Source: an uncultured Chitinophaga sp. (GTDB lineage: Bacteria > Bacteroidota > Bacteroidia > Cytophagales > Cyclobacteriaceae). From it: 64,000 nt of DNA. The notes beneath the pieces are model-generated. The model searched no databases. It saw nothing but the letters and a program-made list of their open reading frames with translations, and was not told where the DNA came from. The translations under genes and the position numbers were made by a program. The stretch's first letter is position 1, and each line of letters opens with the position of its first letter. Of this stretch, positions 1 to 64,000 are shown in pieces. The DNA lies in contig CABHOK010000003.1 of NCBI GenBank assembly GCA_902168205.1, forward strand, positions 1,116,001 through 1,180,000. Direction: 5' to 3'.

Positions 1-1158
1 GTAATTAAGTCCTGGTAATGGACGTCTGTCCCGGAACGTATAGTCCTTTCTGGTGGTGCTGTTACCTGCAGCCGGTATACTATCTAAAGCATAAAAATTA
101 ATTCCATCTTTTGAGCGGTCAACGGAGAAGAAGTAATTGTTGGTTTCGGTAGCCGTAGCCCACTCCAGAACGTTTTCGTCATGATCATTGTATCCTTTAA
201 AATATAGCAGCTCGATCGGCAGCGGAGACTGACCATTGTTTCCTCCCGACCACCAGCTGAATTGTGTAATGTCCGGCACTACAACGGTACGGGTAGGCGA
301 AGTATTCGAAAACGACTGTCCACTCAGCGCTGCGTTCCAGGCGTTGGTTCCGTTCCACCGCTGCATCTTTATACCATTGGTTGTTATATCGCTTATCCCT
401 GCAGTCGGATCTTCCGTATTGGCAAAGCTGAAGGTAACGGTAGCGGTATAGGTACCGGCAGCCTGCGTACTTGAAAAATGCCAGTAGCGTCTCAATGCCT
501 GCGCGGGTGTCGCTACGGATGTTACAGCTTCCGATCCTGTTGGCCAGGCGGCAGGTGAACTTTGTGTGGCGAACAATGTATTAACACCCAGCGTGCCTGC
601 ATTTCCGGAGGCGAGATTAACGGTAACCGGTATATATACTTTCGAAGCATTGCCCATCGGAAATACATAGTTGGTAGCCGTGGTGTTGCCAATGGCCCAG
701 CGCAATTCTCCATTCGCATTCTGACTTTCCGAAATAACACAACCCGGTGATGTTCTCACAATTGCAGAAGCACTTGGATTGAGGGCCGTAACTTTGCGTC
801 CATTCAGATTCAAAGCACCACCATTCAGATTCAACACACCATTGGTGTTTAACGATACATCGACCAATGGTTGTACCACCGTATTATTGCCTTCTATGAT
901 AATTGAACTGAATGTTTCACTGCCACTCGCACTATATATAGTTTGTGTAGTGCCTCCGTTGAACTTAATGGTGCCACGATTTGGAACGAGTGTCCCGGAG
1001 TTACTCCAGTTGCCCGTTAATGTTATGGCTCTTTCGGAAGGTGTATTTTCCAATGATAATGTTGCCCCGGAGGCGATCGTAATATTTTTTGCTACGGCTG
1101 GTGTTGTAGCAGTTGCAGATGTAATAATGATCGGTTGATTGGTGATACACGTTCCATG
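1..1158 (-). pseudogene. 3' part of frameshifted T9SS-exported adhesin (out of frame with its 5' part, cut by window edge)
   Basis: On the minus strand the frame from about 1158 down to base 1 has no stop codon. It continues the protein that starts at 3800, one base out of register. It reads as a typical Bacteroidota surface protein: an NGTCITNQPII-like stretch, Asn/Gly-rich beta-helix-like sequence (about 1130-700), then PLPIELLYF at 225-199 and an ETNNYFFSVDRSKDG stretch. That signature normally precedes the type IX secretion C-terminal sorting domain, which would lie beyond the left edge. The register changes at CCCATGG (minus strand, about 1155-1160), where CCCAATGG would restore Pro-Asn-Gly-Thr and a continuous protein. 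So a single-base loss is inferred, either a real mutation or an assembly error. The end of the gene is not in the window. Confidence 0.75.
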
Positions 1159-3800
1159 GGTTTGATCACAACATTATCAGTTGTTGTGGGAGAGACGCCT
1201 ACGGTTTCGAAAGCTGTTCCGTTCCACTTAACCCAGTTTGCATCATCGGTCCAGTAATTATTGGAAGATGATCCTGTCCAGAAATAATCACCACTAAGTA
1301 CACCGGTCGTGTTGCTGGGTGGTGTTACCGTTACCGTTGCCATTGTGGAGAGTGATGAATTGCAAGCCGTATTCGGAATCTTTACAGCTTTGATAATAAA
1401 GGTTTGCGTAGCCGTAATGCGAAAGGACTGCAGTGTTACTGTTCCTCCGGTACCCAAGGTAGAAGAACCTGCATCACTTGTGTTTGCAAAATTGCGCAAG
1501 GTATAGATTACGTTGCTCTCGGATAACAATACTTGCAAGGAAGCTTTTGTGTTAACGCATGTAGTGCCGGTGAGTATATTGATTCCTAAAGATCCCGAGG
1601 GTAGTGCACATGTGACGGTAACCGATGTCGAAGGAAGACTTTCCGCGTTGCCAGTTTCGGTAGCGGTAGCAGTGAGCACCCCACCGGGATATAGATCGGT
1701 GACGAGCGTTACAATTGTCCACAACCCAGCTGCGACTACGCCCGTTCCAAGCGCTACACCATCAATATATAGTGTAATGGTTGAGCCTGTCAATGCAGAA
1801 GATGTACCACCTACAGCGAGCGCTCCTTCCAGATAAGTTCCGGTAATAACCGGTGCGGTCGTGCGTGACTGAACGGTGACTTCATTGGAGAATCCGCTTA
1901 CTGATTCTCCGCTTGCTGTAGCCGTTGCCTTTATCAGATTGCCACCAGCCAGTGCAGGTGATAGCCCGGTGATTGTCCAATTGCCATTGGCATCAACTGT
2001 AGTTGTTCCTGCCGATACTCCGGTTTTGTATAGCGTTATCGTTGTGCCCGCAGCTTCTACCGAGGTGCCCGATACACTCGTGGCACCGGTAACGATTGGA
2101 CTTTTAACAACAGGAGCTGTTGATGTTTCGGTAACGCTTCGTGTTGCAGCGGACGATATACATTGACCGGTTTGTACGGTATATACTGAAACAGATTGTC
2201 CTAAGTTTAAAGTAAGTCCCGAGAAAGTCCAGTTACCTCCGGTTGCCGTAGTACTGGCTTGCAGATAACCGTTAATATGTAGCAGTACGGTATTACCTGC
2301 AGTGGCCGTTCCGGTAATGGTTGTTGTAGTTGCTAAGATCGGGTTCGTAGTGATTACCGGTGTAGTTGCTGTACCAGATGTACCGATACAGACTGTTGTT
2401 GTTTTAGGCGACTGACATTTGCCACTTTCCTGCGCTGTTATCCAATATATACCCGAAGTAATACAGTTGGGCCCGCCACCGGTACAATTGGTCGTACCAC
2501 CGGCACAGTTATAGAGAAACGTATTCGATGCGTTTGTTGTAACGGATGTGAAGAATGTACCGGGAACATTAGGTCCGTAAAAGGCAATGGTTGTTCCGGC
2601 AGCCGCTCCGGTTGGGCCGCTTCCTCCTATACCTTTGTTGGATTGACACGAAGCAGCAGGAGGAGCAAGACTGCACGTTGCTCCGACCGTAACTGCATTG
2701 GAATCATAACTCACCGATTTACCTGTAGCTGTCGCGGTGGCTTTTACCGAAGCGCTCAATGTTAACGCTGCTATACCGGAGAGTGTCCACGTGCCGCCCG
2801 TAACTGTAGTTGCACCGACTGACACGCCATTCACATATACATTTATAACTGTGCCGTTGGCTTCAGTAGATGTACCGCTTACGGAAGTAGCACCAACAGA
2901 CAATGGACTGTTTACAACGGGTGTAGCTGATCGTACCGCAGGAAAACCACTGTTAAAATTAGAGGGCGCTGTGGGAACGGAGGCATTGACAACAGCTGTC
3001 CATGCGTTGCTATAATTGCCTGCGTATGTCCCATCATTTATACCTCCTATATCACTGGGGCCACCTTGCAATACCGACTGCGTACTGATAACTGTGTTGG
3101 CAACCATCCGTACTGTAGTTGAGGCACTAAACGAAGGAAAGTAAGTTGTGATGGTAGCGATCGGTATATAAAAATCATAGAAGTAATCCGGGTTGCTGCA
3201 ATTCGTAGTGAATGCTACCGACTTCTGACTGTAGTCATCGTATGATAATGTGGTTCGCAAAGTTGGTGATGCAGTGCCATCGGCATCATACAATCGTACT
3301 CCGTGATTGGTAACGAGTATAATTTCAATTTCGAATCCGGGATTCCCCGTGGTATAGTTTGGATCTTTAAGTGTTCCTGAATTACCAAACAAACCATCGG
3401 TGTCGAGCAGGATGCTATACCCTTTCGAATTGGTAGCGTAGTTGCCAAGCCTGAATCTGAAAAGCCAGTTGCTGCCGGATATATAGGTATAGGCTGCGCT
3501 ATAGGAAGTAGCATCATCCACCAAATCGGTAAAGCCGCAGGAGGGACCCGTAGCAAGATCGCTGGTGGGCTCCGGACTAACCAGAACTATAGGAACGAAT
3601 GGAATCTCGCTTTCGCCTTCATCATTGCTGACAAAGCCTTCGTTGTCAGATGAAGTATAATTATCGAGGTTAGGATCCAGTACTGATTTTCCTGCTACAG
3701 CAGGTTTTACAATAAGACCAGGTGTCTGTGCTAACAGATCTCCACTAACAAAATGCACAAACATCCATGCTGCTATAGCAAGTGTGGTAAGGGTTCGCAT
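1092..3800 (-). CDS. Large secreted surface protein with Ig-like repeats (5' part; frame ends at a probable single-base deletion)
   Basis: As read, 902 residues. Residues 1-25 are a Sec signal peptide (MRTLTTLAIAAWMFVHFVSG then a LLAQ cleavage region), which fixes the start. Residues about 85-270 form a domain with SGSNWLFRFRLG and LLDTDGLFG motifs, as in other Bacteroidota exported proteins. From about 290 to 740 there are tandem repeats of about 85 residues with the pattern VxSPxxxGATSVSGTSxEAxGTxI then GxWTxxGL, typical of bacterial Ig-like adhesin modules. A Cys-rich insert lies between repeats, and a DANWVKWNGTAFETVGVSPTTTDN segment near the end usually leads into a beta-helix and sorting tail. 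The last 15 residues are an artefact of the frameshift near 1158; homologous sequence continues in another frame to base 1. Probable role: cell-surface adhesin exported through T9SS. Substrate unknown. Confidence 0.8.
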   Translation of the reverse strand: MRTLTTLAIAAWMFVHFVSGDLLAQTPGLIVKPAVAGKSVLDPNLDNYTSSDNEGFVSNDEGESEIPFVPIVLVSPEPTSDLATGPSCGFTDLVDDATSYSAAYTYISGSNWLFRFRLGNYATNSKGYSILLDTDGLFGNSGTLKDPNYTTGNPGFEIEIILVTNHGVRLYDADGTASPTLRTTLSYDDYSQKSVAFTTNCSNPDYFYDFYIPIATITTYFPSFSASTTVRMVANTVISTQSVLQGGPSDIGGINDGTYAGNYSNAWTAVVNASVPTAPSNFNSGFPAVRSATPVVNSPLSVGATSVSGTSTEANGTVINVYVNGVSVGATTVTGGTWTLSGIAALTLSASVKATATATGKSVSYDSNAVTVGATCSLAPPAASCQSNKGIGGSGPTGAAAGTTIAFYGPNVPGTFFTSVTTNASNTFLYNCAGGTTNCTGGGPNCITSGIYWITAQESGKCQSPKTTTVCIGTSGTATTPVITTNPILATTTTITGTATAGNTVLLHINGYLQASTTATGGNWTFSGLTLNLGQSVSVYTVQTGQCISSAATRSVTETSTAPVVKSPIVTGATSVSGTSVEAAGTTITLYKTGVSAGTTTVDANGNWTITGLSPALAGGNLIKATATASGESVSGFSNEVTVQSRTTAPVITGTYLEGALAVGGTSSALTGSTITLYIDGVALGTGVVAAGLWTIVTLVTDLYPGGVLTATATETGNAESLPSTSVTVTCALPSGSLGINILTGTTCVNTKASLQVLLSESNVIYTLRNFANTSDAGSSTLGTGGTVTLQSFRITATQTFIIKAVKIPNTACNSSLSTMATVTVTPPSNTTGVLSGDYFWTGSSSNNYWTDDANWVKWNGTAFETVGVSPTTTDNVVIKPMERVSPINRSLLHLQLLQHQP

Positions 3801-4083
3801 ATGTTTCGGTATTTAGATAACAGTCTGACTGCACTAAATTTACGAAGACACGCGAGCCTATTTGTGGAAATCCGTAGAAATTAATAACGCAACATCAATT
3901 TTTTTTACGCCAGATGGTAAATAACCGTTGGTAATAAAAAGTGTTACTCCTTACAATAACTATAAAACCTAATGGCGTTTAAACATAATTTAATTATGCG
4001 AAATTTTATGGACTTAGTATATACAGTGTATATCATTCTTTACCCTGTGCAGTAGTATATATGCGTAGTAATACCGATCGGCA

Positions 4084-4971
4084 TCATTTGTTTAATGCCG
4101 GCTCTTGCAATACAGATTGAAAGTATGTTTCGAGGGTAGTGGGAAGTTGTATGCGCTTACTTTCTTTTTGTTCGGGGCGTGTTATTCCGGCAATAACAGC
4201 TTGCGTCATTTTGGACATGTTGGCTGCTGCATTTTCGGAGAAGCCTGCCTGCAGGAGTGTGTTATGCCATTGGTCGGCAGGTATAGTTTGGGCGGATACT
4301 TTATGATGAAGTATATTTTCAAGTGCAGAGGCTACGTCAGCACTGCTATAGGCTGGTCCGGTAAGTTCATATAGTTTCTTTTGTTCCGGTATAGCGTTCG
4401 TTATAGCCCTGGCGATAAAGGCCGCTACATCAGCCGGTGCACCCATGGAGATTTTCAGATCAGCCGGGAAGAAGGTGGGTAATATGCCTTGCTCCTGTGC
4501 GGCAGATAGATAAAGCATCCAGTTGCTATAGTAATAGGGTGCGCGAATAAAAATCTGCTGTACTGCCAGTCCCTGAAAGGCATGCTCCAGCATATACGAC
4601 ATTTCCAGATTGCCTGTGCCGGATGCATGTTGTGCTCCGAGCGAAGAAAGAGCTACTAGCTTTTTAACGCCTGATGCCTGTATCGCGTCTCTGTAATTTT
4701 GTACGATCGATTTTGCATCGTGCAGAACATCCTGCGATGCGGGATCTTCCGGTGTCAAGAGAAAAACAGTATCGGCATTTCGGAAGGCTTCCTGCAAAGC
4801 AGCTGCATCAAACAAATCTGCCTGAGCAATAGGCACACCGTTGCGCCTTAATTCATTTGTTTTGGCAGGATTTCTGACAACAGCTGTAACAGACTGTTCA
4901 CTTTTCAGTAGTGCTTTAACTACGGCTGATCCCACTTGTCCGGAGGCTCCCAAGATGACATGCATAAGCAT
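4084..4971 (-). CDS. NmrA/QOR2-like NAD(P)-binding oxidoreductase
   Basis: 295 residues, the usual length for atypical short-chain dehydrogenases of the NmrA family. The N-terminus has a beta strand and the dinucleotide-binding motif GASGQVG (residues 8-14), followed by VTAVVRNPAK, which typically recognises the NADP ribose phosphate. Later motifs are DTVFLLTPEDP and VKKLVALSSLGA. No active-site YxxxK is evident, as expected for NmrA-type redox sensors or quinone reductases. ATG codons lie at 4971 and 4965; either gives an intact Rossmann strand. It is divergent from the alcohol dehydrogenase at 5265, with 293 bp between them that hold no convincing gene. Substrate unknown. A short inverted repeat (CGGCAT / ATGCCG, 4079-4100) covers its stop codon. 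Confidence 0.8.
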   Translation of the reverse strand: MLMHVILGASGQVGSAVVKALLKSEQSVTAVVRNPAKTNELRRNGVPIAQADLFDAAALQEAFRNADTVFLLTPEDPASQDVLHDAKSIVQNYRDAIQASGVKKLVALSSLGAQHASGTGNLEMSYMLEHAFQGLAVQQIFIRAPYYYSNWMLYLSAAQEQGILPTFFPADLKISMGAPADVAAFIARAITNAIPEQKKLYELTGPAYSSADVASALENILHHKVSAQTIPADQWHNTLLQAGFSENAAANMSKMTQAVIAGITRPEQKESKRIQLPTTLETYFQSVLQEPALNK

Positions 4972-5264
4972 TAGTTTAAAATGCGATTGTTATGACAAAT
5001 ACTTTTCAGAGTAATTCACTTCAATTTTTATTCCTGCTGATAAAGAAAGTCTAAGTGATTCGTGCAGGAGTTTCATAGTAGCGTGTTCGGTATATATTTT
5101 TCCCACATGGGGCAAATCAGTGAAAGGAATAGGACACATCCCCGAAGCATGCAGAAGATTATTGCACGAATGTCTACATAAGTTATCCCTTTCATTTTTA
5201 CATGTGAATGGCATATTTTTTACGGCATGCACCAGCATAAAGAGCAAACTATAAATGAATTACT

Positions 5265-6431
5265 ATGCTGGCAATGAATTATCGCGGTCCCTACAGAGTC
5301 CGTGCAGATCGCAATAGACCCGATCCTGAAATTTTGCATCCGCGTGATGCTATAGTACGCGTTACCCGTTCCTGCATATGTGGATCGGATTTACATCTAT
5401 ACCATGGACTTGTTCCGGATACACGAGTAGGAATGACGTTCGGTCATGAATTTACTGGCGTTGTCGTAGAACTTGGCTCCGAAGTAACCAATCTTCACGT
5501 GGGCGATCATGTGCTGGTTCCGTTTAATATAGCGTGTGGTACATGTCCGTTCTGTCAACAGGAACTCTATGGAAACTGCCATGAGTCCAATCCGGAAGCC
5601 ACAGCCGTAGGTGGTATATTTGGATATTCTCATACGGCGGGTGGATACGATGGAGGCCAGGCCGAATATGTTCGTGTACCGTACGCAGATATAGGTCCCA
5701 CCGTTATACCACCGGGAATGGATCTGGATGATGCTGCATTGTTAACCGATGTGACACCTACCGGGTATCAGGCAGCGGAAATGGGTGGTATACAAAAAGG
5801 TGATACGGTAGTTGTGTTTGGTGCCGGTCCTATCGGTTTGATGGCTGCCCGTTGTTCATGGCTCTTCGGTGCCGGCAGGGTAATAATCATTGATCATATT
5901 GATTACCGGTTGGAGTTTGCAAAACAATATGCACAATGTGAAGCCTATAATTTTGTAAAGGATATGGATGACCCGGTAGTCTTTATAAAAAAGACAACGG
6001 ATTTTTTTGGAGCGGATGTATGTATTGACGCTGTTGGTTGCGAGGCATCCGGCAGTGCGCTGCAAACCATCACCGGAAGAAAATTAATGCTTCAGGCCGG
6101 ATCGGCTACTGCTTTACAGTGGGCGATCAATTCGGTAAAGAAGGGCGGTATAGTTTCTATTGTAGGTGTGTATGGACCTACGTGGAATTTAGTGCCGATC
6201 GGCAACGTGGTAAATAAAGGTATCACCATTCGTGCTAACCAGGCTTCCGTGAAACGATTGCTCCCGAGATTGATTGAACATGTTATGGCAGGAAGATTGA
6301 ATCCCAAAGGTCTCATTACCCATCGTGTACCATTGGAAGAGGTGGCTGATGCTTATCATATCTTTTCTGCCAAACGCGATAATTGTATCAAGCCTATGCT
6401 TATACCCAACCAGGCACCCGTTGCAGCCTGA
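5265..6431 (+). CDS. Zinc-dependent alcohol dehydrogenase, formaldehyde-dehydrogenase-like
   Basis: 388 residues, medium-chain dehydrogenase/reductase family. The catalytic zinc motif is CICGSDLHLYHG (about residues 37-48) with GHEFTGVVVELGS. Structural zinc cysteines are in CGTCPFCQQELYGNC, the NAD-binding motif is GAGPIGLMAA, and DAVGCEASG with the long insertion that follows resembles glutathione-independent formaldehyde dehydrogenases and related threonine-dehydrogenase-like enzymes. It probably oxidises an alcohol or aldehyde with NAD; the substrate cannot be read from sequence. Start: ATG at 5265 or 5274, with the family-like MNYRGPYRVR following either. It appears co-transcribed with the small membrane protein 40 bp downstream (6472), ahead of a terminator at 7022. 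Confidence 0.85.
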   Translation: MLAMNYRGPYRVRADRNRPDPEILHPRDAIVRVTRSCICGSDLHLYHGLVPDTRVGMTFGHEFTGVVVELGSEVTNLHVGDHVLVPFNIACGTCPFCQQELYGNCHESNPEATAVGGIFGYSHTAGGYDGGQAEYVRVPYADIGPTVIPPGMDLDDAALLTDVTPTGYQAAEMGGIQKGDTVVVFGAGPIGLMAARCSWLFGAGRVIIIDHIDYRLEFAKQYAQCEAYNFVKDMDDPVVFIKKTTDFFGADVCIDAVGCEASGSALQTITGRKLMLQAGSATALQWAINSVKKGGIVSIVGVYGPTWNLVPIGNVVNKGITIRANQASVKRLLPRLIEHVMAGRLNPKGLITHRVPLEEVADAYHIFSAKRDNCIKPMLIPNQAPVAA

Positions 6432-6471
6432 GTCAATTGAAATATAGATATATAGTATTAGATATATAGTT

Positions 6472-6993
6472 ATGGAGAATTTAGCAGATACATTACTGGC
6501 GGATAAAAGTAAAACGATTGAGGGATGGGGTATTGATGCTGACCCCAACAACAATCCTACATATCCCATGAAACATTATACCGGTGCTGATCACCAGCGC
6601 CTGGCATACGAACGCAGCAAACAGCAAATGCCTCGTGAAGAAATTCTTCACTCCAATGAGCGCCCAGGTATCACGAGAGTGTTTGGTACGTCCTCGCCTC
6701 CTTCCGGGTTGAGTGGACACCTTCGCAGGTATGCGTTTCGATTCAGTGAAGGAAGTTCTGCACACTGGCTAACACTTCTGATGGCGGATAGGGTTAACGT
6801 TGTGGAAGGTCTTTTAGATGATTTGAGACACGGCCATGTGCCCAATCTGTTCAAAGAGCACGGTTGGAGTGCTGAGTGGAGATATAACCGCCCGGGTGTT
6901 ATACGGAAAGTTGCTGTCGGGGCTGTTATTGCAACAGCTGTGGTAACATTGCTCATGCTTCGAAGCAAGCGCAGAAAGTCGCAAGTGCTGTAA
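6472..6993 (+). CDS. Conserved hypothetical protein with one C-terminal membrane helix
   Basis: 173 residues. No known family is recognised. The N-terminal half is polar (GWGIDADPNNNPTYPMKHYTG, near residues 19-39), the middle contains FSEGSSAHWLTLLMADRVNVVEGLLDDL, and residues about 145-162 form one hydrophobic helix (KVAVGAVIATAVVTLLML) followed by a basic tail. The predicted form is a cytoplasmic domain anchored by a C-terminal helix. It follows the alcohol dehydrogenase by 40 bp on the same strand and is the last gene before the terminator, so the two probably form an operon. Codon use matches the neighbours. Function unknown. Confidence 0.7.
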   Translation: MENLADTLLADKSKTIEGWGIDADPNNNPTYPMKHYTGADHQRLAYERSKQQMPREEILHSNERPGITRVFGTSSPPSGLSGHLRRYAFRFSEGSSAHWLTLLMADRVNVVEGLLDDLRHGHVPNLFKEHGWSAEWRYNRPGVIRKVAVGAVIATAVVTLLMLRSKRRKSQVL

Positions 6994-7021
6994 AGCTTTC
7001 GATATATATAGTATTCAAGAT

Positions 7022-7054
7022 AAGCGGGTGTACGTAGCTATGCCCGCTTTTTTT
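7022..7054 (+). terminator. Rho-independent terminator between convergent genes
   Basis: AAGCGGG (7022-7028) pairs with CCCGCTT (7043-7049), with a 14-nt loop and a run of T to 7054. It sits 28 bp after the stop at 6993 and in front of the convergent pncA end at 7082, so it terminates the dehydrogenase operon. Confidence 0.85.
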
Positions 7055-7081
7055 GCTGAAGATTGACAGGGGAAATAGGTC

Positions 7082-7699
7082 TCAGAGATGTCTGTGAAGA
7101 AATTTACTTTCAATCAACTGTCCGCCTTCGGCAAGTATAGTGCTTTTGGCATTTTCAAAGTCAGCAACATTGATGGCGCGGGTTGCGTCTTCAATAATAT
7201 AGGTCTCAAAATTTTCCTGCAGAGCATCTTTCGCGGTGTAAAAAACACAGTAGTCGGCAGCGAGACCACAAATGAAAATCCGCTGTACTTTATGCTCACG
7301 AAGGTATCCGGCAAGACCTGTTGATTTTTTATGACCGTTGTCGTAGAAGCCGCTATAGCTGTCAATCTCTAAGTCCATTCCCTTTCGAAATATAGCTTCC
7401 ACCTTATTCATGCTGAGTGCAGAATGAAACGCAGCACCGGTTGATCCCTGTACACAGTGGTCGGGCCATAACACTTGCTCCTGACCATGCAGTGTAATGA
7501 TATCAAACGGTTTTTTACCGGCATGACTCGATGCAAAGCTTTTGTGTTGAACCGGGTGCCAGTCTTGTGTTGCTACGATCAGATCAAAAGTTCGTTGAAG
7601 CGAATTGATCAACGGTATAATGACATCTCCCAGTGGAACAGGCAGAGCGCCTCCGGGTATAAAATCATTTTGAACATCAACAATGAGCAGTGCATTCAT
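7082..7699 (-). CDS. pncA: Nicotinamidase
   Basis: 205 residues, isochorismatase-fold hydrolase that deamidates nicotinamide to nicotinate in the NAD salvage pathway. The catalytic triad is visible: Asp8 in VDVQNDF, Lys106 in IFRKGMD and Cys151 in GLAADYC. Metal ligands are likely Asp46 and His48 in TQDWHP and His81 in WPDHC. The SGFYDNGHKKSTGL segment is also typical of bacterial PncA. The start codon at 7699 overlaps the last four bases of pncB (7696-7699), so the two are translationally coupled. The product nicotinate is the substrate of the upstream enzyme. Cytoplasmic. Confidence 0.95.
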   Translation of the reverse strand: MNALLIVDVQNDFIPGGALPVPLGDVIIPLINSLQRTFDLIVATQDWHPVQHKSFASSHAGKKPFDIITLHGQEQVLWPDHCVQGSTGAAFHSALSMNKVEAIFRKGMDLEIDSYSGFYDNGHKKSTGLAGYLREHKVQRIFICGLAADYCVFYTAKDALQENFETYIIEDATRAINVADFENAKSTILAEGGQLIESKFLHRHL

Positions 7700-9105
7700 G
7701 GCTTGTGTAGTCGTTTCAGTTCATCACGTTCATGGCGCAGTTGTTCGCTGATGCCGACCTTATAGGTATGCGGATAATGAAACCGCTTGTGTTCTTCCGG
7801 CAACATGCGAAGACGCTTCTGCGTATAGCGTGCTATATCTTTTAGGGGAATCGGTGTATTGCCGCGTTTACCATTTTGCATAACAAGATGCAGTAGCGGT
7901 TCCTGTTTTCGCCCGGTGAGACTTAACGACTTATCCGGCTCGAACGGATGATGCATGACAGAGGGAGCTTTCTCGTCTTGCAAACAGATTACATCCGCAT
8001 CAAAATGATGTTCATCTTTCAGGTACGTACGGTATATCTGCTTCTTATCCGGGAGTGTGATCTTCTTCAGATTTTCGGATAATTTGATTCTTGGTTTGCC
8101 ATCTGCATAGGCAAGTTTATATACTCCATCCAGTGCTGCATCAGGTGGCGCAGTTACGAGACTTGTACCGACACCAAATATATCGATCGGTGCATGTTGA
8201 TCTTGCAGACTTTTAATTACCCATTCATCAAGTTGATTGGACACCGTTATCTTAACATCATGTAGCCCTGCATCATCGAGCATCTTACGCGCGTGCTTCG
8301 AGAGATAGGAGAGATCTCCACTATCGAGCCGTATACCTTGAAGCCGATGCCCGCGTGCTTTCATCTCCCCGGCAACCGTGATCGCGTTGGGGATTCCGGA
8401 GCGAAGTGTATCATAAGTATCAACCAGCAGAACGCAGTGCTCCGGACGGTTCGCGGCGAAATCGCGAAAGGCCGAGAGTTCTTGATCATAACTTTGTACG
8501 AATGAGTGTGCCATGGTACCTACACAGGGTATACCAAAATCGCATGCAGCCTTAACGTTGCTCGTAGAATCAAATCCTCCAATGATAGCTGCACGCGTGG
8601 CATGATAGCCACCCGTACCTTGTGCCCGTCTTAATCCGAAATCGATGAGTGTCTTTGTGCCGGCTACGGATTTCATACGCGCTGCTTTGGTGGCGATAAG
8701 CGACTGAAAGTTGAGGATGTTCAGCAGCATAGTCTCAATGATCTGCGCTTCGAGTATATTCCCTTCCACACGGAGAATGGGCTCGTTGGGAAAAACGATC
8801 TCGCCTTCTTTTACGGCATATATAGTTCCGCGAAAGCGGAAATGTTCCAGGCTATCGGCAAATTCTCTTTTCAATCCTATATCTTTCAGATAGTCGATAT
8901 CATCTTTTGAAAAGTGAAGCTCCTGTAGCAAGTCTATAACATTTTCCAGTCCTGCAAATACAGCGTAGCCTCCTTCAAAGGGTAACTTGCGGAAGAAGTA
9001 ATCGAAGCAGCAGTGAAGGTGGCTCTTCCCGGTAAGAAAATATACCTGTGCCATCGTGAGTTGATACAGATCGGTATAGATGCCGGTAATTGAAAAATTC
9101 TTCAT
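7696..9105 (-). CDS. pncB: Nicotinate phosphoribosyltransferase
   Basis: 469 residues. Converts nicotinate and PRPP to nicotinate mononucleotide, the committed step of the Preiss-Handler salvage route. It begins ITGIYTDLYQLTMAQVYF, as in the family. GLRRAQGTGGYHATRAAIIGG, the active-site histidine loop CVGTMAHSFVQSYDQE, DTYDTLRSGIPNA and the PRPP/phosphate-binding LDSGDL and FGVGTSLVT are all present. The C-terminal portion (about 370-469) has the extension found in the longer bacterial type. It is the first gene of a two-gene operon with pncA (4-bp overlap). The upstream 300 bp (9106-9404) contain no gene I can support; they should carry its promoter. Confidence 0.95.
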   Translation of the reverse strand: MKNFSITGIYTDLYQLTMAQVYFLTGKSHLHCCFDYFFRKLPFEGGYAVFAGLENVIDLLQELHFSKDDIDYLKDIGLKREFADSLEHFRFRGTIYAVKEGEIVFPNEPILRVEGNILEAQIIETMLLNILNFQSLIATKAARMKSVAGTKTLIDFGLRRAQGTGGYHATRAAIIGGFDSTSNVKAACDFGIPCVGTMAHSFVQSYDQELSAFRDFAANRPEHCVLLVDTYDTLRSGIPNAITVAGEMKARGHRLQGIRLDSGDLSYLSKHARKMLDDAGLHDVKITVSNQLDEWVIKSLQDQHAPIDIFGVGTSLVTAPPDAALDGVYKLAYADGKPRIKLSENLKKITLPDKKQIYRTYLKDEHHFDADVICLQDEKAPSVMHHPFEPDKSLSLTGRKQEPLLHLVMQNGKRGNTPIPLKDIARYTQKRLRMLPEEHKRFHYPHTYKVGISEQLRHERDELKRLHKP

Positions 9106-9404
9106 GGACTTTCAGATTCGTTAATGGGGATACGGTAAAGTTAGCAAGGTTAATATCGATGCGGTATACTTCCTGCAATTATCTGCCGGGGTATTTGAGT
9201 GGTTATAATTACTTGTTTAAACGTTTACAGTTTTTAATTGCGTAATGCTTATTGGAAATAATTTATATACCTGGACGTATTCGCGGAGTCCTCTTTGTGA
9301 AGCCGTTATGGTTGTGGTGAATTGTTATTGTATATACCGGAAGGTATGGCTTTCAATGAGGGTAGGTTGGTGCGTCAGAAAACTTATAAAACTCTTATAC
9401 AAAT

Positions 9405-9741
9405 ATAAAACTTGTCCTTTACTGCCTGATGGGCATCCAGCTCATTTTGTCTCAAGTGTCCTGCGGCCATAACATGAAGCCAACGGTTAATGCCGGAGCG
9501 GATCAGTTCCGCTCCTCCGAACAATTTCAATTTACATTAACCGGAAGTGCTTCCGATCCGGAAGGCGCTCCACTACCTACGCATGGACGAAAGTGAGTGG
9601 TCCTTCTGCTACATTCGCATCAACCGCCACGCCTACACTTTCGGTGTCCAACTTAAACGCGGAGTATATGTGTTCAGGCTCACGACCAGTGATGGCTCGT
9701 TGTCGGGTAGTGATCACGTTTTGAGTATAGATTTATTCTGA
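9405..9741 (+). pseudogene. Decayed lipoprotein with a PKD/Ig-like domain (lost start, two frameshifts)
   Basis: Reading from 9405 gives a lipoprotein-like leader, xKLVLYCLMGIQLILSQVSC, whose first codon is ATA where ATG is expected. PTVNAGADQ and TLTGSASDPEG follow. The frame then breaks near 9570; one missing base leads into TYAWTKVSGPSATF and TPTLSVSNLNA. A second missing base near 9660 leads into GVYVFRLTTSDGSLSGSDHVLSIDLF and a stop at 9741. Joined, these pieces make a clear PKD-type beta-sandwich domain of about 85 residues of the kind found in Bacteroidota surface proteins. As it stands no continuous protein can be made. It may be the remnant of a longer exported protein. An in-frame ATG at 9429 is the first standard start. 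Confidence 0.7.
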
Positions 9742-9757
9742 CTCTTTACTTCTGGTT

Positions 9758-12415
9758 TTACTCGTATTTGAGCTTATCCACCGGGTTGGCCTGTACGGTG
9801 CGCATCGATTTTAGTATGATTACCATCACGGCAATGCATAATACTAGTATACCGGGCAGTACGAACATCCACCACGCCATCGGTATTCTATTTTTAAAGT
9901 TGCTGAGCCAGCTGTCAAGTATATAGTATGCAACGGGTACAGCCAGCACAAAGGATATCACAATGAGTTGTATATATTCTTTCGAAAACATAACGAGTAT
10001 ATTAGAGATTGTTGCACCGAGTACCTTCCGGATAGCCACTTCCTTGCTTTTGCGATTTACAACAAATGCAATAAGACCGTACAATCCGAGACAACCGATA
10101 AGCAGGAAGATGATGGAAAATATCTGGAAGAGCTGTGCGTATTTTTGTTCCTGCTCATAGTATGCGTTCACATTATCATCGAAGAAACGATACTCGAAGA
10201 AATGTGTAGGGTATGTTTCTTTCCATATAGCCTGAAGTGCTCCCATGGCCTGCTGCAGCGCTTCATATTGCTGAACAGACTGAAGCTTTACACTCACGGA
10301 AGTGAACGCTTTCGTATTGTTGGTGATAACAATGCTGCCCAGATCTTCTTTCAACGAGTTGTTATAAAAATCTTCTACTACGCCAACGATGGTAACATCT
10401 TTTCCAGACATAGAAGCAGGTTGTCCAATGGCTTCTTCCGGTGTGGAGAAGTGGAGGCGTTTCGCCAGGTTGCGTGTTATCAATACTTCCGTTTCACGAT
10501 CATAGTTGTTAATGTTTCGGCCCGCGAGCAATTGAATGCCGAACAGATGTATATAGGAAGAGTCAGCTGCCTGGTATTCAAAAATTACATTGGGTGCACT
10601 CTTCCCCGAAAGCCAGATACTTCTGGCATTCTGTCTTCGGTGAACTCCGGCCGGTAATGTATAGCTGAAGGATACATTGGATACGAAGGCTTGTGCACGA
10701 AACCGGTCTTCCAGTTGATGTCGTGCCACGGAGTCATCATGATGCGGAATCGGAAAAGTTATAATGGCTTCCTGGTCGAAGCCCATGTCCTGGTTTCGGA
10801 AGAAATGCATTTGACTGACCACGATAAATGCACTCACCGCTATAATTTGTGTAATGGTGAACTGTACTACTACCAATACTTTTCTGAAACTGAAGCCGCC
10901 TAATGTCTCCGTTGTAAATTTACTTTTCAGTGAATTTACCGGGTTCATTTTAGAAATGGAAAATGATGGATATAGCCCGGAGAAAAGTATAACCGCCAGC
11001 ATAACAATACCGAGTGTTGCCAGAATAAACGGATCGTTAAGATGACGTTGTAAAGGCAGGTTTAGTAATGACTGTAATTTGAATAACAATAATTCTGACA
11101 ACGCGAGTGATATGAAGCCCGCTATCAATACGACAACGCAGGTCTCGGTTAAGAATTGCCAGATGAGACTTCGCCTGCTGCTACCCATTACTTTACGAAG
11201 ACCAACTTCTTTTGCACGCATCGCGGATTGAGCAGTGGCGAGGTTTATATAGTTAATGCAGCAGGTGAGCAATAGAAATATAGCTACCAGCGCCATGGCT
11301 AACAGCATGGTTTTGCTAACGGAGCGGCTGTTGTAATTTCCGAAACGCGATTCGAAGTGTACATCCGAAAGTGATTGAAGGATATAGAGCCGGTTTCGGT
11401 GCAGGTCTTCTGGTGTATGCGCGGCATGTACTTTGGCAATCTGTGCTTCGGCTTCTTCCTTCGTGATATTTTCCGGAAGTCTGATATAGGTTTGATGGTT
11501 GTCTTCAACGGTTGACCAGTCATCTTGCATACGTGCTTTGATCTGACGCAACGTAGAGTACGAGATCAGCATTGTAAAGGGAAAATCAGTGTTGGCAGGA
11601 AAATCTGATACTACCCCGGTAACTTTGCAGTCGGCTTCTTTTTCGAAGCGCAGGGTTTTGCCCACTATATTTCCTTCGCCAAAATATTTTTTAGCAAGCG
11701 ACTCCGTAAGTACAACAGAGAATGGATCAACTAATGCCCTGGCAGGATTCCCCTGCAGCCATCGAATCGGTTTATCTTTAAAGTCAAGTACTTCGAAGAA
11801 CGAAGGTTCAACCATCGCCAGTCCGCTGTTCTCTTTAAACTGTGCGATAACGGTTCCGCTTGTATCCGGCACCTCTACCAATATCTCACCGAAATATTCC
11901 ATCGATGTTATCTTTTGAAAGGAAGCGATCTCATCTTTCAAGGCTCTTGGCACCGGGTAAGAAACTCCGGTTCGTGCCTCAGACCTGTCTTTTCCACTGA
12001 CGCGCACAACACGGTATATATGTTCAATGTCGCTGTGAAAAGTATCGTAACTCAGTTCATGCCGGATGAAGGTAAAGATGGTAAGCGCAGATGCTATTCC
12101 AATAGTAAGTCCGAGTACATTAATAACGGTGTTGCTCTTATAGGACAGTAAACTCCTATAGGCAATGGTAAAGTAATTTCGTAGCATGGCAGGGGTGTTT
12201 AGTGAGAGAGAATTTCTTTTCCAGAAGAAACGCCTGAATAAAAAGCCAAAGGCATTGGCGATATAGGCCAGGCGTGCAGCGGGTATACTTTTACGATTTA
12301 TATCGATACGGTATAGTTCATACAGGTCGCCCCGTATTTCTTCAGCTAGATCAAAAGGTGCGAAGAGGTCGATCAGGTTATCGATCCAGCGTGGGGGCTG
12401 AGGAGTCTTATTCAT
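9758..12415 (-). CDS. MacB/FtsX-type ABC transporter permease with N-terminal PadR-linked prefix domain
   Basis: 885 residues. Residues 1-65 (PRWIDNLIDLFAPFDLAEEIRGDLYELY) are the short cytoplasmic prefix seen in Bacteroidota permeases encoded next to PadR regulators. Then come the MacB-like periplasmic domain and FtsX permease segments: a first membrane helix near residue 100 (NTVINVLGLTIGIASALTIF), three helices about 380-500 with the MRAKEVGLRKVMGSSRRSLIWQF loop, a second periplasmic domain, and a last three-helix block from about 760 with NRKSKEVAIRKVLGAT. The ATPase partner is not in the window. It overlaps the PadR gene by four bases, so the pair is one operon under PadR control. Probable role: efflux or lipoprotein/peptide export, substrate unknown. 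Confidence 0.85.
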   Translation of the reverse strand: MNKTPQPPRWIDNLIDLFAPFDLAEEIRGDLYELYRIDINRKSIPAARLAYIANAFGFLFRRFFWKRNSLSLNTPAMLRNYFTIAYRSLLSYKSNTVINVLGLTIGIASALTIFTFIRHELSYDTFHSDIEHIYRVVRVSGKDRSEARTGVSYPVPRALKDEIASFQKITSMEYFGEILVEVPDTSGTVIAQFKENSGLAMVEPSFFEVLDFKDKPIRWLQGNPARALVDPFSVVLTESLAKKYFGEGNIVGKTLRFEKEADCKVTGVVSDFPANTDFPFTMLISYSTLRQIKARMQDDWSTVEDNHQTYIRLPENITKEEAEAQIAKVHAAHTPEDLHRNRLYILQSLSDVHFESRFGNYNSRSVSKTMLLAMALVAIFLLLTCCINYINLATAQSAMRAKEVGLRKVMGSSRRSLIWQFLTETCVVVLIAGFISLALSELLLFKLQSLLNLPLQRHLNDPFILATLGIVMLAVILFSGLYPSFSISKMNPVNSLKSKFTTETLGGFSFRKVLVVVQFTITQIIAVSAFIVVSQMHFFRNQDMGFDQEAIITFPIPHHDDSVARHQLEDRFRAQAFVSNVSFSYTLPAGVHRRQNARSIWLSGKSAPNVIFEYQAADSSYIHLFGIQLLAGRNINNYDRETEVLITRNLAKRLHFSTPEEAIGQPASMSGKDVTIVGVVEDFYNNSLKEDLGSIVITNNTKAFTSVSVKLQSVQQYEALQQAMGALQAIWKETYPTHFFEYRFFDDNVNAYYEQEQKYAQLFQIFSIIFLLIGCLGLYGLIAFVVNRKSKEVAIRKVLGATISNILVMFSKEYIQLIVISFVLAVPVAYYILDSWLSNFKNRIPMAWWMFVLPGILVLCIAVMVIILKSMRTVQANPVDKLKYE

Positions 12416-12741
12416 GCCGGAGATACTTTTGAGATGAGTGACCAGATTGTGTTGCGGGTATCGCGCAGTTCTTCCAAAGCGTTACGGCCGTAAGCAGTAA
12501 TCGTGAAAAGTCTTTTTCGTCTGCCGCCTCGCTCGTCCGATGCGCCACCCATCTTCGATTTAACAAATCCTTTTTCTTCCAGCCGGTGCAGCACCGCGTG
12601 TACAGCACTGATGCTCAGGTCGCGGTCAGCATGTTTCTTGAGTTCTTCCGTAATGGATACTCCATACGCTTCCCGGTTGTGCAGGGCTACCATCAGGAGT
12701 ATAAGTTCCTCGAGTTCTCCAAGGTATATGCGTGATGCCAT
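12412..12741 (-). CDS. PadR family transcriptional regulator
   Basis: 109 residues. Begins MASRIYLGELEELILLMVALHN, continues AYGVSITEELKKHADRDLSISAVHAVLHRLEEKGFVKSKMGG with the winged helix-turn-helix and the GGRRKRLFTITAYGRNAL wing, the standard PadR-N signature. It has the short C-terminal helix of the PadR-s2 type. It is the first gene of the operon and overlaps the permease by four bases, which suggests autoregulated control of that transporter. The long upstream gap (12742-13360) separates it from the divergent chemosensory operon. Confidence 0.9.
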   Translation of the reverse strand: MASRIYLGELEELILLMVALHNREAYGVSITEELKKHADRDLSISAVHAVLHRLEEKGFVKSKMGGASDERGGRRKRLFTITAYGRNALEELRDTRNTIWSLISKVSPA

Positions 12742-13360
12742 TGATTTATATTTTCAACTTTTGTAGAACAAATGTCCTGCCAACGGCATAAACTTCTGAT
12801 TTCGAATGTTTTTTGAAACTATACTGTACGTTTGAAGTAATGGAATGACCGATTTCGAGCACTTGACGGTATGTGTTAATAGATCTTCATCACCCGAATT
12901 TTTATAAAAGCATGCTGATTGATCAGGTAGGGAAGTATTGCTGTAGTTTCGTTCGCAGTGCCCGCGGGGTTTCGGTTCATATTTTAGAGGTATATTTTAA
13001 GGCTATATTTATAGCTACTTATTGGGTATATTTTTAAGGTATACTTCAGTGGTCAATGTCGTCTGCAAAGTATTTCAATTGGTCTCATGTATCGAAGCAA
13101 ATCTGTTTGCTTGGGGGGTAAATGTCGAAAAAGTATATTTTGATACTGTTTCGTAACACGTCATGAGCCATATACATATCAATGGGTAAGTAAAAACACT
13201 GAGGTTGTTCTTTGTAGTTAGACTTAAAAATGAACAGCTTTTTTTAATATCACCATAAACATTACAATGACGGTGTAATGGTGATTAGAATTTAATCCGG
13301 TTAATCAGGAATCTCGACTTTTGACCTATAAATAAAACTCGCTGTGTCGAGTATGGTCAA
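12742..13360. other. 619-bp intergenic region between PadR operon and chemosensory operon
   Basis: No gene is supported here. Visible structure: a palindrome-like CTGATTGATCAG (12915-12926); a direct repeat of GGTATATTTT(T)AAGG at 12989-13002 and 13025-13039 with a partial GTATATTTT copy near 13133; a perfect hairpin AAGCAAA-tctg-TTTGCTT (13095-13112) without a T run; and an imperfect inverted repeat CACCAT...ATTAC / GTAATGGTG just upstream of parA (about 13251-13283). The region is AT-rich and probably holds both divergent promoters. Confidence 0.5.
12989..13039 (+). promoter_or_regulatory. Direct repeat GGTATATTTT(T)AAGG upstream of the chemosensory operon
   Basis: Two near-identical copies, 12989-13002 and 13025-13039, start 36 bp apart. 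A shorter GTATATTTT copy follows near 13133. The repeat may be a binding site for a regulator of the chemosensory operon. Given how common TATA words are in this DNA, chance is not excluded. Confidence 0.3.
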
Positions 13361-14122
13361 ATGATCATTTCTATAGTCAACCATAAAGGCGGAACCGGTA
13401 AAACTACTACCACCCTGAATCTGGGCGCAGCACTTGCCAGGCGCGGATGTCGTGTGCTGTTGGTAGACCTTGATGCCCAAGGCAACCTGAGTTATTCATT
13501 GGGTGCGGCTGATGCTATATGTACGCTGAGTGATGTACTCTTTGAAGAAGCAGCGTTAAACGAGGCTCTTGTTTCCTGCGAAGGCATGCACCTGCTGCCA
13601 GGCAATATGAAACTTGCCGATGTGGAACTTGCACTCGCGAAGATTGAGGACCGCTACACCGTGCTGTCTGATATACTCCGGCCTGCCATCGTTCATTACG
13701 ACTTTATACTGGTAGACTGCCCACCGGCACTTTCACTTCTTACAGCCAATGCTTTAGCCGCATCGTATGGTATAATTATACCGCTGCAGCTCGAAGTGTT
13801 GTCGGTTCGCGGTCTTGATTTAATGCTGCAGTCTGTTGCAAGCATACAGCAAAGTCTTAATCCTGCTCTGAATGTGCTGGGTGTTTTGCCGGTACTGGTG
13901 GATAAGCGGAAGAACCTGAATGCAGAAATTGTATCCTATATACAGGATAATTACAAACTAAAAATATTCGACAGCTATATACGGGCGAATGTGAAGGCAT
14001 CAGAAGCACCATCGTTCGGTACGAGTGTTATTCACTATGCCCCGGCTTCTTCCAGTGCGCAGGACTATATAAGCTTTGCTGCTGAATTTGTAAGAACTAT
14101 ACCAACGTATACCGCTAAATAA
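13361..14122 (+). CDS. ParA/Soj-family ATPase of the chemosensory operon
   Basis: 253 residues. Deviant Walker A motif KGGTGKTTT (residues 9-17), VLLVDLDAQGNLS with the Walker A' aspartate, and FILVDCPPALSLLTANAL as Walker B. This is the ParA/MinD fold of small partition ATPases that lack an N-terminal DNA-binding domain. It is the first gene of the cluster, six bases before the soluble chemoreceptor gene, and no ParB gene is nearby. Known relatives in chemotaxis operons (ParC in Vibrio, PpfA in Rhodobacter) position polar or cytoplasmic chemosensory arrays, and the soluble receptor next door makes the PpfA-like role the better guess. This role is inferred from context. Confidence 0.85.
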   Translation: MIISIVNHKGGTGKTTTTLNLGAALARRGCRVLLVDLDAQGNLSYSLGAADAICTLSDVLFEEAALNEALVSCEGMHLLPGNMKLADVELALAKIEDRYTVLSDILRPAIVHYDFILVDCPPALSLLTANALAASYGIIIPLQLEVLSVRGLDLMLQSVASIQQSLNPALNVLGVLPVLVDKRKNLNAEIVSYIQDNYKLKIFDSYIRANVKASEAPSFGTSVIHYAPASSSAQDYISFAAEFVRTIPTYTAK

Positions 14123-14128
14123 ATCATT

Positions 14129-16495
14129 ATGGCATTAGGTAAAAATCTGAAGAAAGAATCTGTACTGCCTGTACGCGAGCCTGCGGCTGACATTGCTGAT
14201 ATCCAAATAAAAAAGACCATGAATAAAAATTTATATACCCAGACGAACGGATCGGGAAGTGATGCATCACCGGCAACAACACTGCCTGGTGAGCAGGAGC
14301 ATGCGCAGCAAGAGTCTGTTTTGAAATTGGAGCAGATGCAGCGGGAGCTGGAGGCACGTATGGAGCAGATCAACGTTTCATGCATTGTTTCGGAAGCTGA
14401 TCTGAAAGGAAATATCATTTATGTAAATGATAAACTTTGCGAAGTATCACAGTATACGCGCGAAGAATGTATAGGGCAACCGCACAGTATGTTCCGCCAT
14501 CCGGATACACCCAAAGCTGTATTCAAGGAATTATGGGCAACGATCGGCAAGGGTAAAACATTTCGCGGTGTCATCAAAAACAGACGTAAAGATGGCACGC
14601 CTTACTGGGTTGATGCAGTTATAGCACCGGTCTTGGGGCCGAATGGTAAACCTATTAAATATATGGGGGTGCGTTATGATATTACCGATCAGATCGTGCG
14701 CGAAGAAGAGCTTCGGAAATCGCAGCTGGAAATAACAGGTCAATTGGATGCCATTAACCTGACCAATGCTTTGATTGAATTTGAAACGAATGGAACGATT
14801 GTAAAAGCAAATGATCTTTTCTTACAGGCTTTAAAGTATAGCGAACAGGATATTATCGGAAAGCATCATCGTATTTTCTGTGATGGAGAATATGTAAAAT
14901 CAAAAGATTACGAACGTTTTTGGGATGATCTGCGCAAGGGTAAACCGCAGACCGGTGAGTTTAAACGTATAGCGAGCGATGGATCAGACGTATGGATACA
15001 GGCGAGTTATACTCCGGTAAAAGATGAAACCGGAAATGTGATCAAGGTGATCAAGATTGGTGTTGATGTGAGTCTCCAGAAATTTCAGAATGCCGATTAT
15101 GAAGGACAGCTGAATGCAATTGGAAAATCCAACACGGTAATCGAAATGAATATGGACGGTACGGTAATTACCGCCAACGATAATTTTCTGAATGCCATGG
15201 GATATTCACTTCATGAGGTGAAGGGTAAACATCATCGCATGTTTGTAGAACCAAACTATGCCCGCAGCGAAGAGTATAAAGAGTTTTGGCGCAAACTTAA
15301 CCGTGGCGAATTCTTTGTAGGCACCTATACCCGTATTGATAAGTTTGGAAACGAAGTATACCTGCAGGCATCTTACAACCCGATACTGGATCTGAACGGA
15401 AAGCCTTTCAAGGTTGTAAAGTTTGCGCTTGACATGACGGGTGTAATTCGCGTTATCAAGGCGATGGCCAGCGGTAACCTGAGTCTGCGATGCGATACAT
15501 CGGTGGATAACAGTGGGTTGACTCAGGAGATCAACAGGACATTGGATAATCTCACGTCTGTGTTGAGCAATATCAGCCAGGGTTCTGATGTAGTGGCCAA
15601 ATCATCGGATCTTCTGCAAAAGAAAACAGAAGATATGAAGCGCAACACAACCGAAGTTGCTGCTGCTATAGCACAGATGGCTAAAGGTGCACAAGACCAG
15701 GCACAACGTACAGACGAATCATCGAAGCTTGCTAATCATGTTATGAGTTCGGCTGCGGATATGGAGACGAAAGCTGGCTTCATTAACAAAGCTGCCGAGC
15801 GCGGGCTGGAAAGTTCCAATGCCGGCCTCAAAACGGTGAAGCACCTGGTGAAGAACATGAGTGGCATAAAAGACTCAGCAAGTCTTACTGCACAATCTAT
15901 AAATGTGCTCACCAAACGTTCAGAGGAAATAGGTCGCACGTTGCGCGTTATTACAGATATAGCGAGTCAGACAAATTTACTGGCATTGAATGCCGCGATC
16001 GAAGCTGCCCGTGCCGGTGATGCCGGAAGAGGTTTTGCCGTAGTTGCCGAAGAGATACGCAAGCTTGCAGAAGACTCCCGTAAATCAGCAGTTGAAATTG
16101 AAAAGATCATTGCCGATGTACAAAAGGATACGCATGCAGCCGGTAAAGCCATCGAAACGATGGAAGCCAGCGTGAAGGAAGGTAATCAGGCAACAGAGGA
16201 GTCGGAACGTATATTCCAGGAAATATCCAAGTCAACGGATGAGACTTTCAGTTTCTCTAAATCCATACTTGAAGCTGCATTAGGACAGAAAGGTGCTATT
16301 GATAGCGTGGTAAAGAATATAGAACAGATTGTTGTTGTTGCGGAAGAAACCGCTGCAGGTACTCAGCAGGTTGCCAGCTCCAGTCAGCAAATGAACAGTG
16401 GTATGCAGGAGATTTCGCGCGCAGGCGATGAGCTTGCAGCAGTAGCAGCTGAGCTCCAGGCGGGTATACAGCAGTTTAAACTTAATAAAGGATAA
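14129..16495 (+). CDS. Soluble methyl-accepting chemotaxis protein with three PAS domains
   Basis: 788 residues and no membrane helix. The N-terminus ([14 protein letters not shown]) is basic. A short coiled coil at about 58-80 leads to three consecutive PAS domains at about 82-205, 207-325 and 328-440, each with [16 protein letters not shown]-like cores and the (K/R)xDGTPYWV or [12 protein letters not shown] strands found in Aer/BdlA-type receptors. After a short linker comes the signalling domain, about 500-788, with the hairpin tip [40 protein letters not shown] that binds CheA and CheW. It should sense an internal redox, haem or flavin-linked signal in the cytoplasm. Gene order places it between the ParA-like protein and cheW. 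The basic N-terminus could act as the ParA-stimulating tail (inference). Confidence 0.92.
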
Positions 16496-16576
16496 GTCGT
16501 AAAGTATACATCAGGCTGAATAGGCAAGAGTATATATATCAAACTATACAAATTAACAGATAACGATTAACGGACA

Positions 16577-17098
16577 ATGTATAACAATATGAGGCAGGAA
16601 GAGGAGCGAAATCAAACGAACCATGTACGCTATGTACAGATCGTAGTGTTTCGCCTGGGTGATGAGGAGTATGCGCTTAATATTGATCAGATTAAGGAAG
16701 TTGTTATTACGCCTTCTATAACACGTGTACCCCAAAAGCCTTCGTTTATAAAGGGCGTTGCCAATATCCGTGGAAATATTATCGCAATGCTGGACCTGGA
16801 AGAAAAATTCGGTCTTCGTAAAACCATCGATGAACACGCCGGCAATAATTTTACATTGGTCATCGATAGTGCAGAGTATAAAATGGGCGTGCTTGTAAAG
16901 GAAGTACCCAACACACTATCCATTGCAGAATCGTCTATTGAAGAAATCACATTGGCGGGTGATAGCGGTATAGAACAGTCGTACATCAAAGGTATAGTAA
17001 AACTGGAGAAGCGGCTGATTATCATGATTGACATCTTCAAAGTGTTGAGTCAATATGAAGAACAGCAGGTTTTCAAGAAACAAACAGCGCTTGTATGA
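16577..17098 (+). CDS. cheW: Chemotaxis coupling protein CheW
   Basis: 173 residues. A single CheW-like SH3-type beta-barrel: YVQIVVFRLGDEEYALNIDQIKEVV, then RVPQKPSFIKGVANIRGNIIAMLDLEEKFG, then a C-terminal IKGIVKLEKRLIIMIDIFKVL. It links the receptor tips to CheA. Possible starts at 16577 and 16589 leave the domain intact. It overlaps cheD by four bases, in line with one transcript. Confidence 0.93.
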   Translation: MYNNMRQEEERNQTNHVRYVQIVVFRLGDEEYALNIDQIKEVVITPSITRVPQKPSFIKGVANIRGNIIAMLDLEEKFGLRKTIDEHAGNNFTLVIDSAEYKMGVLVKEVPNTLSIAESSIEEITLAGDSGIEQSYIKGIVKLEKRLIIMIDIFKVLSQYEEQQVFKKQTALV

Positions 17099-17550
17099 TG
17101 TCGTGTGTGCTGGATATAAATGAAGTTGAGGTTTCGGTAAGGCCTGTAGAAATGGTATGTGTAGGGCTTGGTTCGTGCGTTGCTGTTTTTGTTACTGACA
17201 GAATACGGAAAGTATACGGAGGCGCACATATTCCGCTACCGTGTGGTGAGTTCACTGCCGGAATGAAATCGGCTGGACAGATTATTGACGAGTTGTTATA
17301 TAAGCTTCAGCGAAAAGGTGGTGATGTAAACAGGCTTCGCGCCAAAATAGCAGGCGGAGCAAATGTACTTGATCAGACCCTTGATATCGGGAAGCAAAAT
17401 GCAGAAAGCGTAATGGAGTTGCTGCACGCCCGGAAGATATATATAGCTGGTTCGGACCTGGGAGGAACGATATCGCGCTCGGTGCGCTTCAACAGCGTTA
17501 CACAAGAGCTGACTATTTCTACTTCCGAACAGGAGAAGTACATTATTTGA
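17095..17550 (+). CDS. cheD: Chemoreceptor glutamine deamidase CheD
   Basis: 151 residues. The active-site segment GLGSCVAVF has the catalytic Cys28, followed by GGAHIPLP with His45, and the conserved AKIAGGANVL and LHARKIYIAGSDLGGTISRSVRFN complete the CheD fold. It deamidates receptor glutamines to methylatable glutamates and usually binds CheC, for which a candidate lies at 20676. Translational overlap with cheW (17095-17098). Confidence 0.93.
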   Translation: MMSCVLDINEVEVSVRPVEMVCVGLGSCVAVFVTDRIRKVYGGAHIPLPCGEFTAGMKSAGQIIDELLYKLQRKGGDVNRLRAKIAGGANVLDQTLDIGKQNAESVMELLHARKIYIAGSDLGGTISRSVRFNSVTQELTISTSEQEKYII

Positions 17551-17568
17551 AGAAGTAAAAAAATCGGT

Positions 17569-17925
17569 ATGAATAAAAACGTGTTAATCGTAGACGACTC
17601 GCTGTATATGCGAACGATTATAAGAGATGCACTGCAACAAAATGGCTATCATATAGTGGGGCTTGCTGCCAACGGTGAGCAGGCTATTGATATGGCTTTT
17701 GAATTGAAACCCGACATTATAACCCTTGACAATATTCTTCCGGATATGATCGGAACGGATGTACTGAAAGTATACCGTGAAGAAGGACTTCGGTCGAAGG
17801 TAGTCATGATCAGTGCCGTGGGGCAGGAGTCGGTTATCCAGGAAGGAATAGCATTGGGAGCGAAGGCATATATCATTAAACCTTTTACAACGGAACATCT
17901 GTTGGAAACCGTTCAGGCACTTTAG
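17569..17925 (+). CDS. cheY: Single-domain response regulator CheY
   Basis: 118 residues, one receiver domain only. The acid pocket is Asp9-Asp10 (VLIVDDS), the phospho-acceptor Asp54 (ITLDNILPD), the switch Ser in MISAVG and the conserved Lys in IIKPF. It lies between cheD and cheB, which supports CheY rather than a stray regulator. With no flagellar motor in this phylum, its target is probably the gliding or type IV pilus machinery or another output (inference). Confidence 0.9.
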   Translation: MNKNVLIVDDSLYMRTIIRDALQQNGYHIVGLAANGEQAIDMAFELKPDIITLDNILPDMIGTDVLKVYREEGLRSKVVMISAVGQESVIQEGIALGAKAYIIKPFTTEHLLETVQAL

Positions 17926-17935
17926 ATCAACAGGA

Positions 17936-18976
17936 GTGGCGAGCAGGAAGATCAGGACGTTGCTTATTGAAGATTCCGGGTTTATGCGCATCATTCTTTC
18001 CGATCTTCTTCGCGGAGACGGAATGATTGAAGTAATGGCCACGGCTAGCAATGGTTTTGATGGTGTGTCAAAAGCAAGACAACTGAAACCAGATGTAATT
18101 ATTACCAATATGGTTATGCCTCAATACGATGGATTATATGTAGTACAAACATTAGTGAAAGAAATGTCTGTACCCATTATTGTATTGAGTTCATTACACC
18201 GCTGCGATCCTAAAATATATAGTGCGCTCCGGGAGGGAGCCTTTACTTTTTTAGGTAAACCAGCCAAGAGCGAGATCGAAAATGGCTATGCCCGCTTGTG
18301 TAAGGTGGTGCACGAAGCTTCGCAGGCCGATGTGCAATACAAAGAAGATGCGATCCTTCATTATAGTACAGCATCGCGTGTTGGTACGCCCCGTCCGCAG
18401 TTTGATATTATAGCGTTGGGGGTTTCCACGGGTGGACCTAAAACGATCGAATATATCGTAAGTAACCTGCCCGAATATATAGATGTACCCATACTGGTGG
18501 CGCAGCACATGCCCGATCTGTTTATAGAGTCGCTTGCCAACAGGCTCAACGATACATCGTCATGGCGTGTTTCTGTTTTGCAGGATGGAGAAGAGATGAA
18601 GCCCAATCGTATCTATTTTGCTCCAGGTACATCCAACGTTCGCATTGTTCGTAATGAGTCGAATACACCGGTGATTGAATTTGTTAACGATGTATATAAA
18701 GAATTCAACAATCCATCAGTAGACTGTTTGTTTGAATCTATAGCGGAGGTATACGGTCCACGGGCCCTCGCGGTAATTCTTACCGGTATGGGTAAAGATG
18801 GCGTGGCCGGTTTACAAAAGATAAAGGAAAGTGGCGGAGTAACCATTGCGCAGGATGAAAACTCTTCTGTTGTGTATGGTATGCCGCGTGCTGCATTTGA
18901 ATCCGGCGCAGCATTACATAAGTTATCGATTCAGGAAATTCCTGATTTCATTATACGGAAACTATATACGGCATGA
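17936..18976 (+). CDS. cheB: CheB methylesterase with a receiver domain lacking the phospho-acceptor Asp
   Basis: 346 residues, GTG start at 17936; no ATG upstream in this frame keeps the receiver fold and none nearby downstream would. The receiver (about 5-122) has the acidic pair in IEDSG, the Ser in VLSS and the Lys in LGKPAK, but the phospho-acceptor position reads DVIITNMVMP: Asn58, codon AAT at 18107-18109. The esterase domain (about 150-345) is complete: GVSTGGP (catalytic Ser), VAQHMP (His) and ILTGMGKDGV (Asp). The enzyme should remove receptor methyl esters but cannot be activated by phosphorylation of the usual Asp. It overlaps cheA by four bases (ATGA). Confidence 0.93.
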   Translation: MASRKIRTLLIEDSGFMRIILSDLLRGDGMIEVMATASNGFDGVSKARQLKPDVIITNMVMPQYDGLYVVQTLVKEMSVPIIVLSSLHRCDPKIYSALREGAFTFLGKPAKSEIENGYARLCKVVHEASQADVQYKEDAILHYSTASRVGTPRPQFDIIALGVSTGGPKTIEYIVSNLPEYIDVPILVAQHMPDLFIESLANRLNDTSSWRVSVLQDGEEMKPNRIYFAPGTSNVRIVRNESNTPVIEFVNDVYKEFNNPSVDCLFESIAEVYGPRALAVILTGMGKDGVAGLQKIKESGGVTIAQDENSSVVYGMPRAAFESGAALHKLSIQEIPDFIIRKLYTA

Positions 18977-20679
18977 GTACAAAAGAAGAAGAATACCGCG
19001 ATATATTTCTGACGGAAGCAATCGAGAACTTTAACGAGATCAACCGGCTCCTGATTGTTCTGGAGAAGAATCCTGAAGATATAAAATCGGTTCATGCGTT
19101 ATTTCGCATTACCCACACATTGAAAGGCAACGCTACGGGTATGGGCTTTGAACACATCGCCGAACTCGCCCATGTGCTGGAAGATCTTTTCGGGGCGGTG
19201 CGCGAAGGTAAAGTTATCATCAGCTCCGAGATGTTTGTGTCGGTTTATAAAGCTGCCGATATACTGAACGAATTGATAGATGCTGTTAAAAACCCGAGAG
19301 AAGTAAAATATAGGGGTATAAAAACCAAGCTGGAAGTAATGCTGCGTTCTGCGCTGGCAGAACGATCACAAAGTATAGATGAAACTGTACCCGCGGCCTC
19401 CGGTTACGAAAATGCAATAGCACCCGAACTGCTGGATATGCTGCAGAATGATGATGAAGATCATATTGATACAGCGACAAAGCTGTCGTTTTCGCATCTT
19501 GTGCAGGTGCCGGTTCAAAAGCTTGATAACCTGCTGAACCTGGTAGGAGAGTTGGTGATCGAACGCGATCGTATTATTGCATCGGGCATGCACAGTGCCA
19601 GCGAGTATTCGCGACTCAACCGTATATCATCCGATTTGCAATATTCGGTGATGGATGTGCGGCTCGTTCCCGTTGATTTTCTCTTCAATAAATTCCATCG
19701 CATTGTGCGCGATGCCGCCTCGAAGGAAGAGAAAAATGTTAGTCTGAAACTGAAAGGTACAGAGACTGAGATTGATCGAAATATACTCCAGGTAATCAGC
19801 GACTCTCTTATCCACCTGGTGCGTAATGCTATCGGACACGGTATAGAAAAACCGGAAGCACGGAAACAAAGTGGCAAACCAGAGTATGGAACCGTTACGC
19901 TTGAAGCCAGCAGTGAGTCTGATATCGTGATCATCGCTATACAGGATGATGGTGGAGGTATAGATGCCGCGCGCATTCGGAAAAGAGCTGTAGAGAAAGG
20001 TATACTTACACTGGCTGATGCATCTCAATGGAGCGATCGTGATATTATAATGCTGATCTTCGAGCCCGGCTTCTCCACAATGGATGAAGTTACCTCGCTT
20101 GCCGGCAGAGGTGTTGGAATGGATGTAGTGAAGAGGGCGCTGGATTCTATTGGTGGCACAGTACATATTGAAACGAAGGTGGGCGAGGGAACCACGTTCT
20201 TCCTGCGACTTCCCTCTTCCATGGCTGTTAAGGCAACGTTGTTGTTTGAGTTGGACAATGAGACATTTGCCATTCCGCTGTCGTATACCGAACGCGTAAT
20301 ATCCGTTTATAAATCAGATATACATACAGTAGCAAACGGGTTGATTACAGTTTATCAGGGCAGAACAATATCGCTGATATTTCTCAATGACCTGTTCCGG
20401 CAGGAGCGAAGTAGTATGGCAACACTTGAACGATTTCATCCGGAAGCCAAACTCGAGATTGTTGTTGTTTCCTTTAACGGCAGGTTGGTTGGTTTTATAG
20501 TTGACAAATTGCTGCAACAGAAAGAGATCATTGAAAAACCGCTGCAAAAACCTGCCGATGGTGTTTCATTTATCAGCGGAGTCACCATCCTGGGCAATGG
20601 CAAGGTATGCCTTGTGCTAAGCATCCCGGGTATATTAAATACAGTCAATCATACACAACATAATAAAATAAGTTTATGA
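18973..20679 (+). CDS. cheA: Chemotaxis histidine kinase CheA (no P2 domain)
   Basis: 568 residues. The N-terminal P1 phosphotransfer domain has His48 in RITHTLKGNATGMG. No CheY-binding P2 domain is visible: a linker of about 60 residues leads straight to the P3 dimerisation helices (VPVQKLDNLLNLVGELVIERDRI). P4 kinase motifs are HLVRNAIGHGIE (N box), QDDGGGID (G1) and LAGRGVGMDVVKRALDSIGG (G2). P5 is the CheW-like regulatory domain (about 430-560). It phosphorylates CheY; without P2, transfer probably depends on P1 docking. It is translationally coupled to cheB and to the cheC-like gene at 20676. Confidence 0.95.
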   Translation: MSTKEEEYRDIFLTEAIENFNEINRLLIVLEKNPEDIKSVHALFRITHTLKGNATGMGFEHIAELAHVLEDLFGAVREGKVIISSEMFVSVYKAADILNELIDAVKNPREVKYRGIKTKLEVMLRSALAERSQSIDETVPAASGYENAIAPELLDMLQNDDEDHIDTATKLSFSHLVQVPVQKLDNLLNLVGELVIERDRIIASGMHSASEYSRLNRISSDLQYSVMDVRLVPVDFLFNKFHRIVRDAASKEEKNVSLKLKGTETEIDRNILQVISDSLIHLVRNAIGHGIEKPEARKQSGKPEYGTVTLEASSESDIVIIAIQDDGGGIDAARIRKRAVEKGILTLADASQWSDRDIIMLIFEPGFSTMDEVTSLAGRGVGMDVVKRALDSIGGTVHIETKVGEGTTFFLRLPSSMAVKATLLFELDNETFAIPLSYTERVISVYKSDIHTVANGLITVYQGRTISLIFLNDLFRQERSSMATLERFHPEAKLEIVVVSFNGRLVGFIVDKLLQQKEIIEKPLQKPADGVSFISGVTILGNGKVCLVLSIPGILNTVNHTQHNKISL

Positions 20680-21290
20680 TCATACCGGACAGACTAAAAA
20701 CGGAATCTGGCGTACGTGTGCTGGAAGCATTCGAGAGCGGCTACATAAATGCAGCCCACTCGTTTTCCAAATTTATTGGTGCGGACATCGGTTATGTGAG
20801 AACGCATCAGGGGCTACATGTTGTGGCCGATGATGAAACCGAATACATGGCGCAGATTGGCAGGCATGATGCAAACTTGTTGGTTGCTACCGATGTGATT
20901 GGCGAAGTGTGTGGTAAAAGTTACCTGTTGTTAAATACACGCGAGCTCGATCAGCTCTCGCAGCGCGCATACGGCACCCATGATGCTGTGATGGATTTTA
21001 AGGAAGAGCTTGTGAAAGAACTTGATAACATTCTTTCGGCTTCCGTTATCTCGAAACTGTCCAATGCCTTGCATCTGAACATGTATGGCAATATCCCGAT
21101 GCTGGTAAATCCATTCAACTGCAATCTGAAGAACATGATCTACGATGATTTCGCAGAAGAAGCGGAGTCGGTATATATCAATGCCATTCATTTCACTTTT
21201 GATAAATATCCGGAACTGCGACCTTGCTTTATATGGGTGGTAGACCAGGATATATTTGACAGGATCGAATCGAAACCCGTACACTCCTGA
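20676..21290 (+). CDS. CheC/CheX-family CheY phosphatase-like protein
   Basis: 204 residues. One active-site helix resembling the CheC/CheX/FliY signature is visible: EELVKELDNILSASVISKL, with the E-x2-N core and, 23 residues after the Asn, the conserved Pro in NIPML. The usual Asp/Ser four positions before the Glu is Glu here. The last third (about 150-195) has a FAEEAESVYINAIHFTFD segment. Probable role: dephosphorylation of CheY-P and/or partner of CheD, whose gene is in the same operon. The start overlaps the cheA stop (ATGA). The family assignment rests on the motif and the location. Confidence 0.7.
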   Translation: MIIPDRLKTESGVRVLEAFESGYINAAHSFSKFIGADIGYVRTHQGLHVVADDETEYMAQIGRHDANLLVATDVIGEVCGKSYLLLNTRELDQLSQRAYGTHDAVMDFKEELVKELDNILSASVISKLSNALHLNMYGNIPMLVNPFNCNLKNMIYDDFAEEAESVYINAIHFTFDKYPELRPCFIWVVDQDIFDRIESKPVHS

Positions 21291-21355
21291 AGTATATATA
21301 GCGGTGATGTCCGATGTGAGAAAATCAACCGGGTGCGTGAGTAAATTGGTAATGT

Positions 21356-22201
21356 ATGAATGACAGACCTGGTAAACCTGTAGAATCTTTAACAGTTTCA
21401 GACGAAGAACTTCAGTCGCTAACCCAGGCAATCTTTCAACGGCATGGTATTGATTTTACCTGCTATGAACGGTTGTCGCTGAAGCGCAGGGTGATCCGTG
21501 TACTCGGAGTTTTTAATGTCGATTCCATACACGCTCTGTGGCGGCTGATACTCCGCGACAGAACTTTTATCTATACCTTCATGGATGAGGTTAGCGTTGG
21601 CCTTACCGCCATGTTCAGAGACCCTGTGCTCTGGAGAAAAATGCAATACCTGTTAAACAACGATCTCGTAAAAAAAAGTGAACTGGCTATATGGCATGCC
21701 GGCTGCTCATCAGGGGAAGAGATTTATACTTTCGGCATTGTGTTACGGGAGTCGGTATTCGCCAATAACGTTACTGCCTGGGCTACCGACATCAGCAAAC
21801 AAGCCATTGAACAGGCACAACGGGGTGGCTATCATGCATTGAAGTTCCCGGAGTATGAGCAAAATTACAAGGAGTTTAATCCGTTTGGTTCTTTAAAGCG
21901 ATACTCTACATCTGGTAAAGGCACGTTTCAAATGCACAGCGACCTGATACGACATGTATCATTTGAATATCATAACCTGATTACCGATCCGTTTCCTGTA
22001 AACCTTGATATTATTTTCTGCCGCAATGTTATGATCTATTTTGACAGCGGAGCCAAACTTAAACTACTGAAAAAGTTCTACGACTCGCTGAAGCCTGGCG
22101 GGCTTCTGATCATTGGCTTCTACGATGCGGTAATGCCGTTGATTGATCCGCATCAATTTGATGTACTGGATATAGAAGCAAAAATATTTGTAAGACTATA
22201 G
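21356..22201 (+). CDS. cheR: Chemoreceptor methyltransferase CheR
   Basis: 281 residues. The N-terminal helical domain (about 15-85) leads to the SAM-binding domain with IWHAGCSSGEEIYTFGI (motif I), WATDISKQAIEQAQRGGY (motif II) and IIFCRNVMIYFD (motif IV), the diagnostic CheR set. A C-terminal pentapeptide-binding extension is absent. It methylates glutamates of the soluble receptor at 14129, opposing CheB. Last gene of the cluster. Its 5' gap of 65 bp contains no terminator, so it is probably co-transcribed. Confidence 0.93.
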   Translation: MNDRPGKPVESLTVSDEELQSLTQAIFQRHGIDFTCYERLSLKRRVIRVLGVFNVDSIHALWRLILRDRTFIYTFMDEVSVGLTAMFRDPVLWRKMQYLLNNDLVKKSELAIWHAGCSSGEEIYTFGIVLRESVFANNVTAWATDISKQAIEQAQRGGYHALKFPEYEQNYKEFNPFGSLKRYSTSGKGTFQMHSDLIRHVSFEYHNLITDPFPVNLDIIFCRNVMIYFDSGAKLKLLKKFYDSLKPGGLLIIGFYDAVMPLIDPHQFDVLDIEAKIFVRL

Positions 22202-22246
22202 CAACAGGTAAAACCCTAAACAGGTTCTATACATGAATTATATAGT

Positions 22247-22474
22247 TTATTGCAATACATCACTTCTTTCAAAGGCACAGTCTGCTTTGGTAACAGTCAT
22301 CAGCTGCCGTACCGAAGGACTGGTGATACGTACGATCCAGTCTTTCCAGATGGGATGCAGCACAATTTTACAGCAGTCATCGCATGTAAGAACGTCCGGG
22401 TGTTCATCAAAGAAAACAACGTACAGGTGTTTCTGGTATCGTATCTTCAGATGAGCTTCGGTATTAAACTCCAT
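22247..22474 (-). CDS. Small hypothetical protein, convergent with cheR
   Basis: 75 residues from ATG at 22474 (MEFNTEAHLKIRYQKHLYVV). The composition is that of a folded small protein, with DVLTCDDCCKIVLHPIWKDWIV in the middle including a Cys-Asp-Asp-Cys-Cys cluster. Codon use is like the neighbours. An in-frame extension upstream to 22528 is possible but looks non-coding. I do not recognise a family; the Cys cluster could bind a metal. It ends 46 bp from the end of cheR. Confidence 0.55.
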   Translation of the reverse strand: MEFNTEAHLKIRYQKHLYVVFFDEHPDVLTCDDCCKIVLHPIWKDWIVRITSPSVRQLMTVTKADCAFERSDVLQ

Positions 22475-22756
22475 GGGGTATGAAATTATAACAGGTGTTT
22501 GGATGGATGTAATACTACAAATACACAATAGAATGTATAGTTTGGGAGTAGTAAAATTTTACCATGAAATGACTGGTAAAAAAATACTATTGACACATTT
22601 TTTTAGAAGTTATAGGCAGAGGCACAGGAATTTTTTCGATTCTTTCCTTGTAATAGACAGAGAGTTGAGAAACAATGAAGATTTTCTGGATTTGCAAGGC
22701 AAGAAAATTATGTTGTTGAAATCTTTTTGTAGTATCATTGAACATTGATTCGTCTT

Positions 22757-23104
22757 ATGTCAAACATACCGGCAGAGGTTGAGGTGTTGAGGTTATCAAC
22801 GGAGAAGATTATCGAACTCATTCGGCAAACCCGTAACACACTAATAGAATTTTACCAGGAAGATGAAGCTATCCGTGCCTACTTTTCAGAACACTACGGT
22901 CTTGAGAAAGTAAGTGCTATAAAAAACGAATTTCTGAAACGCGATCTGAAAGAACTCTGGTCTGCTCCCGTAGACCTGGTGCATTACGCTGCACTCATCA
23001 AAGAGATAAAAGACTCCGGCAATGTTGCCATCATTAACCAGGTGCAACACCAGCAACGTTTTGTTCAGGAGATCAGCGCGCTCTTTAAAAAATATACCTA
23101 TTGA
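22757..23104 (+). CDS. Conserved hypothetical helical protein
   Basis: 115 residues from ATG at 22757 (MSNIPAEVEVLRLSTEKIIELIRQTRN). Predicted almost entirely alpha-helical, with LIEFYQEDEAIRAYFSEHYGLEK and a basic amphipathic C-terminus (RFVQEISALFKKYTY). No catalytic motif. An upstream TTG at 22745 is less likely as start. The 282 bp before it (22475-22756) are unusually AT-rich and probably non-coding promoter DNA. A small gene follows 48 bp later on the same strand. Function unknown. Confidence 0.65.
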   Translation: MSNIPAEVEVLRLSTEKIIELIRQTRNTLIEFYQEDEAIRAYFSEHYGLEKVSAIKNEFLKRDLKELWSAPVDLVHYAALIKEIKDSGNVAIINQVQHQQRFVQEISALFKKYTY

Positions 23105-23152
23105 TAATAGAAGACTAGATCTTCTGCATGATTCTTTTTAAAAACAAATTAT

Positions 23153-23320
23153 ATGGAAATCGAAAATGGCCGTCAGTATCTGCTGGACGGTAAAACCCCT
23201 GTGTCCGTTGTTAAAGCCATCAACAAAGCCAAGACTGTTTATAGCATCATCATGGGCCAGAGCATTATAACCGTTGAGAAGGAACGACTGAAAAATATAG
23301 AGACCGTTAAGGAATCTTAG
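23153..23320 (+). CDS. Small conserved-looking protein (55 residues)
   Basis: ATG at 23153, stop TAG at 23318-23320. The sequence begins MEIENGRQYLLDGKTPVSVV, then KAINKAKTVYSIIMGQSIITV and EKERLKNIETVKES. It looks like a compact alpha/beta mini-domain with alternating hydrophobic strands, and codon use matches the neighbours. It follows the 22757 gene by 48 bp on the same strand and is probably in its transcript. No family recognised. Confidence 0.55.
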   Translation: MEIENGRQYLLDGKTPVSVVKAINKAKTVYSIIMGQSIITVEKERLKNIETVKES

Positions 23321-23742
23321 TCTGTTACGGGCGATGCCGCCACATAACATTCGCGTTCCGGATGCAGCAGCATTCCCCTCCTGATATACCATTCTAAGGG
23401 AAGGCCTCAGGACATCAGGAATTTCCTGACGCTTTCTAAGACATATCTGATAGCTTCACTGTCAGATCCGGATTTCCTTTTTCCTGTTGAAAACACGAAG
23501 GCTGCAGAAAAACAGCTTTCCCGTTATATTTTTAACTCCGGTAAGAAACACCTTACTCCGGAGCGCTTGGCGTTGTACTCTATTCAGTTCTAAATACTCT
23601 TCCACGAGCATGGAAAAGCCTTTTTCCAGGGTCATCATTCTGCTTATTCACCCGTTTGTCCTGATTTTTTAAAATCAGTTTTCTCCTGATTTATACCGCC
23701 CCCAGACCCGGCATCTTTGCTTCAACATAACACATACTGTAT
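23321..23742. other. 422-bp intergenic region with palindromes and promoter motif
   Basis: No convincing gene. Features: a near-perfect palindrome TCAGGAA-t-TTCCTGA (23415-23429); an imperfect hairpin TCCGGTAAG / CTTACTCCGGA (23537-23562); and, near the 3' end, the dyad promoter element described separately (23671-23719) that serves the Hpt gene. A 58-codon minus-strand frame (23462-23638) is weak and was not called. Confidence 0.5.
23671..23719 (+). promoter_or_regulatory. Dyad promoter element, site A (Hpt gene 23743)
   Basis: AAAATCAG (23671-23678), 7-nt spacer, CTGATT (23686-23691), 24-nt spacer, TTTG (23716-23719; -7 region CATCTTTG). The spacing is identical to four other sites in the window. 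An extra half-site CTGATTTT lies two bases upstream of AAAATCAG (23661-23668). ATG follows 23 nt after TTTG. Confidence 0.7.
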
Positions 23743-24087
23743 ATGAGGACCTTCAGAACTTCAACCGATTCAGCCCGAAGACCCCTTTTTATCGATTTCG
23801 ATGCTTACACAGACGGTGATCCTGAATTCAAAAAAGAGATAACCGACCTGATGATCGATAACCTTCAGGAAATGCAACAGGTATTGGGTGAAGCTACCAA
23901 GCAGAAAGATGTTGTACTCTTTCAGCGCGTTTGTCACAAGATAAAAGCTACGCTCGATATGTTGGAAGATCGCGAACTGCTCGACATCGTGCAGCAGTTA
24001 AAAGCCGATATCACCAACATTGAACAAGCTCAGGACCTTGACAGGGTCTGTGCAGAGATTATCATCAGTCTGCACGATAGCAAGTAA
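23743..24087 (+). CDS. Orphan Hpt-domain phosphotransfer protein
   Basis: 114 residues. Four-helix Hpt domain with the phospho-accepting His65 in FQRVCHKIKATLDML, preceded by FKKEITDLMIDNLQEMQQVL and followed by a helix ending at 110. No kinase or DNA-binding part. Such proteins carry phosphate from the receiver of a hybrid kinase to a response regulator. Three hybrid kinases follow at 25.3-39.2 kb, so it may serve them (inference). It has its own copy of the AAAATCAG-N7-CTGATT promoter, shared with the second Hpt gene at 61975. Confidence 0.85.
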   Translation: MRTFRTSTDSARRPLFIDFDAYTDGDPEFKKEITDLMIDNLQEMQQVLGEATKQKDVVLFQRVCHKIKATLDMLEDRELLDIVQQLKADITNIEQAQDLDRVCAEIIISLHDSK

Positions 24088-24142
24088 ACCACCAGTGTTC
24101 ATTTAGACTTTAGCAAAATAGTTTTATTGTATATATCTAGAC

Positions 24143-24694
24143 ATGGACGAGTCTGCTGCATCCGACAAAATTGATATCTTCCTGACGGTAGATCGGCAAA
24201 CCATTAATAATTATTTTAATAGTCACGATCCGGCTCCGATCTATAAGCGACAACTCAGTCATCAGCTGGAAGAGTATATCAGAACATCGGTCGTTTCTGC
24301 GAAACGATACTCGGCCGTATTCTACAAGTTTAAATGCATTAGTGAAATAGACAAGCAATACGCGCAGCCGTTGATGTATGCTATACGCACGCATTACCAG
24401 ATGAAGAAGGAGATGCGCGAGAAGGAATTTAAAAGATTTAAAAACCGAAGCTGGATACTGTTGGGCATCAGTCTTTTTATGGTATTAATCTGCCAGGGAT
24501 TTGTGCCCATGTTTCTCGATGAGCATAACCGTTTTCATACTGCATTCGGTAACAGCCTTGATATTTTCAGCTGGGTGCTTTTGTGGAGACCGATCGATCT
24601 GTTGCTGTTCTACTGGAATCCGCACCTGAAAGATATATCCATACTGAATAAACTGGCGACAGCAGAATTAATCATTATCGAAAATGAAAAGTAA
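24143..24694 (+). CDS. Conserved hypothetical membrane protein
   Basis: 183 residues. The N-terminal half is a soluble alpha/beta region (DIFLTVDRQTINNYFNSHDPAPIYKRQL, then LEEYIRTSVVSAKRYSAVFYKFK). It is followed by a basic stretch (KKEMREKEFKRFKNRS), one hydrophobic helix at about 108-128 (WILLGISLFMVLICQGFVPMF) and a second at about 140-162 containing LDIFSWVLLWRPIDLLLFYW. No known family. Its end overlaps the start of the following outer-membrane-type gene (24684-24694), so the two are probably expressed together. Confidence 0.7.
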   Translation: MDESAASDKIDIFLTVDRQTINNYFNSHDPAPIYKRQLSHQLEEYIRTSVVSAKRYSAVFYKFKCISEIDKQYAQPLMYAIRTHYQMKKEMREKEFKRFKNRSWILLGISLFMVLICQGFVPMFLDEHNRFHTAFGNSLDIFSWVLLWRPIDLLLFYWNPHLKDISILNKLATAELIIIENEK

Positions 24695-25310
24695 AATCAT
24701 TTTCATATCGGTATATATAGCGTTGTGCAGCACAACTGTGTTCGGACAGGCGGGTGTTGAGCAGTATTACTACGTACAGGGAAAGCAACCGGTGGAGTTT
24801 GTGCCCATCGTTAGTTTTGAGACTTCCAATAACTGGTATACCGAAGCACGCTATAACTACGAAGAGAAGAATACATTTTCGCTTTATGCCGGAAAGAAAT
24901 TTTCTGGCGAACGTAAACGACTGATGTATACATTAACGCCTATTGTGGGAGCTGTTGCCGGTGATTTTGATGGCGGCTCTGCCGGATTGAACACTACGGT
25001 TGAATTGAAGAAACTATTCTTCTCATCGCAGTCGCAGTATACTTTTTCAACGCAGGACCCAATGGCTGATTTTTTCTTCAGCTGGTCTGAAGTAGGCTAT
25101 GAAGTGTCATCGTGGTTTTACCTGGGCTTAAGTTTGCAGCATACACAGATGCTTCATGCAAATACAGCCTTGTTTGAACATGGTGCCGTAATTGGTTTTG
25201 AGTTTGGAAGATGGAGTATACCGATATATAGTTTCAATACCTTCGATAACAGCCGGTATTTCGTGCTGGGTATAAATCTTGGAATTGAGACATCAAAAAA
25301 GACCCCCTAA
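24684..25310 (+). CDS. Hypothetical exported protein, probable small outer-membrane beta-barrel
   Basis: 208 residues. A signal peptide of about 22 residues (MKSKIIFISVYIALCSTTVFG then QAG) is followed by alternating polar/aromatic strands (NWYTEARYNYEEKNTFSLYAGKKF, LMYTLTPIVGAVAG, SWFYLGLSLQHTQML, RYFVLGINLGIE), which suggests an outer-membrane barrel of about 8-10 strands. The function is not known. It overlaps the upstream membrane protein by 11 bp and ends 12 bp before the hybrid kinase. Confidence 0.7.
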   Translation: MKSKIIFISVYIALCSTTVFGQAGVEQYYYVQGKQPVEFVPIVSFETSNNWYTEARYNYEEKNTFSLYAGKKFSGERKRLMYTLTPIVGAVAGDFDGGSAGLNTTVELKKLFFSSQSQYTFSTQDPMADFFFSWSEVGYEVSSWFYLGLSLQHTQMLHANTALFEHGAVIGFEFGRWSIPIYSFNTFDNSRYFVLGINLGIETSKKTP

Positions 25311-25322
25311 TAGTTGATATAT

Positions 25323-27095
25323 ATGACATCTCTTTTTGCAGCTACTTCGACAATGTTTATGCTTTCATTCGGATGGATGGAGATTCTTGTCATTACCGCG
25401 CTGCTATGCGTTTTACTGATTGTGTTGTCGATAAAAATAAATCGCCTCAAACACGATAAGCTCGAGTTGAAACGCATGCTGAACGAAAAATCAGAGTTGC
25501 TGCTATATTCCGGTAAACGCGAACAAAAAGCACTGGAGGATAAAGCAGAAGTAGAAAAGAAAAAGAAAAACCTGCTGAGCCGTATCAACCACGAAATACG
25601 AACTCCCATGAACGGTGTTATGGGAATGGTTACGTTGCTGTCGGAAACACAACTGACCAACGAACAGAAAGATTTTAATGATACCATTCGCAATTGTAGC
25701 GAAAGCTTACTCACCGTTATCAATGATATACTTTTGAGCGATGTGTTGTCCTATGCAAAAGTAGAGTCTAATGCAGCCGAGCTTGAACAAAACGATTTCG
25801 ATCTGCGCAACGCGATAGAAGAAGTGTTTGATATTTTCGCAGGGCAGGCCGCGCAGAAAGATATAGAGTTAATATACCAGGTAGACCACCGCATACCTTC
25901 GCAGATCATTGGTGATAATACGCGACTTCGCCAGGTACTTACCAACCTGATTGAGAACTCGGTGAAGTTTACCAAGCAGGGAGAGATATTTGTGGAAGTA
26001 TGGGTACGTAACGAAGAGCCGAATGGTGTAATGGACCTTGGCTTTGAAGTGCGCGACTCCGGTGTAGGTATAGCAGAAGATGAACTGCGTTTCCTCAGCA
26101 ATACCATTACACAATCAGGCGCGCAACAGTCCGGTATAGGATTGTTTTTGAGCAATCGTCTGGTAGGGGTTATGGGCGGATCGTTCAGCATCGAAAGCTG
26201 GGTAAATGAAGGTACCGTTGTTAAATTTAATGTTCCTGTTAATACCGGTTCGCATACATTGCGCAGCAATCCGGATATGGTGGGCGTGGAAGGTAAACGC
26301 GTACTCATCGTAGAAGACAACACTACATTACGTAATGTTCTGAAAGAAGAAATTTCATATTGGAAACTGATTCCGGTAATTGCCGACTCAGGTGCACAGG
26401 CATTGGAGTTATTGTCTCATGGTGCCGGTATAGATTTAGTGTTGGCCGAAATGCAGATGCCGGAAATGAATGGCATGGAATTGTCGCTCGCCATACGCAA
26501 GAAACATCCGCAGTTGCCGATTATACTCATGAGCACGATCGGTGATGAGAGCAGTAAAAAGTATCCGGAGTTATTCAGCTCGGTGGTAACGAAGCCAATA
26601 CGCCACAGTATATTAAGCCAGCACATGCTCAGCGCGTTGCTGAACAGAGGCGATGTCTCTGCCGTTAATGCTGCTCCGGCTAAAGCAAAACTGACAACAG
26701 ACTTCTCCAAGAAGTATCCGCTGCGCATACTCATTGCGGAGGATAACCGTATGAACCAGAAGCTGGCCATGCGTATACTCGGCAAGCTCGGGTACGATCC
26801 GGATATAGCCGAGAATGGTAAAGAAGTTCTCGAAGAAGTGAGTAAACGTAATTACGATCTGATCCTGATGGATGTGCAGATGCCGGAGATGGATGGCCTG
26901 GAAGCAACGCGCATGATCCGCGTGTGTCTGGAGAACCAGCCAGTAATTATAGCGATGACGGCCAATGCCATGCAGGGCGATCGTGAAGAATGTTTGAAGA
27001 ACGGAATGGATGACTATATCAGCAAGCCGGTAAACCTTGAAGAGCTGGTAATCATTTTGGAGAAGTGGGCTGTACAGGTAAAAGTAAGACAGTAA
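25323..27095 (+). CDS. Hybrid histidine kinase with degenerate first receiver and reduced ATP lid
   Basis: 590 residues. An N-terminal membrane helix (about 14-36) and short coiled coil precede HisKA with [17 protein letters not shown] (phospho-His present). The ATPase domain has NLIENSVKF (N box) and RDSGVGI (G1), but the ATP lid and F box are shortened and G2 reads SGIGLFLSN. The first receiver (about 320-430) has LVLAEMQMPEMNG: Glu376 (codon GAA, 26448-26450) replaces the phospho-acceptor Asp. The second receiver (about 465-585) is normal, [13 protein letters not shown]. No DNA-binding output. ATG 25323 is preferred to the TTG at 25314. Its stop overlaps the start of the next kinase by one base. 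The domain order resembles its two large neighbours, so it is probably a diverged paralogue with modified or regulatory activity. Confidence 0.88.
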   Translation: MTSLFAATSTMFMLSFGWMEILVITALLCVLLIVLSIKINRLKHDKLELKRMLNEKSELLLYSGKREQKALEDKAEVEKKKKNLLSRINHEIRTPMNGVMGMVTLLSETQLTNEQKDFNDTIRNCSESLLTVINDILLSDVLSYAKVESNAAELEQNDFDLRNAIEEVFDIFAGQAAQKDIELIYQVDHRIPSQIIGDNTRLRQVLTNLIENSVKFTKQGEIFVEVWVRNEEPNGVMDLGFEVRDSGVGIAEDELRFLSNTITQSGAQQSGIGLFLSNRLVGVMGGSFSIESWVNEGTVVKFNVPVNTGSHTLRSNPDMVGVEGKRVLIVEDNTTLRNVLKEEISYWKLIPVIADSGAQALELLSHGAGIDLVLAEMQMPEMNGMELSLAIRKKHPQLPIILMSTIGDESSKKYPELFSSVVTKPIRHSILSQHMLSALLNRGDVSAVNAAPAKAKLTTDFSKKYPLRILIAEDNRMNQKLAMRILGKLGYDPDIAENGKEVLEEVSKRNYDLILMDVQMPEMDGLEATRMIRVCLENQPVIIAMTANAMQGDREECLKNGMDDYISKPVNLEELVIILEKWAVQVKVRQ

Positions 27096-30000
27096 TGCTT
27101 CGCAGGATACCGAACTATATTGATATATATATGGGCTGCATCGTGTTGTGCATGATGTTGTCAGTGGCAGCTTTTGCCCAAAACAAAAATTTAAGTTTCC
27201 GCCATATCGGTACGCGTGATGGACTATCGCACAGTAATACAGTATGTATACTCGAAGACAGCCACGGCTTTATGTGGTTCGGTACCAGCGATGGTCTGAA
27301 CAAGTACGATGGCTATACATTTACGGTGTATCGTAATAATCCGAAAGATCCAAACTCCATAAGCGGTAACTTCATTCAAGCCATTATAGAAGATAAGAAA
27401 GGCGATTTATGGATTGCAACATCCGGTGGAGGCGTGAGCCGTTTTAATCGCGATAAGGAAAACTTTACACACTACAAGAACGATCCCCGGAATGTAAATT
27501 CAATCTCCGGTGATGACGTAACAACCGTAATGCTCGATCACGAAGGGCTGCTGTGGATTGGTACGGACAATAATGGTGTGGATGTATATAATGAAAAGGA
27601 CAATTCTTTTGTTCACTATACCTATAATAAAAACAATCCCGCCAGTTTAAGCGGCAATGCGATTACACACATATTTGAAGATCACGCGCATAATGTATGG
27701 ATTGCAACGCGGGCCGGTATCAGTCTCTTCGATCGGAAGACTAAGACATTCAGCCGTTTTCAGCATGACGAAAAGAACCCGCGATCTCTCAGCGGTAACA
27801 ATGCTAAAATAATCTACGAAGACAACCATCACCAGATGTGGTTTGGTATATGGGGCGCAGGTCTTAATAAATTTAACGCGGCTACAAAAGATTTTGAACA
27901 CTTCAGACATCCACAGGGATTGGCAAATGATTTTGTGATGTCCATAAGCGAATCGTTTGATGGTGATCTGTGGGTTGGTACTGAAAATGGCGGACTGAGT
28001 GTGCTCGATCAGCATGCGAATAAAATATATACTTATCGTCATGATGATATAGATCCGGCAAGCCTGAGCATTAACTCCGTTTGGTCTATATACAAAGATC
28101 GCAAGGGTAATATGTGGGTAGGTACATTTTCCGGAGGTATAAATTTGTTAAGCAAAGATGGATCACGCTTTACGCATTACCGACATACTTCTTCGCCTGT
28201 AAGCCTGAGTTATAATAAGGTTCTTCATATATTCGAAGATTCCAAAAAGAATATATGGATTGGTACAGATGGTGGCGGTGTAAACCTGTTTGATCGCAAG
28301 ACTGGAAACTTCAAACACTTTCTGCACGATCCGAACAATCCTGCCAGTATCTGCGGTAACTATGTGCTGAATGTTAATGAAGATAGCAATGGTAATTTCT
28401 GGATCGGTACATGGTCAGATGGTTTAACGGTATATAATCCCACGAAAGATACATACGTACACTATAAAGTAAATCCCAAAGACTCCACCACCATTAACTG
28501 CAATAACGCGTGGGCATTTCTGGAAGATAGTCACAAGAATATATGGATTGGGACATTCTACGGAGGGTTAAATTTGTTTAATCCGAAAGACAGTTCATTC
28601 ACGCATTTTGTACATGACGATAATGATCCGAACAGTCTTAGCGGAAATAAAGTATACCTGGTCTTTGAAGATTCAAAAGGCAGGCTTTGGGTTGGTACAC
28701 AAGGTAACGGACTTAATCTTTTTGATCCGGTAACAAAGAAGTTTACAGCCTTCTTACATAAAGACGGTGTGAACAGCATCAGCAATAATGCTGTGAACCA
28801 GATGTATGAAGACAAGAACGGAAATTTCTGGATTGGCACGATGTCGGGTTTAAATTACCTCGACATGAAAACCAAAAAGTTCAAGATATACCGCACAACG
28901 GATGGGCTACCCAGCGATGCCATCTATGGTATACTGGAAGACTCAAAAGGAAATCTCTGGTTAGGTACGAATAACGGTTTGTCGAAGTTTACTCCACCAA
29001 CGGGTACATTCAAGAATTTTGGTATAGCGGATGGATTGCGCTGCACCGAGTTTAAACAGAGTGCTTTTCTGAAAGGTAGCGATGGTGCCATGTACTTTGG
29101 TGGCGAAGATGGTTTCATCGAGTTTTTTCCTGACAGTATTAGAAGCACGAGTTACCAGGTGCCCATCGTGTTAACCGGCTTTCAGTTATTCAATGCACCG
29201 GTATCTATTGCTGATAGCGTGAATGATTCTCCGCTTTCGAAGAGTATTACGGAAACCGATGGCATTACATTGTCGCACAGTGCTTCTGTTATATCGTTTG
29301 AGTTCGCATCCCTGAACTATATTTCAAACGAACGGAAAGTATATAGCTACATGCTGGAAGGCTTCGACAAGGAGTGGAGTATAGAGCGCGACATACGCAG
29401 TGTTACCTACACCAACCTCGACCCCGGTCAGTATATATTTAAAGTACGCGGCCGCGACAGCGAAGGCAATTGGACAACGGATACGCTGCAGTTGCACCTA
29501 ACCATAACGCCACCGTTCTGGCGTACCTGGTGGTTTATGACCAGCGCTATATTACTGGTAATCGGAACTGTCTTCCTCGGGTATCAGGCACGCATGCGGT
29601 CTATGCAGAAATTGCAGGAGGCACTGGAGAAAGAAGTGAATGAACGCACAGCAGAAGCGATTGAACGCAAAGAAATACTCGAAGCGCAGACGGAAGATAT
29701 GCAAACGCTGAACGAGCAGCTTCAGGAGCAAACTAATTTTCTGCAGTCGATAAATGAAGAGATACACCTGCAGCGCGAAGAGGCAGAAGCAGCACGGAAT
29801 GAAGCCGAGCGCGCCAACCAGGCCAAGAGTATATTTCTGGCTACCATGAGTCACGAGATACGCACCCCGATGAACGGTGTGCTGGGTATGGCTGCGTTGT
29901 TAGCGGAAACCAAACTTACCGCGGAACAACAGGAATATACCAATACCATTCGCGGAAGTGGGGAAGCACTGCTTACGGTGATTAATGATATCCTGGATTT

Positions 30001-31384
30001 CTCGAAGATTGAATCGGGTAATCTTGAATTGGACAGTCACTCGTTCAGCCTGCGTCAGTGCATCGAAGATGTGATGGATGTGTTCTCCGGTAAAGCAGCA
30101 CAGAAAGGCCTTGATCTTTTATACTATATAGATCCGCTCATTCCGGATCAGATCATCAGCGACAGTCACAGGCTGCGACAGATATTGATCAATCTCATTG
30201 GTAACGCCATGAAATTTACTCACCACGGTGAAATATACATTGGTGTGGATTTACTGAGTAATGGCGGTGATAAACTGGAACTGTCGTTTCATGTGCGCGA
30301 TACGGGTATAGGTATACCATCGGATAAATTGTCGAGACTGTTCAAGGCTTTCTCGCAGGTTGATTCCTCTACGACACGCAAGTATGGGGGCACAGGGCTT
30401 GGCCTTGTCATCAGCCAACGATTGGTAGAGTTGATGGGAGGAACTATTGGTGTTGAGAGCGAACCCGGTGTAGGTACTACATTTACCTTTACCTTAAATG
30501 GTACAGTAAGTAATGAACGCCCGGCAACTATACAGGTTGCTGCCGAGGGTGATCATGTAGGCAAGCGTGTGTTGCTGGTAGATGACAACGCAACGAATCT
30601 CGCTATTCTGAAAAGTCAGATGGAGCAATGGAAGCTGATTTCGGTACTGGCTGTATCCGGTAAAGAAGCGCTTGATATACTTTCATCGGGCACGGGAAGG
30701 TTCGACTTGGTGATTACCGATATGCAGATGCCTGATATAGATGGTGTGCAACTTACGCAGGCACTGAAGAAGAGCAATGCTGATCTGCCGGTTATACTCT
30801 TAAGCTCTTTAGGTGATGAAAATAAAAAGCAGTATACAGAATTATTTGCTGTTGTCTTAAATAAACCTGTGAGACAACAGGCGCTATACCGTGCTATACA
30901 AACAGCACTTCAGCCTGTGCAAAAGGCAAGTGTGGTGGAAGATACAGCACCGAAACAATTACTGTCGGAAGAATTTGCAAAACGTTACCCGCTGCGTATA
31001 CTCATAGCAGAGGACAACCCGGTGAATCAGAAATTAACAACACGTATACTCAGCAAGCTTGGTTATAACGATGTTGAAGTTGCCAATAATGGTCTGGAAG
31101 CGTTGGACAAATTTGACGAAGATTTTTACGATGTAATCCTGATGGATGTACAGATGCCGGAGATGGATGGCCTGGAAGCCACGCGCATGATCCGCCTGAA
31201 ACGATACCATCAACCCATTATCATATCCATGACAGCCAACGCCATGCAAGGCGATCGCGATGAATGTATGAAAGCAGGCATGGACGATTATGTAAGCAAG
31301 CCCGTAAAACTCGAAGCCCTCGTTGCTGTATTGGAGAAGTGGGCGTTGCACATGCAGTCGAATCAGGGAAGCATTACTATTTAG
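27095..31384 (+). CDS. Giant hybrid two-component sensor with periplasmic beta-propeller
   Basis: 1429 residues from ATG 27095. The signal segment ends near CMMLSVAAFAQ. About 13 Reg_prop beta-propeller repeats follow (residues about 25-690), many with a WIGTxxGGL or MWFGTSDGLNKY core and an SLSGNxV turn. Then a Y_Y_Y domain (about 700-775, GFDKEWS...TNLDPGQYIFKVRG), one membrane helix (about 790-810), a coiled coil, HisKA with [16 protein letters not shown], an intact HATPase ([28 protein letters not shown]) and two intact receivers (VITDMQMPDIDG and [13 protein letters not shown]). Unlike Bacteroides HTCS proteins it has no AraC-type output, so signal must leave through an Hpt protein. Such propellers usually bind extracellular ligands such as oligosaccharides; the ligand is unknown. 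It is a paralogue of 34976-39205. Confidence 0.92.
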   Translation: MLRRIPNYIDIYMGCIVLCMMLSVAAFAQNKNLSFRHIGTRDGLSHSNTVCILEDSHGFMWFGTSDGLNKYDGYTFTVYRNNPKDPNSISGNFIQAIIEDKKGDLWIATSGGGVSRFNRDKENFTHYKNDPRNVNSISGDDVTTVMLDHEGLLWIGTDNNGVDVYNEKDNSFVHYTYNKNNPASLSGNAITHIFEDHAHNVWIATRAGISLFDRKTKTFSRFQHDEKNPRSLSGNNAKIIYEDNHHQMWFGIWGAGLNKFNAATKDFEHFRHPQGLANDFVMSISESFDGDLWVGTENGGLSVLDQHANKIYTYRHDDIDPASLSINSVWSIYKDRKGNMWVGTFSGGINLLSKDGSRFTHYRHTSSPVSLSYNKVLHIFEDSKKNIWIGTDGGGVNLFDRKTGNFKHFLHDPNNPASICGNYVLNVNEDSNGNFWIGTWSDGLTVYNPTKDTYVHYKVNPKDSTTINCNNAWAFLEDSHKNIWIGTFYGGLNLFNPKDSSFTHFVHDDNDPNSLSGNKVYLVFEDSKGRLWVGTQGNGLNLFDPVTKKFTAFLHKDGVNSISNNAVNQMYEDKNGNFWIGTMSGLNYLDMKTKKFKIYRTTDGLPSDAIYGILEDSKGNLWLGTNNGLSKFTPPTGTFKNFGIADGLRCTEFKQSAFLKGSDGAMYFGGEDGFIEFFPDSIRSTSYQVPIVLTGFQLFNAPVSIADSVNDSPLSKSITETDGITLSHSASVISFEFASLNYISNERKVYSYMLEGFDKEWSIERDIRSVTYTNLDPGQYIFKVRGRDSEGNWTTDTLQLHLTITPPFWRTWWFMTSAILLVIGTVFLGYQARMRSMQKLQEALEKEVNERTAEAIERKEILEAQTEDMQTLNEQLQEQTNFLQSINEEIHLQREEAEAARNEAERANQAKSIFLATMSHEIRTPMNGVLGMAALLAETKLTAEQQEYTNTIRGSGEALLTVINDILDFSKIESGNLELDSHSFSLRQCIEDVMDVFSGKAAQKGLDLLYYIDPLIPDQIISDSHRLRQILINLIGNAMKFTHHGEIYIGVDLLSNGGDKLELSFHVRDTGIGIPSDKLSRLFKAFSQVDSSTTRKYGGTGLGLVISQRLVELMGGTIGVESEPGVGTTFTFTLNGTVSNERPATIQVAAEGDHVGKRVLLVDDNATNLAILKSQMEQWKLISVLAVSGKEALDILSSGTGRFDLVITDMQMPDIDGVQLTQALKKSNADLPVILLSSLGDENKKQYTELFAVVLNKPVRQQALYRAIQTALQPVQKASVVEDTAPKQLLSEEFAKRYPLRILIAEDNPVNQKLTTRILSKLGYNDVEVANNGLEALDKFDEDFYDVILMDVQMPEMDGLEATRMIRLKRYHQPIIISMTANAMQGDRDECMKAGMDDYVSKPVKLEALVAVLEKWALHMQSNQGSITI

Positions 31385-31539
31385 AAGTAAGAAGTAGGAA
31401 GTAAGATCAGATAAGGCTAGTAGTGAAATGTCGCTTCGGAGAATCGTAGAATCAGTTGTAACACTTCTTCCTGAAAAAGTATTTCAGCATACATCCACAT
31501 TCTTACTTCTTACTCCAGGCTTCTTACTTCTACTTCTAA
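31381..31539. repeat. Long imperfect inverted repeat of GAAGTAAG units downstream of the hybrid kinase
   Basis: The left arm (31381-31405, overlapping the kinase stop codon) is built from TTAGAAGTA and GAAGTAAG units. The right arm (31520-31539) is its approximate reverse complement, ending TACTTCTAA, with a further CTTACTTCTTACT copy at about 31502-31514. The arms enclose about 100 bp. The transcript could form a long stem that acts as a terminator or processing signal, or this may be a dispersed intergenic repeat. Nothing coding is seen. Confidence 0.55.
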
Positions 31540-31590
31540 AGGAAGTTTGAACTTCGAAAAGAAAATTAGCCTTAAGCATAAGCCTAATCC

Positions 31591-31639
31591 AAAATCAGCT
31601 TTTTCCTGATTCATAGCAGTATATATGTTTCCACCTTTG
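31591..31639 (+). promoter_or_regulatory. Dyad promoter element, site B (beta-helix protein 31678)
   Basis: AAAATCAG (31591-31598), 7-nt spacer, CTGATT (31606-31611), 24-nt spacer, TTTG (31636-31639; -7 region CACCTTTG). Start codon 38 nt downstream. Same spacing as sites A, C, D and E. Confidence 0.7.
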
Positions 31640-31677
31640 TTAGTGTTCCTCACACTATACTTAATCCCAAGCTGTAT

Positions 31678-33471
31678 ATGATGAAACGATTTTTACTTCT
31701 TATCTATTTATTGATCCATCTTATTTTTAGTGTTCATGCACAGGTCAAAGTGGGGAATAACCCGACTACGATCGACCCCAACTCGTTGCTTGAACTTGAA
31801 AGTACCAACAAGGGATTACTTCCTCCGCGTGTTATCATTAATAACTTGTCTTCGGTATCTCCGCTTACTGGAACTGTACCGGCAGGGATGCTGGTATATA
31901 GCAGTGGGGGAGCGGTTGCTGATGGATATTATTATTGGAACGGTGGTCAATGGGTGCCGTTTATTACTTCGGGCGAACCGAGCCTTACTTCAAAAACAAC
32001 AACTTCCATTATTGCCAAGAGCGAAACCTTTGTGGTGGCGAGCAATGATATAACGCTGACCCTGCCGGCCGTTACTGCTGCAGACAATGGTCTCTCCATA
32101 ACCGTTAAGAACATTGGAACACATACCGATGAAGTAGATGTTATTCCCAACGGCTCTGCTACCATTGAGGGTTCCACGATATCGAAACATTTTCGATGGG
32201 TGGGGAAAACATATATAGCCATGAACGGCAACTGGATTATGAAAGGAAGTGAAGAAAGGGATGATAATGTGTTTGAAGTAAAACCCGGTGGAAGTTGGAC
32301 AACGATTGAAGAGATACTGGAGTTTCTGGATTTACACATGGTGGGGCCTTCGATCATTAAACTCGTAGGTGGTGATTATCCTATATCTTCTACGCAAACA
32401 ATAGACCTGCCGCATCCGCTCACGATTCAGGGAAGCTCGTACGGCACATCGTATCTTACGGCTGCCTCAGGTTTAGGTGGATCACCAATGTTTAGTTGTG
32501 TATCCGAAAGTTATTTCAAGATGCTGGCCTTTGATGCTACAACACTCGGTGGCTATGGATCAAATTCCGGTGATGTTGCGATACAATTGGTAACGGGTGG
32601 TGAATACTTCGAAGTAAAGGATTGCACATTTGACAGCTTTAACAAAGCAATCGCTGCCATCAGTAACGTTGAGTTGTGGGTGTTTGAAGTTGACATCACC
32701 AATGCTGTTGCAGCTGGTATAGAACTGGCTGCCGGTGGATCAAGCGGAGTTTCTTTCAAGATATCAGAGACGGACTTTATCGGTTGTGCGAAAGGTATAA
32801 ATTTCTTGTCGGGATCTGCTTCCGTAACTTCGGTGCTAAACTGTGGCTTCTACAATGCTTCTGGTGGTATAGGTATAAATTACGTACCAGGCTCATTTAC
32901 TTCTATCTCCAGTATGTTCATTACCAATAACACCTGGAACAACGTTGGTACCTTCATGAGCGGCTTTGATTTTTCACGCTCCGATGGCCGGGATGCAAAC
33001 GTGTTTATTCGTAACAACTCCGGTGGTCCGGATCAGAACCCGCACAGCAGGATAAATGTGAATAACAACAGTGCCACTACAACGGTAACAACAGCCGGAA
33101 CATGGTATAAAGCCAATTGGACAGCAGGCAATCAAACATCACTCACTACCAAATGGACAATTGCTACAAACCGGATTACGTATCAGCCTGTTAATAAAAG
33201 TGAAGGATGGGCCATCATCTCCGGCAATATAGCCGTGCCCAGCAACAACCGGACTATATCGATAGCCATTGTAAAAAACGGAGTGGTGGCAACACGATTT
33301 GGTGAAACTGATCTTCGCCTGACAACGGCTAACGATCCTTACCAGTTTGCTACGACCATTTACTTGACAGACATAGCACCCGGAGATTATTTTGAAATAT
33401 ACTGTACTTCAGCCAACAGTGGCGATGCGATTACCTTCCGCGATATACAGTGGTATACTGAAACAAAATAG
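31678..33471 (+). CDS. Exported protein with right-handed beta-helix region
   Basis: 597 residues; ATG ATG at 31678/31681. A signal peptide (KRFLLLIYLLIHLIFSVHAQ) is followed by the common Bacteroidota opening TIDPNSLLELESTNKGLLPPRV and YYWNGGQWVPF. Residues about 200-460 resemble a pectate-lyase-like parallel beta-helix (short strands such as FKMLAFDATTLGG, FEVKDCTFDSFNKAI, NVFIRNNSGG). The C-terminal 130 residues form a compact beta domain (WAIISGNIAVPSNNRTISIAIVKNG) that resembles phage-tail or C1q-like heads. No T9SS tail is evident. Possible surface fibre or polysaccharide-binding protein. It is the only non-signalling gene with the AAAATCAG-N7-CTGATT promoter, and it is separated by 31 bp from the next surface protein. 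Confidence 0.75.
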   Translation: MMKRFLLLIYLLIHLIFSVHAQVKVGNNPTTIDPNSLLELESTNKGLLPPRVIINNLSSVSPLTGTVPAGMLVYSSGGAVADGYYYWNGGQWVPFITSGEPSLTSKTTTSIIAKSETFVVASNDITLTLPAVTAADNGLSITVKNIGTHTDEVDVIPNGSATIEGSTISKHFRWVGKTYIAMNGNWIMKGSEERDDNVFEVKPGGSWTTIEEILEFLDLHMVGPSIIKLVGGDYPISSTQTIDLPHPLTIQGSSYGTSYLTAASGLGGSPMFSCVSESYFKMLAFDATTLGGYGSNSGDVAIQLVTGGEYFEVKDCTFDSFNKAIAAISNVELWVFEVDITNAVAAGIELAAGGSSGVSFKISETDFIGCAKGINFLSGSASVTSVLNCGFYNASGGIGINYVPGSFTSISSMFITNNTWNNVGTFMSGFDFSRSDGRDANVFIRNNSGGPDQNPHSRINVNNNSATTTVTTAGTWYKANWTAGNQTSLTTKWTIATNRITYQPVNKSEGWAIISGNIAVPSNNRTISIAIVKNGVVATRFGETDLRLTTANDPYQFATTIYLTDIAPGDYFEIYCTSANSGDAITFRDIQWYTETK

Positions 33472-33532
33472 TGCGCTATAGTAATCCTATATTTTTAACC
33501 GAATGTCATACAGACTATACTATAAACAGCGT

Positions 33533-34945
33533 ATGAAGCAGATAGCGATATATAGCGCCTTGTTTTTGATTTGTACGTTTGCCAATGCACAAAGTCAGTT
33601 TACCAATACCGGAAACGTGCAGGTGTTTTCGGGAGCTTCTGTAGCGTTCTTTGGTGACTTTGTTAATAACGGAACGTTTACGGATCTGGGGGGTGTATAC
33701 TTTTACGGAAGCTCAAGTCAGATCATTACTGGTACATCGCCCATTACATTTTATAATCTGCGAGGGAATAATGCCGCGGGTATAACCATGCAGCGTGATG
33801 TTGCCATCAGCAATGCGCTCACGTTAACAGCAGGACCTTTGATCCTGAACGGAACAACGCTTACTATAAATAACAGCGCATCCAATGCCATTACGCGTGT
33901 TACCGGGTATATATTAAGTGAGCGAACCGATAATACAAGTAAGTTACGGTGGAATATAGGCACCAATACAAGTGCGCACGTTTTTCCTTTCGGCACAGCA
34001 TCCGGTGGCTATATACCATTTACGCTTACCCTTACGGCCGGAAATATAGGCAACGTTACGGTATCCACATTTCCTACGGCCACGAATAATACACCGTATC
34101 CTTCTTCGCCTGTCGCAGTAACGAATATATACCGGAACGGAGCCGATAACAGTGTAAATGTAGTAGACCGGTTCTGGCAGGTTGATAAAGATGGAGTAAG
34201 TGGTACTGCTACATTACGTTTTGATGCGGCAGCAGGCGAGGTAGGCACTATAACGCAGTTACGTGCACAGCGTTGGAATTCATCGGTCAATGGATGGGAT
34301 GCTCCGCTGGCAGGACAAACCAGTACTGCAACCAGTGCCACGGTTCCCGGTGTAACTACTTTTTCTCCGTGGACATTATCGGGTAACAATGCGCCTTTGC
34401 CGGTTGAGCTGTTAAGCTTTTCGGCACAGCCGAATGAAGAAGGAAATATAGATATATACTGGGAAACATCTTCTGAAACCAACAACGATTACTTTGCCGT
34501 ACAGCGAAGCAACGATGGTATAAATTTTTCGGAGATAGGGCGCGTGTCGGGTGCTGGTACGAGTCAGATTTTAAACAGCTATAGTTACACTGATGAAGAC
34601 CCGCTGTCCGGTCGGTCGTATTACCGTTTGCGCCAGGTTGATTTCGATGGTATGTATAAATTCTCGGATATAGTACGGGTAGATCTGCAAGGACAGTTGA
34701 GACTCACGGCATTCCCCAATCCGGTAAAAGAAGATAAGTTTCTTCTTGATTTCCATACGCAGCTGGAAAGCCCAACGTATATATCATTGCACGATCGCAC
34801 GGGCAGGTTAATATATACCGGTGTGGCACGGTCCGGCACCAGCACCTATGAAGTAAATCTCCCAGCAAGTCCTTCCAGCGGAGTATATCTGCTGCGGGCC
34901 GTTAACGAAGAGTCTACGTTGCAGAAGTCGGTGATGATAGAATAG
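33533..34945 (+). CDS. T9SS-dependent surface protein with C-terminal sorting domain
   Basis: 470 residues from ATG 33533 (MKQIAIYSALFLICTFANAQ, a clean signal peptide); an ATG at 33503 would add ten residues before it and is less likely. The body (about 25-290) is Asn/Thr/Gly-rich with NGTTLTINNSASNAITRVTGYI and GTASGGYIPFTLTL, like other Bacteroidota adhesins. LPVELLSFSAQPNEEGNIDI and SETNNDYFAVQRSNDGINF precede a typical type A sorting domain with LTAFPNPVKEDKF, the LHDRTGRLIY strand and a GVYLLRAVNEESTLQKSVMIE end. Predicted to be carried across the outer membrane by T9SS and anchored or released. Probably co-transcribed with the 31678 gene. Confidence 0.88.
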   Translation: MKQIAIYSALFLICTFANAQSQFTNTGNVQVFSGASVAFFGDFVNNGTFTDLGGVYFYGSSSQIITGTSPITFYNLRGNNAAGITMQRDVAISNALTLTAGPLILNGTTLTINNSASNAITRVTGYILSERTDNTSKLRWNIGTNTSAHVFPFGTASGGYIPFTLTLTAGNIGNVTVSTFPTATNNTPYPSSPVAVTNIYRNGADNSVNVVDRFWQVDKDGVSGTATLRFDAAAGEVGTITQLRAQRWNSSVNGWDAPLAGQTSTATSATVPGVTTFSPWTLSGNNAPLPVELLSFSAQPNEEGNIDIYWETSSETNNDYFAVQRSNDGINFSEIGRVSGAGTSQILNSYSYTDEDPLSGRSYYRLRQVDFDGMYKFSDIVRVDLQGQLRLTAFPNPVKEDKFLLDFHTQLESPTYISLHDRTGRLIYTGVARSGTSTYEVNLPASPSSGVYLLRAVNEESTLQKSVMIE

Positions 34946-34975
34946 TATAGTATATATGCTGCTTGTGCGGACGGA

Positions 34976-37900
34976 TTAACGCTGGTTTTTTGCCTGTATA
35001 GCCCAGCGTTCAATCGTCTTCATTAACTCTTCAAGATTAACCGGCTTGCTGATATAGTCATTCATACCAGCCTTTATACATTGTTCGCGGTCGCCCTGCA
35101 TGGCGTTGGCAGTCATGGCGATGATAACGGGTTGTGTGCCGTTGTGCTGGCGAATACGTTGTGTGGTTTCAAGTCCATCCATCTCCGGCATCTGTACATC
35201 CATCAGAATCATATTGTGGTGCGAAGCCATGAACGAGTCCAGCGCTTCGCGTCCGTTGGAGGCAACATCCGGATTATAGCCAAGCTTGTTCAGTACGCGG
35301 GTAGCCAGCTTCTGGTTTACCAGGTTATCTTCTGCGATCAGAATATGCAATGGGAATTGCTGCGCAAAGTCATCGCGTAGCTTTTGATTCACCTGGTCGG
35401 CCGGAGCCGGAGTTTTATCATGTTTGCGCAGGTTCATAAGTATAATTTTGTAGAGCATGCTATGCTTTACAGGCTTGGTTAATATAGAAGAGAATATTTT
35501 CGTAAAACGTTCACTGCGATCATCCCCAATTGAACTTAAAAGGACCATCGACAGTTCCGGATAGCGCTCCCGAATCATTTTTCCCAGCTCCAATCCATTT
35601 ATTCCGGGCATTTGCATATCTGTCAGCACCAGGTCAAAATCGGAAGTCTTGGAGAGTATATCCATGGCATTCTCTCCGGAATTGGCCAGTACAGGTTCAG
35701 CCTGCCACAGCTGCAGTTGGTTTTTCAGAATAAGACGGTTCGTAGCATTGTCGTCCACTACCAAAATCTTTTTATCTCGCAGCGCATCTTTGTCATATAT
35801 ATAGGTTGGCGGTTTCTCTTTGCTTAACCTGGTTTTAATCGTGAAGAAAAAAGTTGTCCCTTTACCAACCGTACTCTCAATCCAGATGTGTCCACCCATC
35901 AGGCCAACCAGTTTTTCAGATATAGCGAGTCCTAATCCGGTGCCACCATATTTACGTGTGGTAGATGCATCAACCTGCGAAAAAGCTTTGAACAAACGGT
36001 TCAGTTTGTCTTCGGGTATACCTATACCGGTATCGCGAACAGTAATGCGCAATTGATACCGGTCGCCATCTTTACCTTGCACATGCGCACTCACAAAGAT
36101 TTCACCCCGTTGGGTAAATTTGATAGCGTTTCCTACGAGGTTGATCAAAATCTGTCGCAGGCGCAGACTATCACCAACAATATATTCCGGTACATCAGGG
36201 TCCAGTTCGTAAAGTAGATCGAGTCGCAGATCAGACGCTTTGTTGGCAAACAGGTCCAGCACTTCTTCCACACAATTGCGCAGATCAAAATCCTTTTCCT
36301 CCAGTTCCATTTTACCGGATTCAATCTTGGAGAAATCCAGTATATCATTGATCACACCTAACAGACTTTCCCCGGAGCTTCGTATAATTTCTGTATACTC
36401 GCGTTGCTCGGAAGAAAGCGGAGTCTCGGCCAGTAACGATGCCATGCCGATCACACCGTTCATAGGTGTACGTATTTCATGACTCATGGTAGCCAGAAAT
36501 ATACTCTTGGCCTGGTTGGCACGTTCGGCTTCACTGCGAGCTTCTTCTGCCTCTATACGTTGCTGTTCAATTTCATCATTGAGGTTTTGCAGAAATTCAG
36601 TCTGCGCCTGCAACTGGTCGTTCAGCGTCTGCATGTTTTCAGCCTGCGCTTCGAGTGCTTCTTTCCGCTCTACCGCTTCCGCTGTATGGATCTTTACCTG
36701 GTGTTCCAGCGCTGCACGTTGTTTATCGACAGCCTTTACCCGGATGCGGACAAAGATAAATATAGTGCCTGCAATGAGACACGCTATCAAAATTCTGAAC
36801 CACCATGTATACCAATACGGTGGTGTAATAACAATGCGTATGCTCGCGCCGGTTTCGTTCCACACGCCGTCATTGTTAGAGGCCTTTACGTGAAATATAT
36901 ACTCGCCCGGGTCGAGGTTGGTATAGGTTGCCGTGCGTTTGTGTCCTACATAGTTCCATTCTTTATCGAAACCATCCAGCTTGTAGGCATATTGATTTTT
37001 TTCGGGCAGTACAAAATTGAGCGCAGCAAACTCCAGCGTAAATACAGATTGATCGTAGGATAGCGTGATCTCTTTTGTTTCGTTGATCTGTTTCTCCAGT
37101 ATAGAATCTTTACTGTGCACAGTAACCGGTTTATTGAAGATCTGAAGACCGGTAAAATATATAGGCGGTATAGACGTGTTGTCTTTGAGACTATCAGGGT
37201 AGAAACTATTCAGCCCGTTGGGGCCACCGAAGAATAATTCTCCGTCTGCAGTCTTGTAACAGGAATGAGACTTGAACTCATTTCCCTGCAAGCCATCGGC
37301 TGTAGTATAGTTGCGAACTGCTTTTGTTTTCGGGTTAAAGCGAGAGAGACCCTTGTTGGTAGCGACCCACAAATTACCATGATTGTCTTCCAGTATGCTT
37401 CGGATCATGTTGTTGGGAAGTCCGTCATGCTCCGTATAGGGAGTAAACGTCTGGGTGGTTTTGTTGTAGAGATTCAGTCCACCGGAAGTGCCGAACCACA
37501 TGTTGCCGAGATGATCGCACAGCATGGTGCCCACTACATCATGCCCCAGACTTTTGGGATCAAATTTATTATTGTAGAACCTTGTAAATTTTCCGGTCTT
37601 CTTGTCCAGCCTATTCAAACCGGAAGTAGTACCGACCCATATATTCCCCTCGGCATCCTCGCCCAATGTATAAATGAAATTATCACTGAGACTGTTCTTG
37701 TCATGGGGGTGTTGCTGATACCAGGTAAATTCTTTCTTATCCGGATGATATATACCTATACCGCTTCCCCACGTGCCAATCCAGATGTGCCCATCGCGGT
37801 CTTTGAACACGGCCGTCAGCGTAGTGTGTGCGAGGCTCGTGGGATTTCCTTCCTCCGGCATGTGGTGTATAAATATACCGGTGCGCGTATCGAACAGGTC

Positions 37901-39205
37901 TAGTCCACCGCGATGATATCCTAAGGCCAGCACTCCGGGTGTTGCTTCCACAACAGAGAGTATATAATCACTCGCAGGACTATTGGGATTTTTCGGGTTG
38001 TGTTGAAAATGTGTAAACGTGTGGGTTTTACGATGAAAGAGATTTAGTCCGCCACCATCGGTCCCAATCCACAGATCTCCTTTGTAATCTCCGGTTATAG
38101 CCAGCACAATGTTATTACTCAAACCTTTATGGTCAGGTTGCTGTTGATATAGATTGAATTTTTGTCCGAACTTCGGGACAAAATTTATACCTCCCGACCA
38201 CGTTCCAATCCACATATTGCCGGTATCATCTTTATACAGGCTATAGATCGAATTATTGCTGAGGCTGTTGGGGTCAAACAAATTATAGGTATAGCGGGTG
38301 AAGGTCTGTGTCTTTTCATGAAATATACTAATGCCGCCATTCTCGGTTCCTACCCATAAGTTTCCATTGTCATCTTCAGCAAACGAAAGTATATCGTTGT
38401 GACCGATGGAAGTAGTATTGTTCGGATCGTGCCGGAAACTTTTGAATGAATCAGTTTGAGGATTGTAAAGTGCAATGCCACTGCCCAGTGTGCCGATCCA
38501 TACCCGGCCCTGCGCATCGGTATATACAGCCTTGATTGTATTGGACCCAATGCTGCCCGGATCTTCAGGCCGATGCGTATACCGTTTAAAAGTTTTGCTT
38601 GCGGGGTTGAAGCGGTTGAGACCGTTATCTGTTGCCAGCCACAGGTCACCAGACAAATCCTGTGTAATGCGATAAATGAAATTCTGAGCGAGGTTGAGGA
38701 TTCCGTTTTCCGCATAGGGATAATACTGGAAGGATTGATCTTTCGGGTTGAAGGCAAATAGCCCTTCCGTTGTACCCAGCCAGATTAACTTTTGTTTGCT
38801 GTCGAAAAGAATGTCGCGGGTAATGATGGTTGAATCGCCAGGTGTAAAATGTGTAAAAGTATCCTGTGCCCGGCTGAAACGATCGAGGCCGCTGGCTGTG
38901 GCGATCCACAGATTTCGCTCATCGTCTTCCATTATATCATGTATATAATTACTGCTGATGCTGGCCGGTATAGCATCGTCATGCTTATAGGTTTGAAACT
39001 GGTAGCCGTCATATTTGTTAAGGCCTTCATCGGTAGCAAACCACATGAAACCGTTATAACCTTTCAGAATAGCATTAACGTGATCTTGTGAAAGTCCATG
39101 CGAAGTGTTGAGATGTCGGAACATCAAATCCTTTTTCTGTCCCCATCCGACCTGTGCGATCATGAGAACGAAGAGAACCAGGAAGTGGTAACGGCTACTA
39201 TGCAT
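34976..39205 (-). CDS. Giant hybrid two-component sensor with periplasmic beta-propeller (paralogue of 27095)
   Basis: 1409 residues. Signal peptide [20 protein letters not shown] then [20 protein letters not shown]. Reg_prop repeats with [25 protein letters not shown] and [12 protein letters not shown] cores run to about residue 690. Then Y_Y_Y ([10 protein letters not shown]...[13 protein letters not shown]), a membrane helix near 790-810, a long coiled coil, HisKA ([16 protein letters not shown]), intact HATPase ([28 protein letters not shown]) and two receivers, both with acceptor Asp ([12 protein letters not shown] and [12 protein letters not shown]). No DNA-binding domain. It faces the surface-protein pair head-on, ending 30 bp from 34945, so the two kinases flank those genes. 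Upstream 39206-39438 holds its promoter and no gene. Confidence 0.92.
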
Positions 39206-39438
39206 ACAAAGGTGCCCGATTAAGCAAAGGAATATACTGAAAAATTGAAACGCTGCGAATACCCGGATATATATGTTACAGCATTTATTTATTTGATGTT
39301 GTAACGATAAATTATCCCGAAGACGTTCGAACTGAGCATAACAAAATTACCGCGCCAGCCCATGCGTGATACAATTACAAAGTGAAAGGAAAATACATTG
39401 TATGAAAGGTATATATAGCCTGTGCGCTATACGGAGTG

Positions 39439-40428
39439 TTATACACGCATACCACCGGGCGTGATGCCAAATCGTTTTTTAAATGCCGTGGAAAAATGCT
39501 GCACGTATTGGTAGCCACAGTATTCGGCAACTTCGTGGATTGATTTCTGCTGGTCGAGCAAAAGTTTTTTGGCTTCCTGCATACGTATCTCGTGCAGGTA
39601 CCCGAATACCGTATTGCCAAACACTTCTTTAAAACCTTTCTTCAGCTTAAAGTCGTTCAGGCCTACCATGCGCGATAGCTCCAGCAGCGAATAAGGCTTG
39701 CTTATATTTTGTTCGAGCAGATGGCGGGCATGATGAATTTTCTCTGCATCGTTGGCCCTGATCACCGTAGACTGTTTTTTCTCCACGCTCGTTTCAAACT
39801 GCTCGATCTGCAGCATAAGCAGCTCCATAACTTTCGACTCCAGGAACAAGCGCTTCATAATACCCTGCTTGCTGCATTGAAGAATCTGCTGAACCAGTGT
39901 CTCCATATAGGGCGTGATCGTCATGTGCAGGTGGTGTAGCATCGACAACTCTTTCTTGTCGATCTTTTCCGTAAAACGATTTAACAGCGTTGAGTCAGTG
40001 GAGACAAAGCGTTGAAAGTATGCTTCGGTAAGGTGTATTTCCAACATTTGTGACGTCTCTTTTTGCCTGGCTGATTCTATATAGCCCTCGAACTCAGGCA
40101 TATAAAACATATTGTGCTGGCGTTCGCGAACCACAAACTTCTGGCCGTTACCATAGACCTGTGCATACTGCGTTCCGGCCAGGTTGAAATGCATCTCAAT
40201 GATCGGAGTATCACTTTCCAGTTTTAGTGATATATCATTCTGAAGACTGATGCTGCCGTGGCTGATGTGTACCCCTTCGAACCACGTTTCGCGCATGGTC
40301 GCTTTACCAAACCGGCAGTCGATCAGGGATATATTTTCAGCTATACCATCCTGACATTTCAGATCGGACGGCAGATTCCGTTCGTATATGATTTCCTCGA
40401 GGTCTGCATCGGTCAGCCGCACTACCAT
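39439..40428 (-). CDS. AraC family regulator, PchR-like
   Basis: 329 residues. The N-terminal sensing domain (about 1-215) has EMHFNLAGTQYAQVYGNGQ, like siderophore-responsive PchR proteins. The C-terminal 100 residues carry two helix-turn-helix motifs: YSLLELSRMVGLNDFKLKKGFKEVFG and SIHEVAEYCGYQYVQHFSTAFKKRFG, ending GITPGGMRV. It is divergent from the siderophore-interacting flavoprotein at 40530, which is probably its target. The 101-bp gap contains direct repeats that could be its operator. The likely signal is a ferric siderophore or iron limitation (inference from context). Confidence 0.88.
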   Translation of the reverse strand: MVVRLTDADLEEIIYERNLPSDLKCQDGIAENISLIDCRFGKATMRETWFEGVHISHGSISLQNDISLKLESDTPIIEMHFNLAGTQYAQVYGNGQKFVVRERQHNMFYMPEFEGYIESARQKETSQMLEIHLTEAYFQRFVSTDSTLLNRFTEKIDKKELSMLHHLHMTITPYMETLVQQILQCSKQGIMKRLFLESKVMELLMLQIEQFETSVEKKQSTVIRANDAEKIHHARHLLEQNISKPYSLLELSRMVGLNDFKLKKGFKEVFGNTVFGYLHEIRMQEAKKLLLDQQKSIHEVAEYCGYQYVQHFSTAFKKRFGITPGGMRV

Positions 40429-40432
40429 AAAT

Positions 40433-40498
40433 AATCCTTTAAGAGTAAAACAAAATCCTTTTAAGGTACAAGGCCCTTAACGTATAAAGGGATCTTTG
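40433..40498 (+). promoter_or_regulatory. Tandem operator-like repeats and promoter between AraC and SIP genes
   Basis: AATCCTTTAAG (40433-40443) and AATCCTTTTAAGG (40454-40466) are direct repeats 21 bp apart, about two helical turns. The second contains the palindrome CCTTTTAAGG. A further inverted CCCTT / AAGGG pair (40474-40478, 40487-40491) precedes the -7-like GATCTTTG (40491-40498). The position where a -33 TTTG box would be (40467-40470) reads TACA, and the repeats abut it, as for an activator-dependent promoter of the gene at 40530. Confidence 0.5.
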
Positions 40499-40529
40499 TG
40501 GCTAATCTAATCATATAAATATTATCACT

Positions 40530-41258
40530 ATGCCACACATGCCAAAATGGATGGGAAACGTTGTGGAGACTGTCTTTAAAAGATTTATACACGATGTTAC
40601 CGTATCGGATGTTGAGTATATACATGCTAATTTGAAGAAGGTAACGTTTACGGGCGACTTCTCGACTGTTGATTTCAAACTGACGCAGGCCGTTGCCTTT
40701 CGTGTAGACGATATACACTATAGGAATTATACGCCTAATTTTTTTGACAGCGAAGCCGGTATATGTTCGGTGTGTTTCTATTTACACGGCAATGGTCCCG
40801 GGAGCACCTTTGCATCCGGTCTTCAGGTGGGCGACAAGTTGAAGATGATCGGTCCGCGCGGAAAGAGTTTGTATGAAGCCGAAAGTAAATATCATTTCTT
40901 CTTTGGTGATGAGACATCGCTTGGACTTTTCAATAGTCTTAAGAATGAGATTCACGCCAACCAGCAGGAGTACCTGGGTGTGTTAACACTTCACCCGGAT
41001 CTGTTTGACCTGCCCGATAAACTTGATCTGATGCTGGATGTAGTCCCGAAAGATACCGTGATGCCGTATGAACATTCTGCTGCTTACCTGAACGGTTTGC
41101 ACGGCAAGCTATGGGACGTTTGGCGCGCGAGTACATTTTACCTGACGGGAAATGCCAATGCTATAAAAGGTGTACGCAAGGTGTTGTTAACCAAAGGTGT
41201 ACCACCCCGAAACATTCGGGCGCAGGCGTTTTGGGCAGAAGGCAGGGAAGGGCTTTAA
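40530..41258 (+). CDS. Siderophore-interacting FAD-binding protein (ferric-siderophore reductase type)
   Basis: 242 residues. FAD-binding 9 / SIP family. The flavin-binding motif is HYRNYTPNFFD (R-x-Y-T), followed by CFYLHGNGPGSTFASGLQVGDKLKMIGPRGK; the C-terminal half has FFFGDETSLGLFNSL and the FYLTGNANAIKGVRKVLLTKGVPPRNIRAQAFWAEG end typical of the family. It probably reduces ferric siderophores in the cytoplasm to release iron. Divergently placed from the PchR-like AraC regulator, which supports an iron role. Confidence 0.88.
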   Translation: MPHMPKWMGNVVETVFKRFIHDVTVSDVEYIHANLKKVTFTGDFSTVDFKLTQAVAFRVDDIHYRNYTPNFFDSEAGICSVCFYLHGNGPGSTFASGLQVGDKLKMIGPRGKSLYEAESKYHFFFGDETSLGLFNSLKNEIHANQQEYLGVLTLHPDLFDLPDKLDLMLDVVPKDTVMPYEHSAAYLNGLHGKLWDVWRASTFYLTGNANAIKGVRKVLLTKGVPPRNIRAQAFWAEGREGL

Positions 41259-41287
41259 ATATACCTCTGCTGTTACGATAAAGGTGT

Positions 41288-41303
41288 TCTGAAAAGATTC
41301 AGA
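41288..41303. promoter_or_regulatory. Perfect 6-bp inverted repeat TCTGAA-N4-TTCAGA
   Basis: TCTGAA (41288-41293) and TTCAGA (41298-41303) lie 29 bp after the SIP stop and 58 bp before the MarR-GNAT start. This could be a short terminator-like hairpin (followed by an A/T tract) or an operator. Confidence 0.35.
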
Positions 41304-41332
41304 CGAAAAAATTTTTGCATTCATTCATAATT

Positions 41333-41362
41333 TACGTAATTGGTTACATAATTGATTACGTA
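41333..41362 (+). promoter_or_regulatory. Operator-like palindrome over the start of the MarR-GNAT gene
   Basis: TACGTAAT (41333-41340) and ATTACGTA (41355-41362) form a perfect 8-bp inverted repeat. Inside it TTACGTAATTGGTTAC and TTACATAATTG repeat directly. The right arm reaches the ATG at 41362. The position and symmetry fit autorepression by the encoded MarR domain. Confidence 0.5.
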
Positions 41363-42315
41363 TGGAATTCTTCAATCAGGTTGGCAAGCTTGCGTTGGGT
41401 AGCAGGCTGCGCATGTTAACAGAACGCATCACCGATGATGCGGCTCATATTTATAAACTTTACGATGTTGAACTACAACCGAAATGGTTCCCAGTATTTT
41501 ACGTGCTCTCGCAAGGTGAGCCTCGCACCATCACAACCATTGCCCGCGAGATAGGACACTCGCATCCGTCTGTAAGCAAGATCATTGGCGAGATGACAAA
41601 GAAAGGGTATATCACAGAGAAGAAAGACAAAGCGGATGGTCGCACCACGCTGGTTACACTTTCACCCAAGGGGAAAGCTATAACCGAAAAGATCGCTGTA
41701 CAGTATACGGATGTGAATAATGCGATCGAAGAAATACTCACACAAACGCGACACGACCTGTGGCAGGCGTTGGAAGAATGGGAGTTTCTGCTGGAACAGA
41801 AACCATTGCTGAAGCGTGTGCAGGAACAAAAGAAAAAGCGCGAAAGCCAGCATGTCAAGATTGTTGATTATACTCCGAAATATCAAAAAGCATTTCGCGA
41901 CCTGAATGAACAGTGGATTACACAATACTTTAAAATGGAGGAAGCGGATTACAAAGCACTGGACAATCCTAAAAGTTATATATTAAAGAACGGTGGACAT
42001 ATTTTTGTCGCCTTGTACAATGATGTTCCGGTAGGTGTGTGTGCGTTGATCAAAATGGATGACCCGGTATATGATTTCGAGTTGGCCAAGATGGCGGTGT
42101 CGCCACTGGCACAGGGTAATAATATAGGCTTTCTCCTCGGACAGGCCATTGTTAAAAAAGCAAAATCCCTCGGTGCATCCAGACTATATTTGGAGAGCAA
42201 CACCATTCTTGCGCCTGCCATCAACCTCTATCACAAACTTGGTTTTAAAAAAGTAATCGGGCACGCAACACCGTATGAGCGTTGTAATATTCAAATGGAA
42301 CTTATACTTAAATGA
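41362..42315 (+). CDS. MarR-GNAT fusion: winged-helix regulator with acetyltransferase domain
   Basis: 317 residues. Residues 1-150 are a MarR winged helix with TITTIAREIGHSHPSVSKIIGEMTKKGYI (recognition helix) and DKADGRTTLVTLSPKG (wing). Residues about 160-317 are a GNAT acetyltransferase: IFVALYNDVPVGVCALIKMDD, FELAKMAVSPLAQGNNIGFLLGQAIV (acetyl-CoA P-loop region with a slightly altered Q/RxxGxG) and LYLESNTILAPAINLYHKLGFKKV. The domain order is the known MarR/GNAT bifunctional type. Target of acetylation unknown. A palindrome at the start codon suggests autoregulation. Confidence 0.88.
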   Translation: MEFFNQVGKLALGSRLRMLTERITDDAAHIYKLYDVELQPKWFPVFYVLSQGEPRTITTIAREIGHSHPSVSKIIGEMTKKGYITEKKDKADGRTTLVTLSPKGKAITEKIAVQYTDVNNAIEEILTQTRHDLWQALEEWEFLLEQKPLLKRVQEQKKKRESQHVKIVDYTPKYQKAFRDLNEQWITQYFKMEEADYKALDNPKSYILKNGGHIFVALYNDVPVGVCALIKMDDPVYDFELAKMAVSPLAQGNNIGFLLGQAIVKKAKSLGASRLYLESNTILAPAINLYHKLGFKKVIGHATPYERCNIQMELILK

Positions 42316-42368
42316 GGAGTTGAATATATACTATAGGTCATCAGTCTAAGCGCCCCGTATCGCAAAGG

Positions 42369-42728
42369 CTACATAAAGAATTGTTCAGATACGATCTTGC
42401 CATCTTTTACGTTGTAGACGCATAGCTCGCTCATGGTTGAGCGCGGTCTTCCTTTCATCGTCATATCCATGGAGAGTAAAAAGGCGATGCTATTCTGTGT
42501 AACCAACGGCTCGGTAACGGTGATCGAATGACTCTTTTCAACCATGGACTCGAATTTTTTTCCTTTTTCAATAATAGCAGTTAATCCGTGGGTCTCTTTT
42601 TCAAAGCCATTTGATGCTTCAGGTTCTATGCTGATCGCGTTATCAGCATAAAGTTCTTTTTGTGCCTGCTCATACTTTTCTTCACGGCATAAAGCAGCAA
42701 GTCTGTTTGCAATTTCTTGAGTTTTCAT
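42369..42728 (-). CDS. SnoaL-like / NTF2-fold protein
   Basis: 119 residues. Begins MKTQEIANRLAALCREEKYEQAQKELYADNAISIEP, then THGLTAIIEKGKKFESMV, and ends MSELCVYNVKDGKIVSEQFFM. This is the small cone-shaped NTF2/SnoaL fold common in bacterial polyketide-cyclase-like and stress proteins. No catalytic residue can be assigned. Divergent from the alcohol dehydrogenase at 42981, with 252 bp between them. Confidence 0.8.
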   Translation of the reverse strand: MKTQEIANRLAALCREEKYEQAQKELYADNAISIEPEASNGFEKETHGLTAIIEKGKKFESMVEKSHSITVTEPLVTQNSIAFLLSMDMTMKGRPRSTMSELCVYNVKDGKIVSEQFFM

Positions 42729-42885
42729 AGCTGGTGGGTTTATACTACAACTTAAAAAAATTGTGCCTGATGGAATCGGAAGGAGATATAATTTTTACGG
42801 ATGGATTTGTAAGAAGGAAGAATTTTGTATTATGCAGCACTCCGTGGTTGCAAAAATCTGCAGCCTTGACAGGAAAAGAAAATTG

Positions 42886-42917
42886 TTTGAATTTTATACC
42901 TTTCTGTTTGAATTTTG
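42886..42917 (+). promoter_or_regulatory. Candidate Bacteroidota-type promoter of the alcohol dehydrogenase
   Basis: TTTG (42886-42889), 20-nt spacer, GAATTTTG (42910-42917). This fits the TTTG-N19-21-TAnnTTTG housekeeping consensus except for G in place of the first T of the -7 box. The ATG is 63 nt downstream (42981). Confidence 0.45.
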
Positions 42918-42980
42918 ATATCCGGTATAACTCGGTTCTTTCGACTTTTGAAACTTCATTAAACTTTATACTAGCCATTT

Positions 42981-44024
42981 ATGATACAAGCAAAAGGATA
43001 TGCCGTGCAAAACGCCACTTCGGCTTTAGCACCCTGGAATTTTGAGAGACGCGAAGTAGGCCCTCATGATGTTCACTTCGATATACAATATTGTGGCATC
43101 TGCCATTCAGACCTTCACCAGGCACGCGATGAGTGGGGAGGATCTATATACCCGATGGTACCAGGCCATGAACTGGTAGGTAAAGTAATTAAAGTTGGTG
43201 CGCACGTAAAGAAATTCAAAGCCGGTGACCTTGTAGGTGTTGGATGTCTCGTGGATTCATGCAGAACCTGTGAGAACTGTAAAGAAGGTCTCGAACAATA
43301 TTGTTTGAATGGTATGTCGCCAACCTATAACGGTTACGAGCAAGACCACAAAACACCAACGTATGGCGGTTACTCCAACACCATTGTAGTGCACGAAGAT
43401 TTTGTGCTGAGCGTGTCTGAAAAACTTTCACTCGCTGCAGTGGCACCATTACTGTGTGCCGGTATAACTACATACTCACCGCTTCGTCACTGGAAAGTTG
43501 GAAAAGGACACAAGCTTGCTGTAGTTGGTCTTGGCGGTCTTGGCCACATGGCTGTGAAGTTTGGTGTAGCGTTCGGTGCTGAGGTAACGGTGTTGAGTAC
43601 ATCTGCGTCCAAAGAAGCAGATGCGCGTAAACTTGGAGCACACAAGTTTGTTGTTACATCTGACGAAGCGCAAGTGAAAAGTGTTCGCGGATATTTTGAC
43701 TTCATACTCGATACGGTTTCTGCCGCCCATGATTTCAACCTATATCTGTCGTTGTTGAGAACCAACGGTACACATATATGCGTAGGCGTTCCGCCAGATC
43801 CTGCTGCTGTTCATGCATTCAGCCTGATTGCAGGGAGAAAGACACTGGCAGGTTCAATGATCGGTGGACTTCCTGAAACGCAAGAAATGCTCGACTTCTG
43901 TGCCAAGCATAACATCGTTTCTGATATTGAGATAATCGATATCAAAGACATCAACAAAGCCTACGAGCGAATGGTAAAGGGCGATGTTCGCTACCGCTTC
44001 GTTATCGATATGGCTACATTATAG
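42981..44024 (+). CDS. NAD(P)-dependent zinc alcohol dehydrogenase, cinnamyl-alcohol/YahK type
   Basis: 347 residues. The catalytic zinc motif is CGICHSDLHQARDEWGG with PGHELVGKVIKVG; the structural zinc cysteines are in CLVDSCRTCENCKEGLEQYC; the cofactor motif is GLGGLGHMAVKFG and VLSTSASKEADARKLGA. The pattern is that of YahK/AdhC-type aldehyde reductases, which usually prefer NADPH and reduce a broad range of aldehydes. Monocistronic: a strong terminator follows at 44048. Confidence 0.9.
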   Translation: MIQAKGYAVQNATSALAPWNFERREVGPHDVHFDIQYCGICHSDLHQARDEWGGSIYPMVPGHELVGKVIKVGAHVKKFKAGDLVGVGCLVDSCRTCENCKEGLEQYCLNGMSPTYNGYEQDHKTPTYGGYSNTIVVHEDFVLSVSEKLSLAAVAPLLCAGITTYSPLRHWKVGKGHKLAVVGLGGLGHMAVKFGVAFGAEVTVLSTSASKEADARKLGAHKFVVTSDEAQVKSVRGYFDFILDTVSAAHDFNLYLSLLRTNGTHICVGVPPDPAAVHAFSLIAGRKTLAGSMIGGLPETQEMLDFCAKHNIVSDIEIIDIKDINKAYERMVKGDVRYRFVIDMATL

Positions 44025-44047
44025 TATTTAAACCTATATATAAATGG

Positions 44048-44078
44048 AAAGCCTTTTGCATCAGCAGAAGGCTTTTTT
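44048..44078 (+). terminator. Rho-independent terminator after alcohol dehydrogenase
   Basis: AAAGCCTT (44048-44055) pairs with AAGGCTTT (44068-44075), with a 12-nt loop and a T run to 44078. It lies 24 bp after the stop codon at 44024 and ahead of the convergent kinase gene. A looser inverted repeat, ACGCAGA / TCTGCGT, follows at about 44102-44142. Confidence 0.85.
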
Positions 44079-44167
44079 ATTGCCCGCAGTTTTGCAGGTA
44101 TACGCAGAAAGGTTTCGTGCATGTATTTATACTCTGCGTAAATCAGCGTCCTCTGCGGGAAAGAAAA

Positions 44168-45502
44168 TTATAACGTAATGATAAACTCGGTGCCCAGCGA
44201 TGGCGCACTATTCACCCGGATATCAGCATGATGTAACTGCAATATCTGCTTCGATATAGCCAGTCCTATACCGGAGCCATTTTTTTTGGTAGTATAGAAT
44301 GGTATAAATATTTTTTCCAATGTAGTTTCATCCATTCCCTCGCCATTATCGCGAATATGAATATTTACCTGGCCTTTGGCCGAAGGTGTAGTATAAATGT
44401 GAATAGCAGGAGCAGCTTTACCCGCTACAGCATCAATAGCATTCAATAATAAATTGATCAGCACATGTTCCATCAGACCAGGATCAGCTATAACAGGCCG
44501 ATCGATGTCAGAAGTGGTTAAAGCTATGCCTTGTTCCCTGATGTTCGCGGCCATGAGTACTTCCACCCGGTGAACAATTTCACGCAGGTTAGTTTCGGTT
44601 GCGTTGAGTTTGGGTATAGCCGCCAGTTTCCTGTAAGTCTTTGTAAAATTATAAAGTCCTTCACTTCGTATATGGATGGCGTCCAGCCCCTGATTCAGGG
44701 AATCATAGATCGATGGCATGGGCACATCGGCAGCTTTACTTTGGACAACGAGGCCATGTAACGTTGAACTTAATGATATAATAGGCGATACCGAATTCAT
44801 GATCTCATGACTCATAACATGAATCAGTTTTTGCCACGCATCCATTTCATGTATATCCAGTTCCTGCCGGATGTTCTGCATGGAGATCAATTTATAGTAC
44901 ATATCCTCCAGCTTGAATTCGGAAGCGTGTATAGAGAGTTGTAATACTTCCTGCTGCACGCGCAGCTTTACCAGGCGTGTTTCTCCTGTACGTATTTCAC
45001 GAATTGTATTCGCCAGCGAAGCATCAATATTTTCGAAAGCATGAAGATCGGGCAGTATATTTTTTTGCAGCATGGTTTTCAATGCCTGGTTGGCGTGCTG
45101 TACCTTGCCCGTGGCATCCACGCTGAGTATACCGACACGCACATGCTCAAACAACATTTCGAGGTAACGGTATTGCACTTCTTTCTGCACGCTGATGTTG
45201 CGAAAGGCAGTAGCAATCTTGTTGAGCATGCTATATAACTCATCGATACTCTTGCCATTACCCGAAGTATGAAAATGCGTAGTGAAATCACTTTGCAGTA
45301 AACTCGTCAGGAAGTTTTTCAGGTCGCGATTAAAACGGTCGGTATACCACACCAGTTCAACGAGCAGAATCAAGATCGCGCCAGCGAGGTATATACTTCG
45401 AAGATAATACCCGAGCACGATGCACCAGGCAAATAGCGTGACAGCGCCCGTCAGCAATAACACACGGAAAACGATCTGAAGTTTGAAATTCTTAAATACC
45501 AT
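44168..45502 (-). CDS. NtrB-like sensor histidine kinase
   Basis: 444 residues from ATG 45502 (MVFKNFKLQIVFRVLL); the frame is open upstream but the N-terminus is best there. Two membrane helices close together (about 8-28 and 34-52) leave almost no periplasmic loop. A HAMP-like/PAS region follows, with VGILSVDATGKVQHANQAL (about 120-140), then HisKA with HVMSHEIMNSVSPIISLSSTL and HATPase with NLLLNAIDAV, RDNGEGMD and KKNGSGIGLAISKQI. It overlaps the upstream NtrC-type gene by 11 bp, so it phosphorylates that regulator. The lack of an external domain suggests sensing in the membrane or cytoplasm, possibly envelope stress. Confidence 0.88.
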   Translation of the reverse strand: MVFKNFKLQIVFRVLLLTGAVTLFAWCIVLGYYLRSIYLAGAILILLVELVWYTDRFNRDLKNFLTSLLQSDFTTHFHTSGNGKSIDELYSMLNKIATAFRNISVQKEVQYRYLEMLFEHVRVGILSVDATGKVQHANQALKTMLQKNILPDLHAFENIDASLANTIREIRTGETRLVKLRVQQEVLQLSIHASEFKLEDMYYKLISMQNIRQELDIHEMDAWQKLIHVMSHEIMNSVSPIISLSSTLHGLVVQSKAADVPMPSIYDSLNQGLDAIHIRSEGLYNFTKTYRKLAAIPKLNATETNLREIVHRVEVLMAANIREQGIALTTSDIDRPVIADPGLMEHVLINLLLNAIDAVAGKAAPAIHIYTTPSAKGQVNIHIRDNGEGMDETTLEKIFIPFYTTKKNGSGIGLAISKQILQLHHADIRVNSAPSLGTEFIITL

Positions 45503-46859
45503 AGGTTTGGATTCTTCGGTATAGTGCACCACGCGAAAGTCCTAATTCATCGGCAGCATGACTGATGTTTCCGTGGTGTTTCGCTATAGCTTTGCGGATC
45601 GCCCAGGCTTCAAGTTTTTCGAGGTTGAAATCTTCAAAGGTAACTTCAGAAGACATTTGTTTTTGCAGGGTTCCGAAATCTGCAGATTCGATCTGCTGTC
45701 CTTCGCACATAATTACCGCACGCTCAACCGCGTGTTGCAGTTCGCGTATATTACCCGGCCACCGGTATTTCTGAAGAGTATAGATAACATCATCGGTAAA
45801 CTTTAAGTAAGGCTTCTGGTATTTATGACTGAAGCGGCTCAGAAAGTGTTCAGCCAGTAAAGGTATATCTTCTGCGCGATCCTGCAGCGGTGGCAACGTG
45901 AGCTCTACCGTGTTAATGCGATAGTATAGATCTTCCCTGAATTTACCTTCCTTTACCATAGCCTGCAGGTTGCCATTGGTGGCACAGATAATTCGTACAT
46001 CCAGATCGATACTTTCATGTGTACCCAGTCGGGTAACTTTTTTGTGTTGTAGCACGGTGAGCAATTTGGCCTGAAGCGAAAGTGACAGATTGCCGATCTC
46101 ATCGAGAAATAAAGTACCACCAGCCGCAGCTTCAAACCGGCCTGCGCGGTCTTCTTTTGCATCGGTAAAAGCTCCTTTACGGTGTCCAAACATTTCACTT
46201 TCAAAAAGACTTTCGCTTAGAGAACCTACATCCACCGTCATAAATATACCGTTGGCCCGGGCGGAGTTCCGGTGTATTTCGCGCGCTATAATTTCTTTAC
46301 CCGTACCGTTTTGTCCGAGAATTAGGACATCAGCTTCCGTGGGCGCCACTTTCTCAATCGCCTTTCGGATGGCAAGTATAGATTCAGATATACCGATAAC
46401 CGGTTCGTGCCGATCCAACGCAGAGGCTAGTGATCGCTGCTGCGATTTCAACTGCTTTACTTTCTTTTTCTCCTGGCTTAACAAGTGCGCTGTCTTAACG
46501 GTAGCCAGTAGCTTTTCATTCTGCCAGGGCTTCACTATAAAATCGAGTGCACCTTCTTTCATTGATTCTACGGCTACGTGTATATCACCGTAAGCCGTTA
46601 ATAAAATTACCTGTGTCTCAGGCGCTATACTTTTGATCTTCTTCAACCAGAACCGTCCCTGGTTCCCCGTGGTATCGCCCTGGCGAAAATTCATGTCGAG
46701 CACTACCACATCAAATTGTTCGCGGTCCAGCACCGCCTGAATGCGCTCGGGGTTGCTGATCGTTTTAACGGAAGTAAAATAGGGTTCGAGCAATAGCTTG
46801 ACCGAGAGAAGAACAAATTCATCATCATCAACGAGCAGTATATTTCCGGCTGCTTTCAT
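45492..46859 (-). CDS. Sigma-54-dependent response regulator, NtrC/ZraR type
   Basis: 455 residues. The receiver (1-125) has LVDDDE, the acceptor Asp in VVVLDMNFRQGD and Lys in IVKPWQ. The AAA+ domain (about 150-380) has Walker A GQNGTGKE and the sigma-54 contact loop KGAFTDAKEDRAGRFEAA: the classical GAFTGA reads GAFTDA. Walker B is GGTLFLDEIGNLS. A Fis-type helix-turn-helix ends the protein (HHGNISHAADELGLSRGALYRRI). Forms a pair with the 44168 kinase and is divergent from the FtsX permease at 47070, the usual target of such regulators in Bacteroidota. An inverted repeat in the shared upstream region may be its enhancer site. Confidence 0.9.
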   Translation of the reverse strand: MKAAGNILLVDDDEFVLLSVKLLLEPYFTSVKTISNPERIQAVLDREQFDVVVLDMNFRQGDTTGNQGRFWLKKIKSIAPETQVILLTAYGDIHVAVESMKEGALDFIVKPWQNEKLLATVKTAHLLSQEKKKVKQLKSQQRSLASALDRHEPVIGISESILAIRKAIEKVAPTEADVLILGQNGTGKEIIAREIHRNSARANGIFMTVDVGSLSESLFESEMFGHRKGAFTDAKEDRAGRFEAAAGGTLFLDEIGNLSLSLQAKLLTVLQHKKVTRLGTHESIDLDVRIICATNGNLQAMVKEGKFREDLYYRINTVELTLPPLQDRAEDIPLLAEHFLSRFSHKYQKPYLKFTDDVIYTLQKYRWPGNIRELQHAVERAVIMCEGQQIESADFGTLQKQMSSEVTFEDFNLEKLEAWAIRKAIAKHHGNISHAADELGLSRGALYRRIQTYGI

Positions 46860-46923
46860 GGCTGTTCAGACTTATAGGTACCGATCGTTAAAGGTATAGA
46901 CAGCATGGCTGAAAGCAATAGAA

Positions 46924-46965
46924 AGTGCCCACCAATGGACAGTTTTATTTTTATGAATGGGCACT
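46924..46965. promoter_or_regulatory. Inverted repeat AGTGCCCA / TGGGCACT, candidate enhancer for the NtrC-type regulator
   Basis: Perfect 8-bp arms at 46924-46931 and 46958-46965, separated by 26 bp. It lies between the divergent ntrC-type gene (start 46859) and the permease (start 47070), about 60-100 bp upstream of a sigma-54-like element, where an upstream activating sequence is expected. Confidence 0.5.
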
Positions 46966-47024
46966 CGCTATAACGATTCAGGTGAATACGCTTGTATTTC
47001 GCACGAAAAGGAGCATATTGTTTA

Positions 47025-47039
47025 TGGCATCGTGTTGGT
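47025..47039 (+). promoter_or_regulatory. Weak sigma-54-like promoter of the FtsX permease
   Basis: TGGCATCGTGTTGGT matches the sigma-54 pattern TGGCA-N5-TTGC at -24 (GG present) and partly at -12 (G present, C replaced by T). It is 30 bp ahead of the ATG at 47070. One mismatch in the critical -12 GC keeps confidence low. Confidence 0.35.
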
Positions 47040-47069
47040 AAACACCTAGAGAAAGAAACAGGGATCTAT

Positions 47070-49430
47070 ATGCTCCGACATAATTTTTTACTCCTTTACC
47101 GGAATTTCAAAAGGTTCAGAGGTACATTCTTTATCAACCTGGCCGGTCTTTCCACAGGTCTTGCCTGTACCTTGCTGATATACCTGTGGGTATATGATGA
47201 GTGGCAGGTTGATAAATTCCACGCCAACGACAGCTGGCTGTATAAAATATTTGAGAAGCAGCAACACTCCGGTAACATCGGAGTTACTGATTCAACGCCC
47301 GGGCTACTGGCTGAAACACTGGCGGAAGATATGCCCGAGGTAGAGTATGCATCAACGGTTACGCCTCCCTATTGGTTTGACCGCTTTACGTTATCGGTAA
47401 AGGACAAGCGGATAAGTGCAGCCGGTATATATGCCGGTAAGGATTACTTTAATATTTTCTCGTTTGACCTGCTTCACGGTGATGCCAGCCGTGTACTCGC
47501 AGATAAGAATTCCATTGTGATATCCGAAAGTATAGCGAAGAGTCTGTTTACAACAACAGCCAACGCGATGGGTAAAGCAATCGAATGGCAGCGCGAGCAG
47601 GAGTATATCGTGAGTGGTGTATTCAAAGACATTCCTTCTGCTTCGTCTCTGCGATCTGATTTCGTTCTGTCGTTTGAGGTTATGAAGGACACCAACAAAG
47701 GTGTACTCAACTGGGCTAACTCCGGTCCCATGACTTTTCTTGTTTTAAAGAAAGGAACCGATGCCACTTTGTTCGAGCGAAAAATATCAGGTCTCATTAA
47801 AACAAAGACAACCGCTACACACCGCGATCTGATTTTACAGAAATATTCAGATGGGTATCTCTTCGGCCGGTTTGAAAATGGTATAGCCACCGGTGGCCGA
47901 ATTGACTATGTGATCTTGTTTAGTGTAATCGCTGCTTTTATACTCGTTATTGCCTGCATTAATTTTATGAACCTCTCTACAGCAAAAGCATCACGCAGGC
48001 TTAAAGAGATTGGTATAAAGAAAGCCATAGGTGCAGGCAGACGAACATTGGTTATACAACATTTAGGAGAGTCGATGTTTATGAGTTTCGTCTCGCTTCT
48101 GCTCGCAGTGCTCATGGTAGATTTGGTCCTTCCCAGCTTTAACATCATAACGGGTAAGCAACTGGTATTAACATTCAGTACCGATCTTGTGGTGGCATCG
48201 CTCCTCATAACATTGGCAGCCGGTTTATTGGCAGGCAGTTACCCGGCCCTATATCTTTCCAGGTTTAGCCCGGTCCATGTATTGAAAGGCAAACTGAATT
48301 CGTCAACAGGCGAACTGTGGGCACGAAAAGGTCTTGTTATATTCCAGTTCACGCTCTCGGTAATCTTTATCGTTTCTGTTTTGATCATATATATGCAGAT
48401 CGATTTTCTGCAATCCAGAAACCTCGGGTATAATAAAGACAACGTCATTCATTTCCCGATGGAAGGACGTGTGAAAGAAAATCCGGAAACATTTCTGAAT
48501 GAACTCCGAAAACTTCCCGGCATTGTGAGTGCTTCGAGTATAGGACAAAGCATGGTAGGCGGAGGTAACACCACTGAAATAGAGTGGGAAGGTAAAGAAC
48601 CGAATATGCTTGTCCCATTTGCTATACGTCCGGTTAACTATGATGTTATCGAAATGCTGGACCTGGAACTACTGCAAGGTCGCGCATTCTCGCGGGACGA
48701 TAGTCCGGGGTTTAAAGCTATATTTAATGAGACAGCCATTGATATCATGGCACTTAAAGATCCGATAGGTAAAACGATACAGCTTGGCAACGATAAACTG
48801 AATGTTGAAATTATAGGTGTAGTGAAAGATTTTCATTTTGAATCGCTGCACAGTAAAGTTGCACCGATGTTCTTTGTTATAGCACCTCCTTATACAAGCA
48901 AGATCATTGCGCGTATGACGGCCGGCTCCGAGCGTGAGACAATTGACAGGTTGCAGAATTTTTACCGGACTTATAATCCGGGATTCGATCTTGATTATCG
49001 TTTTCTCGATCAGGACTATCAGGCACAATATGCTGCAGAAGAACGCATCGGTACACTATCAGAATACTTTGCCGGGCTTGCCATTCTTATTTCATGCCTG
49101 GGTTTATTTGGACTTGCATCCTTTACGGCTGAGCGAAGACTCAAGGAGATTGGCATTCGTAAGGTGCTGGGATCGAGCGCAACAAATATAGTTATACTGC
49201 TTACGGCAGATTTTACGCGCATTGTCCTGGTGGCTATTATACTGGCATTACCTGTGAGCTATTATATAGGTAAATTCTGGCTGGATAACTTTGCCTATAA
49301 GATCCCGTTAACGTGGTGGTATTTTGTAAGTGGCGGATGTATAGCGCTGTTTATATCCTGGTTAACGGTTGGTTTGCAGGCTATTCGTGCTGCGCGTGTT
49401 AATCCGGCACGGTGTCTTCGTGATGAATGA
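47070..49430 (+). CDS. MacB/FtsX-type ABC transporter permease
   Basis: 786 residues from ATG 47070 (MLRHNFLLLYRNFKRFRGTFFINLAGLSTGLACTLLIYLWV); the frame is open upstream, but the family N-terminus begins here. A first helix near 20-42, a MacB-like periplasmic domain (about 60-265), a three-helix FtsX block with SRRLKEIGIKKAIGAGRRTL, a second periplasmic domain and a final block with ERRLKEIGIRKVLGSSATNIVILL and a VNPARCLRDE end. Unlike 9758-12415 it lacks the PadR-type prefix. The ATPase partner is not in the window. It lies opposite the NtrB/NtrC-type pair and is probably under its control. Confidence 0.88.
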   Translation: MLRHNFLLLYRNFKRFRGTFFINLAGLSTGLACTLLIYLWVYDEWQVDKFHANDSWLYKIFEKQQHSGNIGVTDSTPGLLAETLAEDMPEVEYASTVTPPYWFDRFTLSVKDKRISAAGIYAGKDYFNIFSFDLLHGDASRVLADKNSIVISESIAKSLFTTTANAMGKAIEWQREQEYIVSGVFKDIPSASSLRSDFVLSFEVMKDTNKGVLNWANSGPMTFLVLKKGTDATLFERKISGLIKTKTTATHRDLILQKYSDGYLFGRFENGIATGGRIDYVILFSVIAAFILVIACINFMNLSTAKASRRLKEIGIKKAIGAGRRTLVIQHLGESMFMSFVSLLLAVLMVDLVLPSFNIITGKQLVLTFSTDLVVASLLITLAAGLLAGSYPALYLSRFSPVHVLKGKLNSSTGELWARKGLVIFQFTLSVIFIVSVLIIYMQIDFLQSRNLGYNKDNVIHFPMEGRVKENPETFLNELRKLPGIVSASSIGQSMVGGGNTTEIEWEGKEPNMLVPFAIRPVNYDVIEMLDLELLQGRAFSRDDSPGFKAIFNETAIDIMALKDPIGKTIQLGNDKLNVEIIGVVKDFHFESLHSKVAPMFFVIAPPYTSKIIARMTAGSERETIDRLQNFYRTYNPGFDLDYRFLDQDYQAQYAAEERIGTLSEYFAGLAILISCLGLFGLASFTAERRLKEIGIRKVLGSSATNIVILLTADFTRIVLVAIILALPVSYYIGKFWLDNFAYKIPLTWWYFVSGGCIALFISWLTVGLQAIRAARVNPARCLRDE

Positions 49431-49634
49431 GGTTACCTGTTTAGGTGTTTATGTGTTCACGTGTGTGGCGATTTGGTTTATGGTTGTTTATCGGTATATA
49501 GCGATCGTTTATATAATGTAGGTTGTTGATGGGTGGCAGAAAATAAATATTCTGAAAAAAGACACGCTTCGTAAAAATGTTTTCGATTCGGGTTGTGTTG
49601 TAAGGTACATTTCAATTGTCTAAACGATACAATT

Positions 49635-50492
49635 ATGAGTACAAAAACAATCAACGACACATTTCGTGTGGGAGGAGATCTTACTGTTAACCGTTTGGGT
49701 TATGGCGCTATGCGTATTACAGGTGAAGGTATATGGGGACCACCAGCCGATAAAGCCGAAGCACTCCGCGTATTGAAGCGTGCAGTAGAGCTGGGCGTTA
49801 ATTTTATAGATACTGCAGATAGTTACGGACCAGATGTTTCGGAAGAACTGATAGCCGAAGCATTGCATCCGTATCCGAAAGACCTGGTGATTGCAACGAA
49901 AGGTGGCTTCGAACGTTCCGGTCCGAATGTATGGAATGTCAATTCACATCCCGATCATTTGAAACGTGCGTTGGAAGGAAGTCTGAAACGTCTCAAACTT
50001 GAACAAATCGATCTGTATCAATTACATCGCATTGATCCCAAAGTACCGGCTGAAAAATCATTTGCGTTTTTACGCAAGGCACAGGAGGAAGGAAAGATAA
50101 AGCATATAGGACTCTCGGAAGTTAGCGTTGATGATATACAGCGTGCACAGAAATTCTTTCCCGTGGTATCGGTGCAGAACATGTATAGTGTTGATAACCG
50201 GAAGTGGGAAGCGGTACTGGAATATACCCATAAAAATAATATAGCCTTCATTCCGTGGTATCCGCTTAGTGCCGGAAATGTAGCAGCACAGCAAACGTTG
50301 AAAAATATAGCAGACCGACACAATGCTACCGTACACCAGGTCGCGCTTAGCTGGCTGTTGCACCGCGCTGATAACATCTTGTTAATACCCGGTACATCGC
50401 GCGTAAAGCACCTCGAAGATAACATGAAAGCCGCAGTACTTGATTTGAACGATCTGGATCTGCGTGAGCTGAATGCCATTGCCCCGGTCTAA
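49635..50492 (+). CDS. Aldo/keto reductase
   Basis: 285 residues from ATG 49635 (MSTKTINDTFRVGGDLTVNRLGYGAMRITG). TIM-barrel NADPH-dependent oxidoreductase. The catalytic tetrad is visible: Asp and Tyr in FIDTADSYGPDVSEELIAEAL, Lys in LVIATKGGF and His in LYQLHRIDP. Cofactor-binding ends are IPGTSRVKHLEDNMKAA. The closest general type is the YajO/AKR13-like oxidoreductases. Substrate unknown. Single-gene unit closed by a strong terminator at 50526. Confidence 0.9.
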   Translation: MSTKTINDTFRVGGDLTVNRLGYGAMRITGEGIWGPPADKAEALRVLKRAVELGVNFIDTADSYGPDVSEELIAEALHPYPKDLVIATKGGFERSGPNVWNVNSHPDHLKRALEGSLKRLKLEQIDLYQLHRIDPKVPAEKSFAFLRKAQEEGKIKHIGLSEVSVDDIQRAQKFFPVVSVQNMYSVDNRKWEAVLEYTHKNNIAFIPWYPLSAGNVAAQQTLKNIADRHNATVHQVALSWLLHRADNILLIPGTSRVKHLEDNMKAAVLDLNDLDLRELNAIAPV

Positions 50493-50525
50493 TCAATTGC
50501 TGGAGAAGCGAAAACGATATAAGCA

Positions 50526-50558
50526 GAACCTGAGGTATAACACTCAGGTTCTTTTTTT
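50526..50558 (+). terminator. Strong Rho-independent terminator after aldo/keto reductase
   Basis: GAACCTGAG (50526-50534) and CTCAGGTTC (50543-50551) form a perfect 9-bp stem with an 8-nt loop, followed by TTTTTTT to 50558. Confidence 0.92.
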
Positions 50559-50694
50559 ATGTCGAATATCAATGACTTTCCTCATTTTCAGAAGGGTATA
50601 CTTTTTTATGAGTAAAAAAATGCCAATTCGCGACTTATTCATTTTTATATAGCTTTCTATTGTACTGGCACAGCTTTTTGGAAACAAGAATGGT

Positions 50695-52311
50695 ATGGGA
50701 GTACAAAACAATCAACCAAACACTTTGTGGTGGCAGAGCGGAGTTATTTACCAGATATATCCGCGCTCGTTTCAGGACAACAATGGCGATGGCATTGGCG
50801 ATCTGCGAGGCATCATAACCCGACTGGATTACCTGCAATGGCTGGGCATTCGCGCTATATGGATTTCCCCTATATATCCTTCGCCCATGGCCGACTTCGG
50901 GTATGATATAGCAGATTATACCAATATACATTCCATGTTTGGTACGATGGATGATTTTGATGAACTCGTGCGTGAGATACATGCACGGAACATGAAACTC
51001 ATCCTCGATCTTGTTCCCAACCATACATCCGATCAGCATCCGTGGTTTCTCGAATCAAAATCTTCACGCAACAACCCCAGGCGCGACTGGTATATATGGC
51101 GAGACGCACGACCGGATGGTGGCGTGCCGAACAACTGGCTTGCAGCTTTTGGCGGATCGGCCTGGCAATGGGATGAGACAACACAGCAATATTATTATCA
51201 CGCGTTCCTGAAAGAACAGCCCGACCTGAACTGGCGCAACCCGGCTGTACGGCAAGCTATGCTTGATACCATGCGCTTCTGGCTCGAGAAAGGCGTGGAT
51301 GGTTTTCGGGTGGATGTTATGTGGCACATGATCAAGGATGAGAAGCTGCGTGATAACCCGGTGAATACCGCGTATCAGCATCACATGGCTACATACGATC
51401 AGTTATTACCAGTATACTCAACCGATCAGCCGGAAGTACATGATATCGTTCGTGAAATGCGTGCGTTGCTCGATCGCTATACCGAGCGCATGCTGATTGG
51501 TGAAATATACCTTCCGATTCATAAGCTGGTTACGTATTATGGTAAAGATAATCAGGGGGCACATCTTCCGTTTAATTTCCAGTTGCTTACGCTGCCGTGG
51601 AATGCGCGCGTCATTGCTTCTGCCGTGAGCGAGTACGAAGGAGCATTACCTTCACAGGGCTGGCCGAACTGGGTATTGAGTAATCATGACCAGCCTCGTA
51701 TTGCCAGTCGGGTTGGAGCCCACCAGGCGCGTGTAGCCGCCACGTTGCTACTGACCTTGCGTGGCACGCCCACGGTATACTATGGTGATGAAATAGGCAT
51801 GCGCGATGTACCCATTCCGTTTCATGAAATACAAGATCCACAGGGACTTAATATGCCCGATAAGAATTTGAGTCGTGATCCTTCGCGCACACCTATGCAA
51901 TGGAACAACAGTGAACAAGGTGGTTTTACAGCTGGTAAACCATGGTTGCGACTCGATCGTAATTTTTACCAGGTCAATGTACAGGCACAGAAGGATGATG
52001 CATACTCCATGCTTCAGCTTTACCGGAAATTGATTCGGCTGCGTGAAGAATATATAGCACTGGTAGCCGGTAATTATATGCCAGTATATGCCGATCACCA
52101 GATGATGGCCTATATACGTGCTGCTGAAGGAGCACCGCGTTTGTTGATTGTATTAAACTTTAGTCATCGCCCGTGTTATTTCAAATCGCTGGCAGAACCT
52201 TTGAAAGGCACCATCCTTGTGTCTACTTCGCCTGAGCTGGAGGGAACGACCGTAGAGGGTACCACCAGCCTGAGTGGCGATGAAGCCATTGTTGTGCGGC
52301 TCGATGCCTAA
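50695..52311 (+). CDS. GH13 alpha-glucosidase / oligo-1,6-glucosidase-like enzyme
   Basis: 538 residues, cytoplasmic (no signal peptide). Begins WWQSGVIYQIYPRSFQDNNGDGIGDLRGI, the classical GH13 start. Catalytic regions: LILDLVPNHTS (region I), GFRVDVMWHM (nucleophile Asp), MLIGEIYLPI (acid/base Glu) and LSNHDQPR (transition-state Asp). The domain order and length fit oligo-1,6-glucosidase, alpha-glucosidase or trehalose-synthase-like subfamilies. It is 26 bp upstream of treZ, so it likely works on trehalose- or glycogen-derived oligosaccharides. Exact specificity is not readable. Confidence 0.88.
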   Translation: MGVQNNQPNTLWWQSGVIYQIYPRSFQDNNGDGIGDLRGIITRLDYLQWLGIRAIWISPIYPSPMADFGYDIADYTNIHSMFGTMDDFDELVREIHARNMKLILDLVPNHTSDQHPWFLESKSSRNNPRRDWYIWRDARPDGGVPNNWLAAFGGSAWQWDETTQQYYYHAFLKEQPDLNWRNPAVRQAMLDTMRFWLEKGVDGFRVDVMWHMIKDEKLRDNPVNTAYQHHMATYDQLLPVYSTDQPEVHDIVREMRALLDRYTERMLIGEIYLPIHKLVTYYGKDNQGAHLPFNFQLLTLPWNARVIASAVSEYEGALPSQGWPNWVLSNHDQPRIASRVGAHQARVAATLLLTLRGTPTVYYGDEIGMRDVPIPFHEIQDPQGLNMPDKNLSRDPSRTPMQWNNSEQGGFTAGKPWLRLDRNFYQVNVQAQKDDAYSMLQLYRKLIRLREEYIALVAGNYMPVYADHQMMAYIRAAEGAPRLLIVLNFSHRPCYFKSLAEPLKGTILVSTSPELEGTTVEGTTSLSGDEAIVVRLDA

Positions 52312-52337
52312 AATAAATTTGTTGATTAACTATATAT

Positions 52338-54179
52338 ATGTCTACAGACGCACGCATTCACGGTGCAGTATATGCTGAAGATGGTACCTGTACATTTTCT
52401 GTATGGGCTCCTGAAAAGAAGAAAATGATACTACACCTGGTGGCTCCACAGGAAGAGAAAGTGGAGATGATAAAAGACGAATCCGGATACTTTTATACGA
52501 AGCTGAGCCGTGTAACGCCCGGTACGCAATACTTCTTCATGCCGGAAGGAGCGGAAGATATACCGGATCTCGCTTCTCATTTTCAACCGCACGGTGTAAA
52601 AGGCCCATCTGAAATAGTAGATCACAATGCTTTTGTCTGGGAGGACGAAGCGTGGCGCGGCAAGCCCCTGGAAGATTATATACTATACGAACTTCATGTC
52701 GGTACATTTACCGAAGAAGGAACTTTCGAAGCAATTATACCGCGCCTCGAAGATTTATTGGACAATGGCATAAATGCATTGGAGATTATGCCGGTGTCTC
52801 AATTCTCCGGTGAGCGAAACTGGGGATATGATGGTGTATTTCCGTATGCAGTACAGAACTCATACGGAGGTCCGCAGGGATTGAAAAAGCTGGTGAACGC
52901 GTGTCATAAAAAAGGTATAGCAGTGGTACTCGATGTAGTATATAACCATATAGGGCCGGAAGGAAATTGGTTTGAGCATTATGCCCCGTATTTTACTGAT
53001 ACCTATCGTACCCCGTGGGGGAATGCTATAAATTTTGATGGCGAGTGGTCGGATGGTGTGCGCGATTATTTTTCCGGCAATCCTATATATTGGTTCAACC
53101 ATTTTCATATTGACGGCTTACGACTGGATGCTATACATGCTGTCTTTGATACGAGTGCAGAACATTTCTGGGAACTCTGTCATAAGCGGATTAAAGCGCT
53201 TGAAAGGCGAGTAGCCAGGCCGTTGTATATGATCGCGGAAAGCGATTTTAACAGTCCGAAGATAGTAACGCCAATCGGGAAGGGTGGTGTTGGTTTTGAG
53301 GCACAGTGGCTAGATGATTTCCACCATGCCCTATATGTCTTGCTGGACAAACGCGGAAAGAAGCGTTATGAAGATTTCGGCTCGATGGAACAATTGGAGA
53401 AAGCCTATAACGAAGGCTTTGTCATGAGCGGTGAGTACGTGAAATTCCGGAAACGTAAATATGGCGCTTCATCTGCCGGTATTCCACCCAATCGGTTTTT
53501 AGTTTTTACCATGAATCACGATCAGGTTGGTAATCGTGTGCGAGCCGAGCGGTTATCGGCACTGGTTGATTTCGAAAGACTGAAGCTCGCAGCGGCAGCC
53601 ATGTTACTGTCTCCGTATATACCCATGCTCTTTATGGGCGAAGAGTACGCGGACGAATCTCCGTTTTTTTATTTTATCAGTCATGAGGACCCTGATTTGA
53701 TTGATGCGGTACGCGAAGGACGTAAGAAAGAGTTCGCTGCATTTGCCTCTGAAGGCGAACCACCCGATGCCTATGCGCAGGAAACGTTTCATGCATCCAA
53801 ATTGAAATGGGACAAGCGCAATGAAGGGAAGCATGCGGTTATGCGCAATTGGCACAAACAACTCATCAGCATGCGACAGAATCATGTTGCCTTGAAGAGT
53901 TATGCCCGAAAAGATTTTCAGGCAACGGTAATAGGTGAAAAAGGCTTGCTGTTGCATCGTAAACATAATCGTGCACATCTATTGTGCCTGTTTAATTTTT
54001 CCGAAGAGAAGTATGTGTATACCATGGCTGCCTACACCACACAATGGCTAAAGGTACTGGATTCGAAAGAGGACCAATGGTGTATAACAGGAAACCCAAA
54101 TAAACATCCGGAACAGGTCCTGGCCGGAGAAGTTGTTACGATACGGCCGCTAAGCGTTGTTGTATATACCAATCTGTAA
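52338..54179 (+). CDS. treZ: Malto-oligosyltrehalose trehalohydrolase
   Basis: 613 residues. An N-terminal carbohydrate-binding-48-like domain (IHGAVYAEDGTCTFSVWAPEKKKM) is followed by the GH13 barrel with YELHVGTFTEEGTF, VVLDVVYNHIGPEGN, DGLRLDAIHAV (nucleophile Asp), LYMIAESDFN (acid/base Glu) and FTMNHDQVGNR (third acid), the set characteristic of TreZ. It releases trehalose from maltooligosyl-trehalose. The usual partner TreY, which makes that substrate, is not in the window. It follows the GH13 glucosidase by 26 bp as an operon and ends just before a terminator hairpin. Confidence 0.88.
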   Translation: MSTDARIHGAVYAEDGTCTFSVWAPEKKKMILHLVAPQEEKVEMIKDESGYFYTKLSRVTPGTQYFFMPEGAEDIPDLASHFQPHGVKGPSEIVDHNAFVWEDEAWRGKPLEDYILYELHVGTFTEEGTFEAIIPRLEDLLDNGINALEIMPVSQFSGERNWGYDGVFPYAVQNSYGGPQGLKKLVNACHKKGIAVVLDVVYNHIGPEGNWFEHYAPYFTDTYRTPWGNAINFDGEWSDGVRDYFSGNPIYWFNHFHIDGLRLDAIHAVFDTSAEHFWELCHKRIKALERRVARPLYMIAESDFNSPKIVTPIGKGGVGFEAQWLDDFHHALYVLLDKRGKKRYEDFGSMEQLEKAYNEGFVMSGEYVKFRKRKYGASSAGIPPNRFLVFTMNHDQVGNRVRAERLSALVDFERLKLAAAAMLLSPYIPMLFMGEEYADESPFFYFISHEDPDLIDAVREGRKKEFAAFASEGEPPDAYAQETFHASKLKWDKRNEGKHAVMRNWHKQLISMRQNHVALKSYARKDFQATVIGEKGLLLHRKHNRAHLLCLFNFSEEKYVYTMAAYTTQWLKVLDSKEDQWCITGNPNKHPEQVLAGEVVTIRPLSVVVYTNL

Positions 54180-54190
54180 AAAGGAGACAG

Positions 54191-54230
54191 GCTGATTCGA
54201 AGATGTAGTGTTTTGAATCAGCTTTTCTTT
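54191..54230 (+). terminator. Terminator between convergent treZ and AsmA-like gene
   Basis: GCTGATTC (54191-54198) pairs with GAATCAGC (54215-54222) over a 16-nt loop, followed by TTTTCTTT. The right arm overlaps the last codons of the minus-strand gene at 54218. Confidence 0.75.
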
Positions 54231-55384
54231 TTGTCTTTGTCCTTATTCTTATCCTTTTCTTTGTCGTCTTTTTTGCCGAACACTTTTTCCAGGAAAGTTT
54301 TCTTTTTTTCCGATTGTGATTCTACGGTTGCTATATTTATCTCCTGGTCTATGGAAGGTTGCAGCGCCTGTATAAAAGCATTTTGCAGCACACGCGTAAG
54401 CGCGAACCATACATTTGTCTCCGGGTTTTTGAGACTTCCCTGGAAAGGAATTTTGGTAGCAACCTGGTCTTTGCGTTGGTTTTCAAAAATTTCTCCCGCA
54501 ACACCGACTGTAGCTTCCCATGCTTTTCGCAGAATGTTATCATCGCGATCTTCTTGTCCCAGAATGTCCAGATCCTGAATGAGCGGTTTAACATAACCGG
54601 TAAATTTACCTTTCTTCGCTGCCACCTCAGTATAAAGTCCAAAGCGGCCTTTGTTAACATCTACCTTAGCATAGGCTTTAAAGAAGTCGTTAAGCTTAAC
54701 AAGGTTCGTGTTCTTTAATTCAGCGTTCACATCGAAAGTTGGTTCATCCGCCAGTGGGTTAAGTTTCATGTTAATGGCAAGATCTCCTTCATATACATTG
54801 GCGTGTGCCCGAAGGGATGCCGGTAACACAACCGTTGAGTCATAACTGTTCCGAAGGTTTTCCGCCAGTGCGTAGGCATTGGTAAGACTGATGTCCACAC
54901 GAGGCTTAGAAGTTTCATCTATATACTGAATGCTGCCATTGTTGATCTCCACGCGGTTTACCTGCAAAGGCATGAAGTCATCGAGCAGATTTTTAAAACT
55001 GCTGGAGTCGTCTCGCACTTCATCCGGCTCCACTTTGTCTTTGGTAAATCGTATCATCGGGTTTTCAAAGACAAGCTCTCCCACGATCGAACCGTGAAAC
55101 AACGCTTTCCACTCTACGGATAAATCAATCTGAGACGCACCAAAAAAAGGTGTCTCCTTTTGTGTAGTACTGTCTACTTTGTTCAGATATATACTGTCAA
55201 TCTCATAGGCGCCCCGTATCAATGCTATATCTATATCATCGGCCTTGCCATAATAACCATCCATGTTGGCAAGTGTTTTGTTCAGGTAATGAAGAACAAT
55301 ATAGGGGAGTGCCAGTCGCACGGCTACCAGCAGCACGGCAACAATTGCTAACGCCCATAGAATTTTTTTCTTTCGTGAGATCAT
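54218..55384 (-). CDS. AsmA/DUF748-like inner-membrane-anchored protein
   Basis: 388 residues. One N-terminal membrane helix (about 8-30, ILWALAIVAVLLVAVRLALPYIV) leads to a long periplasmic part with DUF748/AsmA-type beta strands: GAYEIDSIYLNKVD, GSIVGELVFENPMIRF, VEINNGSIQYIDETSKPRVDISLTN and NKGRFGLYTEVAAKKGKFTGYVKP. The C-terminus from about 355 is an extremely charged Lys/Asp/Glu tail (KKDDKEKDKNKDKDKK). Proteins of this kind are linked to outer-membrane lipid transport and envelope integrity. It stands alone, with its 3' end against the treZ terminator. Confidence 0.75.
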   Translation of the reverse strand: MISRKKKILWALAIVAVLLVAVRLALPYIVLHYLNKTLANMDGYYGKADDIDIALIRGAYEIDSIYLNKVDSTTQKETPFFGASQIDLSVEWKALFHGSIVGELVFENPMIRFTKDKVEPDEVRDDSSSFKNLLDDFMPLQVNRVEINNGSIQYIDETSKPRVDISLTNAYALAENLRNSYDSTVVLPASLRAHANVYEGDLAINMKLNPLADEPTFDVNAELKNTNLVKLNDFFKAYAKVDVNKGRFGLYTEVAAKKGKFTGYVKPLIQDLDILGQEDRDDNILRKAWEATVGVAGEIFENQRKDQVATKIPFQGSLKNPETNVWFALTRVLQNAFIQALQPSIDQEINIATVESQSEKKKTFLEKVFGKKDDKEKDKNKDKDKKKS

Positions 55385-55440
55385 GTTCTATACGTCATGC
55401 TTGGAAAAAAACATTCCTTGTAACTTTAATTGCGAAAAGG

Positions 55441-55632
55441 CTATATCGTGGTTTCGTCATTAATTTCGATTTGTGACTCGCCCAATCGTTTTGGTTTGCC
55501 AGGATCTTCTTTCGAAGAATCGGTAGATATATGTTCGCCTGTATCTACATTACTTTTTGGGGAAGATGCGTCACGGCCCTGCTTTTGTCTGCTGATGCGG
55601 GGGGGTGTATGTGATTTAGTGTGCGTTTTCAT
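55441..55632 (-). CDS. Small hydrophilic protein of unknown function
   Basis: 63 residues from ATG 55632 (MKTHTKSHTPPRISRQKQGRD), very polar and rich in Lys, Ser and Asp, with TGEHISTDSSKEDPGKPKRL and an acidic end (EIEIND-like, QIEINDETTI). Likely disordered. Codon use resembles the neighbours. I do not recognise a domain; similar short, disordered, stress-type proteins occur in this phylum (general impression, not checked). It lies between the AsmA-like gene and the iron permease-like gene. Confidence 0.5.
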   Translation of the reverse strand: MKTHTKSHTPPRISRQKQGRDASSPKSNVDTGEHISTDSSKEDPGKPKRLGESQIEINDETTI

Positions 55633-55744
55633 AATTGGATTGGTTTCGTTAACGGAAGTGAATAAAAAAATAATGCCGTGAGAATATACTTTCCACCCGG
55701 GAATGGATTTTTAAACAGTGCTACACAACAGAGTTACAATACGT

Positions 55745-56206
55745 ATGAATTCATCTTGTAAAAAAATAACCCCACTGGAAAAATTTTCCACTGTGGTAAC
55801 GGGTGCTGCTGGCAGTTCATCAGCTTTCCTGGTGGCGGTGTTATTGATATTGGTGTGGTTGATTACCGGGCCTATTTTTAATTATTCTGATACCTGGCAA
55901 CTCGTTATTAATACGGGTACTACCATTATTACTTTCTTAATGGTATTTCTCATTCAACGAAGTCAGAATAAAGAATCAATTGCCATACATCTTAAATTGA
56001 ATGAATTGGTTGCAGCGCATAGCAAAGCAAGCAACCGGCTTGTTTCGGTAGAAGACCTCACGGAAGAAGAGTTAAGAGTACTGCGCAAGTTCTATGCGAA
56101 ACTCGCCACCATGAGTAAGGAAGAAGACAGCATGCAACAAACACACTCCATCGAAGAAGCCGAAGAACTGCATGAAGAAAAGCAAGCCGAAAAAGAGGGT
56201 CGGTAG
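55745..56206 (+). CDS. Low-affinity iron permease family protein
   Basis: 153 residues from ATG 55745 (MNSSCKKITPLEKFSTVVTGAAGSSSAF). Two membrane helices at about 27-48 (FLVAVLLILVWLITGPIF) and 58-78 (VINTGTTIITFLMVFLIQRSQNKES), the signature pair of the Fet4-like small bacterial family, then a cytoplasmic helical tail (LKLNELVAAHSKASNRLVSVEDLTEEEL). The family name comes from weak similarity to fungal Fet4, so actual transport of iron is not proven. An upstream GTG at 55718 is less likely. Confidence 0.8.
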   Translation: MNSSCKKITPLEKFSTVVTGAAGSSSAFLVAVLLILVWLITGPIFNYSDTWQLVINTGTTIITFLMVFLIQRSQNKESIAIHLKLNELVAAHSKASNRLVSVEDLTEEELRVLRKFYAKLATMSKEEDSMQQTHSIEEAEELHEEKQAEKEGR

Positions 56207-56609
56207 ATTGCTCGCTATATTTCGTTTTGCTGTGAAGTATTTTCTCGCAGTAGGAAATAGTCTTGCTGTTTTAACGGGAGCACTTCCTGATAGGATACTA
56301 CGCGCACGCTTATCTGCGTTTCACCATTTTTTAAAATACGTTGCAACATTTTGTCCTGATCCTGATAGGACAATACTACCTGTCTCAAATCGTGTTATTT
56401 GTAATTTTTTTATTCTGCGTGTATTCATACGGTTGGATTTTTTTTATTTCTGATATTTCACTATTTTCTACATTAAATTGATCGAGTAGAGATTGTTTGA
56501 ATTGGTTCCTGCACATTCCTGACGGTGCAATAGATTACAGGTTATTATTGGTTAAGATCATTAAGTAGATCATTTTAGAATTAGGTGTGTTGATCTGAAT
56601 TTTTCAACG
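56207..56609. other. 403-bp intergenic region upstream of the PAS kinase
   Basis: AT-rich, no gene supported. TCCTGATAGGA occurs twice, near 56286 and near 56367, about 80 bp apart. Poly-T tracts occur near 56405 and 56440. No copy of the AAAATCAG-N7-CTGATT element was found, unlike the genes further downstream in this signalling island. Confidence 0.5.
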
Positions 56610-59300
56610 ATGCGGATACATCATTGGCTTTGTATTTTGTTTTGTTTGGAGTTGTTGTTTTCCTGTAACCGGGCGAGCAGTAGTGGAAAACTCAGTGCAG
56701 AGTTTTCGTATGCCGTAATGGTTCCTGATATTGTGATTGTACATGCAGGTATGGCACTGTTTCAACCTGACTTTGAAGTTGAACGCATTACCGGTACTCA
56801 ACCTATATCTATACTGTTAGGTGCTTTTGTGTGCCTGTTGGTATTAAGCGCAGTTGTGATGGTGTTTGCACTTCGGAAAAGCCGGGCGTATCGCGAATTA
56901 AACAAACGCCACGAAGCATTGTTAATTACCAATAAAGAATTTGCTGCAGCTAACGAAGAATTGAAATATACCAACCAGAAGCTGGAAGATGCTCATGTAA
57001 AAATAGCAGAGCAGACACAAACGATACTTCGTCAGAAAGATGAACAACTTAACCGTGTGCTCGATTCTTCGCAGGATATAATCTGGTCGATCGATTTAAC
57101 GGGGGCCGGCAAACATTATATCAGCCGCTCTGCCACGCAGGTGCTGGGCGACAATGTTCGGGGAGAATTATTGATCGATGCTATATATTGGCAACACCTC
57201 GTGTTGGAGGAAGACTGGCCGTTAAAAGAAGAAGCGCTCCGAAATGTATCCCTCGATGGCTACGCAGAGTGTACGTATCGCATACGCACCGCTGATGATG
57301 GTTATCAATGGCTGTTCGAAAAAATGCACGTGGTGGATGATGAAAACGGAATGCCGTTACGACAGGAGGGGATCATTGTAGATATTACTAATCAAAAGAA
57401 GGCAGAGGAAATTATACTTCGCTATCAGCAGCAAATCGATATTATATTTTCCAACACTCAGGAAAATATAGTGCTGATGGATTTTACCGGAAAAGTTTTG
57501 TTGTTTAATAAAGCGTTTGAATACTTCGCGGAAGCTGTAACAGGCGTTCGGCCGGTTGTAGGAAAGTATATATGGGATATAACTACCAAAGATCGCAGGG
57601 AGGTTTCGCAGCGATTGTTCCAGGAAGCGCTTGAGGGTAAATTGATAAAGACCACGGCGGTGTTTTATATGCAGGATAATGCTATATATCATTCTGTTCG
57701 ATACGAGCCGATTATTAGCGATGGTAAAACTACGCATGTTGCCATTATAGCATCCGATATCACGCAATTGAAAGAACAGGAAAATATACTGCGCGAATCG
57801 GAAGCAAACCTGAAAGCTATATTTGATAACACCCGCGATTCTTTTACGTTGCTGTCTCCGGATTATACGATCATTGCTTTTAATAAAGCTAATTTTCAGA
57901 ATGTGCTGCTGCGTACCAACAAGGAACTGCGTACAGGTGTAAACCTGCTGGAGTATATAGATGAAGATCGCAGAAGTGCTTTTACCTATTTACTGGAACG
58001 TGTTGAGAATGGTGAGATGATTTCCTACGAAGCTAATCTTCAGAACGGAGGACTTGAAGCTGCGTGGTTTAAAATAACCATCAGTCAGGTACGATCGGCT
58101 GAAGGTAAACTCTTTGGTTATTGCATCGAAGCGCATGATATAAATGAGCAGAAGGAATTTGAAGGTACATTAACGGCAATAGCGCGCGAGCTGTCAAGCT
58201 TAATCGAGAATGCCAACGTGCCTATATTTGGCATTGATCAACATGGAAAGATAAACGAATGGAATCGTGTCTCAGCAGAACTCACAGGTTTTTCAAGAAC
58301 CGAAATGATCGGGCGTGACTGGATAACGAATTTACTCGAACCGGAATATCATGAAGTAGTAACAGCGATTATGAAAGATGCACTCAGCGGTGTACCCGTA
58401 AGTAATTTTGAATTGCCGGTGCTGAGTCGGAAGAAGCAGAAGATATCCTTGCTACTCAGTGTTTCACCACGGAAAGATGCTGAACATAAAATTGTTGGTG
58501 CAACGATTGTCGGTCAGAATATAACGGAGCTTATAGAGTATAAACAAAATCTGGAGCGTATGGTCTACGATCGCACGCGCGAGTTGAACGAGGCGTTGCA
58601 GAAGGAAAAGGAGCTTGTAGAGATGAAAAGCAAGTTTGTCTCCATCGCGTCCCACGAATTCCGTACACCGCTCTCTTCCATTTCACTGGCATCAGGTTTT
58701 ATCAAAAAGTACAAACAGAAGATTACACCGGAGGAAGTTGATAAACGATTGGACAACATAGAAAAGCAGGTGGGACACATGACGCATTTGCTGGACGATG
58801 TGCTGCTGATCGGAAAAACGGAAGCCGGAAAGCTGGTGGTACATCCATCGGAAGTAGATATTGCTGATACGTTTGAGCGGTTGAAAAACGAGATAGAGCA
58901 AAGTACCGGCAATACACATACTATACGGTTACATATCGATAGTATAGAAGGTAGCGTGAATACCGATGAGAAACTGATTCGTACCATGGTAATAAACCTG
59001 CTCACCAATGCTGTCAAGTTTTCTCCGGGTGCTTCATACGTTGATTTGTTTGTAACTGCAGACTATAACAAGCTTGCGATAGGTGTAAAGGATTATGGTA
59101 TAGGTATACCGGAGCAAGATATAAAAAATCTGTTCGAACCGTTTTACCGTGCAAGCAATGCTGCCGATGTGGAAGGTACCGGGCTTGGTCTTTCTATTAT
59201 TAAGAAAGCGCTGGACCTGCTCAGAGGTTATGTAGATATAAAGAGTGTAATCGGACAAGGTACAGAAATAACTATAGTAATTCCGTTGGAACATGCCTAA
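56610..59300 (+). CDS. Multi-PAS sensor histidine kinase
   Basis: 896 residues. The N-terminus has a lipoprotein-like leader (MRIHHWLCILFCLELLFSC) and a single membrane helix at about 67-88 (ISILLGAFVCLLVLSAVVMVFAL), with only about 45 residues between them. A coiled coil (95-145) leads to four PAS domains at about 145-265, 275-390, 395-520 and 525-655. Then HisKA with SKFVSIASHEFRTPLSSISLASG and HATPase with INLLTNAVKF, KDYGIGIPE and GTGLGLSIIKKAL. No receiver. It overlaps the CheY-like regulator gene by 8 bp and heads an operon with two response regulators, its likely targets. A strong PAS content suggests redox or small-ligand sensing in the cytoplasm. Confidence 0.9.
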   Translation: MRIHHWLCILFCLELLFSCNRASSSGKLSAEFSYAVMVPDIVIVHAGMALFQPDFEVERITGTQPISILLGAFVCLLVLSAVVMVFALRKSRAYRELNKRHEALLITNKEFAAANEELKYTNQKLEDAHVKIAEQTQTILRQKDEQLNRVLDSSQDIIWSIDLTGAGKHYISRSATQVLGDNVRGELLIDAIYWQHLVLEEDWPLKEEALRNVSLDGYAECTYRIRTADDGYQWLFEKMHVVDDENGMPLRQEGIIVDITNQKKAEEIILRYQQQIDIIFSNTQENIVLMDFTGKVLLFNKAFEYFAEAVTGVRPVVGKYIWDITTKDRREVSQRLFQEALEGKLIKTTAVFYMQDNAIYHSVRYEPIISDGKTTHVAIIASDITQLKEQENILRESEANLKAIFDNTRDSFTLLSPDYTIIAFNKANFQNVLLRTNKELRTGVNLLEYIDEDRRSAFTYLLERVENGEMISYEANLQNGGLEAAWFKITISQVRSAEGKLFGYCIEAHDINEQKEFEGTLTAIARELSSLIENANVPIFGIDQHGKINEWNRVSAELTGFSRTEMIGRDWITNLLEPEYHEVVTAIMKDALSGVPVSNFELPVLSRKKQKISLLLSVSPRKDAEHKIVGATIVGQNITELIEYKQNLERMVYDRTRELNEALQKEKELVEMKSKFVSIASHEFRTPLSSISLASGFIKKYKQKITPEEVDKRLDNIEKQVGHMTHLLDDVLLIGKTEAGKLVVHPSEVDIADTFERLKNEIEQSTGNTHTIRLHIDSIEGSVNTDEKLIRTMVINLLTNAVKFSPGASYVDLFVTADYNKLAIGVKDYGIGIPEQDIKNLFEPFYRASNAADVEGTGLGLSIIKKALDLLRGYVDIKSVIGQGTEITIVIPLEHA

Positions 59301-59661
59301 GAAAATTATGGTAGTAGAAGATACTCCTGACCTGCTGCAGCATGTAACAGATTTCCTCACGATGGAGGGATATGATGTAGAGCCTTGCTCGAATGGTCAT
59401 GATGCGTATCGGAAACTGGCATATAGTAAACCGGATCTGATCATCACGGATTTGCTAATGCCCAAGCTCGATGGATTTGCATTGATTGAAAAAATAAAAC
59501 AGGACAAGACTATGCAACATATACCGGTTGCAATTTTTTCGGCAAAGCCACCGCATGAAAACGAAGCGCGGGCATTGAGTCTCAATGTGCAGGCCTTTAT
59601 AAAGAAGCCGTGCTCGCTGGACGATCTGCATGAGATAGTAAAAAGTATACTGGATAAATAA
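59293..59661 (+). CDS. Single-domain response regulator
   Basis: 122 residues, one receiver domain. Acid pair in VVEDTPD, acceptor Asp53 in IITDLLMPKLDG, Ser in IFSAKP, Lys in FIKKPC. Overlaps the end of the PAS kinase gene, so it is most likely phosphorylated by it. No output domain, so it may pass phosphate to an Hpt protein or act by protein contact. Confidence 0.9.
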   Translation: MPKKIMVVEDTPDLLQHVTDFLTMEGYDVEPCSNGHDAYRKLAYSKPDLIITDLLMPKLDGFALIEKIKQDKTMQHIPVAIFSAKPPHENEARALSLNVQAFIKKPCSLDDLHEIVKSILDK

Positions 59662-59668
59662 GAAGATC

Positions 59669-60337
59669 ATGAGTGCTGTAAAAGTTATAGTTGTAGACGA
59701 TCACGGATTGGTGCGACAGGGTATCGTTTCGTTGTTACGTGAAAGTGGTGAAGTGGAAATCCTGAAAAGTGTAGATAGCGGAGAAGAAGCCGTGAACTAC
59801 GCTACGGAGCTTTCACCGGATATAGTTATTATGGATATTGTGATGAGAGGAATGACGGGTATAGAAGCCACGCGTTGGATTAAGGAACAAAACCCGCATG
59901 TAAAAGTTATACTGGTGTCAAGCGAAGTAAATAAGGATTTTATACGCGCAGGTCTTCGCAGCGGTATGGATGGCTATCTCAACAAGAGTACAACATCCGA
60001 TGTGTTGATGAAAGCTGTGCGCAGTGTAATGAAGGGAGAGAAATATTTTGGCACTGATATCACTTCGCTCGTGCTGGAAGAATTTTCATCACCACAAAAA
60101 TCCACGCGCGATAATGACCGGGGAGAAAAGCTGAAGGGCAGCGTACTCTCCAAACGCGAAGAAGAAGTACTCACGTTGATAGCCGAAGGAAAAAGTTTGA
60201 AACAGATCGGAGAAGAACTTTTTATCAGTGTGAAAACGGTGGAAACGCATAAACTTCATATCCAGGATAAACTCGGGCTCACCGGCACGGCACAGCTTGT
60301 GCGATATGCCCTGGAGCGCAAGGTAACGCGATACTAA
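59669..60337 (+). CDS. NarL/LuxR-type response regulator
   Basis: 222 residues. The receiver (about 4-120) has VVDDHGLVRQG, acceptor Asp56 in IVIMDIVMRGMTG and Lys in GYLNKST. The C-terminal LuxR helix-turn-helix (about 155-218) is KREEEVLTLIAEGKSLKQIGEELFISVKTVETHKLHIQDKL. Seven bases after the small regulator and in the same operon as the PAS kinase. It is the only dedicated DNA-binding response regulator in this island, and the next three transcription units all carry the AAAATCAG-N7-CTGATT promoter, so it is a candidate for the factor that reads it (inference). Confidence 0.92.
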   Translation: MSAVKVIVVDDHGLVRQGIVSLLRESGEVEILKSVDSGEEAVNYATELSPDIVIMDIVMRGMTGIEATRWIKEQNPHVKVILVSSEVNKDFIRAGLRSGMDGYLNKSTTSDVLMKAVRSVMKGEKYFGTDITSLVLEEFSSPQKSTRDNDRGEKLKGSVLSKREEEVLTLIAEGKSLKQIGEELFISVKTVETHKLHIQDKLGLTGTAQLVRYALERKVTRY

Positions 60338-60377
60338 GCTTTTCACGTAGGCTACATCAGTAATATCCTGATTTTGT

Positions 60378-60426
60378 AAAATCATTCTATTGCTGTCAGA
60401 TTTTAGGGTGCGCAATCAGACATTTG
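60378..60426 (+). promoter_or_regulatory. Dyad promoter element, site D (GAF gene 60451)
   Basis: AAAATCAT (60378-60385), 7-nt spacer, CTGTCA (60393-60398, degenerate second half-site), 24-nt spacer, TTTG (60423-60426; -7 region GACATTTG). A CTGATTTT half-site lies two bases upstream (60368-60375), as in site A. A second dyad AATCAG-N10-CTGATT (60414-60435) covers the expected transcription start. ATG is 24 nt after TTTG. Confidence 0.6.
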
Positions 60427-60450
60427 TTTCTGATTAACGCATATTAAACC

Positions 60451-60948
60451 ATGGCAACGCCCGACACCGATTTACTGGCAGGAGAAAAACGAAAGGGCTT
60501 TTTGTTTCATACGGATGCCAGTGTTTCCAACGAGCGTTTCTGGAAAGAGCTCGCACAGTTGTCCATCACCATCAGCCGTACAACTTCCGTGTCCATTTGT
60601 GTTTATGACAATACGGTGTTGCGCGTAACAGCATCAGCCGGTACTATACTTTCAACCGAACGCATCGGGTTATGGGAAGCATTGATACAGCATGAACAAT
60701 ATACCGAAGTTGAAGACACGTTGAAAGATGTAGTGTTCAAATTTGATTCACGTGTACTCGATCAGCCTGTTATTCGTTTTCTGGCGGGTATGCCCATCGT
60801 TAATGGTCAGGGAAGTCGCATCGGTATAATTGCTTTGTCTGACAGCAAGCCTCGTAAATTTTCAGGAGAGCAGATCCAATCGTTAAGCATCATCAGCCGT
60901 GTTATTGCGGTACATCTTGAAATGAAGAATCGCATTTCTGCAGTCTAA
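60451..60948 (+). CDS. GAF-domain signalling protein
   Basis: 165 residues. Most of the protein is one GAF domain: RFWKELAQLSITISRTTSVSICVYDNTVLRVTASAG, then IRFLAGMPIVNGQGSRIGIIALSDSKPRKFSGEQIQSL, and a C-terminal helix. No output domain. It probably binds a small molecule or haem and works through partners such as the kinase at 61065. It has its own promoter copy (site D), and another lies behind it (site E). Confidence 0.85.
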   Translation: MATPDTDLLAGEKRKGFLFHTDASVSNERFWKELAQLSITISRTTSVSICVYDNTVLRVTASAGTILSTERIGLWEALIQHEQYTEVEDTLKDVVFKFDSRVLDQPVIRFLAGMPIVNGQGSRIGIIALSDSKPRKFSGEQIQSLSIISRVIAVHLEMKNRISAV

Positions 60949-60997
60949 GGATTTTACTGAGGAGATTTACTGAACAAATCTGCGTCCTTATTTTTTC

Positions 60998-61046
60998 AAA
61001 ATCAGCATCACACGGATTCAAGTCTACACATTGTTATAGAATTTTG
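60998..61046 (+). promoter_or_regulatory. Dyad promoter element, site E (histidine kinase 61065)
   Basis: AAAATCAG (60998-61005), 7-nt spacer, CGGATT (61013-61018, one mismatch), 24-nt spacer, TTTG (61043-61046; -7 region GAATTTTG). Start codons at 61065 (18 nt after) and 61089 (42 nt after). Confidence 0.65.
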
Positions 61047-61064
61047 ACGCATCAGTTTACAGTT

Positions 61065-61814
61065 ATGATACAAGTCAATTTACAAACAATGGGAGAACAG
61101 AAGCGCACCGATACATCAATAGCACAAGAGCTTGCAAAAGCTAAAAATGTTATTGATAAATTTTTGTACGGCTGTTCTCATACCATGCGTGGACCATTGA
61201 AATCTATTTCAGGTCTTATAAAACTTTTGCAGAATCCGGAAGCAACAGAAGATCCTTACAAACATCTTGAGCTTATCCAGAAGACGGTTAATAAAATGGA
61301 AACCATTCTGAATGACCTTGAGCAGTTCCTGGTGAACTCACGAAGAGATCTTGTTATTGAATCGGTGTCGATGTCCAAAACGATTGATCTTATACTCGAG
61401 CGCTATAGCAGAGAGGCTGAAAGTAAGAACATCCGTTTTTCGAAAAGTATAACGCAAACAGTTCCGTTGTTCACGGATGTGGAGCGTCTCAATCTTATCC
61501 TGATACAGCTCATCTCGAATGCGCTGGTGTTTAATGATTCCGAGAAGGCAGACAAGCACATCGATATATTTGTGCGCGTTAACGAAAACGGATGTCATAT
61601 TAAGGTATTGGACAATGGTATCGGTATGTCGTCCGACATTCAGAAGAATATATTTCAACTTTTCTTCCGCGGAGCGCAACAGTCGCAAGGTGCAGGCATA
61701 GGACTGTATGTAGTAAATGAAGTGCTGCGAAAAATGGGCGGCAGCATTACCGTTACGTCAGAGGAAGGATGTGGTTCAAGCTTCTTCGTGTGGATTCCCA
61801 ACCTCAAATCGTAA
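61065..61814 (+). CDS. Small soluble histidine kinase
   Basis: 249 residues from ATG 61065; ATG 61089 (MGEQKRTDTS) is an equally plausible start and gives a leader length closer to site C. No membrane helix. HisKA-like helices with the His box YGCSHTMRGPLKSISGLIKLL, then HATPase with IQLISNALVF (N box), LDNGIGMS (G1) and GAGIGLYVVNEVL (G2), ending SFFVWIPNL. Without a sensor domain it depends on partners; the GAF protein upstream is a candidate. It is flanked on both sides by promoter copies and followed by the Hpt gene at 61975. Confidence 0.85.
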   Translation: MIQVNLQTMGEQKRTDTSIAQELAKAKNVIDKFLYGCSHTMRGPLKSISGLIKLLQNPEATEDPYKHLELIQKTVNKMETILNDLEQFLVNSRRDLVIESVSMSKTIDLILERYSREAESKNIRFSKSITQTVPLFTDVERLNLILIQLISNALVFNDSEKADKHIDIFVRVNENGCHIKVLDNGIGMSSDIQKNIFQLFFRGAQQSQGAGIGLYVVNEVLRKMGGSITVTSEEGCGSSFFVWIPNLKS

Positions 61815-61884
61815 TGCCATCTAAGTGTTCTACGTATTTTCTAGGGAAAATCCTTAAGATATGGAGGAGCTCTTGATCTCGGTA

Positions 61885-61933
61885 AAAATCAGCTTGTCAC
61901 TGATTTTTTAGATGTTTTTTCATTCCACTTTTG
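61885..61933 (+). promoter_or_regulatory. Dyad promoter element, site C (Hpt gene 61975)
   Basis: AAAATCAG (61885-61892), 7-nt spacer, CTGATT (61900-61905), 24-nt spacer, TTTG (61930-61933; -7 region CACTTTTG). Start codon 41 nt downstream. Confidence 0.7.
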
Positions 61934-61974
61934 TATGACGAATAACCACGCAGTAACAACTAAATTTTAAAATT

Positions 61975-62424
61975 ATGAGCGCGAACAGATCCATTAACCC
62001 AGCATTCTACAATAATAAGCAGACATTCGTAGAGTTATCTGTTCATGGCCGGGATGTTATGAATAAACCGAAGGCTGTGGGCCGTTATTTCGATCACGAC
62101 AAGTTTGATAAGCTCACTGGTGGTTATGACAAGATACAGGCGGAACTGATCGAAGCGTTCTTGGAATTTACACCTGCGCTGCTGGAAGAACTTCGCACCA
62201 TTGCTATGGCCGAGAACGTTGCTGATGTGGCGCGTATACTCCATAAACTGAAATCGTCAACATCTTTGTTGTGTTCAGACTCGCTATACTCTGAGATTAT
62301 ACATCTGGAAGAAAATGCAAACCATGTAAGTGATCCTGACTATAAAAGCCGGATCGCTGCGCTCATTACTTCGCACGAAGTATTGATGGAAGAAACCGAG
62401 ACCATTCTTAAAAAACTGACGTAA
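61975..62424 (+). CDS. Hpt-domain phosphotransfer protein
   Basis: 149 residues. An N-terminal 40-residue extension is followed by an Hpt four-helix bundle with phospho-accepting His90 in VARILHKLKSSTSLLCS, preceded by KIQAELIEAFLEFTPALLEEL. It should relay phosphate between hybrid kinases and a regulator. Its promoter is of the same type as that of the other orphan Hpt gene (23743). It precedes the GAF-PAS sensor by 27 bp and is probably co-transcribed with it. Confidence 0.87.
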   Translation: MSANRSINPAFYNNKQTFVELSVHGRDVMNKPKAVGRYFDHDKFDKLTGGYDKIQAELIEAFLEFTPALLEELRTIAMAENVADVARILHKLKSSTSLLCSDSLYSEIIHLEENANHVSDPDYKSRIAALITSHEVLMEETETILKKLT

Positions 62425-62451
62425 TCAAGACCCTCTCTATAACAATCCCCC

Positions 62452-64000
62452 ATGAACTGCTTTCTGCCTACAGCTTTTGAAGACAGTCGGTTGGAGACAC
62501 TTCGCAAACTTGAGATACTGGATACGAGTGATGAGAAAGATCTGGATGATATAGTCCAATTGATCGCTACCATCTGTGATGTTCCTATAGCACTTATCAG
62601 TTTAGTCGATGAACGCAGGCAATGGTTCAAAGCAAAAGTTGGCGTAGCTATATCAGAAACTCCGCGCGAACACGCTTTTTGCGCGCATGCTATATTACAA
62701 AATGAATTGATGATTGTGCCGGATGCGCTGGCTGATGAACGATTCGCTGCGAGCCCGCTGGTTACAGGTTCTATGGGAATCCGGTTCTATGCCGGGATGC
62801 CACTGATTACAACGGATGGCTACACGCTAGGTACGTTGTGCGTGATGGGCCGCAAGCCCGGAAATCTTACCGACTTTCAATGTCTCAGTTTGCGTACACT
62901 CGCACGCAACGTCATTAAACAAATTGAGTTGAAATACATGGCGCGCCAGATGGATGAGCGCGCTCGCACGCTGGAAGAATCCAACATGAAGCTGGCTATA
63001 TTGAACCGCGAGAGTCGCGGTAACCTGGAGCATATCAAGTCGCTTCAGGACCAGCTCGAAATTCGCGAACGTCAATATCGCGAGATGGTGGAGAATGCCA
63101 CCGACCTTATATATGAACTTAACACAGAAGGATATTTTTCATTTGTAAACCCGGTAATGGAACGCGTATCCGGGTATACAAGAGAAGAGTTGTTTGCCAT
63201 GCGGTATTGGGAACTGGTATCTCCGGACCATCGTGATCGCATCGTCAACTTTTATAAAGAGCAGCGTAGGTCCGGTAAGCGTAATACTTACCTGGAATTT
63301 ACTATGCTTACAAAAAGCGGAGAAGGAATCTGGATCGGTCAGAATGTAAACATGCAGTTTACCGATGACTATAAAGTTATAAAAGTAAGTGTTATATCAC
63401 GCGATATAACAACATTGAAGAATACAGAGCTGAAGCGTATGGAGAGTGAAAATCGTTTTCGTACGCTGGCTGAAAATGCACCGGTCGGAATTTTTCAGAC
63501 TGATGCAACGGGTGTATGCACGTATGTGAATAAACGTGTCAGTGAAATTACAGGCATGCCGGAAGAAGATATGCTCCGGGAAGGCTGGATAAAAGCTGTA
63601 TACCCGGAAGATCTTTTGCGTGTAACCACTACGTTGCAACAGTCGGTTGAAGAAAAACACGGCTTCAAAATCGAGCTCCGTTTTGTAAATGATACACAGG
63701 GTATACGCTGGGTGATCAGCGAAGGTGTACCGGTGCTGGACGACAACGGGGTACTGACGGGCTATATTGGCACTACACACGATATAACCGAGCGCAAGCA
63801 AATGTTTCAGAAGCTGCGTGACAGTGAAGAGCTATACCGCCTGCTCTCCAGCAATACGCGCGACATGATTGCGCTTTACAAGATTGATGCGTCTGCAACA
63901 CGTACGTTTATATCACCTTCAGTAAACGATATACTGGGATATACTTCGGAAGAGTTGGTGGGAAGTTCTCCCTATGATAATATACACCCCGAAGATGAAG
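62452..64000 (+). CDS. GAF-PAS sensor protein, probable histidine kinase (3' end beyond window)
   Basis: 516 residues visible from ATG 62452, no stop before base 64000. Starts MNCFLPTAFEDSRLETLRKL. A GAF domain (about 22-165) has IALISLVDERRQWFKAKVG and FYAGMPLITTDGYTLGTLCVMG. A coiled coil (about 160-215) leads to three PAS domains at about 210-320, 325-445 and 447 to the edge, each with an NATDLIYELNTEGYFSFVNPV-like core and a DITERK-type exit. In this family the C-terminus is nearly always a histidine kinase, possibly hybrid, but that part is not seen. Downstream of the Hpt gene by 27 bp and probably in its operon under promoter site C. Confidence 0.85.
   Translation, partial: MNCFLPTAFEDSRLETLRKLEILDTSDEKDLDDIVQLIATICDVPIALISLVDERRQWFKAKVGVAISETPREHAFCAHAILQNELMIVPDALADERFAASPLVTGSMGIRFYAGMPLITTDGYTLGTLCVMGRKPGNLTDFQCLSLRTLARNVIKQIELKYMARQMDERARTLEESNMKLAILNRESRGNLEHIKSLQDQLEIRERQYREMVENATDLIYELNTEGYFSFVNPVMERVSGYTREELFAMRYWELVSPDHRDRIVNFYKEQRRSGKRNTYLEFTMLTKSGEGIWIGQNVNMQFTDDYKVIKVSVISRDITTLKNTELKRMESENRFRTLAENAPVGIFQTDATGVCTYVNKRVSEITGMPEEDMLREGWIKAVYPEDLLRVTTTLQQSVEEKHGFKIELRFVNDTQGIRWVISEGVPVLDDNGVLTGYIGTTHDITERKQMFQKLRDSEELYRLLSSNTRDMIALYKIDASATRTFISPSVNDILGYTSEELVGSSPYDNIHPEDE

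Follow-up and report, generated by a model that had tools for sequence, protein, structure and literature searches.

Housekeeping promoters of the Bacteroidota carry a TTTG or TTG box at -33. The usual site of class II activators lies near -43, and the lux box, an inverted repeat of about 20 bp, is centered near -42, over the -35 region. Few Bacteroidota two-component regulators have, to our knowledge, a known operator. According to three papers, the -7 consensus of the phylum is TAnnTTTG (Bayley et al. 2000, as cited in PMC6414381), the NarL/FixJ family regulator DegU recognizes inverted repeats (PMC9263151), and PorXY-SigP of Porphyromonas gingivalis controls type IX secretion genes via an ECF sigma factor (PMC4800418).

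We analyzed a stretch of 64,000 nucleotides (C3:1116001-1180000; the window) from a genome of 7.30 Mb in 20 contigs. An initial annotation had proposed five promoters here that share a 49-bp layout: an inverted repeat of AATCAG and CTGATT half-sites spaced by 7 nt (the dyad), followed after exactly 24 nt by the TTTG of a -7 box. When the sequence was reread, the coordinates of all five sites and both spacers were correct. With their third half-sites, the promoters are as follows:

23661..23719, + strand, promoter 1: third half-site CTGATT at 23661-23666, AATCAG at 23673-23678, CTGATT at 23686-23691, and CATCTTTG ending at 23719
31591..31639, + strand, promoter 2: AAAATCAG-N7-CTGATT-N24-TTTG (CACCTTTG); a clear third half-site is absent
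60368..60426, + strand, promoter 3: third half-site CTGATT at 60368-60373, degenerate AATCAT-N7-CTGTCA from 60380, and GACATTTG
60987..61046, + strand, promoter 4: third half-site CTTATT (one mismatch), AATCAG-N7-CGGATT from 61000, and GAATTTTG
61885..61933, + strand, promoter 5: AAAATCAG-N7-CTGATT-N24-TTTG (CACTTTTG)

The sites at 23671, 31591, and 61885 are exact in both halves and in TTTG, the site at 60998 has one mismatch in its right half, and the site at 60378 is degenerate. We accepted 60378 despite its weakness because three orthologous loci, L132, L133, and L134 (at 10715), preserve its register. Another dyad at 60353, 25 bp upstream of 60378 and better by eye, was rejected as the promoter-phased site: its left half, with 1 mismatch to AATCAG in the window, is degraded in the orthologs, with 2 mismatches in L132 and 3 each in L133 and L134. 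The initial annotation was silent on the third half-site, as it was on the regulator gene described below. This half-site, CTGAT, lies mostly 12 to 13 nt upstream of AATCAG and is exact in 26 of 43 collected sites, compared with 0.57 in shuffles; the 8 promoters of this genome include just 3 exact copies. The possibility of a complete second dimer farther upstream was considered and set aside; since the base counts at -25 to -20 show at most a weak trend toward AATCAG, we restrict the claim to the third half-site.

The proposed targets of the five promoters are the genes that they precede:

23743..24087, + strand, 114-aa protein that falls below the Pfam Hpt model; proposed target of promoter 1
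31678..33471, + strand, 597-aa protein with a signal-peptide-like N terminus by eye; proposed target of promoter 2
60451..60948, + strand, GAF-domain protein (PF01590, 2.2e-07); proposed target of promoter 3
61065..61814, + strand, small histidine kinase (HisKA and HATPase_c; Pfam finds no sensor domain); proposed target of promoter 4
61975..62424, + strand, Hpt-domain protein (PF01627, 4.2e-06); proposed target of promoter 5

Pfam bore out the earlier identification of the Hpt gene at 61975, the GAF gene, and the small histidine kinase, but not that of 23743 as a second Hpt gene; the "beta-helix" label given to 31678 is unsupported because Pfam gives no match. Promoter 1 has orthologous copies in five same-genus genomes, G001 to G005 (L102, L087, L088, L086, and L090), promoter 2 has a copy in G004 (L094), and promoters 4 and 5 both have orthologous copies in L095, L103, and L109. 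This recurrence before orthologs, together with the genome scan, supports the earlier idea of a small regulon of signaling and surface genes.

Across the genome, the dyad by itself is only weakly enriched and occurs at close to chance frequency. At N7 there are 5 exact dyads, and all other spacings between 0 and 30 nt, 30 in total, give 24; allowing up to one mismatch raises the N7 count to 36, compared with 28 at N8. Of the 36 (3 of which, at window positions 18929, 60355, and 61000, were placed by coordinates and the other 33 by scan), 25 fall within mechanical reading frames, leaving 11 intergenic. As a genome-wide regulon the dyad alone was rejected, its N7 count being near the N8 control and 25 of its 36 matches falling in reading frames. 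Five of the 24 exact dyads at other spacings are copies of one repeat near contig ends. The 29-bp inverted repeat AATCAGTACGAC...GTCGTACTGATT occurs in the window's genome (G000) at C7:15-43, C11:114-142, C11:527791-527819, C14:114-142, and C13:57189-57217, and is probably the border of a repeated element, four of the five copies being near contig ends.

The initial annotation had named a scan of this genome and its relatives as the check on its pattern. The scan agreed with it: of the 11 intergenic dyads, 7 have TTTG on one strand exactly N24 past the dyad (p ~5e-11, from a TTTG density hand-derived from a 0.8-Mb sample), whereas this is rare in coding DNA, with 2 of the 25 in-frame dyads. 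The 11 intergenic dyads had been picked blind to TTTG, and their combination with N24-TTTG is far from chance. Counting the degenerate 60378, the total for this genome is eight promoters, of which the window contains five. The other three are as follows:

C2:98583, before a PAS histidine kinase
C2:531757, before a receiver-PAS protein
C3:543673, before a signal-peptide-like protein without a Pfam match

A sequence-only model, R1, was built from 43 sites, after matches in L149 and L151 that lie inside kinase reading frames had been dropped from 45; the eight promoters are among its training rows. R1 gives 10 matches in this genome, namely, the eight promoters, a dyad at C20:74510, and the 60353 dyad read on its reverse strand, and its scan yielded no promoters here beyond the eight. 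The exact dyad at G000:C20:74510-74565 is conserved at G001:C109:19164-19219, with TTAG at N24 in both genomes, and the gene after it encodes a small protein without a Pfam match. A second conserved exact dyad (G000:C2:694285-694331 and G001:C239:9863-9909) has TTTA at N24 and no frame start within about 165 nt downstream.

Promoters 3 to 5 follow a gene for a response regulator, which we call RR-A:

56610..59300, + strand, PAS histidine kinase with HisKA, HATPase_c, and PAS folds; apparently in a single operon with RR-A
59293..59661, + strand, stand-alone receiver protein, between the kinase and RR-A
59669..60337, + strand, RR-A, NarL/FixJ-type response regulator (Response_reg and GerE); proposed binder of the sites

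Both RR-A domains score above the cutoff (PF00072, 1e-26; PF00196, 2.6e-19). Its residues D10, D11, D56, and K106, which we take to be the acidic pocket, the phospho-acceptor Asp, and the Lys, are invariant across 14 aligned regulators. A profile of six RR-A orthologs matches VraR at 6.5e-46, and the closest solved chains, those of VraR (5hev, 7ve6, and 4gvp), share with RR-A the combination of receiver and GerE domains. We assign RR-A to the NarL/FixJ family and propose a new operator for it; it would differ from other NarL/FixJ regulators in the operator sequence, the extra half-site, and the Bacteroidota promoter context.

The position of the sites makes RR-A their likely binder. In 16 of the 24 loci that match best (L132 to L155), one of the three top-scoring sites lies 20 to 330 nt past the regulator stop, versus 1 of 56 loci with distant response regulators; without the five same-genus loci, the count is 11 of 19. 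Five of these 11 (L146, L147, L148, L152, and L154) are weak, scoring about as the best place in shuffled copies, and because their scores are low it is position, not score, that is informative there. Eight of the 24 loci have no top-three site beside the regulator (L139, L141, L142, L144, L145, L150, L153, and L155); in some of them, similar sequence was seen by eye and left uncounted. The spacing is kept at sites near RR-A homologs in other genera.

The proposed target of promoter 4 recurs as well. A homolog of the small kinase with at least 28% identity is present within about 1.1 kb after the regulator in 16 of 23 loci (L132 to L154), at 48% identity in Chryseolinea lacunae and 36 to 39% in five Fulvivirga loci. 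Loci of the Fulvivirga type also have a second site 1.5 to 2 kb past the start of the regulator gene (L147 at 12008, L149 at 11956, and L151 at 11562), before a frame that reads by eye as PorP/SprF-like, with a protein of some 1750 residues encoded after it. This second promoter may tie the pathway to cell-surface functions.

Within the genus, matches with at most one mismatch over the dyad and TTTG occur in five of six genomes, many of them before orthologous genes; two such matches look coding, one in G002 (Parachryseolinea silvisoli) and one in G001. RR-A orthologs are 95% identical in G001, 84% in G005, 83% in G004 (Ohtaekwangia koreensis DSM 25262), 59% in G002, and 57% in G003 (Dawidia soli). 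The sixth genome, G006, has neither RR-A (matches of 29 to 36% identity only) nor the sites. In G002 and G003, the site that adjoins RR-A precedes the ortholog of 23743; synteny differs and the adjacency stays. Outside the genus, there are 0 to 4 pattern matches per genome, in 33 of 85 genera overall, a count that is uninformative because the reversed-pattern control, which is lower, is unfair, the words being common here (523 versus 59).

Across 98 genomes, including that of the window, an RR-A homolog (E of 1e-55 or better) is present in 11, a strong R1 match (E <1e-5) in 9, and both in 8 (hypergeometric 9e-9; the 1e-5 cutoff was set after the list had been seen), a co-occurrence that is partly circular because same-genus sites gave the weights of R1, which was also built from other-genus loci. 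Without the seven genomes of the genus, strong R1 matches occur in 3 of 91, RR-A in 5 of 91, and both in 2 (~0.007, by hand). The third non-genus genome with a match, G068, was discounted: its exact match is coding, being contained in a 583-aa frame of the opposite strand. Among the 11 genomes with a homolog, G039, G042, and G050 have no R1 match below 1e-5. Sites in G039, G021, and G030, whose loci have no 60-mer in common with those used for training, all have N24 and CA, with TTTA in G030; the G039 site lies about 200 nt after RR-A and has N24 and CACCTTTG, and those of G021 and G030 are located away from RR-A. G013 has three R1 matches, the best at 8.8e-5 and the others at 0.0012 and 0.0053. 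They are located at C1:517851-517911, C1:516677-516737, and C2:208559-208619. In the best (L221), TTTG stands at N24 and the frame that follows begins like a signal peptide.

The -7 and -33 boxes set these promoters apart from the standard Bacteroidota form. CAnnTTTG occurs in five of the eight promoters and GAnnTTTG in three, so that the earlier reading of the -7 box as (C/G)AnnTTTG extends to all eight, including the three outside the window that were new to it. In a 0.8-Mb background sample (131 TTTG located 15 to 60 nt before 308 other starts), the counts are TA 27, AA 15, GA 12, and CA 3. TA is thus the commonest NAnnTTTG (27 of 57), and (C/G)A in eight of eight is unusual because the background has 15 of 57 (Fisher ~1e-4). 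Over the 43 collected sites, the counts are CA 33, GA 8, and AA 2, a tally that is partly circular because many of these sites were found with weights covering those columns. The second half-site occupies the -33 position, as had been proposed, with CTGATT there in place of TTTG or TTG. Compared with the TAnnTTTG promoter cited in PMC6414381, the present ones retain the TTTG of the -7 box and the short distance to the start codon, but the first -7 base is C or G in all eight and a half-site stands at -33.

We consider it probable, at roughly 0.7, that these are activator-dependent promoters of an RR-A two-component feedback module, read by RNA polymerase with its usual sigma factor. A phosphorylated RR-A dimer would bind AATCAG-N7-CTGATT, and the further CTGAT about 12 to 13 nt upstream, perhaps part of a second dimer, would assist at many sites. 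The distance between dyad and TTTG is fixed at N24; if transcription starts, as predicted, about 7 nt after TTTG, the dyad center would lie about 43 bp before the start, as for a class II activator. Because the dyad sits at the place of the -33 box, RR-A would contact RNA polymerase carrying the usual sigma factor, and because the -7 box lacks its first T, the promoter is expected to be weak without the regulator. RR-A would in this way turn on partners in its own pathway (the sensorless kinase, Hpt, and GAF proteins) and some surface proteins, forming a feedback or relay. The arrangement would resemble the lux box and class II activation in having an inverted repeat of about 20 bp near -42, overlapping -35. 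It is unlike the lux box in its half-sites and in that it adjoins a two-component regulator rather than an acyl-homoserine lactone receptor.

RR-A might instead bind the sites and repress, or activate some genes and repress others. The adjacency and the co-occurrence would leave room for this, as they indicate who binds and not the sign. We nevertheless regard it as unlikely, given that the dyad precedes the -7 box and sits where a class II activator would, and that a -7 box off the commonest form in eight of eight promoters fits a promoter needing help.

Paralogs of RR-A offered a further comparison. RR-B, 49 to 52% identical to RR-A, is followed 147 to 231 nt downstream by a promoter, CTGATTTnnnAAAATCCTCnTTTnnCTAAAGG, found once per genome in G000 to G005 and not in G006 (G000:C3:1611684-1611715 in L289; also L288 and L290 to L293). 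It leads to another small kinase; RR-B loci, too, have a small-kinase homolog (38 to 47%). The pattern, CTGATTT-N3-AAAATCCTC...CTAAAGG, matches these sites perfectly by design, because it was written from them, and no other occurrence was found in G000 to G005 with up to 3 mismatches. Its upstream part is common to the RR-A operator and its right half is different, and in six orthologs the A of its -7 box is preceded, by eye, by G, A, or C and never by T. RR-B and its variant promoter look like a second private regulator-promoter pair, and private operators for each regulator would be expected to give the pattern seen at RR-B. The diverged operator of this paralog, together with the symmetric half-sites and the extra upstream half-site, favors a DNA-binding dimer. 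In the RR-C-type paralogs (L126 to L129, L128 being a shortened locus), no convincing site was found. In L130 (the G002:C7:1210296 locus), a regulator paralog is followed by AATCAG-N6-CTGATT and TTTA, a spacing variant by eye. A comparison of recognition helices with operators yielded a merely suggestive result, and 8 of 36 entries gave no helix by the pattern used. A broader proposal, that the paralogous response regulators of this clade each have a private downstream promoter driving a sensorless kinase, with co-diverged operators (AATCAG-N7-CTGATT for RR-A, AATCCTC...CTAAAGG for RR-B) and with (C/G)AnnTTTG positively kept to make RNA polymerase wholly dependent on the regulator, is one that we put forward tentatively and would not yet bet on.

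The initial annotation had left the choice between activator-dependent promoters and an alternative sigma factor, which would read CTGATT as -35 and (C/G)AnnTTTG as -10. The invariant spacing and a -7 box unlike the genome background would suit such a factor. However, the half-sites of the upstream element are symmetric, with a third copy often present farther upstream, the recurrent neighbor is a NarL/LuxR-type response regulator, and RR-B has a variant of its own. By eye, one primary-type sigma gene was seen, in L139 only, about 3 kb before RR-A, and L139 has no site. The activator half of the earlier proposal is supported because a plausible activator gene is the recurrent neighbor; the sigma half gained no positive support, nor does the main reading require such a factor, and we judge it improbable. 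PorXY-SigP (PMC4800418) is likewise a case of two-component control of Bacteroidota surface functions, but it works via an ECF sigma factor, for which a different motif is proposed, whereas RR-A has its own GerE DNA-binding domain.

It is improbable that RR-A is a mere neighbor and the AATCAG dyads are bound by a different regulator, whether RR-B or something unrelated. RR-B has the same presence and absence as RR-A within the genus, where adjacency and the variant motif alone separate the two, and its operator is related; the R1 matches of G013 occur without an RR-A homolog at 1e-55. RR-B adjoins its own distinct promoter, however, and AATCAG-N7-CTGATT sites follow RR-A despite differing synteny. 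It is scarcely credible that the dyads act as RNA hairpins or as terminators for the genes upstream, or that they match by chance: 61885 is a perfect stem followed by T and the dyad by itself is close to chance across the genome, but the distance to TTTG is fixed, the sites are conserved upstream of orthologs, and no covariation was found over 43 sites (76.7% of cells paired versus 76.1% in shuffles), as expected because the dyad would be DNA read by a protein.

In the open-access PMC literature, we found no description of the motif, of Bacteroidetes LuxR-family sites, or of Cytophagales response regulator regulons; print beyond it may differ. If the broader proposal on paralogous regulators holds, the sites would represent a promoter grammar for Bacteroidota two-component systems of which we found no description. 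The candidate regulator is accompanied by a short list of targets, an exact rule for spacing, and a paralog whose operator has diverged, which makes binding specificity, the role of the first -7 base, and feedback via the sensorless kinase directly testable. The type strain Ohtaekwangia koreensis DSM 25262 has counterparts. Elsewhere in the window, 13361-22201 holds, by eye, a ParA-like gene followed by an apparent chemotaxis cluster with CheW, CheD, CheY, CheB, CheA, and CheR-like frames.
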